The position numbers were made by a program, and so were the translations under genes. Source: a virus. From it: a stretch of 49,299 nt of DNA. This document shows positions 1-49,299 of this stretch, piece by piece. The notes under the pieces were generated by a model that was given only the letters and a program-made list of their open reading frames with translations, was not told the origin of the DNA and did no database searches. The stretch is from positions 1 through 49,299 of the IMG/VR virus record IMGVR_UViG_3300005253_000258; one strand, written 5' to 3'. Numbering within the stretch: position 1 is the stretch's first letter; every line of letters begins with the position of its first letter.

Positions 1-779
1 CTAAGAACCCCCCTCCCAGGATTACCTTTGGATTTTTTTATCCTGACTAACGGCTAATTCGTGGTGGACTGCCCTCCTTGTTTCGCTATCCCCTTCCCTT
101 AACTCAATTCATCCCTGATTCCTTCTCTCTTCTTGATGCCCATTCCTGCCCTCTAATGAGAGTTTGCTCCCTTTCTCTTTGGCCGGGTTTGTCCCCGGGG
201 AAAAGTTTTCTACTGCCTGAAAGAATGGAATTTCTTCTACTTGACAAATGGTTTAGCTTAGATTTACACTTGACAATTGAGGGGTTGCTGTTGCCAAAAG
301 CAGTTACGTAGGTGGCATCGGTGGTCCGACTTTCAGCTAGCAACCCCTTTACTCCGCATTATTATCGAGCTCATACTCCTGGATGCCGGCTGATGATGAC
401 TGCTTGTTGGCTCCCTTGCCCTTAGCATACCGGTGTCTTAGTATAAATAGAAGAGAACATCCTTCTTATTTATTATTTTATCTGACCAGGTCGGAACTCT
501 TCTTTGGATGATGTCGGTCCCAGAGTACCCCCTTTACCCTCTGTCTAATAAGCCTCGAAGGGGGGGTATGCCCGCTTTGAAAAGGATAGGGGTGTAGTAT
601 AGGTCTACATAGACATTTTTTGCCAAATTCGAAAAAGCTAATCTAGCAGAAGCCGAGTAGTTAACGGCAGAAACTTTATGAGGTGGGCTGGCACTGAAAA
701 GGGGAATTAATAGCTGGTTAATTCCCCACCAACATTTTTCACAAAAAACCAAAATTGCGAAACACAATAAGGAGAAGGC
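1..779. other. Gene-free leader region
   Basis: I see no convincing gene in this stretch. The open frames on both strands are short, have no good ribosome site and no recognisable composition. It holds a direct repeat of ACTTGACAA (239-247 and 268-276, 29 bases apart), a small palindrome at 603-614 and a perfect inverted repeat at 701-727. It may be the left end of the phage unit or a control region upstream of the packaging operon; that is inference. Confidence 0.5.
701..727. repeat. Perfect 10-bp inverted repeat
   Basis: The arms GGGGAATTAA (701-710) and TTAATTCCCC (718-727) are perfectly complementary around a 7-base loop TAGCTGG. A loose T-run follows (736-739), so it could be a terminator, or an operator ahead of the first small gene at 780. 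The sequence does not decide between these. Confidence 0.6.
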
Positions 780-863
780 ATGGGTGAGACAGGGGTTGGG
801 GCATTAGCGATAGGGATACTATTAGTTTTACTGGCATGGGAATACATGAGGCCGAAGTTATAG
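780..863 (+). CDS. 27-residue single-pass membrane peptide
   Basis: A 27-residue frame begins with ATG 780 after a good ribosome site (AAGGAG, 769-774). Its middle is a hydrophobic run (ALAIGILLVLLAW) that could span a membrane, followed by a short charged tail (EYMRPKL). No family is recognised. It lies just upstream of the small terminase and is the first of several tiny hydrophobic products around the terminase genes. The ribosome site and the hydrophobic pattern support it as real, but its small size keeps confidence moderate. Confidence 0.45.
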   Translation: MGETGVGALAIGILLVLLAWEYMRPKL

Positions 864-891
864 GAAGCAGAATAGAAGGGGATATTGAGAA

Positions 892-1491
892 ATGGGAGCA
901 CCCAGGGATGGTGGGTTAACGCCAAAAGAGCAAGCATTCAGTCTTAACTACTTCAAGACGAATGGGAAGAGGCCTGGACTATCTGCTATGCTAGCGGGGT
1001 ATCCGTCGAAGAGTGCTGGTGCTCATGCCACGGAGATTTTACAGAGGCAGAGGGTAAAGGACTATCTGAGGAAACTATGGGAAGCTGCTGAGAGTCCCAT
1101 AGTTATGTCGGTCAGGGAGAGGAAAGAGAAGCTATCTTTGATAGCCCGGGGTATGGTAGGCGATTGCGTAGATGAAGGGGGCAACATAGACTGGGGTGCC
1201 GTAAAGGAGATGCCGGCGGTAAAGGAAGTCACCATTGAGGAGAGAGATATTGGTGAGGCAACATTACGGACAATCAGGGTAAAGTTACTCAATCCGGTAG
1301 AATCCATTCATGAGTTGAATCTTATGGAGAAGTTATACCGGACTAATGAGCAATCGGTGAACATCAACCCGACCTACAATTATTTTGTAACTGATGGCAC
1401 AGTGGTTGAAAAACTTGGTCGGATAGGTGAGAGGACTCAGAAAGAAATTGCCCTTACTGGGGGAAAGGTAGAAGAGGGAGAAAGACTATGA
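892..1491 (+). CDS. terS: Terminase small subunit
   Basis: This 199-residue protein looks like a small terminase of the Terminase_2 type, which binds phage DNA and directs it to the packaging motor. The N-terminal part (residues about 10-65) has the family pattern: LTPKEQAF, a helix, then MLAGYPSKSAG, and a leucine-rich helix ending in VKDYLRKL. The middle is a helical oligomerisation region and the tail is charged. It is followed within 400 bases by the large terminase, as expected. The stop overlaps the next small ORF by ATGA. The ribosome site AAGGGG lies about 10 bases before the ATG. The second module has an unrelated-looking counterpart at 43345. Confidence 0.85.
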   Translation: MGAPRDGGLTPKEQAFSLNYFKTNGKRPGLSAMLAGYPSKSAGAHATEILQRQRVKDYLRKLWEAAESPIVMSVRERKEKLSLIARGMVGDCVDEGGNIDWGAVKEMPAVKEVTIEERDIGEATLRTIRVKLLNPVESIHELNLMEKLYRTNEQSVNINPTYNYFVTDGTVVEKLGRIGERTQKEIALTGGKVEEGERL

Positions 1492-1637
1492 ATTGGATAA
1501 GACCCAGTGTAATCACTCTGTTATCTCTAGCTATGGTATCAGGGTTCTTCATGGGGAAAATAGCTGGTGATGTATTCGTGCCTTTTGCCACTGGTCTGAT
1601 AGTGTTCTGGTTCAAGTCCAGGGATGATAAGAAATGA
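1488..1637 (+). CDS. 49-residue membrane protein
   Basis: The start codon overlaps the stop of the small terminase (ATGA), so translation is probably coupled. The product has two hydrophobic stretches (SVITLLSLAMVSGFF and VFVPFATGLIVFWF) and ends in the charged tail KSRDDKK, like a small two-pass membrane protein. Holins have this general shape, but so do many small phage membrane proteins, and no lysis partner is seen nearby. Function is unknown. Confidence 0.5.
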   Translation: MNWIRPSVITLLSLAMVSGFFMGKIAGDVFVPFATGLIVFWFKSRDDKK

Positions 1638-1744
1638 AGAACGCTTTATGGACTCTACTGGTAGGTCTAATCCTGATAGGAGCTACTCTCGGCGCTGCTG
1701 GTTTTGCAGTGCAAAAGTTTCCAGAGTTTTTCTGTGGAGGGTAA
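1634..1744 (+). CDS. 36-residue hydrophobic peptide
   Basis: This frame overlaps the stop of the preceding membrane gene by four bases (ATGA) and starts MKNALWTLLVGLILIG, a short basic end followed by a membrane-length hydrophobic run. The tail is KFPEFFCGG. It could be a single-pass membrane peptide. Coupled overlaps on its 5' side and close spacing to the next frame support translation. No family is recognised. Confidence 0.4.
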   Translation: MKNALWTLLVGLILIGATLGAAGFAVQKFPEFFCGG

Positions 1745-1745
1745 T

Positions 1746-1853
1746 ATGAAAGAAATACTAAGAATACTCAGGGCATACAAAAAGTCAAGGGTTGGATTGA
1801 ACAAACGATTCAGGAGAGACCAACGCCTTTTCCTTAAACTTAACGGAGGGTAA
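1746..1853 (+). CDS. 35-residue basic peptide
   Basis: This small frame is very rich in lysine and arginine (KKSRVGLNKRFRRDQR). The bases before it (GGAGGG, 1735-1740) give a good ribosome site, and its last codons (GGAGGG) in turn give the ribosome site for the large terminase at 1854. It may exist mainly to couple translation into the terminase. No family is recognised. Confidence 0.4.
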   Translation: MKEILRILRAYKKSRVGLNKRFRRDQRLFLKLNGG

Positions 1854-3089
1854 ATGGCTGTAGACTTTTGTCTGACCAGGGTATTCAACGAGACTCTGGA
1901 TGCCTGGCTGGAGGGTAAGCGCCGGGTACTACATCAAGGTGGCACATCAAGTACAAAGACGTACAGTATATTGCAGCTCCTAAAAATGATAGCTGAGGAA
2001 GCAAAAGAGCTACTTCTTATTACAGTGGTATCCCAGTCCCTTCCTCACCTGAAGCTTGGAGCTATAACGGACTTTTTTAATATATTGGGTGAGACTCCAG
2101 ACAAGAACAACCCTAACTGGAGAATGACCGATTTTATATATCAGCGACCAGACTGGAAGGGAAAGGTTCAGTTCATGGGTGCTGAAGACCCGGGCAAAGC
2201 AAGTGGACCGCGAAGGCAAGTTCTCTTTATCAATGAGGGGAATAATGTGCCATGGGTAACTGCTAGGGCTCTTGATGTTAGAACAGATATATTCACCATT
2301 GTTGACTGGAATCCAGTCGGTGAGTTCTGGGTGCATGAGTATCTATCGGGTTCTGATGTAATACCGGGTTGGATTCACGACAGGGAAAATAACGCCTATG
2401 TTCATAGTACCTATCTGGATGCCAATGTTAATGGGGTAAGTGTTCTCCCTCAATCTGTTATTGATAGGATTGAGGCCAATAAGAATGACCCGAACTGGTG
2501 GCGTGTCTTTGGCGAAGGGCTTACTGGTAAAATAGAGGAACTGGTACATCCTAACTATGAAACAGTTGACAAACTACCTGATGGCTATTATTTTTACGGA
2601 CTGGACTTCGGTTTCTCTAATGACCCTACCGTTCTAACTAAGCATTGTTTCATAGGTGATGCTCTTTATAGCCAGGAGTTGCTTTACAAAGTAGGTATGA
2701 CTAATGATGCCATAGCCCGGCAGATGGATTTGTTAAAGGTGGGTAAGTTCAGTGATGAGATTTGGGCTGACTCCGCAGAACCGAAGAGTATCAAAGAGAT
2801 AGCCGATAAGGGATTTTATATCAATCCTTGTGAGAAGGGACCGGGTAGCGTAGAGTACGGCATCCAAAAGGTCAACCAGTTTCGGCAGTTCTGGACTAAG
2901 GATTCAATTAACTGTACCAAAGAGCAGGATAATTACCGGTTTATCAAGAAGGTAACCGATGGTGGTAGAGAATATATCTCTGACGACACCACCCACTTTT
3001 TCAGTCACGGTATGGATTCCCGGCGCTACGCAGTAATGTCTCACGTGCCTTTGTATACAGGGCGACTAGCACCGGCAGTGAATTATTAG
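1854..3089 (+). CDS. terL: Terminase large subunit (Terminase_3-like)
   Basis: This 411-residue protein is the DNA-packaging motor: an N-terminal ATPase that pumps DNA through the portal and a C-terminal RNase H-like nuclease that cuts the concatemer. Visible motifs are a Walker A-like loop GGTSSTKT (29-36), a Walker B strand VLFINEGN (123-130) and the post-Walker segment IVDWNP (149-154). Nuclease-type acidic residues are D251 in GLDFGFSNDP, D305 in IWADSAEP and D388 in HGMDSRR. This pattern fits the Terminase_3/PBSX XtmB group. Length is typical. The start ATG follows GGAGGG at the end of the preceding frame. The large terminase of the second module belongs to a different family. Confidence 0.93.
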   Translation: MAVDFCLTRVFNETLDAWLEGKRRVLHQGGTSSTKTYSILQLLKMIAEEAKELLLITVVSQSLPHLKLGAITDFFNILGETPDKNNPNWRMTDFIYQRPDWKGKVQFMGAEDPGKASGPRRQVLFINEGNNVPWVTARALDVRTDIFTIVDWNPVGEFWVHEYLSGSDVIPGWIHDRENNAYVHSTYLDANVNGVSVLPQSVIDRIEANKNDPNWWRVFGEGLTGKIEELVHPNYETVDKLPDGYYFYGLDFGFSNDPTVLTKHCFIGDALYSQELLYKVGMTNDAIARQMDLLKVGKFSDEIWADSAEPKSIKEIADKGFYINPCEKGPGSVEYGIQKVNQFRQFWTKDSINCTKEQDNYRFIKKVTDGGREYISDDTTHFFSHGMDSRRYAVMSHVPLYTGRLAPAVNY

Positions 3090-3098
3090 GAGATAGAT

Positions 3099-3137
3099 AT
3101 GGGAAGACACCCAGATAAAAAGAAGCCTAAGAAATAA
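3099..3137 (+). CDS. Possible 12-residue lysine-rich peptide
   Basis: A minimal frame (MGRHPDKKKPKK) sits between the large terminase and the portal, preceded by AGGAGATAG. It may simply be a translational bridge to the portal. It is reported because the ribosome site is good and the spacing is tight, but it is too short to be sure. Confidence 0.2.
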   Translation: MGRHPDKKKPKK

Positions 3138-3147
3138 GGGAGTGTCT

Positions 3148-4902
3148 ATGACTACTTTGGCTACAACATCATTGGACAAAACTAAAAACCGTATGACAGA
3201 ACTAAAATCTCTGCATGACCGGATGGATAGGACAAGGGATAGAGTCTACAACACCCCCTATGTGATGCCTGACCTGGCAGACCCAACGCATAAGATGGAT
3301 AATGTCATCAGTGTGACTATGCCCTATGGTGCTATCATAGCGAATACCGTTATCAATGACCTGATGACCTCTTTCCGACAGACTATCGTTAGCGGTAGTA
3401 TCTCGGCAAAAACTCAGAGACTTATTGAGGGGTTCATTGATGATAATCGGGAAGAGGCAGATGAGAGGTTAGCTAATAGTAATTGGCATGCTACCCTTTT
3501 TGAGATTTGGTGTAGTCATGTCTGCATCCGAAGTTATATCGGTGTCCGGTGGGTATCTCAGATTATAGACGGCAAGTATGTCATAGATGTTAAGCCGATT
3601 GATATGCGTTACGCCCCTTGGGAGTATGGGAATGATGGGTTAAACTGGATGGCTCCCATTAGCTTCCGCACAAGGGCAGAACTTGAGGCTCAGTATGCTG
3701 AGGTAATCAAAGAAAAGAAGGTTAGCCTAAGTGGTGAAAGCACTCAGCTTTTTGAGGTCAGGGATTACTGGGACTCTGCAAAGAAAGAACTATGGATTAA
3801 CAAAGTTCTTGCTCTGGAGCAGAAGAACCCACTTGGCGAAGTGCCTTTTGTTATTGGAGCGCCGGCTACGGGTTTTATGCTCAGAGATGAAAAATACATT
3901 GAACATGATGCTGAGGATATACTTTATCTCATCAGGGGCGTTCTTGATGAGATGAACAGAACGGCATCCATAGAGCAAACAAAGGGTGCTGAGACAATCA
4001 GGCCACCCTATGAGCAACTAACAGATAAGGTACCTGATAGCTCGCCAGCGGACGCACCACCCACGACAAGCCAGACGAAAAAGGCTCAGAAGGATTTAGG
4101 ATGGAAGCTACTACAGACTCCTGACATCAATAATGCTTTTCTCACTGGCCGTGCTGACCTAGCCAAAGTATTGCAGATGGGTGGCGTTAATGATATTGAC
4201 CTTGGTAATGTCAGCCAGACGGTATCGGCCGTCTGGATTACGGCTCAAGCAGGTATAAGAAAGAAGTTCAGTGGGCCACGACTGAAGGCGATTACCCAAG
4301 GAGACCAGCAGCTAGCCAGGATGATGATAAGGCAGACACAAAATGCTGTTGAACTTGAGGAAGGTTCGCCTGATATAGTTGTTGGTGGTATGGGTAGAAA
4401 GAGAACGTACGCGGCTGATAAGCTAGGTGACCCGAAACAGTACGCTATAAGAATTGAGCTAAGGTCACAGAGCAAGACTGAAGAGATAGCTAACCTTGTC
4501 CAGTTCGAATCGGCACCTGACTTACCGTATGAATGGAGATTGGAACACATACTTGGGGCAAATGACCCCAGAGAGATAATCAGGATGAAGGCTAATGAAG
4601 ATGCTTTAGAATTAGACCCTGCTCAAAAGTTCGCTGATTTAGGCCTAAAGCTGGCGAGGGAAGCCGAAGAATCACAGGACGAACAAGAAAAAGATGTTTT
4701 GAATTTGCGTTCTATGATGAATATAGAAAGAGCAGTTACTATACTCAAGCAGAGACTTCAGCCAGCACCACTACCAGAAGGGGAACCCAAGCTGAAGCCA
4801 TCCCCCAAGGGTAGCCCACGGCCTCTTGTGGATATGCCGAGTCTATTAGGTCCCGGTGACCAAGCACTCCCGAGACAGCAAGAAGAGGTTCCAGCCGTAT
4901 GA
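3148..4902 (+). CDS. Portal protein
   Basis: This protein of about 584 residues is the predicted portal, the dodecameric ring at one capsid vertex through which DNA enters and leaves. It follows the large terminase and shares blocks with the second portal at 46552: ILYLIRGV followed by an EQT segment, DIDLGNVSQ and the proline-rich tail APLPEGEPK. The C-terminal part is helical and the last 60 residues are proline-rich and probably disordered. A GTG at 3142 is in frame, but it directly abuts the ribosome site AAGGGAG, so ATG 3148 with normal spacing is the better start. The stop overlaps the HNH gene by ATGA. Confidence 0.85.
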   Translation: MTTLATTSLDKTKNRMTELKSLHDRMDRTRDRVYNTPYVMPDLADPTHKMDNVISVTMPYGAIIANTVINDLMTSFRQTIVSGSISAKTQRLIEGFIDDNREEADERLANSNWHATLFEIWCSHVCIRSYIGVRWVSQIIDGKYVIDVKPIDMRYAPWEYGNDGLNWMAPISFRTRAELEAQYAEVIKEKKVSLSGESTQLFEVRDYWDSAKKELWINKVLALEQKNPLGEVPFVIGAPATGFMLRDEKYIEHDAEDILYLIRGVLDEMNRTASIEQTKGAETIRPPYEQLTDKVPDSSPADAPPTTSQTKKAQKDLGWKLLQTPDINNAFLTGRADLAKVLQMGGVNDIDLGNVSQTVSAVWITAQAGIRKKFSGPRLKAITQGDQQLARMMIRQTQNAVELEEGSPDIVVGGMGRKRTYAADKLGDPKQYAIRIELRSQSKTEEIANLVQFESAPDLPYEWRLEHILGANDPREIIRMKANEDALELDPAQKFADLGLKLAREAEESQDEQEKDVLNLRSMMNIERAVTILKQRLQPAPLPEGEPKLKPSPKGSPRPLVDMPSLLGPGDQALPRQQEEVPAV

Positions 4903-5453
4903 CGACAATTGGCGAAATAAGAAAAGCAAGGGAGATTGGCAAGACAGAGCATGGTAATTTTATCTGGCAAGCCTGTGCAGATTGCGGGAAAGAGCGCTGG
5001 GTTAAGTTTAATAATGGGCAAGCCAATCACTTTCGATGCCGTTCTTGTGACCGCAAAATCAGGAGTAACTATAGGGGAGGGCGTATAGCTGACCCTCATG
5101 GTTATACTAGAATTAGACTTCAGCCTGAGGATTTCTTTTATCCAATGGTAAAGCGTGGCGGTTATGTCTCTGAGCACCGCCTTGTCATGGCTGAGCATCT
5201 TGGTCGTTGTCTACAGAGTTGGGAAATTGTTCATCATAAAAACGGAATAAGAACTGATAACCGAATTGAGAATTTGGAATTGACTACAATCGGTTCTCAC
5301 ATAAGAGAACATCATAAGGGATATCAAGATGGTTATCAGAAAGGATTGTATGATGGTCATGAGGTAAGAATAAAACAACTTGAGCAACGAGTAACATTAT
5401 TGGAATCTGAGAATGTATTGTTAAAGAGTCTACAACCCACGGAGATGCGATGA
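4899..5453 (+). CDS. HNH homing endonuclease, family A copy 1
   Basis: This 184-residue protein is a free-standing HNH endonuclease. An N-terminal zinc ribbon (C26/C29 and C47/C50) is followed by the pattern GYTRIRL, DFFYPM, SEHRLVMAEHLGRCL, then VHHKNG (H112, H113) and N121/N125. These are the usual metal-binding and catalytic positions of an HNH fold. The C-terminus is a coiled coil (LEQRVTLLESENVLL). The start overlaps the portal stop and the stop overlaps the next start, both as ATGA. Close relatives lie at 17568, 40355 and 48276. Such genes usually spread themselves and are not needed by the phage. Confidence 0.9.
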   Translation: MTTIGEIRKAREIGKTEHGNFIWQACADCGKERWVKFNNGQANHFRCRSCDRKIRSNYRGGRIADPHGYTRIRLQPEDFFYPMVKRGGYVSEHRLVMAEHLGRCLQSWEIVHHKNGIRTDNRIENLELTTIGSHIREHHKGYQDGYQKGLYDGHEVRIKQLEQRVTLLESENVLLKSLQPTEMR

Positions 5454-5641
5454 TGCCGACAAAGTGGTCTGTTAATAAAGCCATTGAATCTCTACGGACT
5501 CTAACTAACCCATTCGAGAAAGCAGGTATTCAGAACCCTGCCCAGAAACCAAAGCTATCTGAGGTTATTGACGAGGTGGCGGTTAGCGGAAATCGTGAGG
5601 AGTTAAATGGTTCAAGCCGAAAAGAAAATACAACTCCCTGA
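5450..5641 (+). CDS. 63-residue protein before giant gene
   Basis: This small frame starts within the HNH stop (ATGATG) and runs 35 bases into the giant gene. It is hydrophilic, with an N-terminal helix (NKAIESLRTL). No family is recognised. In the second module a 41-residue frame holds the same place (48863), also beginning with a proline-lysine motif (MPPK here versus MMPTK), so the pair may be positional counterparts. Sequence similarity is weak. Confidence 0.5.
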   Translation: MMPTKWSVNKAIESLRTLTNPFEKAGIQNPAQKPKLSEVIDEVAVSGNREELNGSSRKENTTP

Positions 5642-8600
5642 AGAAGAGCAAATCAAGAAGCTAGTTACTAAGGCAGAAATCGGCCCTCTCGAAGAGAGAA
5701 CTTTTGCCACCGACCTCCAGTTAGAGATGCTGCGTGAGGCTCGTGATGCAGGAACTCTCTCTCAGAAGACTATAACTACTCCTATCTTCCTCACTCCCTC
5801 TCAGGCTACTCGATTGGATTTTGATATAGAAGAGGGTGAGTTTATTAGGATAGAACCTAGTGCGGTAGGGGAAGAGGCTACTTTTAGTCTTGTTACTCCT
5901 GAAGGTATAATGGAACCTCAGCCCCTTGCTCTGCCAGAACCTCAACTCTTTCCTTTGACTGAAGTTCCTCCTGTTGAAGCACTCCAGTCATTATTCCCAG
6001 AGAGGTTTGAGGCTGGTGAAACGCCTCAGATGGTCTTTGAATCACTAGGGGTTCTAGTCCAACAGCAACCTGTAGAATTGCTCGAGCAACTTGTTGCTAA
6101 GGGCAGGACTCCTGAAGTTGAGCTATTGATAAATACCTACTTCGATGTCCAACCTGGAGATATCGACAGGCTCTTTGCGGAAATGCCTGATGCAGAAGCT
6201 AGGTTATTCCGGGAAGCCCTGCCCCTGTTGATTACTGACAGAAATAAAGACGCTATGCTCACTTACTTCTTTGAGAACCCTGAAGCATTAAGAAGGAACT
6301 TGATAGGAGTTGGAAGGAACTCTAGTACGGTAGCCCTTGTAAAATCACTGTACCCAGAGATTACAGACAAGGGTATGAGTCAGTATTTTAATCCTAGAGT
6401 ACCCGGGACAGTTGAGGGTGTTGACCCTACTGCTCTGGGTGCGTTACCTACTAAAACTTGGCTCGATAAAGTCAAGGAGGTTATAGAAGACCCGTTACAA
6501 CTGATTCCCTTTGTCGCTAGTGGTGCGGAGATAGTTGAGTTAGGGCGGTTAATGAAAACCGCTAAGGACTTAGAAGATGGGAAAGAAGTTAGCGAGGAAG
6601 ATTTATTAGCTCTTAAAGCGTATGTTGCCCGAGCCACCATGGATACGACCTGGGGCTTCGAGGTAGCCGATGTAATAGCCCAGATAGTTCCTTTCGCTGG
6701 AGAGTTTATTGCAACTGGTGGCATATTCTCTGCCGGCAAAACAGCGGCCGCAAAAGCTGGAGAGCAGGCTCTAAAAAGAATAGCCACCAGAACAGGCCTT
6801 AGAATCCTAGAGGGAAGGCTGGCTAAGTTTGCGGCGAGAGAAGTAATCCCAACAATAGTCGGTGGTACTCTGAGAGCGCCAGTAGCAGGTGTTACTAGAA
6901 TACCAGCAGCTACCTTAGAGAAACAATTACAGGCAACCCTTACTGGAGATGAGGAATCGGTTTTTGAGAGTGCCGTAAAAGCGTTTGGTGAACAATGGGT
7001 TGAGGTAGTCAGCGAAAGCACCGGTGGTTTATTCGCTCCATTAGCTGCCTCCATCAAAGGTCAACTGATAAAGGCGGGATTGTTCAGGGCTTTTATTAAA
7101 GCTAATCCAGGCAAAAGCCCTAACGTTCTAAGAAGAGTTTTTGAGAAGGCAGGCTATAACGGTGTTATAGGAGAGATGCTGGAAGAAAGGGTGGCTGATG
7201 TCGGACACGGTATTTTAGAACCTCTGGGGTTAAGTGACCAGAAGTTCAGTATCCCCTCTGTTAGACAGTTGACAGTAGAACTGGCAGCCTTCTCTGTTCC
7301 CGGGGCTGCTGCCTTAGCGATACAAAAAACACCGGCACTATTCGAGAAGTTATCCCCCAAGGTAAAGAAAGCATTAGCCGATGCTGTTGAAGAAGGTAGG
7401 GCAAGACCTGAGCGTGGTGCAGTTGAGATACCTGGGGAAAGACCTGAAGGTGAAGCGCCTTTAACTGAGGCACTCATCACTGATGCCGAAAGCATAGTTG
7501 CCCAAGCTGAGACAGTAGCTCCTGATAATGCTCAAGTCAAAGAGATGAGAAGGCTGGTTGATGAGGCGAAGGTTCAAACAGGGGATACCCAGAGAAAAAC
7601 TCTTATCAAGATTGAGGCTGTTGAGGATGAGGTAAGAGAAATTGCTGGAGTACCTAAAGTTGGAGAGCCTGTGGTAGAAGTAACTATTCCTAAACTTATA
7701 TCGGACCCTAGTGGGACAGTAGCACAAGCACGACCTACAGCTGATTTCTTCCCTGAGATAAAACCCACAACCAAGTTACCAGTTGAAACAGAATTAAGAG
7801 TAACTATAAAGGCTGTGGGAGAAAGGCAAACATCATTTTGGGCACAGGTGCATTCAAGGGGTGTAAGGTCTAATACATATCTTAGGATAGATAAAGAAAG
7901 TGTTCTTGTAGGCAAGGAAACGGCAGAGGGCACTGAACTTGCTGGGGAACTTGTTTTCCATGGGGCAATTGTTAGGGAGCAGTTGGCGAGGCAAAATGTA
8001 TTATTAGGCGAATTACAAGTAGTAAAAATTAAACCCCAACCCCCAGTAACCCCTGAAGAGGTAGCCAGACCCGAACCTGGTGCCCCTGAAGCTGGCATAC
8101 AGCCTTCGATGATTGAGGGTATCCCTGCTGAGGAGGTCAGACCTCCAGGTAAGGGCAAGATACTCCAGGTTTCAATGGATGACCAGCTAAAACTTCAACA
8201 GGCCAGGCAAGCCGCCGAGGAAGCGCCTCCTGAAGTGAAAGAGGCTTACAATACTCAGGCAGAGATAGAGGGGTTGAAGGTCACTCACCAAATGGACCCG
8301 GTGGCACAGAAGCGTGTCTTTATCGGCAAGGACAAGCGGGGAAGAGACCAGTATAGAGGATTGGATTTCTTCATCTCTCTGAAAGAGCAGTCCTTGCCTG
8401 AATACTTTACCATCAAACAGGCCAAGATGCTGAACCCTGCCCTTATTGTAGATTTATACACTCAGCCAGGCACTCCCCAATTTAATAAAGTCCCCAGGGA
8501 TGTAGCCCTTGACCAGATGACCAAAGAGTTTAATATGACCCCCGATGAGATAGCTGACAGGGTTATGGGTATCCGCCAAGAGAATCGGAGAATTAAAGAA

Positions 8601-11600
8601 CTTGAGGTCACTATCAAGAAGCAGATGGTCGAGACTCCATTACCTGCTGTAACTGCACTAACTACCGAAGAGGTCACTGAGAACTGGGAGACCGTAGCTC
8701 AACCGAAACTAACACTGAAGCAGGCTCAAGCCTTGTCTGGTATTATGGCTGACTATGTTATCAGTGAAAATACCATAGCCGCTTTTGAGGCTCAAAGAGC
8801 GCTGTGGAGTAGAACAAGAACTGGGCGAGGAGAAGATTTCAAGGCCAGGATGCAAGACCTCATTGTTGTTCAAGGGGTCGGAGTAGAGGAAGCCTTTAGG
8901 CTGGCTTCTAACGAGACACTAGCCGGTAAATTACCAGTGGTGCTAACCGACTTCTTTGAGGGTATGACTACTGAGATGAGGTCAGCTTTCTTCACAGTGG
9001 TATTCCATAATAAACAGCTGCAAGAGTATCCTTATGAGATGGCATCTACGATTACAGCTCTCACTAATGCACTAGACGGTAAGCCGATACCTAGAAAAAG
9101 AGGAAGGGGCAGCATCCTATTTCCTGAAGGTGGTTCTGCCTGGGATAGGCTGAACTTTGTCTTCGGTAAGCAGCCGAAGGTTCTCAAAGCAATCGAGAAG
9201 ATGGCTGATGAGAGAAAGCCACTTAGGGATACGGTAGAAGGGATATTCCACGAAACAGGGCGTGAGCCTATTCCTATTGACCAGGAGGCTGCTGATTATC
9301 TGAGAGGATTACAAGATATTCCGCAAGGCTATACAACTTTAGTTGAACCTGAGCTTGGCTTCCCTACCTATTCTAATTTGAAAAATCCTGCTGACCTTCA
9401 GTTCGCTCAAGCAGAGTTAGAATTAGGGCGACAGTTAGTTGACGGCGAAATTACCATAGACCAATTTGAGCTAGCACGAAGAGAAGCCAGGGATAAGGCA
9501 TATCCCTTACCACCTGTCACAAAGTATGACCCACCCATTGATAAGGCTTTCAAGATACCGCCAATGTTCAACTTTATGGAACAGAGTATGTTCAATAGGG
9601 TGCTGAAACAGATTCTAATGTCACCCTTAGACATAGGTAACTTTCTGAGAGCTAACAAAGCCAGTTTCGACCAATCTTTTCTGAGGCAATCTCAGCTATT
9701 ACTATCGGGACACCCCATACTGGCTTGGCAAGCTCACGCCGCTGCCTGGCAGTCGATGTTTAGCCAGAAGCATACCGAGGCAGAGTGGGAACTGATAACG
9801 AGAGACCCAGACTTTCAGATATACGAGCAGATTAGAGTAGATACTGGGCATGACCCTCTTCGTGTGCCAGCCTTTGCCGCAAAAAAGGGGACTGAACAAT
9901 ACAGAACATCTGAGGAGTTTGGTTTTACCAGGCAAGATGTAGAAAGGGCAATACCGAGATTTACAGCATGGTTGCCTCATGTGAGGTTGTCTGAGAGGGG
10001 TTTTTCCGCTGGAACCAATAAGGGTGTTTGGGGTACATGGAAGCAAAAACTTGCATGGTCAAGAAGATATTCTGAGAAGATAGCATCTGGTGATGTAGTT
10101 CTTAAAGAAGGTGAGGCATTTGATATAATTCAGGAGATGACTGATGAACAGTCTATGCTTGGTGACCTGATTCAGAGAGCCAATCTTCGTATAGCTTCAG
10201 GTTTAGCTCCTGCTATGAACGCCTTTTTCTTTGCGGCCAGGTCAAAGGTTGGTAGACTCTTGCTACCGAAACACCTGCTTGGGATAAGTGTTCGTAACAA
10301 GAAAGTGAGGTTCAACCCCCGTGTAATGAGGGAGGCATGGAAGGACTTCTTCCTGTGGACTTCTTACATTAGTGGTATCATGTTTCTGGGTGATTGGCTG
10401 GATTTGTGGGAACTTGAAACAGACCCCCGTAATGCTGAGGTTATGAGTGCCAGGATTGGTAAAACGAGGATTGACCCCTGGGCTGGCTACCGGCAGTTTG
10501 TAGTCTTATATGCTCGGCTCATTACTGGAACTGGCATATCATCGGTAACTGGGGCTGAATATGATGTTGACCCGATAAGGGCACAGGAAACTTTTGGAAG
10601 GAGTTCTATCTCACCACTGGCAAGCATCTTGCTAGAGTTCTGGACAGGTCGGAACTTCCTCGGTCAAGTAATAGATTATGATGATTCTAAATACTGGCTT
10701 GAGAAGATAACGCCATTTGCCATCAATGATATCTGGGAAGCTGCTAAGGAGGATTGGCGTATGGGGATAGCGGTTACTATTCCAGCCGTTTATGGCGAAG
10801 GCGTACAGACCTACACCGGGGATTGGGAAGAGAACTTTACCAAGCTGGGCTTACCAAAGTATATCGAGAATACTGCCTATGACCTGAGTGAGCCATACTA
10901 CGACACCGCTGATTTCTGGTCTGATACGGCCAAACAATTCAAGGGGGTTGACCCCGAGACTTTAACGCCAGCAAAGGGATTTCCACCTTATATAAAGGCA
11001 ATCGCTGAGGCCAGAGTTAGCAATGAACACCTTGCTACCTTACCTAGTGATACATTGGTTAGTCTAAATGCCGACCCTAACCTTGACGAGCCTACCTTCG
11101 GTCAGTATTATCAGATGTGGCGAGACAGACAGGCTCTCGTAGCTGCTGGTGAAGAGGCTGAAATAACAATAGAGGGCGAGACATTCAAGGGAGAGGATGC
11201 TGTTGAAGCCTTCGACAAAGATGAAAGGACAAAGAACTCCCACCGCGGTAACTTCTCCCAAAGGCAGTTCTCTTTACTCAATGAATACTGGTCAATTACC
11301 AATGAGAAGAAGCAAGTTGAGTTCCTTGAAGAGCATAAGTCTGAGATAGGGGTGAAGCCTAGAGATGCCTTCCTGCGCTCACACCCCAAGGAAAATGCTG
11401 AATTGGCTATCTGGGGACAGGCTAAGGTGCTGACCAAGGAAGCCTATGACCACTTCAAGACCCTAGCCAAGAAGTATGACATACCGGACAACGCAGTACC
11501 AGAGCTCCTACTGCCACCTGAGACTTCGATAGATACTCACTTCGACTATGAAGAGATGGTATCTGAGGGGACTCATTCTAGTAATGAGGCAAAGTTACTC

Positions 11601-13073
11601 TTACTCAAAGACCAGATAGCGGCCGATGAAGCTAAGGTGAAGTCGTATGTGACTTGGAGGAATGAATCGGGCCAGCCACTTCAACTCCCCAAAGAGCAAG
11701 TTGAATACTACCAACTGAAGGTAGATAACAGCCAAAACTATGATGACCTTGCAGAAGCTCAGGAAGCTGACGATGAAGAAGATGTAGAGGAAATCAGGGC
11801 AAGGAAGGTAGATGGTGAGACATTCCTTGATGTGGAACGCCGGGTAGATGCGATGGGAAAGGGTACTAGGGAAGTCCCGATTGACCCAGAACTGGTCAAC
11901 TCCTATGTCAGCCATATGAGAATAGGTGATGAGACGAGCCCTAATAGTGCCGAGTCAAAACTCAATCGGTACGATAACAACGAGCTCAATGACTTCCTGA
12001 TGAATGAAGACTACTGGGGGAAGCAGAAAGCCCAAGCATTAGATAAGAATAAGTTCTATCTTGATAATTACCTGGTGCCGAGATGGCGAATAGATGTTGC
12101 TTACCAAGAGCAGGATGAAGATTACAATGCCCTTCAGACAATGCAGAAGAGGCAACAGTACTTATTAGATAATGAAGACTACCGTATGGATAGGCGGCGC
12201 CGTGAAGCCCTGACGACGACTGATATCCAGACCGGTAAAAGATTCCCACTTGACCAGATTGAAAACTTTGTCAGCTATCACGAAATAGATGTTAAGGGCA
12301 AGAGACAGGAGAGATTCCTTGTGAATAACCCCACCTTTGCTGATGCTATGCACAATATAGTGGGCATAGATATACCAAGACCAGAGGATGTTCCAGCCAT
12401 TCAGTATGATGATATTTACGACCAGTGGACAGACGAGTTCGAGCAACTTGAGGGGTTCGCTGATAATCAATCTGAACACTACATAGAGATTCCTGAAATA
12501 GGACTAACATTAGACCAGACACGTGAGAAAGCCAGAGATGCGATACGGTTTGATGATGAAGGTAAGTACACCGAGTTCGGGTTGGATGAGCTTAGGCGCA
12601 ATGCCTACGGCAAGTTTGTGCCAGAAACCTTGGTCAGCAATTATGTCGGGTACTACACCATTATTGGTGAGGGTAAGCCTGATAACTACGAAGATGTCAA
12701 TAAGACTGACCTATGGTATGACGATGACTGGTTCTTGAGGGAAAACATTGAGTTTTACGAGCAGGTGTATAAAGGGATACTGGAGAATGAGAAAAGGGAC
12801 TTCAGCAAAGTACCCTCTAGGGAAATATTCAGTAAGTATCTTGAGTATCTCCAGATAGATGCCAGGCAAGCCAAGTTAAGAGATGACTTCAGGTGGGACA
12901 ATCTTGACCTGGATGACTGGTTGGTTCTCAAGTTTGACTATACACCGGTGACCGAGAAAAGGCGTAGGGCAGCACAAACCCCCAGAGAAAAACTAGCTGA
13001 ATCTATCGAAGAGCTTGAAAGAAGATTAAGAGAACGCCCAGAGGAAGAGCCCGCAATTACTTTTCGCCCTTAG
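5607..13073 (+). CDS. Giant virion-associated protein, LPD38-like
   Basis: This 2488-residue protein fills the place between portal and scaffold where phages often keep MuF-type or internal proteins. The N-terminal 400 residues are acidic and hydrophobic by turns. Residues about 350-620 hold small-residue hydrophobic stretches (IAQIVPFAGEFIATGG) that could be membrane-active. Residues about 1320-1720 resemble the large polyvalent protein-associated domain LPD38, including LLSGHPILAWQAHAAAW, a FFWxSYISGIMFLGD-like hydrophobic helix near 1580 and TRIDPWAGYRQFVVLYARL near 1620. The rest is charged and helical. No helicase, protease or lysozyme motif was found. LPD-type proteins are thought to be packaged and injected; here that is inference. 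GAGGAG precedes the start. Confidence 0.7.
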   Translation: MVQAEKKIQLPEEEQIKKLVTKAEIGPLEERTFATDLQLEMLREARDAGTLSQKTITTPIFLTPSQATRLDFDIEEGEFIRIEPSAVGEEATFSLVTPEGIMEPQPLALPEPQLFPLTEVPPVEALQSLFPERFEAGETPQMVFESLGVLVQQQPVELLEQLVAKGRTPEVELLINTYFDVQPGDIDRLFAEMPDAEARLFREALPLLITDRNKDAMLTYFFENPEALRRNLIGVGRNSSTVALVKSLYPEITDKGMSQYFNPRVPGTVEGVDPTALGALPTKTWLDKVKEVIEDPLQLIPFVASGAEIVELGRLMKTAKDLEDGKEVSEEDLLALKAYVARATMDTTWGFEVADVIAQIVPFAGEFIATGGIFSAGKTAAAKAGEQALKRIATRTGLRILEGRLAKFAAREVIPTIVGGTLRAPVAGVTRIPAATLEKQLQATLTGDEESVFESAVKAFGEQWVEVVSESTGGLFAPLAASIKGQLIKAGLFRAFIKANPGKSPNVLRRVFEKAGYNGVIGEMLEERVADVGHGILEPLGLSDQKFSIPSVRQLTVELAAFSVPGAAALAIQKTPALFEKLSPKVKKALADAVEEGRARPERGAVEIPGERPEGEAPLTEALITDAESIVAQAETVAPDNAQVKEMRRLVDEAKVQTGDTQRKTLIKIEAVEDEVREIAGVPKVGEPVVEVTIPKLISDPSGTVAQARPTADFFPEIKPTTKLPVETELRVTIKAVGERQTSFWAQVHSRGVRSNTYLRIDKESVLVGKETAEGTELAGELVFHGAIVREQLARQNVLLGELQVVKIKPQPPVTPEEVARPEPGAPEAGIQPSMIEGIPAEEVRPPGKGKILQVSMDDQLKLQQARQAAEEAPPEVKEAYNTQAEIEGLKVTHQMDPVAQKRVFIGKDKRGRDQYRGLDFFISLKEQSLPEYFTIKQAKMLNPALIVDLYTQPGTPQFNKVPRDVALDQMTKEFNMTPDEIADRVMGIRQENRRIKELEVTIKKQMVETPLPAVTALTTEEVTENWETVAQPKLTLKQAQALSGIMADYVISENTIAAFEAQRALWSRTRTGRGEDFKARMQDLIVVQGVGVEEAFRLASNETLAGKLPVVLTDFFEGMTTEMRSAFFTVVFHNKQLQEYPYEMASTITALTNALDGKPIPRKRGRGSILFPEGGSAWDRLNFVFGKQPKVLKAIEKMADERKPLRDTVEGIFHETGREPIPIDQEAADYLRGLQDIPQGYTTLVEPELGFPTYSNLKNPADLQFAQAELELGRQLVDGEITIDQFELARREARDKAYPLPPVTKYDPPIDKAFKIPPMFNFMEQSMFNRVLKQILMSPLDIGNFLRANKASFDQSFLRQSQLLLSGHPILAWQAHAAAWQSMFSQKHTEAEWELITRDPDFQIYEQIRVDTGHDPLRVPAFAAKKGTEQYRTSEEFGFTRQDVERAIPRFTAWLPHVRLSERGFSAGTNKGVWGTWKQKLAWSRRYSEKIASGDVVLKEGEAFDIIQEMTDEQSMLGDLIQRANLRIASGLAPAMNAFFFAARSKVGRLLLPKHLLGISVRNKKVRFNPRVMREAWKDFFLWTSYISGIMFLGDWLDLWELETDPRNAEVMSARIGKTRIDPWAGYRQFVVLYARLITGTGISSVTGAEYDVDPIRAQETFGRSSISPLASILLEFWTGRNFLGQVIDYDDSKYWLEKITPFAINDIWEAAKEDWRMGIAVTIPAVYGEGVQTYTGDWEENFTKLGLPKYIENTAYDLSEPYYDTADFWSDTAKQFKGVDPETLTPAKGFPPYIKAIAEARVSNEHLATLPSDTLVSLNADPNLDEPTFGQYYQMWRDRQALVAAGEEAEITIEGETFKGEDAVEAFDKDERTKNSHRGNFSQRQFSLLNEYWSITNEKKQVEFLEEHKSEIGVKPRDAFLRSHPKENAELAIWGQAKVLTKEAYDHFKTLAKKYDIPDNAVPELLLPPETSIDTHFDYEEMVSEGTHSSNEAKLLLLKDQIAADEAKVKSYVTWRNESGQPLQLPKEQVEYYQLKVDNSQNYDDLAEAQEADDEEDVEEIRARKVDGETFLDVERRVDAMGKGTREVPIDPELVNSYVSHMRIGDETSPNSAESKLNRYDNNELNDFLMNEDYWGKQKAQALDKNKFYLDNYLVPRWRIDVAYQEQDEDYNALQTMQKRQQYLLDNEDYRMDRRRREALTTTDIQTGKRFPLDQIENFVSYHEIDVKGKRQERFLVNNPTFADAMHNIVGIDIPRPEDVPAIQYDDIYDQWTDEFEQLEGFADNQSEHYIEIPEIGLTLDQTREKARDAIRFDDEGKYTEFGLDELRRNAYGKFVPETLVSNYVGYYTIIGEGKPDNYEDVNKTDLWYDDDWFLRENIEFYEQVYKGILENEKRDFSKVPSREIFSKYLEYLQIDARQAKLRDDFRWDNLDLDDWLVLKFDYTPVTEKRRRAAQTPREKLAESIEELERRLRERPEEEPAITFRP

Positions 13074-13126
13074 TTTACTGGAATCTTAACAGTAAACTCA
13101 TTACTACTTGGGAGGTAAAATTTACT

Positions 13127-13876
13127 ATGACAAGCAAGGCCGTAACAGAAAACGCTGAAGGCACTAAGGTAGAAGCTGAAGGCAGTAGCACCCCGGAAGC
13201 TGAAGCCAAAACCCCGGAAAGCGAGAGTAAGGTATCGCCAAAGGAAGAGAAGGTTGAGGAAAAACCCACTATCACCAAGACACAAAACGAAGCGCTTGTT
13301 CATATGGCAACATCTGAGGCAGGTAGGTTGCAAAAGGTAGCCGAGACCGAGAGGGATGGCTTCAAGACCAAAGCCGAGAAAGCCGAGGCATTGGTTGAGG
13401 ACATCCAGGCAGAAAGGGATAAGCTTCAGACTGGCATTGAGGAACTTACCAATGATGACCCTAAGAAGTTCGACCTTGTTAAAAGGGATAAGGAACTCAG
13501 GGATGCTCAACGCACACTCAAGACGGCAACAGATGAACTGGCAACCCAACAGAAGGACAATGAGACAATAGTGACAACAGCAAAGGAAACGTTGCTCGAA
13601 ATCGCTATCTGGGAAGTGGCCACTGAGTATAAAGGTGGCGACCCGGTAAGGCTCAAAGCCCTTTGTGCTACCCTTGGTGTAACCGATGAGGTAAAGCTGA
13701 GGGAGGTAGCTGGTAATCTCTGGGAGAAGTCTGAGGCAAAAGTTCCAGATAAGAAGGGTGAAGTGGAAGAACCAAAGGAGAAACTCAACCTAGATGGTGG
13801 TGACACTCATGGTGGTGGAGAAGAAACCGAACAAGAAAAACTGGATAAAAGGTATCCAAAAACGGCTAAAAAATAA
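13127..13876 (+). CDS. Scaffolding-like protein
   Basis: This 249-residue protein is rich in Glu, Lys and Ala. It has a disordered acidic N-terminus, a long coiled coil (residues about 60-150, RLQKVAETERDGFKTKAEKA and onward), a small helical domain (LLEIAIWEVATEYKGG to VAGNLWEKS) and an acidic tail. That architecture and the position directly upstream of the major capsid protein fit a phage scaffold, which guides capsid assembly and then leaves. No direct sequence family is claimed. GGGAGG lies 11 bases before the ATG. Confidence 0.7.
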   Translation: MTSKAVTENAEGTKVEAEGSSTPEAEAKTPESESKVSPKEEKVEEKPTITKTQNEALVHMATSEAGRLQKVAETERDGFKTKAEKAEALVEDIQAERDKLQTGIEELTNDDPKKFDLVKRDKELRDAQRTLKTATDELATQQKDNETIVTTAKETLLEIAIWEVATEYKGGDPVRLKALCATLGVTDEVKLREVAGNLWEKSEAKVPDKKGEVEEPKEKLNLDGGDTHGGGEETEQEKLDKRYPKTAKK

Positions 13877-13894
13877 CTTAATGCGAGGTAAACA

Positions 13895-14902
13895 ATGGCG
13901 ACTGAACTAGGAACTAAATTTCTAACCCTTGCTGATTGGGCAAAAAGGGTTAACCCGGATGGCGGTATTGCTGATGTCATTGAACAGATTGCCGAAACTA
14001 ATCCGTTACTCCAAGATGCCAGTATGATTGAGGGCAACCTACCCACCGGGCATCGAAGCACCCAGAGAACTACTCAACCCTCCGGCACATGGCGCCAACT
14101 GAACGCCGGTGTCGCTGAAACCAAAAGCACGACTCGTCAGGTTGATGACCAAGCAGGTATGCTTGAGGCTTATTCAGCAGTTGATGTAAAGCTGGCGAGA
14201 CTAAACGGCAATATCAATGCTTTCAGGGCATCAGAAGATGCCGCCTTTATTCAGGGCCTCGGCGAAGATGCCACGGATGCAATAATCTATGGCAACTCTG
14301 GGGTCAACCCGGAGCAACCTCATGGACTAGCTCCAAGGTACAACTCACTGACGGATACCGTAGGTACTACTAATGTTATAAACGCAGGCGGTTCCGGTAG
14401 TGATAATTCTTCACTTTGGCTGGTTACATGGGGAGCTAAAACAACTACTCTTATCCACCCGAAAGCCTCCCCAATGGGTTTGCAGGCAACAGACCTTGGT
14501 GAGCTACCTTGGGATGACGCAAGTAACAATCCTTACCAGGCTTATGTGACCCATTTCTCATGGGACTTAGGGCTGTCCGTACCGGATTACCGGTACAATG
14601 TGCGGATCTGCAACATCGACATTTCAGAACTGACCGCCGATGGAGCTACCGGTGCCGACCTGATGCTCAGGATGGTCTCCGCTTTCTATGCGAGGCCAAC
14701 TGCTGGCGTTATTGCTGGCATGACCAGTGTGATATGGTATTGCAACAAGACTATTGGAGAATATCTGCATCACCAGGCTTCCAATAAGTCCAATGTAAAC
14801 CTGACGCTGGAGAATCCTGCTGGCGAGCCGATGGTGAGATTCCTGGGCGCTCCAGTCCACATAGTCGATGCTCTCACTGAGGCTGAAGCAACCATTTCCT
14901 AA
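13895..14902 (+). CDS. Major capsid protein, BPP-1 Bbp17/GP7-like
   Basis: This 335-residue protein forms the capsid shell. It matches a recognisable group of HK97-fold capsid proteins (GP7 type, including Bbp17 of Bordetella phage BPP-1). Family landmarks are DASMIEGNLPTGHRST near residue 42, WRQLNAGV, the STTRQVDDQAGMLEAYS stretch, RASEDAAFIQ, IIYGNSGVNPEQPHGLAPRY and DLGLSVPDYRYNVRICNID. The next gene is the matching cement protein, which supports the call. Start ATG has GCGAGG upstream. Confidence 0.9.
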   Translation: MATELGTKFLTLADWAKRVNPDGGIADVIEQIAETNPLLQDASMIEGNLPTGHRSTQRTTQPSGTWRQLNAGVAETKSTTRQVDDQAGMLEAYSAVDVKLARLNGNINAFRASEDAAFIQGLGEDATDAIIYGNSGVNPEQPHGLAPRYNSLTDTVGTTNVINAGGSGSDNSSLWLVTWGAKTTTLIHPKASPMGLQATDLGELPWDDASNNPYQAYVTHFSWDLGLSVPDYRYNVRICNIDISELTADGATGADLMLRMVSAFYARPTAGVIAGMTSVIWYCNKTIGEYLHHQASNKSNVNLTLENPAGEPMVRFLGAPVHIVDALTEAEATIS

Positions 14903-14945
14903 ACTAGACCAAGGATCAAGTAATCAAAAAAAGCGAGGTAAAAAC

Positions 14946-15365
14946 ATGATATTAGATAGTCTACTACGACTAAGTGACTCCGAGGATATTTCTCAGTCTC
15001 CTGGCACTAAGTATTCAACTTCTGTCCTCAACTCAAGCACCGTTCTCGGTGACTTGGGTGCTGGCGAGCAACTGGCTGCCTTCTTCTGCATTGATGCTGC
15101 TGTTGTTGGGGGCACAGCAGTTGTCTTTGCCATAATTGATGAAGCGGATACTACGCTGGATAGTAGTTCTGTAGTTATCTGCCAGACAGCAGCTCTCGGT
15201 ATGGCTAGACTGACACTTGGGAAGATAATCATACTTCCCATTCCGACAGGTCTAATCACTCAGCAGTACATCGGTGTGAAATATGTCATCACTGGAACCA
15301 CAACTGCTGGCACAGTGTCCTGCTGGATTGCCCCGGCCAGCTTTGCTCAGACCTGGAACCAATAG
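14946..15365 (+). CDS. Capsid cement protein, Bbp16-like
   Basis: This 139-residue beta-rich protein resembles the Bbp16 family, which binds the outside of the capsid and stabilises it. Shared features are the start MILDSLLRLSDSE, a VLGDLGAGE block, FAIIDEADTTL and QYIGVKYVITGTTTAGTVS near the end. It follows the capsid gene as in BPP-1-like phages. An in-frame start at 14868 would overlap the capsid gene; ATG 14946 has a ribosome site (GCGAGG) and gives the usual family N-terminus. Confidence 0.85.
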   Translation: MILDSLLRLSDSEDISQSPGTKYSTSVLNSSTVLGDLGAGEQLAAFFCIDAAVVGGTAVVFAIIDEADTTLDSSSVVICQTAALGMARLTLGKIIILPIPTGLITQQYIGVKYVITGTTTAGTVSCWIAPASFAQTWNQ

Positions 15366-15371
15366 ACCTGA

Positions 15372-15429
15372 CTAGGCAGGTATAGCCTAGAATAAAAATA
15401 GCAGTTAGCCGGGGGCTTCGGCTCCCGGC
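15372..15429 (+). terminator. Tandem hairpins after cement gene
   Basis: Two hairpins lie between the cement gene and the beta-helix gene. The first pairs CTAGGC (15372-15377) with GCCTAG (15385-15390) and is followed by an A-rich stretch. The second pairs GCCGGGGGC (15408-15416) with GCTCCCGGC (15421-15429) across a TTCG loop, a very stable form. No T-run follows the second, so it could be a partial terminator or an RNA-stability element that trims the late transcript. Confidence 0.6.
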
Positions 15430-15448
15430 GGCTAAAGGAAGAGTTAAA

Positions 15449-16429
15449 ATGTCTGTATTTACAAGAGGTTCAGTTAAATTCAAGAACATAGAGATAGCCC
15501 AAGGTGGTGTCAAGATTGGTGTGGGCGGCATATTCGACCTGCCCGTTACCAACTACTTCGTTGATACCACTCTGGGAGCATCCGGGAACTCAGGTAAGGG
15601 ATGGGGTAAAAGCCACGCTCTGGCAACCATCTCACAAGCGATGACCAAAATTACTGCTTTGGCAACAAGGGGCAGGGCTCGTATTTGGGTCGCCCCAGGT
15701 TGATACACAGAGGATATCCAGACTCCGCTAAACGCGGATGGCCCGCATTGTTCCCTTGAAGCGGTTAATCCTCTGACTTCCAGTTGGGGAGCGGCATATG
15801 TTATTTCTACTGCCGCCGCGACTCCATCAATAACCGTAAGGGCAAGAGGCTGGGGTATTTACGGCTTTGAGCTTGAGTCACCGACCGGGGCTGCCGCTGT
15901 ATTGCTTCAACGCAATTCTGGCGGCACTTTAAGGTCAAGCGGTACAACGATTGCTCACAACTTCATCGGCGCCACCATCACCGGTAAATATGGCGTGGAG
16001 TTTGAAGGGGCAGATACCTATATCTATATCCACGATAACGATTTCAGCTTAATACAGGCTTCAGGTGGAGCGGCTATCTTCTGCAATACCACGCCGATTG
16101 CGCTCCCGTTGCTCTGCCGTGTCGAGGAAAATATCTTCCGTGAGAACGTTAGCCATATCTCTATGGGAGCAAGCTGGGGATTCAACGCAGCGACCATACG
16201 TGGGAATGACTTTCAGGCTGTAGGCGACCAAAGCCCAACGAAGTGCCTAGACCTTTCAGGAGGTCGTAATAACAGCGTGAATGGTAATTGGCTTAACGTT
16301 GATAACGGCACCGCTTCAGGCCAGTACGATGAAACAGCAGGCAAATATCTGGCCGGTACAAACGATAACTGGTCGGGCAACTACATCAACTCCGGCCTGA
16401 CCGATAAGAACCCTGGTAGCGGTTCTTAA
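15449..16429 (+). CDS. Beta-helix virion protein with in-frame TGA
   Basis: Two open frames (15449-15703 and 15902-16429) are in the same reading frame. The DNA between them codes for sensible protein, apart from one TGA at 15701-15703. Read through, the product has about 326 residues and looks like a right-handed parallel beta-helix (pectin-lyase-like) decoration or fibre protein. It has YFVDTTLGASGNSGKG, then an ALATISQAMTKI helix, then RARIWVAPG before the stop and YTEDIQTPL after it, then rungs such as GVEFEGADTYIYIHDNDF. Family members usually have G or T at the stop position, so GGA to TGA is the simplest explanation. A nonsense mutation, sequencing error or readthrough are all possible. 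Confidence 0.7.
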
Positions 16430-16454
16430 TCAAGCCTAATTAAAGGAGGGTAAG

Positions 16455-16739
16455 ATGCCTATTTATTCTTACCATTGTGAAAAGTGTGAAGATTCTAAAG
16501 AGATAATACAGTCTATAGGGGCAGAAGCTCCTGTATGTTGCGATGAACCAATGCAATATGTATTTGCACCTATCGCTATGGTTAAGATGAAGGGCACTCC
16601 TTCCTTCAGGAAGCGGTACTTAGGTACTGCTCCTTACACGACAAGAAACACATCTCACGAAAGACTCCCTGGCGGCCCAGGGTCAAAGCATCCTGAGTCC
16701 GTCAAGGAAGGTGAGAAGTGGCTTGAAAGCCTAGCGTAA
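16455..16739 (+). CDS. FmdB-type zinc-ribbon protein
   Basis: This 94-residue protein begins MPIYSYHCEKC, the hallmark of the FmdB-type zinc ribbon. C8/C11 and C28/C29 are the likely zinc ligands. The basic C-terminal part is disordered. Similar proteins are common in phage structural regions, where their role is not established. GGAGGG lies just before the ATG. Confidence 0.75.
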   Translation: MPIYSYHCEKCEDSKEIIQSIGAEAPVCCDEPMQYVFAPIAMVKMKGTPSFRKRYLGTAPYTTRNTSHERLPGGPGSKHPESVKEGEKWLESLA

Positions 16740-16740
16740 T

Positions 16741-16813
16741 AGGGTAGCCTGCCCAACTAACAGTGGCAGGTTTACCCTCCGGGGGCAGGGGGTTATCGAC
16801 TACCTCCTGCCCC
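16741..16813 (+). promoter_or_regulatory. Two hairpins with interchangeable arms
   Basis: The first hairpin pairs AGGGTA (16741-16746) and CCTGCC (16748-16753) with GGCAGG (16765-16770) and TACCCT (16773-16778). The second is a 12-bp stem of 16782-16793 with 16802-16813 around an 8-base loop. The CCTGCC and GGCAGG arms of the two are interchangeable, so alternative folds are possible, as in attenuators. The ribosome site of the next gene (AGGAGG) lies downstream and is not sequestered. Confidence 0.55.
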
Positions 16814-16836
16814 TCAAATAAAACAGGAGGTGTAAA

Positions 16837-17166
16837 ATGGGAAAATATGTATGTCTTAGGAACTGCTTTGTTAATGTGCAGCTATGGAAGAAAGACAAGG
16901 TATATGAACTGCCTGACTCCATGGATAAAGACCCCAAGAACTTCAGGCCAGTAGGAGTGCCTGCTGAACTTCACGAAGAGGCAACTGAAGACGAGCGCAA
17001 TGAAGAACACGAAGCGAAGTTGAAGGTAGCGAATAAACCAGAACATATACCCGAAGGGCATTACTGGTGTACTGACTGTCAGAAAACCCATAACGGTAAT
17101 CCGAATAAGAAGACTGGCAAGGTTGGAAGGATGGCCAAGAAACATTTGAAATTCAGGGCAGAATAG
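16837..17166 (+). CDS. 109-residue hypothetical protein, putative zinc site
   Basis: No family is recognised. The N-terminus has C6 and C10 (MGKYVCLRNC), the middle is acidic (HEEATEDERNEEHEAK) and the C-terminus has HYWCTDCQKTHN, which looks like a small zinc site, followed by basic residues. The gene has a very strong ribosome site (AGGAGG, 16825-16830). It sits in a run of short genes between structural genes. Confidence 0.6.
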   Translation: MGKYVCLRNCFVNVQLWKKDKVYELPDSMDKDPKNFRPVGVPAELHEEATEDERNEEHEAKLKVANKPEHIPEGHYWCTDCQKTHNGNPNKKTGKVGRMAKKHLKFRAE

Positions 17167-17175
17167 GAGGTTGTT

Positions 17176-17370
17176 ATGGCACATGAAGTGGGAACAATCG
17201 AGGAAGCCAACGAGTTGAAGGAGATGGAGAAGAAGCTCAAAATCCTCTTCCGAATTGCTGTTGATATAAAAGCTGGCATACTTCCTGAGACTTATTCGGC
17301 TAAAGGTGCTGAACTGGCAAATAAATACGAAGGCGAAGAACTTGAAGAATACGCCTATGAGGTTTATTAG
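17176..17370 (+). CDS. 64-residue hypothetical helical protein
   Basis: This small acidic protein is mostly helical (IEEANELKEMEKKLKILFRI). AGGAGG lies just ahead of the ATG. No family is recognised. It is part of the small-gene run 16837-17534. Confidence 0.55.
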   Translation: MAHEVGTIEEANELKEMEKKLKILFRIAVDIKAGILPETYSAKGAELANKYEGEELEEYAYEVY

Positions 17371-17372
17371 CT

Positions 17373-17534
17373 ATGCCAGCAGTCTCGAAATCGCAAAAGA
17401 CCCTTTTCTGCATTTCCCTTTCAATAAAGGAAGGCAAAACTCCCGCATCATTCAGTAAGAAAGCTGCCGACATAGCCAAGAATAATAGTCTTGAGACAAT
17501 CAAGGAGTTCTGCGAAAGTCCGGTAGCATCTTAA
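17373..17534 (+). CDS. 53-residue DUF3008-like phage protein
   Basis: The sequence MPAVSKSQKTLFCISLSIKE, then ASFSKKAADIAKNNSLETI, matches the layout of small phage proteins related to DUF3008: MPA-KS-QQ start, a short helix, a KKA-DIAK block and an acidic end. Their role is unknown. The start is two bases after the previous stop. Confidence 0.6.
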   Translation: MPAVSKSQKTLFCISLSIKEGKTPASFSKKAADIAKNNSLETIKEFCESPVAS

Positions 17535-17567
17535 CCTAAATCCTCATTTTGTTGTGGAGTGTAAATA

Positions 17568-18158
17568 ATGCCTGTAATTAACGAGATTAGGAAAGGCACA
17601 GAAATAGGCTATAAGGGCCAAGCCAAACATATCTGGATTGCTTGTGATGTCTGCGCAAAATGCCGTTGGGTTCAATTAAGAAAAGGAGAACCTACACGCA
17701 AACTTTGCCTTCTCTGTTCTAATAAGACCAGATACAAAGCAAAGGGATTTAAGCAAAGAGGCAAACTAAGTTCTAATTTTAAGGGTGGCAGAAAAGTAAA
17801 CTCAAAGGGCTATATCTTGGTCTATGTTGAACCCGATAGCTTCTTTTATCCAATGGCAGATACAAAGGACTATGTGCGAGAACATCGTCTTGTAGTAGCA
17901 AAGGCTCTGGGTAGATGTCTCCATATTTGGGAGATAGTACACCATAAACACGCAAAGTATCCTGCGGGTTCGGTTGAAGACAAACAGGATAATCGCTACC
18001 CCGAAAACTTACAACTTGTTCAAGAAATGCAACATAACCAAATAACCATATTTGAAAAGAAGATAAAGCATTTAGAGCAACGAGTTACATTGCTTGAGGC
18101 TGAGAATGTAATCCTAAGAGCCTCTGGAACTAAAAAGGCTTCAGAGCCAATAAAATAA
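17568..18158 (+). CDS. HNH homing endonuclease, family A copy 2
   Basis: This 196-residue protein is closely related to the HNH proteins at 4899, 40355 and 48276. It has an N-terminal zinc ribbon (CDVC and CLLC), GYILVYVEPDSFFYPM, then REHRLVVAKALGRCL, VHHKHAKY and DNRYPENLQLV, and a C-terminal coiled coil (LEQRVTLLEAENVIL). Unlike the other copies it is not locked to its neighbours by start/stop overlaps; about 33 bases separate it from the gene upstream. It sits between late structural genes. Confidence 0.88.
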   Translation: MPVINEIRKGTEIGYKGQAKHIWIACDVCAKCRWVQLRKGEPTRKLCLLCSNKTRYKAKGFKQRGKLSSNFKGGRKVNSKGYILVYVEPDSFFYPMADTKDYVREHRLVVAKALGRCLHIWEIVHHKHAKYPAGSVEDKQDNRYPENLQLVQEMQHNQITIFEKKIKHLEQRVTLLEAENVILRASGTKKASEPIK

Positions 18159-18170
18159 AGAGGTGAAAAA

Positions 18171-19133
18171 ATGGGTGTACCAACTAGGAGAATACTAGAA
18201 CCTATATTCGGCGAAGCATCATTATTCGCCGCAAGAAACTCGGATGCTTGTTGGGTGAGAACCCAACCTGTCCAAGTCTACCAGAAAGGCTCAACACAAT
18301 GGGCAGCTAACCTCTATGGTGGAATCCAGACCAATGATGACTGGGCATCGGTTGTTATCCCGGTCAATGAACTTCCTGTTACTGACTTAAAGACTGCTAT
18401 GTGGACTTCATTTCTTACTAATGCTGAGTCTGCTGGTGTGAACATAGTCATCTGGGTTCACGACCCGAACGATTACAGTAAGAGGGCAGAGATAACACAG
18501 ACCCCAGGCAAGGCTTCTAAGGCAGCAGGCTTCAACAGAGAGACCCTTGACTCCACCGCAACTGAGTTGTTCTGGTATGGTGAGAATACAGGAACTCACG
18601 ACACCACCGTAACTGCCGGAACAGAATATACTTGGGCGCAGTTTCAAGCAGATGATGTTTTCTCGACCTACCACATCTATCGAATTACCTTTGACTATGG
18701 TTGGCTTGCCTCATCCACTCTTGACGATGCCTGGGTAACAGAAATCAAAATCAATGGGGAGCAGATACCGTTGAGACCTGATAGCGGTGGTTCAGGTAGG
18801 ATTGCTACCAGATACTTTGAGGTTGAAACTGGTGACTTAACTGGGACAATATCTCCTAAGACACCCTACAGGCTGTTGAGTCTATCGGCTCACGTTGATG
18901 CTGTGCCTGATACTGGTGAGACTTTAACACTGACCGTTGACTCTAACAAGAATGACCACTTTGACACCTTAGTATTCAGCGATGACCTGTTTATTGGCTC
19001 AAGAACATCAGTCTTTGTACCATTTGGGGAAGGCTATGACTTTGATGCTGATGACGACATTGACCTATTTCAGACCAATGGTAGTGATGACGACTGGGGT
19101 GTAACAATAAGATACCAGACGGTATTTCCATAA
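18171..19133 (+). CDS. Putative virion protein, beta-rich
   Basis: This 320-residue protein is rich in beta-strand patterns, Thr and Asp, with acidic turns near the end (DFDADDDIDLFQTNG). It is placed among late structural genes. The composition is that of a phage fibre, decoration or receptor-binding protein. No specific family is recognised. AGAGGTG precedes the ATG. Confidence 0.55.
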   Translation: MGVPTRRILEPIFGEASLFAARNSDACWVRTQPVQVYQKGSTQWAANLYGGIQTNDDWASVVIPVNELPVTDLKTAMWTSFLTNAESAGVNIVIWVHDPNDYSKRAEITQTPGKASKAAGFNRETLDSTATELFWYGENTGTHDTTVTAGTEYTWAQFQADDVFSTYHIYRITFDYGWLASSTLDDAWVTEIKINGEQIPLRPDSGGSGRIATRYFEVETGDLTGTISPKTPYRLLSLSAHVDAVPDTGETLTLTVDSNKNDHFDTLVFSDDLFIGSRTSVFVPFGEGYDFDADDDIDLFQTNGSDDDWGVTIRYQTVFP

Positions 19134-19144
19134 GGAGGTAGACA

Positions 19145-19942
19145 ATGCCCAAAACTAGATTATCAGATGGGCTGTCAATTGACCAGTTCATACCTCCTCA
19201 GTTGAGGTATATGTTCTACAAGAACCCAACTGCGACAGCCAAGTATCGAATAGGTGATGGTCTTGACCCCTATGGCTTCTCTACTAATGGGCTTGCCTTG
19301 TACCTTCCTCTGTGGGCTTTGAACAATGGCGGAACTAACTCAATCCAGTCAGTAGATGCCTACAAGCATACTGCTACTATCACAGGTGCTTTGTGGCATC
19401 CTCAAGGCAGGCTCTTCGACAATGTGGATGACAAGCTGGTTATTCCGCATAACGCTGGTCTCAATGCGGTTGGTCAATGCACCATCATAGCTTGGATTAG
19501 ACCAACTAATACTTGGCAAACTGGTACTAATCATCAGATATTAGATAAACGTAGTGATGCTGGCGGTATAGCTCCGACCTTGCTATGGTCTGACGCTGTA
19601 GATAATATAGCTATGTTTGCTGGCACTAACTGTGCCATTGGTACTACAGCCTCATTTGCTGCTGGCACTTGGTTTATGATGGCAGGAATGGCAGTAGATG
19701 GGGTAGTAGGTGGGGCTGGTAATAAGATTTGGGTTAATGGAGTAGATGAGACCTCAACCACGGGTACAGCAACCTTTGTAATCAACACAGTGGATTTAAT
19801 TATCGGGGCTGTCTTTGCTGACCCTGCTTACGCTAACTTCCTTGATGCTGATATAGGAGAGCTTTGGTTCTATCCTACCAGAGCTTTCACAGATGCTGAG
19901 ACGCTAGACCATCACAACAAAACTGCTTGGCGTTACCAATGA
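19145..19942 (+). CDS. LamG/concanavalin A-like lectin virion protein
   Basis: This 265-residue protein has the look of a LamG or concanavalin A-like jelly roll in residues about 75-260: LFDNVDDKLVIPHNAGLN, then CTIIAWIRPTNTW, IWVNGVDETS and DADIGELWFYPTRAFTDAE. The last phrase is typical of LamG sugar-binding domains. In phages such domains decorate capsids or fibres and bind host glycans. AGGAGG lies ahead of the start. Confidence 0.72.
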   Translation: MPKTRLSDGLSIDQFIPPQLRYMFYKNPTATAKYRIGDGLDPYGFSTNGLALYLPLWALNNGGTNSIQSVDAYKHTATITGALWHPQGRLFDNVDDKLVIPHNAGLNAVGQCTIIAWIRPTNTWQTGTNHQILDKRSDAGGIAPTLLWSDAVDNIAMFAGTNCAIGTTASFAAGTWFMMAGMAVDGVVGGAGNKIWVNGVDETSTTGTATFVINTVDLIIGAVFADPAYANFLDADIGELWFYPTRAFTDAETLDHHNKTAWRYQ

Positions 19943-19948
19943 GGTGAT

Positions 19949-20005
19949 ATGAAAAAGACAGATTGGGCATACATAGCAGGCTTCTTTGATGGGGAAGGCT
20001 GGTGA
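19949..20005 (+). pseudogene. LAGLIDADG endonuclease remnant
   Basis: Eighteen codons read MKKTDWAYIAGFFDGEGW and then stop. YIAGFFDGEG is the first motif of a LAGLIDADG homing endonuclease, which needs well over 100 residues. Only the N-terminal tip survives, preceded by GAGGTG. The rest has been lost by deletion. Confidence 0.7.
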
Positions 20006-20093
20006 GTGGAAGGATAAAGGTTCTGTTCTTATTGAAAGATGCGGGCATCGTATAGAGCAGGGATGTGACCCGATTGAAAGGTACGAGGTGTAA
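19989..20093 (+). CDS. 34-residue frame at deletion junction
   Basis: An ATG inside the LAGLIDADG remnant opens a different frame (MGKAGEWKDKGSVLIERCGH and onward) that runs to the ribosome site of the next gene. It may be the C-terminal end of another gene brought here by the deletion that destroyed the endonuclease, or a chance frame. The next gene uses the GAGGTG at its end. Confidence 0.25.
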   Translation: MGKAGEWKDKGSVLIERCGHRIEQGCDPIERYEV

Positions 20094-20095
20094 TT

Positions 20096-20452
20096 ATGGC
20101 AGGAGAACTTTCTTTAAGTATAAAACTTGCATTTGAGAAGAGTAGCGCTCAGGTTAGAAGGTCGGATGGAATATCGGTTGATGTCACCGGCGATGCGTTT
20201 ACCCACGAAGTGCAGTCTGTAGGAACGTCTGAGGAAGCTCTGGCTCAGGGTGCTGACCTTGGTACTCCAGGCTATGTTTGGATTAAGAACCTTGACGGGA
20301 CCAATTATGTCGAGGTGGGTTCGACAACCGGGGTGTACGACCTAAAACTTCTGGCTGGGCAGATAGCATTGTGGCCTCATAATTCTGCCACGGTCTATGC
20401 TAAGGCCAACACCTCAGCCTGTCTCGTAGAATACATAATAATAGAACTTTAG
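20096..20452 (+). CDS. 118-residue small virion protein
   Basis: The sequence has a beta-sandwich look: TPGYVWIKNLDGTNYVEVGS, then LLAGQIALWPHN and VYAKANTSACLVEYIIIE. Proteins with this layout are common among phage structural genes near head-tail junction genes, with no fixed role. GAGGTG precedes the start. Confidence 0.6.
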   Translation: MAGELSLSIKLAFEKSSAQVRRSDGISVDVTGDAFTHEVQSVGTSEEALAQGADLGTPGYVWIKNLDGTNYVEVGSTTGVYDLKLLAGQIALWPHNSATVYAKANTSACLVEYIIIEL

Positions 20453-20461
20453 GAGTGAGCT

Positions 20462-21658
20462 ATGGCTTGGACACATTCGGCAATAAAAACGAGAATATCA
20501 GCCTTGCTTCAGGACCCCTCAGCCTCTATCTTCAAGACCGCTACAGACGGCGAGATGGAACTGGAGATAATTGACTCGGGCTTTGAGATAGCCCGATGGG
20601 TGCCTTTCATAGATTCTGTCCCTGATGTGTTTCAGATTGAATCGAGGACTGGTTCAGTTACCTCCGATACTTCAGGAGCTCTGGTTGACGGCACCAATGC
20701 CCAGTTCCTTTCTACGGATGTGGGCAAGGTTGTTTTCAATGCAACTGATAAGACCTGGGGAATCGTTACGGCCTTCGTTTCTACTTCGCAGCTTACCCTT
20801 AACAAAGACCTCTTCCCGGATGGTGACGAAGTCTACAGGATATACAATAAGGGCTGTGTATCAACCAACCAGATTAACATTGAGGACATCACTGACCGCT
20901 ATGAGATAAAAGACGGAGACAGGATAGAGCACCCGATAGGCACCAGGCGCAACATAGCAGATGTAGAGGGCGATATTCTAACTATCGGGGTGGACACATC
21001 AGTCCTTGAAAATAGTTCTCAGGTTGACAGCGCTTCTCCTAATGTAGATGTGCATGTCTATTTCCGTAAGAGGCACTTCATTTCAGTGATGACCGACCTC
21101 TCAGGAATAGTAGACTTAACTGCTGGTTATTCTGCCGGTGATACTTCAATGGTGATAGATAATCTGACTGATGGCGACATAATCAAGGCTGGTCAGTTAT
21201 TCACGATAGCCAGCACAAGGGGTACTTACCGGGTGACTACCGATGTTACAGTGGCTTCTAGTGAAGCGACCATATCTTTCTACCCTGGCTTAGAGAATGA
21301 TGTAGACAATGATGTGGTGGTTACCTTCAAGCAGTCTACCCTGACTCCTATCTTAGAGCCTTTGTTCGCCAGGTATGTAGCAGCTAAACTGGCTATCAAT
21401 AAACCTGGTGTGATAATCCCTGAATCCCGCGCCAAAGCTCGACCTCATCTGACTGATGGTTCATTTACGATAAACGAATCCAACAAGGGTGGCCCGGGAA
21501 CTTCCAGTGATTACTTACAGTATGCCAGGGCTGAGATAGGACTAGCAGAACAAATGAGGTTATACTCCCAACTTGGCGAGAGGGAGATGGTAAAGGTGGT
21601 GGATGAACTGAGCAGGCTGGCTATTTCAAGAGCGAATGAGATATTCCCCAGAACCTAA
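20462..21658 (+). CDS. Putative head-tail adaptor protein
   Basis: This 398-residue protein begins with helices (IKTRISALLQDPSASIF, then EMELEIIDSGFEIARW) and ends with long helices (ILEPLFARYVAAKLAI to LAEQMRLYSQLGEREM). A beta-rich insertion lies between. Two helical ends that would fold together around an insertion is the layout of adaptor proteins that dock below the portal in short-tailed phages. Placement between capsid and tail genes agrees. This rests on architecture, not a confirmed match. Confidence 0.55.
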   Translation: MAWTHSAIKTRISALLQDPSASIFKTATDGEMELEIIDSGFEIARWVPFIDSVPDVFQIESRTGSVTSDTSGALVDGTNAQFLSTDVGKVVFNATDKTWGIVTAFVSTSQLTLNKDLFPDGDEVYRIYNKGCVSTNQINIEDITDRYEIKDGDRIEHPIGTRRNIADVEGDILTIGVDTSVLENSSQVDSASPNVDVHVYFRKRHFISVMTDLSGIVDLTAGYSAGDTSMVIDNLTDGDIIKAGQLFTIASTRGTYRVTTDVTVASSEATISFYPGLENDVDNDVVVTFKQSTLTPILEPLFARYVAAKLAINKPGVIIPESRAKARPHLTDGSFTINESNKGGPGTSSDYLQYARAEIGLAEQMRLYSQLGEREMVKVVDELSRLAISRANEIFPRT

Positions 21659-21780
21659 GAGTTTCATTGTCATTTACTTATATTATAAGCACGAATTGAC
21701 AAAGTGAGACTAATTTTACCTACATTTTTTTGGTCAACCTGAAATATGCAAAAATATAAGTGAGCAGTTTGAGGTAATAG
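21659..21780 (+). promoter_or_regulatory. AT-rich intergenic region with inverted repeat
   Basis: This gap of 122 bases between the adaptor and hub-like genes is AT-rich. ACTTATATT (21676-21684) and AATATAAGT (21753-21761) form a perfect 9-bp inverted repeat about 70 bases apart. TTGACA occurs at 21696-21701 but no good -10 lies at the right distance. It could be a weak late promoter or a regulatory loop. Confidence 0.35.
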
Positions 21781-23622
21781 ATGTCCTTTGGCGATACCAA
21801 AATAGTTATCAACTCAATCACCTACGATAACCACAGCAACAACATTCTGGTCGGGGTCAGAAAACACCCTGAGACTGAGGACTCACAGACGGCTGAGGTA
21901 GTTTTAGATAATGCAGACCAGCGGTTTACTGCTCTTAATCTAAGGGGGTTGACCGCTGTTATTTCTTATGACGAAGGTGCTGGCTATACTGCCACTCCAA
22001 CGCTTACGGTTATGTACCAGACTGATATTACCTCCGGGGGTAACTACCAGACCATTCTCACTCTAGTAGGGATACCAGACCTACTTGCCGAGGATAAGGC
22101 CAGCAAGGATTACTTCCATAATGCGACAGATACCAAGACGGTCAAGGGCTTACTGACTGAGGTACTTGATGGAGTTGCAGTAGACACTGAGCTTACTGCT
22201 ACCCAAGACACGGTCGATTCTTTCCACAATTTATATAATGGCGGTATCATAATTGTTGGTCAGTCCTTATTCATTCCTTCCAGAACAGTAAAATCCATCC
22301 AGTTCCGCTTGAAAAAGGTTGGTAACCCGACCGGAGATATAACCTTCTTTATGAGACCAACTGATTATGCGTGGACTGAATCGAAGGTGCTCGGAGATGC
22401 TTCCACTTTAAGTACAAGTGTGGCATGGAAGACCATTACCCTAGATACTGCGAGATATGTAAATGATGAAGTCTATCTTTACTGTGAGTATCAAGGGGGC
22501 GAAGCCCCTCTCCTTGATGATGATGGGTCAGTCCTTGATGCTGGAGACTACGTGGCCATCGCCTACAATTCAACAGGTGTGGTTGCCGAGGAGAAACTGG
22601 GGCTACAATATGCTGATACTCGCTGGCAAACTTATCAGGACCAGGATTGCGGTTATAAATACACCTATGATACAGCAGGTGTAGATTGCTTTGCTCATAC
22701 TACTTCCAGAACAGCCACATTTGATAGTGAGGGTTCCCTGATGGATACTTACCAGCCAGGTAAGTCCTTCAGGATTTCAGAGGGGGAATCAAGGCTTGAT
22801 GTGGTGAACAAGCTACTCGATTATACAGGCGACTACAAGCGTGGTGAGTCTGATGGCGCGGTTCATTTCTTTACAATACCTACCTCCGGCAATTCTTATA
22901 CTTCCGATAAGGGGGAGTTCTTTACCCATAGTAATCAGAAAGCATTAGTCGTTCCGAACAGGCAGGTAGTCAAGTCGTTTGATGATGATGACGGCTTTGA
23001 AGGGGAAGCGACAAGTGCTGCCAGCTATGCTTTACTTCCTATTAGTGGCCCACCGCTTAGAACCGATGTTGCTAGTAGTGCCCAGGCTACCAGTGTAGCT
23101 GAAGCCATAATCAGCAGGTTAGAAGTTAATGCTCAGGTAGGTTCCGATTCAGTTCCGATGAATAATTACGAGCAAGTGTGGAATTATATAACCACAACTA
23201 ATAACTGGAACGGCTCTACTACCACTGGCAACATAGCCTATCTGAATAGAGTGAGTATGGGTGGTAAATTCCAGCAGTTCTTCTCATTTGGCAGACAGGC
23301 AAAGAGAGGTATCTCTGGTTCCACACCAAAAAGAGAGGTCAAAACCGAAGAGTTCATACTCGACAATACCACGCTTAGTTGGGGGATGGTAAAGAACCTG
23401 TTTAATATTATTGATGAAAACACCGATGACCTCTACGAGAAACTGAATGTGATATTCCTTGCTCTTGAGAAGATAGGAGTCAAGGTAGACTTTCAAGAGA
23501 GAGGTATAACATTTGAGTGGGTGTATAGCACCCTCATACAATTCCTTTCTGACTACTATTCTCTGGGTGAGATAGTCCCTAGATGGCAAGTAACCGAGCA
23601 ACTGATAATACCAGTGAGGTAA
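21781..23622 (+). CDS. Putative tail hub-like protein
   Basis: This 613-residue protein has an N-terminal block (EVVLDNADQRFTALNL, then LTVMYQ) like phage baseplate-hub or tail-lysin scaffolds. Residues about 150-290 look like an inserted carbohydrate-binding sandwich (SIQFRLKKVGNPTGDITFFM). Then comes a hub-like half (SRLDVVNKLLDYTGDYKRGE, then AVHFFTIP) and a helical end. A hub that anchors fibres is the likely role; evidence is by layout and neighbourhood only. Confidence 0.5.
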   Translation: MSFGDTKIVINSITYDNHSNNILVGVRKHPETEDSQTAEVVLDNADQRFTALNLRGLTAVISYDEGAGYTATPTLTVMYQTDITSGGNYQTILTLVGIPDLLAEDKASKDYFHNATDTKTVKGLLTEVLDGVAVDTELTATQDTVDSFHNLYNGGIIIVGQSLFIPSRTVKSIQFRLKKVGNPTGDITFFMRPTDYAWTESKVLGDASTLSTSVAWKTITLDTARYVNDEVYLYCEYQGGEAPLLDDDGSVLDAGDYVAIAYNSTGVVAEEKLGLQYADTRWQTYQDQDCGYKYTYDTAGVDCFAHTTSRTATFDSEGSLMDTYQPGKSFRISEGESRLDVVNKLLDYTGDYKRGESDGAVHFFTIPTSGNSYTSDKGEFFTHSNQKALVVPNRQVVKSFDDDDGFEGEATSAASYALLPISGPPLRTDVASSAQATSVAEAIISRLEVNAQVGSDSVPMNNYEQVWNYITTTNNWNGSTTTGNIAYLNRVSMGGKFQQFFSFGRQAKRGISGSTPKREVKTEEFILDNTTLSWGMVKNLFNIIDENTDDLYEKLNVIFLALEKIGVKVDFQERGITFEWVYSTLIQFLSDYYSLGEIVPRWQVTEQLIIPVR

Positions 23623-23625
23623 CAA

Positions 23626-25242
23626 ATGGCAGTTGAGGATTTTACCGCTTATACAGAGACAGACCCTAACTCTAGGATTACTGTAACCGCTAATAAGGTT
23701 GCGTGGTCTGCCTTGCAAAGGCAAGAATCCGCTTGGGTCTATGCTGATAAGGGGGCAGCCTTCTTTGATGGCGACTTTACCCATATATTGACAGTCAATT
23801 TGGCTGCTGCGAGTAGCGGTGGCTTTTTGATGGCCTGGGCTCTGACGAATGATATAGATGGGTTCAGGACGATAGACAACGCCAATGGAGACGGTTTATT
23901 CCTGGGTCTAGGAGCCCCCACTGGAACTGATGAAACAGTAGGTATACATGAGCTTGATGGCGGACTATTGTATAGCGACTCTTATACTTTAGTTGGAGCG
24001 ATGCCTCATACTGTTTACGTCAAGCTGGTTAGGGATGAAAGCGTTGGAACGTATGGGACTTTCTACGCCTATATTTATAGTGATGCAGCTAGAACTACTC
24101 TCTTGGATACTCTGTCTATAACATTGCACAGTTCAAAAAAGGATTACCGTTATATTTTCCCTTGCCAGGCTTGGGTTGATGACACTACTCTTAGCACAAC
24201 GGGCTATACTGAGGATTTGAACATATCACTCACTACGACAGCCCCCTCAGTTACCACTCAGGCTGCGACGTCTGTAGACAAAACCACAGCTACGGGCAAC
24301 GGAAATATAACTGGTCTTGGTGTTCCAGTAGCTACGCAATACGGTTCTGTCTGGGCAACTCATATAAACCCAACAACTGATGACAGCAAGACAGAGGATG
24401 TAGCTTCACCGCCGGCGACAGGGGCTTTTACTTCCAGTCTCACAGGGTTAGTGCCGAATACGTTATACTATTCCCGCGCCTATGTTACAAATAGTGTCGG
24501 CACTTTCTACGGGGCAGAGGTTACCTTCACTACGCTCGTTGATGTCCCAGTAATGACGACTAACAACCCCACCGAGGTAGCTACGGTAACCGCTCTGGGA
24601 CATGGCTCGATAGATAACAATGGTGGGAGTGCTATCACTCAACATGGAGTATGCTGGGCTCTAACTTCTAACCCCACTACTGCTGACAGCAAGACAGAAG
24701 AAGGGGCGACTACTGTAATAGGTAGTTTCTCATCATCAATGACCGGTCTGACAGCAGGCACCCTTTACCATGTTAGAGCTTATGCTGTTAATACGACTGG
24801 TACTGGGTATGGTGCCGATGTAACCTTTACCACTCTGGTTGCCGGCGCTCCGATAGTAGTTACCAGGTCTTCTATCAATGTCAGGACAACAACGGCGACA
24901 GGTGTGGGTAATATCATTGATATTGGGGGTGCGGCTGTCACTCAACACGGCCACTGTTGGGGTACTTCGATAAATCCGACAACTGCGGATAGCAAGACGA
25001 CACTCGGTACTGGAGCAGTTGGGGCTTTTGCCTCTGATATTACCGTGCTAACTGATGGAACTACCTACTATGTTAGAGCTTATGCCACCAATAGCTTCGG
25101 CACCGCCTATGGCAATAACGACATCATTTACCCTACTTCGGTATGGGGTGCTACCAGGGGACACCTAACTGTGCTGGGTGAACACCTAGCCTATACCTCC
25201 AGGACAGGTAAAAAGAAAGCAGTATTAGGATTTGATATTTAA
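23626..25242 (+). CDS. Fn3-like repeat tail/fibre protein
   Basis: This 538-residue protein has an N-terminal lectin-like domain (residues about 1-200) and three repeats of about 100 residues, at about 206-306, 307-406 and 407-505. Each repeat has a TQHGVCW-like motif, NPTTADSKTE, TGLTAGTLYHVRAYAVN and VTFTTL, the pattern of Fn3-like domains common in phage virions, where they mediate weak surface binding. The stop overlaps the next start (TAATG). Confidence 0.7.
   Translation: MAVEDFTAYTETDPNSRITVTANKVAWSALQRQESAWVYADKGAAFFDGDFTHILTVNLAAASSGGFLMAWALTNDIDGFRTIDNANGDGLFLGLGAPTGTDETVGIHELDGGLLYSDSYTLVGAMPHTVYVKLVRDESVGTYGTFYAYIYSDAARTTLLDTLSITLHSSKKDYRYIFPCQAWVDDTTLSTTGYTEDLNISLTTTAPSVTTQAATSVDKTTATGNGNITGLGVPVATQYGSVWATHINPTTDDSKTEDVASPPATGAFTSSLTGLVPNTLYYSRAYVTNSVGTFYGAEVTFTTLVDVPVMTTNNPTEVATVTALGHGSIDNNGGSAITQHGVCWALTSNPTTADSKTEEGATTVIGSFSSSMTGLTAGTLYHVRAYAVNTTGTGYGADVTFTTLVAGAPIVVTRSSINVRTTTATGVGNIIDIGGAAVTQHGHCWGTSINPTTADSKTTLGTGAVGAFASDITVLTDGTTYYVRAYATNSFGTAYGNNDIIYPTSVWGATRGHLTVLGEHLAYTSRTGKKKAVLGFDI
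24241..25140 (+). repeat. Three tandem Fn3-like domain repeats
   Basis: Within the preceding gene, three tandem units of about 300 bases each encode the same Fn3-like domain. The DNA has diverged but the protein motif NPTT-DSKT is kept in all three. This suggests old tandem duplication. Confidence 0.7.
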
Positions 25243-26024
25243 TGGTTATTTGGCCTGACGAACCCAACGAAGATAAATCTATCAAAGAATCTCTCTTGAC
25301 CACGCTAAACGACATCATTGTTCGTGGTGAGACTGTAGTTGAGAGGCTAAACATTGGTGCCAGCAGGATAGTAGCCAGGTTAGCTTCAGGGAATGTGGTG
25401 GCTGCTACGGCTGCTCAGATAATGGCACTCCTGTCGGGAGCTGCCACCGCAGCCTTCAGCTTCGCTAGTCAGAACATAACGAATACAGGAACAATAACTG
25501 CTGCGACTTCTGTTTGGCATCATGAGCATGACCTCTTTGCTACTTCACTTAATCCAGGAGCTTCAGGGGCAACCAGAACTGCCCCAGATTCAAACACAAT
25601 CGGTGGGTGGCAACTCAATGCTGCTGGTGAGACACTCTATTTCGAAGCTCATATGGAAGTAGAGTGGGATGCAGTTAGTGACTTGATAATAAACGCTTGG
25701 TGGGAGGTTAATGTAGATAATACGGGAGGTGCTGGTGGAGATACAGTAGACCTTCAGCTAGTCGTAAGATATAAAGGCGAAGGTGATACAGCGATTAAAA
25801 CTCAAACGATAGAGGTAGCTACTACTGTTGGGGCTTCGGCTCGGTATAAACAGTTCAAGACTACCTTTACTATAGACTATGACGCTACCGATAATGTGAT
25901 TGACTCTTTAGATATTCTTTCCTTTGCTATTAACTTGGAAACAGACACCAGCGAAGTAGACGATATAATCCTTAATCTTATGGAGTTAAGATACGCAACC
26001 ACGAAACCATCATTGGAGGCATAA
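25242..26024 (+). CDS. Putative tail-fibre protein
   Basis: This 260-residue protein starts helical (IKESLLTTLNDIIVRG) and carries an alanine-rich linker (LLSGAATAAFSFASQNITNT). Its C-terminal part is a beta sandwich (LYFEAHMEVEWDAVSD, then VDLQLVVRYKGEG). That is a typical fibre layout: attachment domain, short shaft, binding head. No named family. Its start overlaps the stop of the gene before it. Confidence 0.55.
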   Translation: MVIWPDEPNEDKSIKESLLTTLNDIIVRGETVVERLNIGASRIVARLASGNVVAATAAQIMALLSGAATAAFSFASQNITNTGTITAATSVWHHEHDLFATSLNPGASGATRTAPDSNTIGGWQLNAAGETLYFEAHMEVEWDAVSDLIINAWWEVNVDNTGGAGGDTVDLQLVVRYKGEGDTAIKTQTIEVATTVGASARYKQFKTTFTIDYDATDNVIDSLDILSFAINLETDTSEVDDIILNLMELRYATTKPSLEA

Positions 26025-26027
26025 GTT

Positions 26028-27014
26028 ATGGCAGCAGGAAAATATTTACCAGAAGCTAGCCCAGGACCAGCAGAGGATGTTGCCGTAACTATAAAAAACC
26101 TATTAGAGGGTCTAGGCGGAGGTAGTCAATTATCACACGACCAACTTGATGACGTGAGTACCAGTGACCATCACACTAAGTATGCCGATTCCGATGCCAT
26201 CACCGCCATAGAGGGCGAAGCCACCCTTGACCTTACGGGCGATTTATCAACACCGGGTTCACTCATATCAACGGGTGGGGGGCAAACAGGGAAATTCCTT
26301 ACAGGTCAGGCCGGTAATACAGTTTTTGCTTTTAGTGGGGGTAATTTCGATATAAGGGCAGGAACCGGTGGGTCATCATCTCAAAATGTTATGAGGGTTA
26401 CTTCTGCTGGGGATATTGACATAGGAACCTTAAATACTCACACTATCCCCGGTGGAACTGATACCTTTGCTATGCTGGCAGCTACTCAGGAGCTTGATAA
26501 TAAGACGCTGGATAGTTCGGTGTTGAAGGGAACATTTACTGCTAGTGGGACTGTAGTGCTACCTGCTTTTACTCTTGGTGGCACAATGGATGCTAACTCT
26601 CAAGCTTTAATTAATGTCTTAGATATAGAACTTGGTACTGCGTCCGCCCTAGGTGCCTTCTGGGCTGCGTTAACCGCTGCAAATGCTGGCATAGCTTGGG
26701 ACATTAGGTCAAGGGACACCTCCGATATCTATAGAGTAAGATTGAGCTTGAGCGGCGGTGTTGATACTGCGGTATGGACATTCCAAAATAGCACGATTAC
26801 AGGCATAGTGCTGAGTGGTGCTTTAGATGCTAACAGCCAAAACATAGATAATGTAAATTCTATTCTTGATGTTAATAGTGCTCAAGTAGTTGGAACGAGG
26901 GTAGTGGATGCCAGGTGTGATGACGCCATAAACTCAGGAGATGCAACCACTGACGGGGTAATAGATGCTTTAAGGGATGCTATGATTACACACGGATTGC
27001 TGGCTGCTGCCTAG
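26028..27014 (+). CDS. Putative tail-fibre protein
   Basis: This 328-residue protein contains LSHDQLDDVSTSDHHTKY near its start, a phrase common in phage fibre proteins. It then has repeated beta-rung patterns (GGTMDANSQALINV, and GALDANSQNIDNV further on) and an alanine-rich tail. It is the last gene of the late operon. Role as a distal fibre or host-contact protein is inferred. Confidence 0.6.
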   Translation: MAAGKYLPEASPGPAEDVAVTIKNLLEGLGGGSQLSHDQLDDVSTSDHHTKYADSDAITAIEGEATLDLTGDLSTPGSLISTGGGQTGKFLTGQAGNTVFAFSGGNFDIRAGTGGSSSQNVMRVTSAGDIDIGTLNTHTIPGGTDTFAMLAATQELDNKTLDSSVLKGTFTASGTVVLPAFTLGGTMDANSQALINVLDIELGTASALGAFWAALTAANAGIAWDIRSRDTSDIYRVRLSLSGGVDTAVWTFQNSTITGIVLSGALDANSQNIDNVNSILDVNSAQVVGTRVVDARCDDAINSGDATTDGVIDALRDAMITHGLLAAA

Positions 27015-27053
27015 TTATTAGCAGCGTAAAGGAGAGTAACTAAATAACCCCCC

Positions 27054-27082
27054 TTGATGTTCGGGCAATTCTATGCTATAAT
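27054..27082 (+). promoter_or_regulatory. sigma70-type promoter
   Basis: TTGATG (27054-27059) and TATAAT (27077-27082) are spaced by 17 bases. The downstream gene begins at 27101 with GGAGGG ahead of it. This is a near-consensus promoter that restarts transcription after the late operon. Confidence 0.85.
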
Positions 27083-27100
27083 AACATAAAGGAGGGTATT

Positions 27101-27508
27101 ATGGGAACTATGACTGGTAATCAAATAGGACTAGCTGGGGAATTTAGGGTAATGTGTGAACTGTTAATGAGGGGGCACAACCCAGCCAAAAGCTATTTAG
27201 AACAAGGACCCGATATTATTTTGGAAAACGGTCTAAGGATAGAGATAAAAAGTGCCCATAGAGTAAAAACTGGAGGGGCAAGGTTCTATTACTTTACATT
27301 AAATGGTAGTGGGCCGAGAAAGCGACAGGATTTGAGTGGTTGCGACTTTATGATTTTCTGGTGTATTGATGATGATTGTTTCTTTATCGTTCCAATGACA
27401 GATGTTGGAACGAGTGCTTGCTTTACTGATGTATCGACAGGTGCTAGGCATAGATACGCCACTTACTTGAATAAATGGGATTTATTGGAGGTAACTAATG
27501 GAACTTGA
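27101..27508 (+). CDS. PD-(D/E)XK nuclease
   Basis: This 135-residue protein has the nuclease core GLAGEFRVMCELL, then GPDIILENGLRIEIKSA, in which D and E-x-K are the catalytic residues, followed by beta strands with conserved aromatics (CDFMIFWCIDDDCFFIVP). It resembles the group of PD-(D/E)XK enzymes that includes intron-linked homing nucleases and Holliday-junction resolvases. It is the first gene after a strong promoter. Exact substrate unknown. Confidence 0.72.
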   Translation: MGTMTGNQIGLAGEFRVMCELLMRGHNPAKSYLEQGPDIILENGLRIEIKSAHRVKTGGARFYYFTLNGSGPRKRQDLSGCDFMIFWCIDDDCFFIVPMTDVGTSACFTDVSTGARHRYATYLNKWDLLEVTNGT

Positions 27509-27695
27509 TGTAAAGGAACAGACGGAGAAACTACAGGAAGAGGCTCAGAGGATTGGGAAGGAGCTAAGTGTGATACAGCAACAGGCAACCCAGCTCCAAC
27601 AGAGGCAGCTACTCCTAATCAATGAGGCTCTAAAGAATCAGGGAGCATTAGATTTATTAACAAGTCTCAATGGTAAGAAGCCAAAGGAGAAGTAG
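27498..27695 (+). CDS. 65-residue coiled-coil protein
   Basis: The product is almost all glutamate and glutamine helix (KLQEEAQRIGKELSVIQQQ) and is predicted to form a coiled coil. Its start overlaps the nuclease gene by 11 bases, with GGAGG ahead. It ends right before the next start. No family. Confidence 0.55.
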   Translation: MELDVKEQTEKLQEEAQRIGKELSVIQQQATQLQQRQLLLINEALKNQGALDLLTSLNGKKPKEK

Positions 27696-27923
27696 ATGGA
27701 TTACGGAAAGTATGTTCTGAATGACCTCAAGCTAGAGGAAACGATAAAAGGTATGGGCGACCGGGAACTCTTGGAGTTTACCGTGAGGCTTTCATATAGT
27801 AATGCTATCAGGATTAGTGGCTTGGAAGGACAGAACAGGAAACGTCTCGGGATGGTGGGAACAGCCGGTGTATTCGTAGGTGGTTTGATAATAGGTCTCA
27901 TAGAATACTTCAGGATAAGGTAA
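27696..27923 (+). CDS. 75-residue membrane-anchored protein
   Basis: This protein has a charged helical N-terminus (DLKLEETIKGMGDRELLEF) and a single C-terminal membrane segment (MVGTAGVFVGGLIIGLIEYF). It might be a membrane-tethered regulator or a spanin/holin-like protein. No family is recognised. A strong terminator follows, so this ends the three-gene unit from 27101. Confidence 0.55.
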   Translation: MDYGKYVLNDLKLEETIKGMGDRELLEFTVRLSYSNAIRISGLEGQNRKRLGMVGTAGVFVGGLIIGLIEYFRIR

Positions 27924-27952
27924 CTCCTGGAGCTATATAGTAATAGATAAAT

Positions 27953-27983
27953 GGGCGGCAGAAATGCCGCCCTCTTTTCTTTT
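27953..27983 (+). terminator. Rho-independent terminator
   Basis: GGGCGGC (27953-27959) pairs with GCCGCCC (27966-27972) across a 6-base loop, followed by TCTTTTCTTTT. It is a classic intrinsic terminator at the end of the 27101-27923 unit. Confidence 0.92.
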
Positions 27984-28029
27984 GCTTAAAAATAAAAATG
28001 GCTAGGCACAAAATAAATCTCAAAAAGAC

Positions 28030-28058
28030 TTGACAAACAGTGTAGGTAGGTATATACT
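28030..28058 (+). promoter_or_regulatory. sigma70 promoter, leaderless gene
   Basis: TTGACA (28030-28035), a 17-base spacer and TATACT (28053-28058) form a near-consensus promoter. The ATG of the next gene (28065) lies only seven bases after the -10, where transcription would start, so the message is probably leaderless. A TAGGCA box lies upstream (28003-28008). Confidence 0.85.
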
Positions 28059-28064
28059 GACCTT

Positions 28065-28184
28065 ATGAGATGTAAAAAATGTAGGTCGAGAAGAGTAGTA
28101 AAGGCAGGGCTTCGCATAACTAAAGATGCTCGCTTACAGCGTTATCAATGTAAAGTGTGCGGTCATATATTTATTCAAAGATAA
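28065..28184 (+). CDS. 39-residue InsA-like zinc-ribbon protein
   Basis: The product MRCKKCRSRRVVKAG, then RYQCKVCGHIF, has two CxxC knuckles like the N-terminal zinc ribbon of IS1 InsA and related transposase-type DNA-binding modules. It has no ribosome site; the ATG coincides with the expected transcription start. A second protein of the same design is at 41822 on the other strand. Confidence 0.65.
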   Translation: MRCKKCRSRRVVKAGLRITKDARLQRYQCKVCGHIFIQR

Positions 28185-28194
28185 GGAGTTTGAA

Positions 28195-28320
28195 TTGCCT
28201 CTCAAAGATACAAAGACCAGAAGGGAATATCAGCACCGTTATTATGAAGAACACCGAGAGGAACTAAAAGCGCAGCAACATCTTCATTCTCAGAAGCCTG
28301 AGATAAAAGCCAAAGCCTAG
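28195..28320 (+). CDS. 41-residue basic protein, TTG start
   Basis: The best start is TTG 28195, with AAGGAG (28183-28188) ahead. An in-frame ATG at 28126 would overlap the zinc-ribbon gene and is less likely. The sequence (TRREYQHRYYEEHREELKA) looks like the N-terminal helical arm of some HNH endonucleases, so this may be a fragment. No catalytic motif. Confidence 0.45.
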   Translation: MPLKDTKTRREYQHRYYEEHREELKAQQHLHSQKPEIKAKA

Positions 28321-28346
28321 ATAATTCAGAAAAAGAAGGGGGAATC

Positions 28347-28544
28347 ATGTCAATAAAGTTCGACTTGGACCAGATTGTCAACGGTAGCGACAAACAGACT
28401 AATTTCACGACGCAACTCCTCAAGCTGATAATGAAAGCAGATGGCCTAAATAGAGTGAAGCTAGCTCAAGCATTCCCGAACGCTGTCGCTGCCGTCGTGC
28501 TCTTTCAAGAAACCGGTGAACTCCGGGACTTCCCAACGGACTAA
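28347..28544 (+). CDS. 65-residue hypothetical protein
   Basis: The sequence (IKFDLDQIVNGSDKQTNF, then LLKLIMKADGLNRVKLAQAF) suggests a small helical protein. No family is recognised. It precedes the recombination-associated genes, in the same direction and with close spacing. Confidence 0.5.
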   Translation: MSIKFDLDQIVNGSDKQTNFTTQLLKLIMKADGLNRVKLAQAFPNAVAAVVLFQETGELRDFPTD

Positions 28545-28566
28545 ATAGCAGAAGGAGGGGAAATCA

Positions 28567-29229
28567 ATGAATGAACTAGAGGAACAGAAACAAACCGCAA
28601 TAGCCGCCAGGTCTGGGGAAGATATCGTGGTTCAAGGCTATTACCAGGAATCGGTGAAATTACTGGAGTATGCCGAGAAAAGAGTTATAGCCACGCTTGC
28701 GGACAACAAGACAGCCAACAACGACCTTGCCATCATCTCCAAAATCAAGAAGATGATGGAGGGCAAAAAGAGAGAATATCTTGAGCCTCTATTACTCAAG
28801 ACGAATGATATCAGGCAGACCTACAATTATCTGATGGCTCCTGTCCTGGAGGCAGAGAAGGTCACCAAGGGTAAGATGCTGGCCTACGATGCCGAGCAGA
28901 CCCGCATCCGCAAAGAGCAGGAAGAAATAAACAGGAAACGGCAAGAGGCGGCTGAGGCGGAAATGCGACTCAATGGTGAACTTACTGAGTCGGTGAGCCT
29001 GGTTGAGGTAGTTCCTGAAGCTCCAAAGAGAGTATCGACTGAGATGGGGACTTCAGGTCAGAGGGATAACTGGAAGTATGAAGTTGTCGATTTCCCGCTA
29101 CTGGCAGATGCTTATAAGGTGGCTGACAATGCTCAGCTTAATGCGATAGCGAAGAGCCACCACGACCAGAAAGAAGTGCCTGGAGTGCGGTTCTACAATG
29201 AACCCATAATTGCAGTCAGAGCGAAATAA
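28567..29229 (+). CDS. Phage recombination-associated coiled-coil protein
   Basis: This 220-residue protein has a long charged coiled coil in the middle (RIRKEQEEINRKRQEAAEAE) and a compact C-terminal domain (WKYEVVDFPLLADAYKV, then IAKSHHDQKEVPGVRFY). This layout is common for proteins encoded beside phage single-strand annealing or exonuclease genes; the C-terminal pattern is shared by many. AAGGAGG gives the start. The role is not established. Confidence 0.55.
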   Translation: MNELEEQKQTAIAARSGEDIVVQGYYQESVKLLEYAEKRVIATLADNKTANNDLAIISKIKKMMEGKKREYLEPLLLKTNDIRQTYNYLMAPVLEAEKVTKGKMLAYDAEQTRIRKEQEEINRKRQEAAEAEMRLNGELTESVSLVEVVPEAPKRVSTEMGTSGQRDNWKYEVVDFPLLADAYKVADNAQLNAIAKSHHDQKEVPGVRFYNEPIIAVRAK

Positions 29230-29244
29230 AGAGGGAGGAGAATA

Positions 29245-30132
29245 ATGACACAGGAAAAGAGTTTAGTAGTAGGAGAAGCAATCCCACTAGCACCGGCAGC
29301 GGTAGTTGAGAACGCTGCGACACAAGCCAAGTTACTAATGTCTATTGTGGAGCAGACGAAATGCTATCAGACAATTAGTGGCAAGAAGTATCTCCAAGTG
29401 GAGGCATGGGAAACAATCGGGGCTTTTAATAATGTTCATGCTGAAACGCAAATGGTTACTCCAATCACTAGAGATGGGGAGGTAGTAGGTTATGAGGCTA
29501 CGGTTAAGCTAATTAAGAATGGGGCATCTGCCGGTGGTGCTACCATGCCTTGTTTCTTTACCGAGAACGCCTGCAAGGGTAAAGAAGGCGATGCCAAACA
29601 TAAAGCTTGTATGAGCGCCGCCCAAACATTCGCCACCAGCAAAGCATACAGGATGAACTACTCCTACGTCGCCATCTTAGGTGGCTTCCAACCCACTCCA
29701 GCAGAAGAAATGGGAGCTACCACGGAAGGCGATACCCCAAATAAGAATGAGCACTGGTGCGAGAAACACCAGACCAACTTCTTTAAGAAAGGCAAGATGA
29801 AAGGTTTTGCCCACAAGATAGAGGGAACTGATGAATGGTGTAATGAGGAAGAGCCACAATCCTCACCAGATGCCCCACAACAGGTTTCTAGCCCTGCTAA
29901 GAAGGGAAGTAGCAGTGAACCACTGATAGACAAAGACCGGTGCGTGGAGCAGATTAAGATGCTGGGGGAGGATGACCCCGATTGGTCAAGGGAAGTCATC
30001 CTGAAAAGACTTAACAAGCTATCCGGGAAGGACGCAACCAGTATAACTCACGCCATCTCCTTGCTAGACGAGGAACAAGGTGCGTTCTTTGTTAAAGGTA
30101 TTGAAGTCGCCCTAAAGGTAAAAGGAGGATAA
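29245..30132 (+). CDS. Conserved phage protein, putative DNA-annealing role
   Basis: This 295-residue protein has the recognisable block KYLQVEAWETIGAFNNVHAE, then GYEATVKLIKNG, AAQTFATSKAYRMNYSYVAI and GGFQPTPAEEM. This group occurs widely in phages near recombination genes, and its function is not proven. The C-terminal half adds a zinc-binding-like segment (HWCEKHQTNFFKK and DEWCNEEE) and a helical end. It follows 28567 in a likely operon. Confidence 0.6.
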   Translation: MTQEKSLVVGEAIPLAPAAVVENAATQAKLLMSIVEQTKCYQTISGKKYLQVEAWETIGAFNNVHAETQMVTPITRDGEVVGYEATVKLIKNGASAGGATMPCFFTENACKGKEGDAKHKACMSAAQTFATSKAYRMNYSYVAILGGFQPTPAEEMGATTEGDTPNKNEHWCEKHQTNFFKKGKMKGFAHKIEGTDEWCNEEEPQSSPDAPQQVSSPAKKGSSSEPLIDKDRCVEQIKMLGEDDPDWSREVILKRLNKLSGKDATSITHAISLLDEEQGAFFVKGIEVALKVKGG

Positions 30133-30139
30133 ATAGGTT

Positions 30140-30385
30140 ATGAAAAAGTTACTAGGGAGTGGTCTGTTAGTAGGGTTGTTCTTACTATTGGTTGCTTGCG
30201 CAAGCCCTGTTGTGGAGTATCAGGGTGTTGTGGAGTCCGTAGAAATTGGGAATCCAACTTGGATACTTGTATTGGACTCTGGAGCAGTGCTATATGCTAG
30301 GGGGTCTCTTCCGATTGAGGTTGGTAAAGAATATATATTCTTAGTCCAAAGTAATAAAATTAGAACCGTTAAGCCTGTTAAATAG
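30140..30385 (+). CDS. Small lipoprotein
   Basis: The N-terminus MKKLLGSGLLVGLFLLLVAC is a classic lipoprotein signal with the lipobox LVAC (17-20), so the mature protein would be lipid-anchored at Cys20. The remaining 60 residues form a small beta domain (VVESVEIGNPTWILVLDSG, then LPIEVGKEYIFLVQ). Phage lipoproteins sometimes block superinfection or serve lysis, but this cannot be decided here. Confidence 0.75.
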   Translation: MKKLLGSGLLVGLFLLLVACASPVVEYQGVVESVEIGNPTWILVLDSGAVLYARGSLPIEVGKEYIFLVQSNKIRTVKPVK

Positions 30386-30407
30386 GCTTGCTTTAAGGAG
30401 TTGAATA

Positions 30408-30701
30408 ATGAGGAGTAGGCGACAATCCTATATACTGCATGGATATACTCTTATTCTCTTACCTAAACACTCCCATGCTAGTCCAACAGGGTACGTCAAG
30501 AGAGCAAGGCTAGTTCTGGAAACTAAGTTGGGAAGGTATATTGATGAGGGCTATGTAGTGCATCACTTGGATGGCGATAAAGCCAATGATACTCCTGATA
30601 ACCTAGTAGAATTGAGGGATTTAGAACATCGCCGTATGCATGCTAGTAGGGATGCTATTACGAAAGCTAGAGATTATCATGGGAGGTTTGCAGTAACTTA
30701 A
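30408..30701 (+). CDS. 97-residue HNH endonuclease
   Basis: This short HNH protein has VKRARLVLETKLGRYIDEGY, VVHHLDGDKANDTPDNLVEL and EHRRMH: the HH, N and H metal and catalytic positions of an HNH_3-type fold. It lacks the zinc ribbon and the coiled coil of the four family A copies. It is followed directly by the structured gene-free region 30702-31010, which suggests the two may travel together. Confidence 0.78.
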   Translation: MRSRRQSYILHGYTLILLPKHSHASPTGYVKRARLVLETKLGRYIDEGYVVHHLDGDKANDTPDNLVELRDLEHRRMHASRDAITKARDYHGRFAVT

Positions 30702-31010
30702 TATTGCTTGCTGGTGCCCTATGTAGTGCTAGGGTTAAATGACATGCTAAGTTCAGCCAGCAGGAACTGGGGAACTGTGAGTGAGCGATTTCCAGCTACC
30801 TGTGAAAACACTAATGGACTCACAGGGTAATTGAAGTGGGTATACAGCAGAGATTACTAGCTGGATATATCGGTTAGCGTTGGAGCAGTCTCCCCAGTGT
30901 GCCAGCTAAAGCGATATAAAGTCGAGCGAAAGCACAACGCTGTTACTTAGTAGCGGTTGATTAGCTGGCACTCCCCTTCGGGGGAAGAGGATTAGACTAG
31001 GTTGGTGAAG
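30702..31010 (+). ncRNA. Candidate structured RNA with long-range pairing
   Basis: About 300 bases without a gene contain many perfect complementary blocks. 30707-30714 pairs with 30757-30764 (one G-U), enclosing a CCCTA/TAGGG hairpin. 30766-30773 pairs with 30891-30898 (8 bp). 30775-30782 pairs with 30818-30825 (8 bp). 30791-30798 pairs with 30858-30865 (8 bp), crossing the previous helix, so a pseudoknot is possible. 30899-30908 pairs with 30962-30971 (10 bp), with 30939-30946/30950-30957 inside. A TCCCC-TTCG-GGGGA hairpin closes it. It is not a recognised class. It directly follows an HNH gene. Confidence 0.62.
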
Positions 31011-31019
31011 GAGGATTAG

Positions 31020-31556
31020 ATGGAAGCTAAAACCTGGGAAGATATGGTGATGAGTCCAGAAAAGAGGCGAGCAATCAATGACGAGATGCCTTCTGATGCC
31101 AAATATGGAGATGTCTTTGAGGCAATAGCAAAGGCCCAAGCCGAAATCACCTGGAAAGCCAGAGACCCTGAGATAAAAGAGGCTTTCAAGGCAGGCCAAG
31201 AAGCAGAGAAGGCTCATTGGGCAAGAGAGATAGAGAGGCAACTACACGATGCTTACGAAGGCGGGCTACTGGAAGTGGTGGAGTGGGTAAAGAACAATAT
31301 AACTATTCCTTATCCAGTAGGTTCAGTGGGATATATCAGGTGGCAAGCCAAACTCAAAGAATGGGGGATAGAGGACTGGGAGCAAGGTTCAGAAGAGACA
31401 AGGGAGTCTTTAGCTAAAGGACACGGGATAACATTCCCTACCGGTGAAGAAGCAATCAACTGGCTTACAGATGGAGGTAGAGAGATGGATATAAGGGAAG
31501 AGATAGGAAATGTGTTTGTATTGTTTTATTACAAAAATGGCGTCATAGAACTATGA
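31020..31556 (+). CDS. 178-residue hypothetical protein
   Basis: The protein is helical and charged (AIAKAQAEITWKARD, then AHWAREIERQLHDAYEGG). A C-terminal part has WLTDGG and VFVLFYYKNGVIEL. No family is recognised. AAGGAGG lies directly before the ATG (31009-31015). It ends by overlapping the next start (ATGA). Confidence 0.55.
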   Translation: MEAKTWEDMVMSPEKRRAINDEMPSDAKYGDVFEAIAKAQAEITWKARDPEIKEAFKAGQEAEKAHWAREIERQLHDAYEGGLLEVVEWVKNNITIPYPVGSVGYIRWQAKLKEWGIEDWEQGSEETRESLAKGHGITFPTGEEAINWLTDGGREMDIREEIGNVFVLFYYKNGVIEL

Positions 31557-31756
31557 AAGAATTAAGAGATTTATTCCTAAAGTATCTCACTCAAGATAGT
31601 GAAACACATGATGCTAGACGGAAAGGCTTTAACCAAGCTATCTTTATTGACACTGAAGATAAAATGTCTGGGGGGCGTCAAGTCTTTAACGGAACTGACT
31701 TAGATATGGTTATGGAGAAATTTGATAAGGCCGTTAAGGAACTAAAGGGAAAGTAG
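31553..31756 (+). CDS. 67-residue hypothetical protein
   Basis: This small charged protein (MKELRDLFLKYLTQDSETHD) is coupled to the preceding gene by ATGA overlap. No family is recognised. Confidence 0.5.
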   Translation: MKELRDLFLKYLTQDSETHDARRKGFNQAIFIDTEDKMSGGRQVFNGTDLDMVMEKFDKAVKELKGK

Positions 31757-31766
31757 AGTTAGAGTT

Positions 31767-31832
31767 ATGAAAATCAGAATTGACCCTTCAATAGCTGACA
31801 AGATGATTGACATCCGTTCTCCTTTATGGTAA
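31767..31832 (+). CDS. 21-residue frame, possible truncated gene
   Basis: This short frame (MKIRIDPSIADKMIDIRSPL and one more residue) ends inside the promoter of the HNH gene at 31855. It may be the surviving start of a gene broken by insertion of the HNH gene, or a chance frame. Confidence 0.2.
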   Translation: MKIRIDPSIADKMIDIRSPLW

Positions 31833-31835
31833 GAT
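31807..31835 (+). promoter_or_regulatory. sigma70-type promoter for HNH gene
   Basis: TTGACA (31807-31812), a 17-base spacer and TAAGAT (31830-31835) form a good promoter. The HNH gene begins at 31855 after a GAAGGAG site. Unlike several other promoters here, it leaves a short leader. Confidence 0.7.
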
Positions 31836-31854
31836 ATATGAAGGAGAGAACGAT

Positions 31855-32307
31855 ATGGACACAAAGATATGCAATAAATGTAAGCAAGAAAAATTGGTTA
31901 GCGAGTTCTATAAGAGCAAAACTGATAAGGGTGGCTATAGGTGGAGTTGTAAATCTTGTTGTAGGGAAGCTACTAAGATATATGCTAAGACTGGTTATTT
32001 TGTTAGATACAACCGCCAATATTATCAAAGGGCAGAAGTCAAGGAACACATAAACAGTCCCGAATTCAAGGAACGTGTAAGCGTAAAACTAAGGGAATAT
32101 AATCAAAATCCCGATGTTAGAATTAAAAATATGGCGAGGTGGTATTCGAATAACAGAATAAGAGCAGGTGAACTACAACGAGAACCTTGTGCATTATGTG
32201 GTCAAGAGCAAGGCGAAGCTCATCATTTAGATTACAACGAACCGTTATTAATAGTTTGGCTTTGTGGTGAGTGTCATAGGAAGGTTCACATAGAGGATAA
32301 GGGATGA
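31855..32307 (+). CDS. HNH endonuclease with N-terminal zinc ribbon
   Basis: This 150-residue HNH protein starts at ATG 31855 (MDTKICNKCKQEKL), after a ribosome site. A TTG-initiated extension to 31807 would begin inside the promoter and is rejected. An N-terminal zinc ribbon (CNKC and CKSCC) leads into the HNH core PCALCGQEQGEAHHLDYNEP, then LCGECHRKVH. It is a different type from family A. The stop overlaps the next gene by ATGA. Confidence 0.85.
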   Translation: MDTKICNKCKQEKLVSEFYKSKTDKGGYRWSCKSCCREATKIYAKTGYFVRYNRQYYQRAEVKEHINSPEFKERVSVKLREYNQNPDVRIKNMARWYSNNRIRAGELQREPCALCGQEQGEAHHLDYNEPLLIVWLCGECHRKVHIEDKG

Positions 32308-32630
32308 CAGTACCGACCCAAGCCGACCTATTAGTGAAGGAGAGCGACTTCCAGGAGTGGTATCGGGATCTGACTATCAGAACTGGATGGCTGAACTCTC
32401 ATATCTGGCGGAGCATACACTCACCGGCGGGCTTCCCAGATAATGTATCGGTCAGGTTAGAGCCAGTGCCTCGTCTTGTTATATGCGAGCTAAAGACAGA
32501 AGACTTGAAGAACAGTCAGCCTTCAATAGACCAGTGGATGTGGCTCTACATATTACAGCACATGCCTTTCGTGGAGGCGTTCTTGTTCAGACCATCAGAC
32601 CGCGACCTTATTGAGGCTTTACTGAAATAA
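32304..32630 (+). CDS. VRR-NUC-like nuclease
   Basis: This 108-residue protein has the VRR-NUC pattern: ESDFQEWYRDLTIRTGWL, GFPDNVSVR, LVICELKTEDLKNSQPS and DQWMWLYIL, then FLFRPSDRD. PD and E-x-K are the catalytic residues of the PD-(D/E)XK fold. Phage VRR-NUC proteins act on branched DNA in recombination or repair. Confidence 0.75.
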   Translation: MTVPTQADLLVKESDFQEWYRDLTIRTGWLNSHIWRSIHSPAGFPDNVSVRLEPVPRLVICELKTEDLKNSQPSIDQWMWLYILQHMPFVEAFLFRPSDRDLIEALLK

Positions 32631-32678
32631 AGAAGCACTCAGGCTATATTATAACGCTAAAATTAAGGAGAGAGACCA

Positions 32679-33044
32679 ATGAAAGAGCCAACAGATGAAC
32701 AGATAAAAGAGTTTTGGGAGTGGTGTGGGTTAAATGTCTCAAAGGATAAGAATGGTACTCTTACCTGGCATGATACTGAGGGGAACTTTATTGACTATGG
32801 CTATCCTGATAGAAACCTAAACAACCTGTTCAAGTATGCTGTGCCAAGAATAAAGGCTCTGAAAGTTGAAGACAGTCCTATGAAGAGTATTTGTTTTACC
32901 TATTACAATGAGGACTCTGTTGAGTGTGAACTGGAGGTAACTGGTGGAGCTAAGGATGGTGGTGGTATCATTGAATACGCTACCGATAAAGACCCTGCCG
33001 ATGCTCTATTCAGGGTTTTGGCTAAAATCAAGGAGGTATTATGA
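32679..33044 (+). CDS. 121-residue conserved phage protein
   Basis: The N-terminal phrase EQIKEFWEWCGLNV and the NLNNLFKYAVPRI segment recur in many phage early-region proteins of unknown role. The C-terminal half is a small alpha/beta domain. GGAGAG precedes the ATG. Overlaps the next start by ATGA. Confidence 0.6.
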   Translation: MKEPTDEQIKEFWEWCGLNVSKDKNGTLTWHDTEGNFIDYGYPDRNLNNLFKYAVPRIKALKVEDSPMKSICFTYYNEDSVECELEVTGGAKDGGGIIEYATDKDPADALFRVLAKIKEVL

Positions 33045-33223
33045 AACTGGGCAAGGCTATTGTCATCTTGGGAAATGTTGAGGATACATTTTCCCGATTT
33101 ACCTCACTAGAAAAGAGGCAGGCTGCCCAAATAGGCATCGAAGCTATAAAATGGAGACAGCGATTTACGAAATCCCTTCCGGGGAAGAAATTTGCACCAC
33201 TACCAGGCGAGACAGAGGAATAG
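33041..33223 (+). CDS. 60-residue hypothetical protein
   Basis: This short basic helical protein (TSLEKRQAAQIGIEAIKWRQ) starts by ATGA overlap with the gene before it. No family is recognised. Confidence 0.5.
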   Translation: MKLGKAIVILGNVEDTFSRFTSLEKRQAAQIGIEAIKWRQRFTKSLPGKKFAPLPGETEE

Positions 33224-33235
33224 GAAGGAGGTATT

Positions 33236-33382
33236 ATGAGTCTCAATGATAAAGCTCTGGAGAATAAGGTAATGAAGTCTTGCCAAACTTGTAGCTACGA
33301 GAATGTATGTTGCTATCAGGATGGAAGGTATATCCAATGTAGGACTATCATTATCAGGGTAACAAAGGAGGGCACTAAATAA
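33236..33382 (+). CDS. 48-residue cysteine-rich protein
   Basis: Four or five cysteines (SCQTC, VCC, QCR) suggest a small zinc-binding protein. It has a very good ribosome site (AAGGAGG, 33224-33230), and its stop overlaps the next start (TAATG). No family is recognised. Confidence 0.5.
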   Translation: MSLNDKALENKVMKSCQTCSYENVCCYQDGRYIQCRTIIIRVTKEGTK

Positions 33383-33549
33383 TGGCTAAGGGCTGTGTGT
33401 GTGAAAGATGTGGGCGGAGCGATATTATGGTTAGCTACCGGTGCGAGGTATGCAAGCGGTCTGTTTGTGCCCTCTGCATTACAGTGAACGGCGACAAGCA
33501 AATATGCCGAGACTGTAAAGGGGTGAGACATGAACCAGTCCCAGCCTGA
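33382..33549 (+). CDS. 55-residue zinc-finger protein
   Basis: Eight or more cysteines in CxxC pairs (CVCERC, CEVC, CALC, CRDC) indicate two zinc knuckles, reminiscent of small cross-brace or zinc-ribbon folds. It starts by TAATG overlap with the gene before. No family is recognised. Confidence 0.55.
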   Translation: MAKGCVCERCGRSDIMVSYRCEVCKRSVCALCITVNGDKQICRDCKGVRHEPVPA

Positions 33550-33574
33550 CTTGGAGATACTAGGAGGTAATGAG

Positions 33575-33769
33575 ATGAAATGCGGAGACTGTAAATTTTT
33601 AAGTGAGCCAGAAATATTAGGCGCCTCTGAAGGTTTCCCGAGTGTGAGGTGCACGAAGGGTTTGTGGGATAAGGGCTGCCCTCAATGGTATTCGTATGGA
33701 AGTAGCCAACGAAACCGCGGCCCTGTCCGAAGATATGGTGAGAAATGTAATCAGGGTGAGCTAAAATGA
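33575..33769 (+). CDS. 64-residue cysteine-rich protein
   Basis: The sequence MKCGDCKFLSEPEILG, then VRCTKG and KGCPQWY, shows four cysteines of a short zinc-type protein common in phages. The chosen start has AGGAGG seven bases upstream; an in-frame ATG at 33530 overlapping the previous gene is the alternative. Confidence 0.5.
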   Translation: MKCGDCKFLSEPEILGASEGFPSVRCTKGLWDKGCPQWYSYGSSQRNRGPVRRYGEKCNQGELK

Positions 33770-33870
33770 CAACCCTTGAGAGGTTAAGAATAGCAGGTGA
33801 ATTATGTATGAAATGGAAGAGGATGATGGAGTTGATGTTTGAAAGATTAGGGGAGCGATTGGAGAAGTGA
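33766..33870 (+). CDS. 34-residue amphipathic peptide
   Basis: A basic, methionine-rich helix (MTTLERLRIAGELCMKWKRM and onward) starts by ATGA overlap with the previous gene and ends by overlapping the next start. The double coupling supports translation. No family is recognised. Confidence 0.4.
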   Translation: MTTLERLRIAGELCMKWKRMMELMFERLGERLEK

Positions 33871-34082
33871 ATACACCCTTGTTCTGGTCCCTAAAGCCCG
33901 AAACCCAAGCAAGGCTTTTGCAGTGGCAATTTGATAATTATGGCGAAAAGCTGGGGATACCTACGCTGCCTATGACATCCAAGGGCGTATGGCTGGCGGT
34001 GGAAATGGAGAGCGCTGAGGAGATTAACCATTTAATACGTCAAACAAGGCGCCATTTTAAAGGAGTTGATGTTGACCATTAA
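33867..34082 (+). CDS. 71-residue hypothetical protein, GTG start
   Basis: It starts with GTG overlapping the stop of the preceding frame. The sequence (PETQARLLQWQFDNYGEKLG, then EEINHLIRQTRRHFKG) is helical. It converges with the HNH gene on the other strand and the two overlap at their ends by 26 bases. No family is recognised. Confidence 0.45.
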   Translation: MNTPLFWSLKPETQARLLQWQFDNYGEKLGIPTLPMTSKGVWLAVEMESAEEINHLIRQTRRHFKGVDVDH

Positions 34083-34710
34083 GCAGAGCCTCAAGTTCTT
34101 GTATTCGTTTGGCCATAGCTTGCTGAACCAGCCACGCATGATGCTTACCTCTCGGCATAGCTTCAAGGTTACTCGGTCTGTTATCGTTAGTGATTCCGTT
34201 CAGGTGGTGAATTACCCAATCAATAGGGAGTGGTTTCTTATGGTGCTTCTCCCATACGAGAATATGCTCCATTACCATACCGCTTTTTGTTGCTCTTGGA
34301 TGTTCAGGATATTTGATATAGATATAACCCTTTTTATCAACCTTCCTACCCCTGTAATTATAGAGAACGCTACCCCTTTGACATTTGGTACAGTAGCCAG
34401 ACTTGTTCTGATGGTGCAGTACAGTCCCACAATTTCCGCAATATTGTTCAATAGATTTTTCCGGCTTGCGATAGCAGTTTCTACATACCTCACTTCTATA
34501 GTCGCAAGGCTCACCACAAATTTTACAAGGGTGCTTATGCTCCTCCCTCCAAAGCCTAGTTCTATCTATACCTGCACCATCCTTCTTATGGCACTCTTTG
34601 CATATCTGGCTACGGTTCGAGCAAGGTTTACCGCAAATGGAACAGGGATGTTTCCTACTTTCGTTGTAAAGTTTCTTCTCTGCGAGCATCGTTTTATAAG
34701 CCTTCGCCAT
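34057..34710 (-). CDS. HNH endonuclease with repeated zinc ribbons
   Basis: This 217-residue protein on the minus strand has N-terminal repeated knuckles (HPCSICGKPCSNRSQICKEC, then HPCKICGEPCDYRSEVC) and a further ribbon (CGNCGTVLHHQNKSGYCTKC). The HNH core is GYIYIKYPEHPRAT, MEHILVWEKHHKKPLPIDW, VIHHLNGITNDN and SNLEAM. A coiled tail ends in RIQELEALL. It is a distant cousin of family A. It is the only minus-strand gene in a long plus-strand run, with its own leaderless promoter, which fits a self-contained mobile gene. Confidence 0.85.
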   Translation of the reverse strand: MAKAYKTMLAEKKLYNESRKHPCSICGKPCSNRSQICKECHKKDGAGIDRTRLWREEHKHPCKICGEPCDYRSEVCRNCYRKPEKSIEQYCGNCGTVLHHQNKSGYCTKCQRGSVLYNYRGRKVDKKGYIYIKYPEHPRATKSGMVMEHILVWEKHHKKPLPIDWVIHHLNGITNDNRPSNLEAMPRGKHHAWLVQQAMAKRIQELEALLNGQHQLL

Positions 34711-34715
34711 ACTTT

Positions 34716-34744
34716 ATTATACCACAATAGTTTGGATATAGCAA
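34716..34744 (-). promoter_or_regulatory. Minus-strand leaderless promoter
   Basis: On the minus strand TTGCTA (34744-34739), a 17-base spacer and TATAAT (34721-34716) lie directly ahead of the HNH gene. Only five bases separate the -10 from the ATG at 34710, so the message is expected to start at or very near the start codon. No ribosome site is seen. Confidence 0.75.
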
Positions 34745-34750
34745 GGGAAT

Positions 34751-35191
34751 ATGTATAGTATGGTTACAGATGACTGGTTTAGTTATGGCGATATAAGATA
34801 TACACCTGAACAGATTTTTTTCCTTCTAAGGCACAAGGAATTGCTGGAACAAGGAAAATGGCCTTCCCGACATACCGATAGCGGATATGTTGGTAGTTCT
34901 AAAGGCAGAACATACAAAACTGAGGGATATTTTGTAAAATCAGTAATCATTATTGCAGAGTTAATGATAAGGCTTGAGGCTTGCGGCCAAGATGGTGAAT
35001 TAGTCATAGAGCGATATACAAATAACATTGATGAACTTGAGTTAGCTGACCGGCACAAGCTGGATTACTGGGAAGTCATAAAGAGAATAGGTACCGCACT
35101 CAGCTACTGCCAGGGTAATAGAAGGAAGAGGACAAACTATCAGGACTATAAGGCAGGGCGCCGACCCTACCTAAAGAAGAGGGATAGGTGA
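34751..35191 (+). CDS. Putative phage transcription regulator (ArpU/RinA-like layout)
   Basis: This 146-residue protein has an N-terminal part (EQIFFLLRHKELLEQGKWPS, then DSGYVGSSKG), a central helix (VIIIAELMIRLEACGQDGEL), a sigma-region-4-like helix pair (RHKLDYWEVIKRIGTALSYC) and a basic end. The layout resembles phage late-gene regulators of the ArpU or RinA kind. ATG 34751 and ATG 34760 are both possible. The function is inferred and uncertain. Confidence 0.45.
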   Translation: MYSMVTDDWFSYGDIRYTPEQIFFLLRHKELLEQGKWPSRHTDSGYVGSSKGRTYKTEGYFVKSVIIIAELMIRLEACGQDGELVIERYTNNIDELELADRHKLDYWEVIKRIGTALSYCQGNRRKRTNYQDYKAGRRPYLKKRDR

Positions 35192-35221
35192 AGAAGATAA
35201 TATATACTGAAAGGAGGAATA

Positions 35222-35335
35222 ATGGAAACTTTAATAATTAGCTTACCTGAAACTTTACAAGGAGCAATCTTTGTGGTGGCACTGGGTATCTGTCTCTTCT
35301 TTATACTGTGGGGGGCATCAAAGCTGTTCAAGTAA
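35222..35335 (+). CDS. 37-residue single-pass membrane peptide
   Basis: The product has a short N-terminal head (METLIISLPETLQ) and one clear membrane segment (GAIFVVALGICLFFILW), then ASKLFK. AAAGGAGG lies directly before the ATG. It resembles small phage membrane peptides; no family is recognised. Confidence 0.55.
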   Translation: METLIISLPETLQGAIFVVALGICLFFILWGASKLFK

Positions 35336-35359
35336 AAAGTGATATAGAGCTATGAAGAG

Positions 35360-35440
35360 AGGACTGAGCCACCACGCCCAGTCCTTAAGGTAGATTATAC
35401 CCCTCGGAAAGTAAATCAATGGCCTAGAAATCGATTCTAG
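35360..35440. terminator. Hairpins in convergent gap
   Basis: In the gap between the rightward genes ending at 35335 and the leftward operon ending at 35447, AGGACTG (35360-35366) pairs with CAGTCCT (35379-35385). CTAGAA (35424-35429) pairs with TTCTAG (35435-35440). No T-run follows, so the terminator call is weak, but position between converging operons fits. Confidence 0.45.
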
Positions 35441-35446
35441 TGCGAG

Positions 35447-35656
35447 CTATCCCCACCCCTTCACCTCATCATCCAGTTCTTGTGTGGTCACACCATCCGC
35501 CTGAAAGCAAGGGATACCATTACGCCGGAGCAGGTTAAGTATCCTAAAGACTCCCTGATTACCCATATTAGTTTCAGTACAGCCGCATTCTTCACCTAGT
35601 GTCTCGCGATAAACCTCTTTGTCGGCGCCACAAAACTCACAGATTTCATTTCTCAT
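35447..35656 (-). CDS. 69-residue zinc-type phage protein
   Basis: The chosen start (MRNEICEFCGADKEVYRETL) gives a protein with CEFC and CGC cysteines, then a helical end. A start at 35674 or 35707 is in frame but overlaps the upstream gene; AGAGG lies close before the chosen ATG. It is the last gene of the leftward operon. Confidence 0.5.
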   Translation of the reverse strand: MRNEICEFCGADKEVYRETLGEECGCTETNMGNQGVFRILNLLRRNGIPCFQADGVTTQELDDEVKGWG

Positions 35657-35666
35657 TCTATCCTCT

Positions 35667-35810
35667 TTATCCATTCTCCTTGCGCAATTTGACACGGATT
35701 GCCTCAATCATCCAGACTGAGATGGTGATGTCTCTCTTGATGGTCGCTATCCTTACTCTCTGCCAGAGAGCAGTGTCCATCTTCTCAATAAATACTACTT
35801 TATGTGCCAT
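35667..35810 (-). CDS. 47-residue ribbon-helix-helix-like protein
   Basis: The sequence MAHKVVFIEKMDTALWQRVR, then IATIKRDITISVWMIEAIRV and KLRKENG, has the beta-strand, helix, turn and helix layout of CopG/Arc-type DNA-binding proteins. It would bind as a dimer. It is encoded in the leftward operon just upstream of the last gene. Confidence 0.55.
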   Translation of the reverse strand: MAHKVVFIEKMDTALWQRVRIATIKRDITISVWMIEAIRVKLRKENG

Positions 35811-35955
35811 ATTCTATCGCTCCCTCTCTTATAATCCATTCTGCCTCAGCTATTACTTCCTGGGCTTCCTTTGCTCTCTCCCACAGCTTATTGATAGGAC
35901 ACTCTGACTTGTTTAGTACCGGGCAATTCGTAATCCTACAGTGTTCGCATCCCAT
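35800..35955 (-). CDS. 51-residue cysteine-containing protein
   Basis: Start ATG 35955 (MGCEHCRITNCPVLNKSEC) has AAGGAGG ahead; an in-frame upstream start at 36012 would overlap the KTSC gene. Four cysteines in the first 20 residues suggest a metal site, and the rest is an amphipathic helix (WERAKEAQEVIAEAEWII). Confidence 0.5.
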   Translation of the reverse strand: MGCEHCRITNCPVLNKSECPINKLWERAKEAQEVIAEAEWIIREGAIEYGT

Positions 35956-35971
35956 TATATTTTTACCTCCT

Positions 35972-36187
35972 TTATACTCTAGCATATTCGTATTGACTCT
36001 TGATGTTCTCATTCAGGAATTTACCCTTTGAATCTGAGTCCAGGAAGTCAGCATACACCGAACCGGGTACATCCTTATAGACATACTCGGCCCCCGAGTT
36101 GAACCTGACACTGAGCTCCTGAGTTCCAGCGTCATAGCCTATCTGGTTTATGTTGGTGCTCTCGACTGATTGCCACGATACTGCCAT
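35972..36187 (-). CDS. KTSC domain protein
   Basis: This 71-residue protein has the KTSC layout: VESTNINQIGYDAGTQELSV, RFNSGAEYVYKDVP, VYADFL and SKGKFLNENIKSQYEY. KTSC domains are common in phages and bacteria and their role is not settled. AGGA lies ahead of the start. Confidence 0.8.
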   Translation of the reverse strand: MAVSWQSVESTNINQIGYDAGTQELSVRFNSGAEYVYKDVPGSVYADFLDSDSKGKFLNENIKSQYEYARV

Positions 36188-36326
36188 TATTTTCCTCCTC
36201 TACCTCTATAATATCTACATTATCATAAAGGTATTCACCATTTGCAATTGCCTGCTGAGCCTTGTCCTGGGCTTCCTCTGGGTCATCTGCCTCAACCACC
36301 ATCTTGAGGGATACTCGGTACTTCAT
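36132..36326 (-). CDS. 64-residue hypothetical protein
   Basis: The chosen ATG 36326 (MKYRVSLKMVVEADDPEEAQ) has AAGGAGG in front and gives an alpha/beta protein of the type seen with DNA-binding or regulatory accessory proteins in phages. The stop runs 56 bases into the KTSC gene. Confidence 0.5.
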   Translation of the reverse strand: MKYRVSLKMVVEADDPEEAQDKAQQAIANGEYLYDNVDIIEVEEENNGSIVAISREHQHKPDRL

Positions 36327-36619
36327 TCTTCCTCCTTTATTTCTTCTAGCTGGGTGTAGGGAACCATCCCAATTTCTTTTGTACTTATAGTCTCTACATC
36401 CCACCACCCTTCAGGGTTCATATCTTGCGGAGCATGACACTCACCGCAAATAATTTGTCGGTCATCATTCTCTGACGCATGTAAAATAATCACTACCGCA
36501 GTAAACCCATCTTCAACGGCACCCTTAGAGGACCCGCAATTATAGCATCTATATTCTATATCTATAGGTCTCCACAGATACTTCTTCCCGATTACTTTAG
36601 ACGGGATTAACTCTTGCAT
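36323..36619 (-). CDS. 98-residue zinc-ribbon protein
   Basis: The product has CYNC near residue 25 and CGEC near residue 59, with IILHASENDDRQI between, fitting a zinc ribbon inside a small beta domain. It overlaps the next gene by ATGA. No family. Confidence 0.55.
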   Translation of the reverse strand: MQELIPSKVIGKKYLWRPIDIEYRCYNCGSSKGAVEDGFTAVVIILHASENDDRQIICGECHAPQDMNPEGWWDVETISTKEIGMVPYTQLEEIKEEE

Positions 36620-37008
36620 CTTGCTTTCCTCCTATGATAAAAAACACGGCTACTAATACGTGCACATTCCATACAAAACAAATGCCCGCCGCTCCCTCTG
36701 TGCATGTAACCAACGTGACCTAAATGACACGTGTCTTCTGACCGGTTGTTTCTTTCCCTTGCCATTTTATGGTCATATAAGGTATGGCAATGAGTACACA
36801 ATTGCAACCAATCCTTCCTTTCTGCCCTATCCCACTGGTGGCTTTTACTGCACCACTCATATCGCTTGGCAGTCTCAGTGCCACAATGTTCACAATGGTC
36901 GGGTCTCCCCCAATTCCTTTTAATCCACGTGTGAATAGCATCATATCCCGCCCTTTCGCCCTTCCACGCATTGGATTTTACTTCTATAGTTTCAGGTATT
37001 AGGTTCAT
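36607..37008 (-). CDS. HNH-like/zinc-finger endonuclease
   Basis: This 133-residue protein shows IHTWIKRNWGRPDHCEHCG, KRYEWCSKSHQWDRAERKDW, LQLCTHCHTLYDHKMAR and a second zinc knuckle (CHLGHVGYMHRG, FCMEC). The CxxC-RYEW-SH-DW-CxxCH pattern is known from phage HNH-like proteins. It is embedded in a coupled leftward operon. Confidence 0.65.
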   Translation of the reverse strand: MNLIPETIEVKSNAWKGERAGYDAIHTWIKRNWGRPDHCEHCGTETAKRYEWCSKSHQWDRAERKDWLQLCTHCHTLYDHKMARERNNRSEDTCHLGHVGYMHRGSGGHLFCMECARISSRVFYHRRKARCKS

Positions 37009-37220
37009 TGCTTATCCGCTTTATCTACTGCTTTTAATACGCTAGCGATTTCGTCAGGGAGAAAACCCCCATAGTTTCTCTGCCACCAATCAAGCACGCC
37101 TTTACAGGCCTTATACATATCATCACAAGCTGAGTGTTTAGGGCAATACTCAAGCTCCATAATCTCTATCGCAGTATCATCAACATGTATTTTACAGCCA
37201 CATAGTTTAGTATAGTTCAT
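37005..37220 (-). CDS. 71-residue cysteine-rich phage protein
   Basis: The sequence CGCKIHVDDTAIEIMELEYC, then CPKHSACDDMYKACKGVLDW, contains several Cys and one His in a metal-binding spacing. This phrase is common among phage early proteins of unknown role. It overlaps both neighbours by ATGA. Confidence 0.55.
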   Translation of the reverse strand: MNYTKLCGCKIHVDDTAIEIMELEYCPKHSACDDMYKACKGVLDWWQRNYGGFLPDEIASVLKAVDKADKQ

Positions 37221-37504
37221 CTATTCACCGCTTGGGCTAGTATTTCCTTTGCTTTGTCAAGGTCTTTCTGGTATAGCCAACCTTTTTGCTTTACTGTAAC
37301 CTTCTTAATCCACTCTATCATTCGCGGGCTTTGTGCTATCAGGTGGGCGTTGGCTAACTCCTCTTCATTCTCAAGGCAAGTGTTTATCTCGGCTATTTCT
37401 ACATCATTATCCTCATCAAAGCCGCTAACAATGGATTGTTCTGCCTTGATGGTATAACCAAAATCCCCTTTTTCTACCCACCATTCCCCTTTAGTATATT
37501 CCAT
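37217..37504 (-). CDS. 95-residue conserved phage protein
   Basis: The phrase YTKGEWWVEKGDFGYTIKAE, then IAEINTCLENEEELANAHLI and AQSPRMIEWI, matches a very widespread phage early protein group (ANA-LIA-SP motif). The function is unknown. The AGGAGG before the ATG is good. Overlaps the next gene by ATGA. Confidence 0.65.
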   Translation of the reverse strand: MEYTKGEWWVEKGDFGYTIKAEQSIVSGFDEDNDVEIAEINTCLENEEELANAHLIAQSPRMIEWIKKVTVKQKGWLYQKDLDKAKEILAQAVNR

Positions 37505-37583
37505 TTAGTCCTCCTTATCTATTCACCTCTACTATTTCCTTGATTATACTCCGGGCTTTCTTGTCCCCGGACTTGACCCGGCC

Positions 37584-37718
37584 TTATAGCTTGCCCCTGA
37601 CTGATACCTCAATACCTAGAGCGTCAATCTCGGCCTGTGAATGCTGATACTGGTGCTTCTCCAGCCATTCCCTACCGCACAACGGCTCTGGTATTTCCTG
37701 TCCGTATATATCTCTCAT
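37584..37718 (-). CDS. 44-residue protein, possibly truncated
   Basis: The frame (MRDIYGQEIPEPLCGREWLE, then KHQYQHSQAEIDALG) ends at TAA (37584-37586). Reading continues in the same frame for 22 more residues (ending KKARSIIKEIVEVNR) up to a stop at 37515, next to the ribosome site of 37504. The fit suggests an ancestral 67-residue gene cut by a nonsense change, or chance. Confidence 0.45.
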   Translation of the reverse strand: MRDIYGQEIPEPLCGREWLEKHQYQHSQAEIDALGIEVSVRGKL

Positions 37719-37762
37719 ACCTCACCCCCTTAGTACCCCCTCTCCTTAGTAAGGGGAAAGGG

Positions 37763-37990
37763 TTAATCAAATAGGTTTGATAAACTACCTTCAGCTAATA
37801 CCCTGCTAACTGTGTTTCTTGGCGTGTGTTTGGTAACTTCGACCTTTACGTCATTCCATTTGTCTAGCCACGTGTCTATCTCATACCAGTAACCGCCGAC
37901 GTCCGGGTCTGTTGTCAACCTGCTCCGCAGTTGCTTCTTGTCCTTCCTCCCGATTGATGACAGGTTACTCTTCTGTAGAAAGCCTTTCAT
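37763..37990 (-). CDS. 75-residue first gene of leftward operon
   Basis: The protein (MKGFLQKSNLSSIGRKDKKQ, then DPDVGGYWYEIDTWLDKWN) has a basic N-terminus and a mixed C-terminal half. No family is recognised. It is the first gene after the leftward promoter, with GGAGG before its ATG. Confidence 0.55.
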   Translation of the reverse strand: MKGFLQKSNLSSIGRKDKKQLRSRLTTDPDVGGYWYEIDTWLDKWNDVKVEVTKHTPRNTVSRVLAEGSLSNLFD

Positions 37991-38023
37991 TTTTCTTTAC
38001 CTCCTTCTTTATTTGATACCCTA

Positions 38024-38052
38024 ACTATAGCACAGGTTTTAGGGCTTGTCAA
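38024..38052 (-). promoter_or_regulatory. Leftward sigma70 promoter
   Basis: On the minus strand TTGACA (38052-38047), a 17-base spacer and TATAGT (38029-38024) lie ahead of the leftward operon 37990-35447. A second TTGACA on this strand lies 12 bases further upstream. It diverges from the rightward promoter at 38144-38172, so the two operons share one control region. Confidence 0.85.
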
Positions 38053-38105
38053 GTAGTTTGTCAAAAATAGTTTAGTAGCTCGGGCACGCCACCAAAGCTA
38101 TTTTA

Positions 38106-38130
38106 TGCCTAGAAAAATAGATTTTAGGCA
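38106..38130. promoter_or_regulatory. Inverted repeat between divergent promoters
   Basis: TGCCTAGAA (38106-38114) pairs with TTTTAGGCA (38122-38130), with one G-T pair, across seven bases. It sits between the divergent promoters, where a repressor would be placed. The TAGGCA half is also found, followed by an AAATAAA, ahead of the promoter at 28030. Confidence 0.5.
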
Positions 38131-38143
38131 GACAAATAAAAAC

Positions 38144-38172
38144 TTGACAAAGTATTTTACTTATGGTATAAA
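38144..38172 (+). promoter_or_regulatory. Rightward leaderless promoter
   Basis: TTGACA (38144-38149), 17 bases, and TATAAA (38167-38172) lie five bases before ATG 38178. Transcription would start at the start codon, and there is no ribosome site. It drives the HTH gene and the coupled genes that follow. Confidence 0.85.
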
Positions 38173-38177
38173 TAGGT

Positions 38178-38354
38178 ATGGCAAGATACGACAAGGCGAG
38201 ACAAAAGAACCAAGAGCGGGATGAGCGGGTAAAGCGGGTCTATCAAGCTAACCCGGATATGGCTTTCCAGGAACTAGCGGATATGTTTGGTTTGAAGTCC
38301 CGTCAGCATGCTTTTTACATTATCCACTCCAAGAAAAAAGCTGGGGTGGTGTAA
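38178..38354 (+). CDS. 58-residue HTH protein, leaderless
   Basis: The protein (QERDERVKRVYQANPDMAFQ, then ELADMFGLKSRQHAFYII) has a clear helix-turn-helix pattern in residues about 29-50, like small sigma-like or homeodomain-type DNA-binding modules. It is the first gene after the divergent control region, where a regulator would be expected. Its stop overlaps the next start (TAATG). Confidence 0.65.
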   Translation: MARYDKARQKNQERDERVKRVYQANPDMAFQELADMFGLKSRQHAFYIIHSKKKAGVV

Positions 38355-38797
38355 TGACCACAAAGACTGAGCAACAATTTGCTGACAAAATGGTAGCTGA
38401 GGGGTGGGAAGTATATCACACTGGTTTCCCTGACTTTCTTTGTAGGAAGGATGGAGAGGTAATTCTAGTAGAAGTTAAGAGGTCCTCTAAAGAAAAACTA
38501 CAAGATAACCAACATCTAATACTAAACGCACTTAATGATAGTTCACCAACTGCCTTTGTGTGGAGTCCAGATTCACTTGACCTTATACCTATACATCAGA
38601 AAAGACAAAGCAAAGACAGTTTACAGAACGAAGACGAAGAGAAGTTTGGGAATAGCCAGTGTCCTATCTCGTGGGCAGACACAGTTATAACTGTGCTTTA
38701 TAGAACAGAAGGTTGGAGTCTTGAAAGAATTGCTGACCAGTTTGGGATAACTGCTGAGGCTGTGCGCCAACGTATCCTGAAAGCTAAGGGGGGATGA
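38354..38797 (+). CDS. PD-(D/E)XK nuclease fused to HTH
   Basis: Residues about 1-65 look like a PD-(D/E)XK nuclease: TEQQFADKMVAEGWEVYHTG, FPDFLCRKDGEVILVEVKRS, with PD and E-x-K as the catalytic residues. The C-terminal part (RTEGWSLERIADQFGITAEA, then VRQRILKAKGG) is a sigma-region-4-like HTH. The fusion suggests a nuclease directed to DNA by a HTH or acting as an autoregulated gene. It is coupled to both neighbours by overlaps. Confidence 0.65.
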   Translation: MTTKTEQQFADKMVAEGWEVYHTGFPDFLCRKDGEVILVEVKRSSKEKLQDNQHLILNALNDSSPTAFVWSPDSLDLIPIHQKRQSKDSLQNEDEEKFGNSQCPISWADTVITVLYRTEGWSLERIADQFGITAEAVRQRILKAKGG

Positions 38798-39345
38798 TGA
38801 TGGTCAAAGAAACCGGGATAATATCCTCAGGCAATCACCCTAAGCTGATACTAAGCGGTGAAAAGACTATGACTAGACGAACATCAGGGTTAGATAAAGT
38901 AAATGCTGCCCCTGATAAATGGATAGCGGTAAGGCGTGACCAGATGATTGGCATACCACTGGACACTTTTATCTTTCACAACAAAGAAGATAGAATGGGT
39001 GATGGCGAATCAATAAGAGAGTTAATCAAATGCCCCTATGGTCAAGTAGGCGATAGGCTGTGGGTGAGGGAGACTTGGGCTTACGCACCTTGGCAAGATG
39101 ATTTACCCCCTAGAGAGTTAAGCGAAGAGTCAGGATTGTTAGCCTATAAAGCCTGTCCAGAGGATATAAATTATTGTTTAGCTGGTAAGTGGCGACCCTC
39201 AATCTTTATGCCCCGATGGGCTTCCCGAATAACCCTTGAGATTACTGAGGTTAGAGTGGAGAGGGTTCAGGAGATAACTAACGGCGATGCTAGGTGGGAA
39301 GTCAATCTCTGGGTGTGGGTGATAAGTTTTAAGGTGGTGAAATGA
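38794..39345 (+). CDS. ASCH-like phage protein, probably shortened
   Basis: The protein has SGEKTMTRRTSG, CPYGQVGDRLWVRETWAYAP, KWRPSIFMPRWASRITLEIT and VRVERVQEIT, the phrases of a common phage group with an ASCH-type domain (RNA-binding-like beta barrel). At the end NGDARWEVNLWVWVISFKVV joins the usual VQEI stretch directly to the usual N-WVWVI end, where relatives have about 50 more residues. An in-frame deletion near residue 165 is likely. Confidence 0.65.
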   Translation: MMMVKETGIISSGNHPKLILSGEKTMTRRTSGLDKVNAAPDKWIAVRRDQMIGIPLDTFIFHNKEDRMGDGESIRELIKCPYGQVGDRLWVRETWAYAPWQDDLPPRELSEESGLLAYKACPEDINYCLAGKWRPSIFMPRWASRITLEITEVRVERVQEITNGDARWEVNLWVWVISFKVVK

Positions 39346-39398
39346 TGGAGAGTAAATGCTCCGAATGCCTGGTGCTTTTTATGAAGGAGCATGAATGA
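39342..39398 (+). CDS. 18-residue CxxC micropeptide
   Basis: This tiny frame (MMESKCSECLVLFMKEHE) is coupled by ATGA overlaps with both the ASCH gene and the next gene and has a CxxC pair. It may just bridge translation. Confidence is low because of size. Confidence 0.3.
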   Translation: MMESKCSECLVLFMKEHE

Positions 39399-40039
39399 AA
39401 CTTACCTATTGTTCTGTCGACAAAAACGAAAGGGGCGACTCCGGTTGGTTAATCCGATTCCCTTACAATCCTGAATTCCTTGAAGAGTTCAAGGATGCGA
39501 TTGACAGGCACTATCGTGAGTGGCGTTCAGCTATCAAAAGTTGGTGGGTAGACGAAGAAGCTGGGGGGATGCTCGCAGGATTATTTGAGAATTGGGATAT
39601 GCCTATCTCCCAAGATATAAATACAATAAGGATTTGGACAGCCCCTAAATGCCAGAAGTGTAATGGGAGAGGGTATGTGCCGTCTACACATCTTGGTAAG
39701 TTCAGTGGTAAGATAATCCCAAACGCCTATATGGACTGTGAATGTAAGGTAGAAGAGCCTGAGCATTACCGCAGAATGAGAGCAGAGGATTTCGACTTTC
39801 CGATGAGTTATGCTTGGAGGTCATATTTTGAGGAGCAGATTACAGGGAAGCCACTCCCATCAACGGACCCACCAGAGGCCTCAGAATCAACGCCACGGGT
39901 AACTGAGGTAATACACCGGCACAGTGAGATGGGGCAGAAGGAGTTTGACCTACTCCAGCAGACGGCACGGACGGTTGGCTACCTACAAGGTGAGATAGAC
40001 CGGCTAAAGACCAGGAGAAAACCGAGGGGAGAGTATTGA
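39395..40039 (+). CDS. 214-residue protein with zinc knuckle
   Basis: Residues 1-70 (SGWLIRFPYNPEFLEEFKDA, then REWRSAIKSWWVDEEAGG) have a HARP-like tryptophan pattern. Next comes a DnaJ-type zinc knuckle (CQKCNGRGYVPS, then CECK). Residues 140-180 are disordered and the end is a coiled coil. The role is unknown; a DNA-binding accessory protein for replication is possible. Confidence 0.5.
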   Translation: MKLTYCSVDKNERGDSGWLIRFPYNPEFLEEFKDAIDRHYREWRSAIKSWWVDEEAGGMLAGLFENWDMPISQDINTIRIWTAPKCQKCNGRGYVPSTHLGKFSGKIIPNAYMDCECKVEEPEHYRRMRAEDFDFPMSYAWRSYFEEQITGKPLPSTDPPEASESTPRVTEVIHRHSEMGQKEFDLLQQTARTVGYLQGEIDRLKTRRKPRGEY

Positions 40040-40063
40040 TATTTAGAGCAGCTTTAGTATAGA
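40036..40063 (+). promoter_or_regulatory. Possible promoter
   Basis: TTGATA (40036-40041) and TATAGA (40058-40063), spaced by 16, lie between the zinc-knuckle gene and the gene at 40098. A weak TAGGAT ribosome site follows. This is weaker than the promoters at 28030 and 38144. Confidence 0.4.
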
Positions 40064-40097
40064 ATAGGGATAGATGTAGATTGGAAGTAGGATTGAT

Positions 40098-40355
40098 ATG
40101 GTAGAAACTCCACATTACACCACAGACACACCCCAAGCCGCATACCTCATCCAAGCTGGTTTTAACTTACTTAAAATCATCTATGAGACCAAGCCCAACA
40201 GCAAACGGCAGGCAACTTTTGTCTTTGACGCATCTAATCTTAAGCTTCAAGAATGTGTCAATCTCTACAATCAAGGCAAGGCAGTAATCAACCTCGCTCT
40301 CTATGAGCATACCAGGTCAGGGTTGTTAGACCGCATAATGAGAGGGTTGCCGTAA
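40098..40355 (+). CDS. DUF5659-like small protein
   Basis: This 85-residue protein ([20 protein letters not shown], then [20 protein letters not shown] and [16 protein letters not shown]) has the layout of phage-encoded DUF5659-like proteins: an alpha/beta unit with a TFVF strand and a final helix. Function is unknown. The stop overlaps the HNH start (TAATG). Confidence 0.55.
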
Positions 40356-40933
40356 TGCCTAAGATTGGAGACATAAAATACGGCAGAGAACTCCACTACA
40401 AAAGCCTATCCACAAAGTATATCTGGCACGCCTGTATAGATTGTGGGAAGGGACGATGGGTCGTAATAATTACAAACCGCCCAGTTAGATTAAAGTGTCG
40501 GTCTTGCAGCAAGAAAGGGAAGTATCATCCATCAGGTGATGAAAGCCCAAACTGGAAAGGCGGTAAGTATCTTACACACGGTTATGTCCGTATCTTGCTC
40601 CGTCCTGATAACTTTTTCTATTCTATGGCTGACACAGATGGTTATGTTCTTGAACATAGGCTTGTCATGGCGAAACATCTTGGCAGATGTCTCCAAGATT
40701 GGGAGAAAGTCCATCACAAAGGGATGAGACACACTGGGATTGAAAATAAACAAGACAATTTAGAAGATAACCTAGAGATGAGCAGTAGCTTGGGGGAGCA
40801 TAGTGCGAACCACAGCAAAGGTTACAAAGATGGTTACGCCAAAGGCTTGATTGACGGCAGAAACAAACAAATCCTAAATCTCAAAGAAGAATTACGCATC
40901 CTCCGGCAGCAGATTCAATGGGGTGAGGACTAA
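40355..40933 (+). CDS. HNH homing endonuclease, family A copy 3
   Basis: This 192-residue protein is a close relative of the HNH genes at 4899, 17568 and 48276: zinc ribbon ([14 protein letters not shown]), [31 protein letters not shown] and a HH core (VHHKGM). It has [14 protein letters not shown] and a coiled-coil end. Both ends overlap the neighbours as TAATG, so it sits exactly between two genes. Confidence 0.9.
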
Positions 40934-41835
40934 TGCCAAGAGAACTAACCACAGCAGTAGTTAAGGAATGGTTAAACTTGGTTGAGGGTGTGTTTGACAT
41001 ACGGGAGTTACACGCTGATGTAGGGATTGATTCACCCGCAGGGAAGAGCCATCTCCGCGTAATATTACATCGCATGGAACATGATAGCCCACCGCTTGTT
41101 GTCAGTTTAGGTAGTGGTAAGTATCGTAAAATAGACAACGAAAAAACCTTAATGGACTGGGAATCTGCCGACCCTGACAACTGGCTACCGATATTTTTAC
41201 CTTTCGACCTCCATGCCCATTGCCTCATTTACCCTAAGTCAATTATCATTGTTGTAAGCGGTAAGGATGGAGGTAAGACGGCATTTTTATTAGAGTGTCT
41301 TAAACTCAACTATTCAGGTTTCACTACTGATTTTTTCAATAGTGAAACAGGAAAGGAACAATTTAAGAAGCGGGTTACCCCTCTTAATTTCCCACATCCG
41401 GCGCCTTTTAATGTTTATCAGCGCTATGATAATTTCGCTGATGTTATTGAGCCGAACCACTTGTCAATTATAGACTACTTAGATTTCAATTCTGAGGTTT
41501 ACTTGGTGGGTACTGAAATTGATAACATTTTCCGTAAGCTGACTACCGGCGTAGCTATTATCGGCATCCAGAAGCCACCACCATCGGTTACCTTTGTTAA
41601 AGGGGTTAAGAAAGTTATAGACAGGGACTTGGGTTATGGCGGAGCGTTCACTATTAAGAGGTCGGTACTGTATGTCTCTCTATCAGGTAATAGATTAAAG
41701 GTTGTTTCTGCTAAAACGCCTAGCGACCCAAAAGTGCGGTTAACTAATATGCAGTGGCGGTATACTTTTGACGATGACGGCTTCTTTACTGACATCCAGC
41801 GTTACTATGGGGAGGAGCAGACTAATCCTGTTTGA
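40933..41835 (+). CDS. RecA-fold ATPase, replication-type
   Basis: This 300-residue protein has an N-terminal winged-helix-like part (residues 1-65), then a RecA-like core: Walker A GKDGGKTA (110-117), Walker B LSIIDYLDF (177-185, D181) and a sensor-type Q at 213 (IGIQKPPP). The layout resembles phage ATPases that act as helicase, helicase loader or DnaB-like factor. No DNA polymerase or primase is in the window. Which of these roles applies is unknown. Confidence 0.68.
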   Translation: MPRELTTAVVKEWLNLVEGVFDIRELHADVGIDSPAGKSHLRVILHRMEHDSPPLVVSLGSGKYRKIDNEKTLMDWESADPDNWLPIFLPFDLHAHCLIYPKSIIIVVSGKDGGKTAFLLECLKLNYSGFTTDFFNSETGKEQFKKRVTPLNFPHPAPFNVYQRYDNFADVIEPNHLSIIDYLDFNSEVYLVGTEIDNIFRKLTTGVAIIGIQKPPPSVTFVKGVKKVIDRDLGYGGAFTIKRSVLYVSLSGNRLKVVSAKTPSDPKVRLTNMQWRYTFDDDGFFTDIQRYYGEEQTNPV

Positions 41836-41938
41836 TAGTGGTAGTACCGCAAGCCTGGCACTTGAAACGCTGGCGTTTATTCTTACCTGACCAAACAAAG
41901 CCGGCCTTGTGCATTTCTTTATTGCAACAGATAGGCAT
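41822..41938 (-). CDS. 38-residue InsA-like zinc-ribbon protein
   Basis: The minus-strand frame (MPICCNKEMHKAGFVWSGKN, then KRQRFKCQACGTTTIKQD) has the KQRYxCxxCG pattern of IS1 InsA-type zinc ribbons, like the protein at 28065. GGAGGTG precedes the ATG. It overlaps the end of the ATPase gene by 14 bases tail-to-tail. Confidence 0.6.
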   Translation of the reverse strand: MPICCNKEMHKAGFVWSGKNKRQRFKCQACGTTTIKQD

Positions 41939-41940
41939 AA

Positions 41941-42265
41941 CTATTTCACCTCCAAGAGCTCCGGGTTCTCATAGCTGTTGCCGATTACTTCACGCTGGTT
42001 TATGTCTGCGAAAAATAACGGGTACCTGTCATCAAATCCCCACATCCCATCTTTTCCATCCCAAATAATTTGATGGTTACCCGTGGTAGTCTTAACTATA
42101 TCCCCCTCATATATCTCCTTGCCGTTCATATCTTTGAGTCCTGTGTATTCATTTCTCGCAACAAGAACAGAGAATTGACCCAACTGATGCTCATTCTCCC
42201 AAGTATATGCTGGTGTATAGGGGATTGTCCCTTTCTCTAATCCCTCCAAACTTAATCTCTCTCAT
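41941..42265 (-). pseudogene. YopX-like gene with broken N-terminus
   Basis: The C-terminal part has the YopX pattern: NEYTGLKDMNGKEIYEGDIV, HQIIWDGK, then REVIGNSYENPELLE. The normal YopX start, MREIKF, is present at 42265 with AAAGGAG ahead of it, but it leads into another frame. The C-terminal frame opens only from a TTG at 42249 without a ribosome site. A frameshift or small deletion is likely, so the protein is probably not made whole. Confidence 0.6.
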
Positions 42266-42296
42266 CTCTAATCTCCTTTATTTATTGGTCAAGCGG

Positions 42297-42677
42297 TTAG
42301 CACCAAGCGGGTTCTTTGTCGGTGTCGGGTAGACTGTTGATGAAGTCAAGCACACTTTGCGGGGGTGCCTTTTTTAAGTGCCACTCTTTCCAAACATCTA
42401 ATAAGTCAAGCCACAATTCACCATACCAATCAGGCGCAAAGTTAAAGTCTGCGGGTTTGATAAGGTGATTAGCGTATCGCTTGTCGTCATCAGCTTCACT
42501 GCGATGGGAAAAGTCCATATCTATTTGTCCGCACCCGGCCAATGCGTTGCCGCTTGGCAGGGGTCCGATAACGCCAGTTATTGACAGGTAGTCGTTTCTA
42601 TTTTCTGCTACGATATATACTGAAGCCCGTCTACCGTTGCCTGTGTCTATTGTGCCTACCCTCATTATCTTTTTCAT
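42297..42677 (-). CDS. 126-residue conserved phage protein
   Basis: The protein has MRVGTIDTGNGRRASVYIVA, ITGVIGPLPSGNALAGCGQI and a C-terminal helical half (YGELWLDLLDVWKEWHL). It is similar to a group seen in phages and mobile elements with no known function. AGGAAA precedes the start. Confidence 0.55.
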   Translation of the reverse strand: MKKIMRVGTIDTGNGRRASVYIVAENRNDYLSITGVIGPLPSGNALAGCGQIDMDFSHRSEADDDKRYANHLIKPADFNFAPDWYGELWLDLLDVWKEWHLKKAPPQSVLDFINSLPDTDKEPAWC

Positions 42678-42730
42678 TTCCTTTCCTCCCTTTTTACTCT
42701 GACTCTCATCAGGCTAGACTTTATCTAGCG

Positions 42731-42746
42731 ACCCGCCGGAGCGGGT
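42731..42746. terminator. Hairpin, terminator-like
   Basis: ACCCGC (42731-42736) pairs with GCGGGT (42741-42746) over a CGGA loop and is followed on the plus strand by TTTCGAGTTTT. It lies between the leftward genes at 42760 and 42677, so it may be a partial terminator or a processing site. Confidence 0.5.
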
Positions 42747-42759
42747 TTCGAGTTTTAGA

Positions 42760-42981
42760 TTACCTCATATAATGAAAGTCATCATCGGTAAATAACCTGT
42801 GGTCTCTTCCCAACAAAGCTCTCTCTTGCCCGAAACTAACCCAATCATTGATACGCTTATCCCACTTGACCCTCACACTCCATATTAGTTCTATGTCACC
42901 TACTCTATTTATTCTTGTTACTCGGTATTTCAATTCTGTGGAGTGGGGTTTGTCTCTGATGATTATATCGTCAACTTTCAT
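42760..42981 (-). CDS. 73-residue hypothetical protein
   Basis: The chosen start MKVDDIIIRDKPHSTELKYR has AAAGGAG in front; the longer frame to 43038 begins upstream of the promoter and is rejected. The sequence is beta-rich (ELIWSVRVKWDK). No family is recognised. First gene of a short leftward group. Confidence 0.55.
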   Translation of the reverse strand: MKVDDIIIRDKPHSTELKYRVTRINRVGDIELIWSVRVKWDKRINDWVSFGQERALLGRDHRLFTDDDFHYMR

Positions 42982-43003
42982 TTCAATCTCCTTTTTTATC
43001 TTT

Positions 43004-43032
43004 AGCATAGCATAGCATAATCTACCTGTCAA
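43004..43032 (-). promoter_or_regulatory. Leftward promoter
   Basis: On the minus strand TTGACA (43032-43027), a 17-base spacer and TATGCT (43009-43004) precede the leftward genes from 42981. Three tandem copies of the AGCAT unit cover the -10 region. Confidence 0.7.
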
Positions 43033-43163
43033 GCTCACTCCGGTGCCGAGAACTACGCTAAGCTAACACAGTCTCCGTAATGCTCTCGTTTTCTCTTCTA
43101 TCCTTATACTTCTAGTACATCGTGGAGTACGTGGATTGAAAATCCCCCCTGGAACCCCCCTTT

Positions 43164-43267
43164 AAGTAGAAGTAGAAAAGAAGAAGAATTAACAAGTAGA
43201 AGTAGAAGTAGGTAATGTTACTATGATAGTTACTGGAAATACCATAGATAGTTACAGCGATAGTTAC
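43164..43267. repeat. Iteron-like repeats
   Basis: AAGTAG-type direct repeats (43164-43175 two units, 43194-43211 three units) are followed by GATAGTTAC at 43225, 43247 and 43259 and a near copy TAATGTTAC at 43213. Spacings of 12, 22 and 12 bases give two similar pairs. Such arrays bind initiators or repressors. The stretch 43039-43332 holds no gene. Confidence 0.6.
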
Positions 43268-43306
43268 AAATAAGGGTAATCTCTAATCCTTTTTACCTAC
43301 CGGTAC

Positions 43307-43337
43307 TTGACAATGCCCTGTCTCTTTATGATATGAT
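43307..43337 (+). promoter_or_regulatory. Promoter of second packaging module
   Basis: TTGACA (43307-43312) and TATGAT (43332-43337) are present but the spacer is 19 bases; another TATGAT at 43327 would give 14. Seven bases after the second TATGAT is ATG 43345. Hence a leaderless message is likely, but the spacer is not ideal. Confidence 0.5.
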
Positions 43338-43344
43338 TGTCTCA

Positions 43345-43776
43345 ATGGAAACTGCAGAGCAACCCTTTAGACCAGAGAAGGTTCGTACCAAAACAGGCCG
43401 TCTTATGAGTCCCAGTTCTCTCGCTAACCTCAAACCCTATAAGCCTGGTGAGAATGGACATGGTAGGGTCTATCCTCTAAAAGAAAGGTTACAACACGCC
43501 CTCGATAAACCCTTAGTCGTGCCAGAACTAGATGCCCCAGCCGGTGACCATATTGTTTATAAGACCATTAAAGGGGCCATTGACCTTGTGCCGGTAGCTT
43601 TTAAGGAGACTTGGGATAGGACAGAGGGGAAGATGGCAGGTGGAGGTGAGGCAGGCGGGACTGTAAATATAATTACAGAAAAGGTGGTTATAGATGCTCG
43701 AAGCAAGCTCTCTGGCACACTCATTGGCATTGCTACCCGACTCAGAGAGGCAGAAGAAACTCGACAGCCTGAGTGA
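43345..43776 (+). CDS. terS: Putative terminase small subunit, second module
   Basis: The protein (METAEQPFRPEKVRTKTGRL, then SLANLKPYKPGENGHGRVYP and LKERLQHALD) has the position and the basic N-terminal DNA-binding tail of a small terminase; it resembles small phage proteins of the DUF5681 type. It is unlike the small terminase at 892. ATG 43333 is in frame but lies inside the -10; ATG 43345 is preferred. It overlaps the large terminase by 83 bases. Confidence 0.6.
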   Translation: METAEQPFRPEKVRTKTGRLMSPSSLANLKPYKPGENGHGRVYPLKERLQHALDKPLVVPELDAPAGDHIVYKTIKGAIDLVPVAFKETWDRTEGKMAGGGEAGGTVNIITEKVVIDARSKLSGTLIGIATRLREAEETRQPE

Positions 43777-45034
43777 CGAAGAAACATTAGCTATTTTATA
43801 TGACTGGAAGGGAACTTGGGCAAGAAAGAACCAACTACCCCCTACTGAGGATTGGTTTATCTGGTTATTACTATCTGGAAGAGGGTTTGGGAAGACCAGA
43901 ATAGGGGCTGAGATGGTGAGGAAGTGGGCAAAGGCAGGGTTTACCCCAATAGCTTTAATAGGACAGACAAAAGCTGATGTTAGAGACACAATGATTGAAG
44001 TTGGGGAGAGTGCGATATTAAATATAAGCCCACCTGACTTTATGCCTGTCTACGAGCCAACCAAACGAAGATTAACTTGGCCTAACGGGGTTCAAGCTAT
44101 CAGCTACTCCGGGGATGAGCCGGACCAGCTAAGAGGTCCGCAACACATGAAGATATGGGCTGACGAGGTGGCTAAGTTTATGTATCCTCAACGGACCTGG
44201 GACAATCTTATGCTAGGGTTGAGGATAGGGGGAAACCCGCAAGTGATTGTTACTACTACTCCTCGCCCCCTCACCTTACTTAGGGAATTAGTCTCAAATA
44301 AGCGGTGTGTCGTCACTAGAGGGCATACACTAGATAATAAACTCAATCTAGCCCCTGAGTTCCTGAAATATGTTATGTCTATGTATGAAGGAACAAAGCT
44401 AGGTAGGCAAGAGTTAGCCGGTGAGCTACTGGAGCAGATGGAGGGGTTAGTCTACGATGCTTTCAAGCCCAGCACGTGTATTATTCCCAGGTTTGCTTTA
44501 CCAGACAAGTGGCCTAGATACTTTGGCCAGGACTTTGGGGCGGTAAACACAGCTGCGGTATGGTATGCCCTTGACCCTGATACCGGGTTTCTTTACTTAT
44601 ACCGAACTTACAAGGCAAAGGCTAGTGTTTTGGAGCACGCTCAGAAGTTTAAGGAGTTAAGCGAGGGGGAACAGATACTCAGGAAGGTAGGAGGCAATCA
44701 TCAGGAGCAAGAGGCCAGGGATGGTTATTCGTTGGCTGGCTGGTTTATAGCCGAGCCAAAACACAGCAACGACCGAATGGAACGAATAAGAAGGGTCAAC
44801 TCACTCCACTGCCAGAACAAAATCTACATCTTTAGTGACTTACACGATTATATTGATGAGAAGTTGTCCTTCAGCTATGAGATAGACAGAGAGGACAGGT
44901 TACAGGACAAGATATACAATGAGGCTATGTATCACTTTATGTCTGCAGAGGGATATTTGCTCAGCGAGTTCCACCCCGACGTGGTAGGGGTTGGGGCTAA
45001 ACCAAGAGTAAAATTAAGCAAGTGGCGTTATTAG
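43694..45034 (+). CDS. terL: Terminase large subunit, second module (Terminase_6-like)
   Basis: This 446-residue packaging motor has Walker A SGRGFGKT (61-68), Walker B KIWADEVA (153-160), the TTTP coupling motif (187-190) and the nuclease start YFGQDFGAVNTAAVW (D280). This layout fits Terminase_6-type enzymes (COG5323). The first module uses a Terminase_3-like enzyme, so the two are not simple duplicates. AAGGTGG before the ATG agrees with the start. Confidence 0.92.
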   Translation: MLEASSLAHSLALLPDSERQKKLDSLSDEETLAILYDWKGTWARKNQLPPTEDWFIWLLLSGRGFGKTRIGAEMVRKWAKAGFTPIALIGQTKADVRDTMIEVGESAILNISPPDFMPVYEPTKRRLTWPNGVQAISYSGDEPDQLRGPQHMKIWADEVAKFMYPQRTWDNLMLGLRIGGNPQVIVTTTPRPLTLLRELVSNKRCVVTRGHTLDNKLNLAPEFLKYVMSMYEGTKLGRQELAGELLEQMEGLVYDAFKPSTCIIPRFALPDKWPRYFGQDFGAVNTAAVWYALDPDTGFLYLYRTYKAKASVLEHAQKFKELSEGEQILRKVGGNHQEQEARDGYSLAGWFIAEPKHSNDRMERIRRVNSLHCQNKIYIFSDLHDYIDEKLSFSYEIDREDRLQDKIYNEAMYHFMSAEGYLLSEFHPDVVGVGAKPRVKLSKWRY

Positions 45035-45043
45035 GGAGAGGAA

Positions 45044-46555
45044 ATGAAAGTTCTCTTAATAGTTCCCACTCATAATTACAGTATAGAATACCCTAGTTTC
45101 CTGTCGTTTAGTGACTTCCCTTCAGGGTATGGGTATCTTACTTCTGCTCTTAGGGAAGCAGGACACGAGGTATTTGGATGTAACCCGAACAATGTGATGG
45201 GATATGTTAATGCTTATCAGATGATACAAGACGTTATCAGCAAGCGTATAATGGACGTAGAGCCCGACTTAATCGGATTAGGGGGGTTATGCACTGATTA
45301 CGGGTTCTTGAAGGATGCTATTGGGATAATCAGGAATACTACAGAGTCTCCAATAGTCTTAGGTGGTCAGATAGTAACCAATGATGCTGAGTTTATCTTT
45401 AACGATTTAAAACCTAACTATGCTATAGTAGGGGAGGCAGAGGAAGCGATGGTTAGTCTAGCTAATGGTGATGGTTGGTCTTCGGGCTTGATTAAAATAC
45501 CCTATGAGGATTATAGACCTATTGATAAACTCCCCTTCCCTGACTATGAGCCATTTGATATTAAAGAAATGATGGAAGAGTATTCAATGGCAACGAGGGT
45601 TTTATACAGGTATTCCAGGCCTAATCCTAGACCGTATAATATAGTCGCTTCTAGGAGTTGTCCTTTTGAGTGTACCTTTTGTGTTCACGAAAGAAGGGGT
45701 ATTCCGTACCGAGCTAGGTCGATAGAGAATGTAATGGAAGAGATACAGATTAGTTATGATAAGTATCACTTTAACGTTTTGATTATACTAGACGAGTTGT
45801 TTGGAAATAAAAAGAGGCTAGTAGAGTTCTCCAGCGGAGTTTTAGAAGGAATGGATAGGTATGGGTGGGACTTTGACTGGATGTTTCAGACACACGCCAA
45901 TGCTAAGTTTGACTTAGAGTCCCTTAAATTAGCTAAGAAAGCAGGATGCTATTTATTCTCCTATGGTTTAGAGAGTGCCTCACCGACAGTATTAAAGAGT
46001 ATGAACAAGAAGATGAACATATCACAGGTTGTTGATGTAATCAAGATGGCAGAAGAAGCAGGGATAGGGTTTGCTGCTAATTTAATCTTTGGAGACATAG
46101 CTGAAACACCTGATACAGTAGCCGAGTCTTTAGCCTTCTGGTTTGAGTATGGAAGAAAATCTGACATATTTCTAGGTGAAGTCAAGCCATATCCTGGAAG
46201 CAAGCTATTTGAGGGAATGTTCTCCGACAAGAAAAGTTACTATGAGAATATAAACAGCTTTCAAATAAATATGACTACTATGCCGGACGATGTTTATTTT
46301 ACGATGATAAGACTGATAGGAACTTTAGAGCATTCCTGGTTATTTGTTCAGAGTGCTTCCAACCCTCATTTTAAAAAGATGAACACAAATGGGCTGTATA
46401 AAGAATATACAGGGAAAGACTACTACGAGATTGGGGGCAACTGTCCTTATTGTGGAGAAAAGATTGATTATTGTGAACTAGTCAAGTCTGTTCCCTTCTG
46501 GTTAGGGACAGGGTGCACTTCTTGTAACAGAAAGATAAGATTGGAGGTAAGATGA
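45044..46555 (+). CDS. B12-binding-type radical SAM enzyme
   Basis: This 503-residue protein has an N-terminal Rossmann B12-binding-like domain (residues 1-165; VEPDLIGLGGL, then IVLGGQIV, AIVGEAEEA), but no DxHxxG. The radical SAM core has the cluster motif C206-x3-C210-x2-C213 (SRSCPFECTFCVHE), a Gly-rich SAM stretch and FSYGLESASPTVLKSMNKKM. A C-terminal zinc ribbon (CPYCGEK, CTSCNRK) ends it. Such enzymes do methylations, ring closures or thiolations on small molecules, RNA or proteins. Here it lies between large terminase and portal, with nine bases and a ribosome site ahead and an ATGA-type overlap after it. Substrate is unknown. Confidence 0.9.
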   Translation: MKVLLIVPTHNYSIEYPSFLSFSDFPSGYGYLTSALREAGHEVFGCNPNNVMGYVNAYQMIQDVISKRIMDVEPDLIGLGGLCTDYGFLKDAIGIIRNTTESPIVLGGQIVTNDAEFIFNDLKPNYAIVGEAEEAMVSLANGDGWSSGLIKIPYEDYRPIDKLPFPDYEPFDIKEMMEEYSMATRVLYRYSRPNPRPYNIVASRSCPFECTFCVHERRGIPYRARSIENVMEEIQISYDKYHFNVLIILDELFGNKKRLVEFSSGVLEGMDRYGWDFDWMFQTHANAKFDLESLKLAKKAGCYLFSYGLESASPTVLKSMNKKMNISQVVDVIKMAEEAGIGFAANLIFGDIAETPDTVAESLAFWFEYGRKSDIFLGEVKPYPGSKLFEGMFSDKKSYYENINSFQINMTTMPDDVYFTMIRLIGTLEHSWLFVQSASNPHFKKMNTNGLYKEYTGKDYYEIGGNCPYCGEKIDYCELVKSVPFWLGTGCTSCNRKIRLEVR

Positions 46556-48279
46556 TGCCAAATTATTTTGAATTGGTAAAGGAATGGGAGCTAGAACATT
46601 CCGAACTTGATAAGAGGTATCAGACAGATGCCGATTTACTTTATCTTGGCCAGTATATAATGAGAAGTCCACCTGATATTGATGGGGTGAGACACGCTAT
46701 ACCGGGGATAGTAAATGCTACCCTTAACAGCCCTGCGGTATATGGCCGGCAGGTTGTAGCTGCTTTGGGGGCAGTAAAGCAGCAGGTTATCGTGGAAAGT
46801 GACGATGAGGGTTTTGACACGCACGAGGTAGAGGAGTTTCAGGATGCTGCCTTTGATGGGGCTAATGCCAGGCTAAGAAGGAAACGGTTGCCGTTATTAA
46901 ACCCGTTTGCTGATGCTCAATTCTGTTTCAGGGGCAGGACAGGAAGGCGGATTTTATTCAGAGAAGAGAACGGAGTTTTAATCCCCGACATTATGCCCTT
47001 AGACGGGAGGTATATCCGTTACAAGATGGGGGAGGAGGATTTGGATTGGTACGGTTATTCAACCAAGCGGACTAAAAGTGAGATAGAAGGCGAATACGGT
47101 ATTGTAATTGACGGCAAGATGGGGTCAGTCCTTGATGTTTGGGACAAAGAACACAATGAGGTATGGATTGATGGAAAACATGTAATTGTAACTAAGAATG
47201 GGAAGGAAAGAAAAGAAAAACACAATTACGGATATGTTCCTATGGTATTAGGGATAGTCCCGTTAGGTTATGGGGATATGTTATTGGATGAAGACCGTCT
47301 GAAGAATGAAGGTGAATCCATATTTTACCTGATTAGAGGTATTGTTCCTCAACTTAATATGGTGATTAGCATAGGGCAGACACTGAATTTTCTATCGGTA
47401 AAGAGACCCATACAGTATGAAAGCAAAGATGGGCAGAAAGAGTCTCCTAATTATGATGAGGTAATGAGTCCTGGCTCGACAGTGGAAGCTGAAATAGGGG
47501 GCGGTATCAAGCCAATAGACTTCGGGGATGCCATTGGTGCGTTTGACCGTGTTTATAATATGCTGGAGAAGGCAAGGCAGGAAGGTAGTTATACTGACAT
47601 TGATATTGGGAATGTTCGGCAACCTTTCTCAGCGGTGGCTCTGATTGAAATCGGGGAGGGAAGAAACCAGCCTCTTTTACCAATACTGGCAGCCAAGGAA
47701 GGGCTGAACATTGATTCTGCCGAGATGATTACACGGCAGGTCATACAGATAGGCGGGACAGTAGAGTTGGGTGTCCCTGGGCATAAAAGGGATTTCGGCA
47801 CAAGTAAGTTAAAGGGGGAATATACCACAGACTACAAGTATTTTATTAAATCTCCCAAGATTGATATAGCTAGAATTTCAATGGCGGGACAGGCTAAAGA
47901 GTGGTATCCTAGAAGACACATTTACGAAGAGACATTGCAAGTGGAAGACCCTGATGGGATGTTACAGGAATGGTATTCTGATTTGGCAGAGGTTGTAGAT
48001 CCTAATGTTCTGAAACTCAGGATTGTCTTGGGTTTGTTAGCTAAGGCAGATGACGGGGATGAGGATGCTGAAATGGAAGCCTTCGTAATGGCTCAAGGTA
48101 TGAATATAAGTATAGAGCAAATCAAAGCAGGAATTATTCCCGAACCGCCTCCACTACCACAAGGAGAACCAGCCGTGCCTCTGTTACCAGAAGGAGGGAG
48201 AGTAGGAGGTCAGATACCATCTTCAGCGAAAAAGGCAAGTGATTTAAGCAGAACACCAAAAGAGATGGGGGCACTATGA
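46552..48279 (+). CDS. Portal protein, second module
   Basis: This 575-residue protein is homologous to the first portal: IFYLIRGIVPQLNMVISIGQ matches ILYLIRGV with its EQT, DIDIGNVRQPFSAVALIEIG matches DIDLGNVSQTVSAVWITA, and the tail PPPLPQGEPAVP matches APLPEGEPK. The N-terminal helix, a barrel core and a C-terminal clip follow the usual plan. The start is ATG 46552 or 46555, overlapping the radical SAM gene. The stop overlaps the HNH gene by ATGA. Confidence 0.88.
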   Translation: MMPNYFELVKEWELEHSELDKRYQTDADLLYLGQYIMRSPPDIDGVRHAIPGIVNATLNSPAVYGRQVVAALGAVKQQVIVESDDEGFDTHEVEEFQDAAFDGANARLRRKRLPLLNPFADAQFCFRGRTGRRILFREENGVLIPDIMPLDGRYIRYKMGEEDLDWYGYSTKRTKSEIEGEYGIVIDGKMGSVLDVWDKEHNEVWIDGKHVIVTKNGKERKEKHNYGYVPMVLGIVPLGYGDMLLDEDRLKNEGESIFYLIRGIVPQLNMVISIGQTLNFLSVKRPIQYESKDGQKESPNYDEVMSPGSTVEAEIGGGIKPIDFGDAIGAFDRVYNMLEKARQEGSYTDIDIGNVRQPFSAVALIEIGEGRNQPLLPILAAKEGLNIDSAEMITRQVIQIGGTVELGVPGHKRDFGTSKLKGEYTTDYKYFIKSPKIDIARISMAGQAKEWYPRRHIYEETLQVEDPDGMLQEWYSDLAEVVDPNVLKLRIVLGLLAKADDGDEDAEMEAFVMAQGMNISIEQIKAGIIPEPPPLPQGEPAVPLLPEGGRVGGQIPSSAKKASDLSRTPKEMGAL

Positions 48280-48863
48280 AGTTATCGGAAGAAGAGATTA
48301 GAAGAAGAGTAGTGGAGCGTGGTCTTGTGAGGTCAGATACTGTGCTAAAAGGGGGAAGAGGTTACGCTATATTGGTAACCTGTCCGTATTGTGGGGAGAA
48401 GCGATGGAGTAGGTATACATTGAAGTCGGATAAACCTAGAAGTGAGACTTGCCTAAAGTGTGTTTCTACTAAACATAGGGGTTTCACCGGCAGGCAAAGA
48501 CAGAAAAATGGTTATATACTGATAAGAGTATACCCCGAAGACTTTTTCTTTCCAATGACAAAGAGTGATGGATATGTCTATGAGCATAGACTTGTTATGG
48601 CGAAGCATCTTGGCAGGAATCTTCACAGGTGGGAATTAGTTCATCACAAGAAAGGAGTAGCCAAAGATGATAACCGTATAAGGGGGCTTCAGCTTGTCTC
48701 GGAAGATAGACATAACCAAATTACCCTTTTGGATAATAGAATAACGTGGTTAGAGAATAAAGTTGGGGAACAAACTAAGCTAATCAAGTTACAATCTTGG
48801 CAAATCAAAGAACTCAATAAGAAAGCTGGTGAATTAACGCAGCAACCAAGGGAGGAAATATAA
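48276..48863 (+). CDS. HNH homing endonuclease, family A copy 4
   Basis: This 195-residue protein has the family A layout: zinc ribbon (CPYCGEKRWS, CLKC), [37 protein letters not shown] and DNRIRGLQLV, then a coiled coil. It starts by ATGA overlap with the portal stop, as copy 1 (4899) does in the first module, so both sit at the same junction. It ends by TAATG overlap with the next gene. Confidence 0.9.
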   Translation: MKLSEEEIRRRVVERGLVRSDTVLKGGRGYAILVTCPYCGEKRWSRYTLKSDKPRSETCLKCVSTKHRGFTGRQRQKNGYILIRVYPEDFFFPMTKSDGYVYEHRLVMAKHLGRNLHRWELVHHKKGVAKDDNRIRGLQLVSEDRHNQITLLDNRITWLENKVGEQTKLIKLQSWQIKELNKKAGELTQQPREEI

Positions 48864-48988
48864 TGCCACCTAAGAGGTTTTTCACTAAAGAGAAGTTTTT
48901 CGCTGATTTACAGACTCAATTCAGTAATAAACCGATAACAATTGGAGATAAGATAAGGCAGGCATTACAGAGGCGAAAACCAAAATAA
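48863..48988 (+). CDS. 41-residue protein before giant gene
   Basis: This small frame (MPPKRFFTKEKFFADLQTQF, then ITIGDKIRQALQRRKPK) holds the same place as the 63-residue protein at 5450 in the first module. The start overlaps the HNH stop and GGAGG lies ahead. It is basic and helical. The pair may be positional counterparts; sequence similarity is weak. Confidence 0.5.
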   Translation: MPPKRFFTKEKFFADLQTQFSNKPITIGDKIRQALQRRKPK

Positions 48989-48989
48989 G

Positions 48990-49299
48990 ATGGCTACCAA
49001 AGCAAAAAGATTAATTAGAAAAATTAGGGGCGAACCTGAATTTGAACGCCCTGAAGAACCCACCCCATCTAGCATAAGGCGAGAGGCTCTACTTAAAAAG
49101 GTTGAAGCTGAACCCTTTGATTTGCAAAAAACTATTGGAGAAAACCTGGCCACCCAGACTCAGGTTACTCTTTTAAGGAAATTCCTGGATGAAGGCACTC
49201 TACAAGAAAAAGGTTTTACTAGGGATATATTTCTAACTTCGTCTCAGGCTGCTCAATTGGGTTATGATGTTGATCCTGGTGAATTAATAAGGCTTGAAC
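48990..49299 (+). CDS. Start of second giant protein (incomplete)
   Basis: The gene begins at ATG 48990 and runs off the window after 103 codons. Residues about 69-102 (LDEGTLQEKGFTRDIFLTSS, then QAAQLGYDVDPGELIRLE) match the start of the first giant protein (DAGTLSQKTITTPIFLTPSQ, then ATRLDFDIEEGEFIRIEP). So this should be a second giant protein related to that at 5607. The rest lies outside the window. Confidence 0.75.
   Translation, partial: MATKAKRLIRKIRGEPEFERPEEPTPSSIRREALLKKVEAEPFDLQKTIGENLATQTQVTLLRKFLDEGTLQEKGFTRDIFLTSSQAAQLGYDVDPGELIRLE

Follow-up and report, generated by a model that had tools for sequence, protein, structure and literature searches.

A second, diverged packaging and portal module in an uncultured phage contig: very probably an assembly overrun joining two strains at one locus

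Introduction

The authors of CheckV described IMG/VR contigs of excessive length in which a single genome recurs, and called them probable assembly artefacts (PMC8116208). In vClean, the large terminase is placed among the genes that are single-copy in more than 99% of the complete tailed-phage genomes holding them, and the duplication of such single-copy genes is treated as a sign of contamination (PMC11704788). The DNA analysed here, hereafter the window, is the entire IMG/VR record IMGVR_UViG_3300005253_000258 (49,299 bp). Like the CheckV cases, it is longer than one unit and enters the same locus twice, and it fits both the CheckV and the vClean patterns except in one respect: its second pass is a diverged allele, with portals only 27% identical, which would escape k-mer repeat checks. 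A further parallel is the mosaic exchange of terminase and portal genes in tailed phages, since in the window, too, different terminase types precede homologous portals and giant proteins, although here the exchange is seen between strains or lineages rather than within one genome. As for named phages, the major capsid protein is about 46% identical to that of the podovirus-type phages phiV10, BPP-1 and Tyrion, whereas the module 2 portal and the giant protein match nothing in named phages.

Results

Gene content of the two modules

The left part of the window runs from a small terminase through a large terminase, a portal, an HNH protein, a small ORF and a giant protein to a scaffold candidate, followed by the capsid, tail genes, an exonuclease and small genes (Table 1). 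At the right end a second set comprises a small-terminase candidate, a large terminase, a B12-binding/radical-SAM protein, a portal, an HNH protein and the start of another giant protein. A first-pass annotation had described both sets as small terminase, large terminase, portal, HNH, small ORF and giant protein; the small ORF has no match in the second set, there being no ORF of 50 aa in the 126 bp that separate the HNH gene from the giant-protein gene in the second set, and the B12-binding/radical-SAM gene had been overlooked. The latter lies between terminase and portal, has no counterpart in the first set, and finds its sole named-phage match in Streptomyces phage SF3 (25% over 42% of its length). 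A protein of this kind is present at the same place in L002 (4605-6436) / G002, with the frame in G002 broken by another small ORF. The small terminase of module 2 (tS2) is so named by its position and its relative in L021. At the other end of the window, about 0.9 kb upstream of the first small terminase (1-890) hold no convincing gene; an Rfam scan gave zero matches, this region included, and a hairpin considered at 283-360 was rejected because it folds no better than shuffled sequences (z -0.85).

Table 1. Positions of the features discussed, with the evidence for each
Feature	Positions	Strand	Evidence
Contig left end	1..24	.	24 bp unlike 22 bp of L001 at same place
Module 1 small terminase (Terminase_2)	892..1491	+	Pfam E 1.2e-10
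Module 1 large terminase (Terminase_3-like)	1854..3089	+	Terminase_3C E 6e-7; phrog_2 E 1e-20
Module 1 portal	3142..4902	+	Position; homology to second portal; portal profile A3
Giant protein, 2,488 aa, between portal and scaffold/capsid	5607..13073	+	ORF
Major capsid protein	13895..14902	+	phrog_212 E 9e-75; 46% to Enterobacter phage Tyrion
Final long gene ahead of fork	40933..41835	+	61% relative upstream of module-2-type terminase in L015
Fork point, 63 bp common to L001 left end	43210..43272	.	Exact match; four GTTAC motifs
Module 2 small-terminase candidate (tS2)	43333..43776	+	62% relative at same position in L021; no family match
Module 2 large terminase (Terminase_6N)	43694..45034	+	Pfam E 3e-17
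B12-binding/radical-SAM protein, 503 aa	45044..46555	+	Pfam E 2.5e-12 and 1.3e-8; below every NCBIfam cut-off
Module 2 portal	46552..48279	+	27% to portal 1; 78% to G002 portal
HNH protein	48276..48863	+	phrog_10730 E 2e-15
Second giant protein, start, cut by contig end	48990..49299	+	First 103 aa; 49% over 51 aa to giant 1

The homology that had been claimed for the portals and for the giant-protein starts is borne out by the alignments (557 aa, E 2e-40, and E 5e-12, respectively), and the PF04860 portal model matches neither portal. The large terminases had been assigned to different families; they do match different Pfam models and give no pairwise BLASTP match, but both match the broad phrog_2 and phrog_5653 and are thus distant members of one superfamily. 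Between the small terminases, similarity is not detectable pairwise. The HNH proteins of the two sets are 45% identical over 119 aa, which is weak evidence for a duplicated module because such genes occur at five places in the window. These five proteins, all of one family (4899-5453, 17568-18158, 34057-34710, 40355-40933 and 48276-48863), are probably homing endonucleases.

The giant protein of module 1 has a variable N-terminal third and a conserved remainder. A search with its alignment found relatives in 21 viral contigs (20 besides L001, described below) and none among named phages; bacterial and archaeal genomes were scanned with the same alignment for a host or prophage, and none was confirmed.

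A fork shared with an independent contig

Apart from one mismatch, positions 25-15245 of the window are reproduced in the independent contig L001 (IMGVR_UViG_3300005663_000726; 15,306 bp). This contig opens with 63 bases that are exactly those at 43210-43272 of the window, and a further 22 bases then lead to window position 25. After these 63 bp, L001 continues into module 1 and the window into module 2, so that one sequence has the two modules as its alternative continuations. The match is exactly 63 bp long, and L001 begins with it; an exact overlap of this length at a contig end is the trace that a branching k-mer (63-mer) would leave in a de Bruijn assembly graph. Exact-DNA scans with the start of module 2 and with the sequence upstream of the fork found no other contig. 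The sequence at the end of the first turn also precedes the contig start in the independent contig, and the unit so defined measures about 43.27 kb (window 25-43272 plus about 22 bp). The first 24 bases of the window differ from L001 62-85 and are perhaps a third variant at the fork.

Composition is neutral between the readings. By tetranucleotide profile, 43273-49299 resembles the remainder of the contig (mean correlation 0.726; within the unit, 0.729), and this measure, like third-position GC, was uninformative as a test of the join, since uniformity is expected for a close sister strain and equally for one genome.

Genome units and terminase types in the relatives

A portal profile run over 19 related records, L001 excluded, found a single portal gene in each of 17 and no portal in the other two, two portals being seen in the window only; many of these records are fragments, and the portal of G025 is in two overlapping pieces. 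The ends of two relatives, G012 (41,406 bp) and G017 (41,344 bp), are exact repeats of 127 and 141 bp, respectively; each relative has one portal and one giant protein, and by virtue of the repeats both resemble complete circular assemblies. The two repeat lengths correspond to typical k-mer sizes. The unit length of the window fits that of these relatives (41.3-41.4 kb), and a circular gene order is also indicated by G022, which begins within the giant protein and ends right after the portal.

Module-2-type genes are found in comparable surroundings. In G002, downstream of a module-2-type portal come a giant protein (52% identical to giant 1) and distal tail genes of its own; module 2 is therefore the ordinary head locus of another phage, continuing there into a full structural set. 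In L015, the relative of the last long gene before the fork is followed by an apparent DNA methyltransferase gene, reverse-strand genes, and then a small and a large terminase, the large one 69% identical to that of module 2. Another example is L011, in which relatives of the exonuclease and Q-like genes lie upstream of a module-2-type terminase (64%). Moreover, L021 pairs a tS2-like small terminase with a large terminase like that of module 1, and L015 a small terminase like that of module 1 with a large one like that of module 2. Judging by these gene pairings, the reshuffling of small and large terminases among these uncultured phages is real biology, and together with the synteny in L015 and L011 it gives the terminase types the look of alternative alleles at a single locus throughout the group.

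A GTTAC cluster upstream of the terminases

Within the 43.27-kb unit, GTTAC motifs are most densely clustered in the 63-bp fork sequence, at a density reached by 12 of 300 shuffles. In L015 (nine motifs in 100 bp) and G022 (six), the small-terminase gene follows the densest cluster at a distance of 143 and 236 bp, respectively, and the density of these clusters was reached by none of 300 shuffles each; in eight other relatives checked, no cluster exceeded three motifs anywhere. Counting GTTAC and GTAAC together, clusters extend over 43217-43262 in the window, 4146-4310 in L015 and 29488-29588 in G022 (L042). In all three lineages, whose terminases differ, the cluster lies a short way before the small-terminase gene, and a putative packaging or regulatory site is a reasonable guess.

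Discussion

The second packaging module is very probably the product of an assembly overrun that joined two strains at one locus, and no single phage need carry both modules. The contig would comprise one full turn of a circularly mapping phage genome and then 6.0 kb of the next; two strains present together would part at the 63 bp that closely precede the terminase genes, one with module 1 (as in L001) and the other with module 2, and the assembler would have followed the module 2 branch on its second pass. The fork, the unit length and the presence of a single module in each of the relatives found are observed; that the branches are two strains, and that the assembler made the join, is what we infer. 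Because the second pass is diverged and not identical to the first, it points to a join of two strains and not to a plain concatemer. Module 2 is real sequence, but most probably it does not belong to the genome of module 1. The first-pass annotation had set terminal redundancy aside because the two copies differ, and there is indeed no long DNA repeat between the two ends of the contig, but a second turn into the allele of another strain had not been considered. Of the three options that it offered (tandem related prophages, a duplicated head module in one phage, or an assembly join), the last is the one retained, now refined to a wrap-around at a strain-variable locus. Three observations speak against the join: the alternative continuation is seen in L001 alone, whose 63-bp end could be the actual error; the composition of 43273-49299 gives no sign of foreign origin; and the difference between the first 24 bp of the window and the 22 bp of L001 is without explanation.

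Tandem related prophages, or phage genomes, in one molecule would make the contig a whole first genome and the start of a second. The uniform composition across the join is compatible with such an arrangement, and the 63 bp found before module 1 in L001 and before module 2 in the window could flank each copy as a shared site. Nevertheless, this arrangement is improbable: the contig has no tRNA and no match to the integrase and resolvase models searched (PF00589 and PF00239), the second phage being incomplete, and no host genes were recognised among the scanned proteins, though most of these match no family. The boundary, moreover, lies at the terminase genes and not beside an integrase, an unusual junction, and the relatives with terminal repeats are separate circles of about 41 kb. 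An arbitrary chimera, in which the module 2 phage shares with this genome only the short 63-bp array, has a slimmer chance still. These 63 bp are all that is proven common to both branches, but homologous upstream genes stand before module-2-type terminases in L015 and L011, suggesting that more of the upstream region is shared; this possibility differs from the join of two strains only in the extent of sharing and leaves the artefact conclusion unchanged. Least credible is a single phage genome with two packaging and portal modules, acquired for example by recombination with a co-infecting relative. The contig as assembled does show both, and small and large terminases of both kinds are reshuffled among the relatives. 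However, no relative tested has more than one portal (two in 0 of 19 records), so that such a genome would stand alone among them; in L001 the 63 bp lead straight to module 1; and module 2 ends within a second giant protein, after which a second structural set would be expected.

With the overrun of two strains as the preferred explanation, over-length viral contigs may join diverged alleles, which are missed by repeat-based checks and exposed by a duplicated large terminase or portal. It is conceivable, if rather doubtful, that the phage population consists of near-identical genomes in which alternative terminase-portal modules of different families are swapped at the GTTAC-repeat array, perhaps the packaging site, and that the strains accordingly differ in DNA packaging. 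The finding also points to packaging-gene reshuffling in a group of uncultured phages whose hallmark is a protein of about 2,500 aa between portal and capsid.
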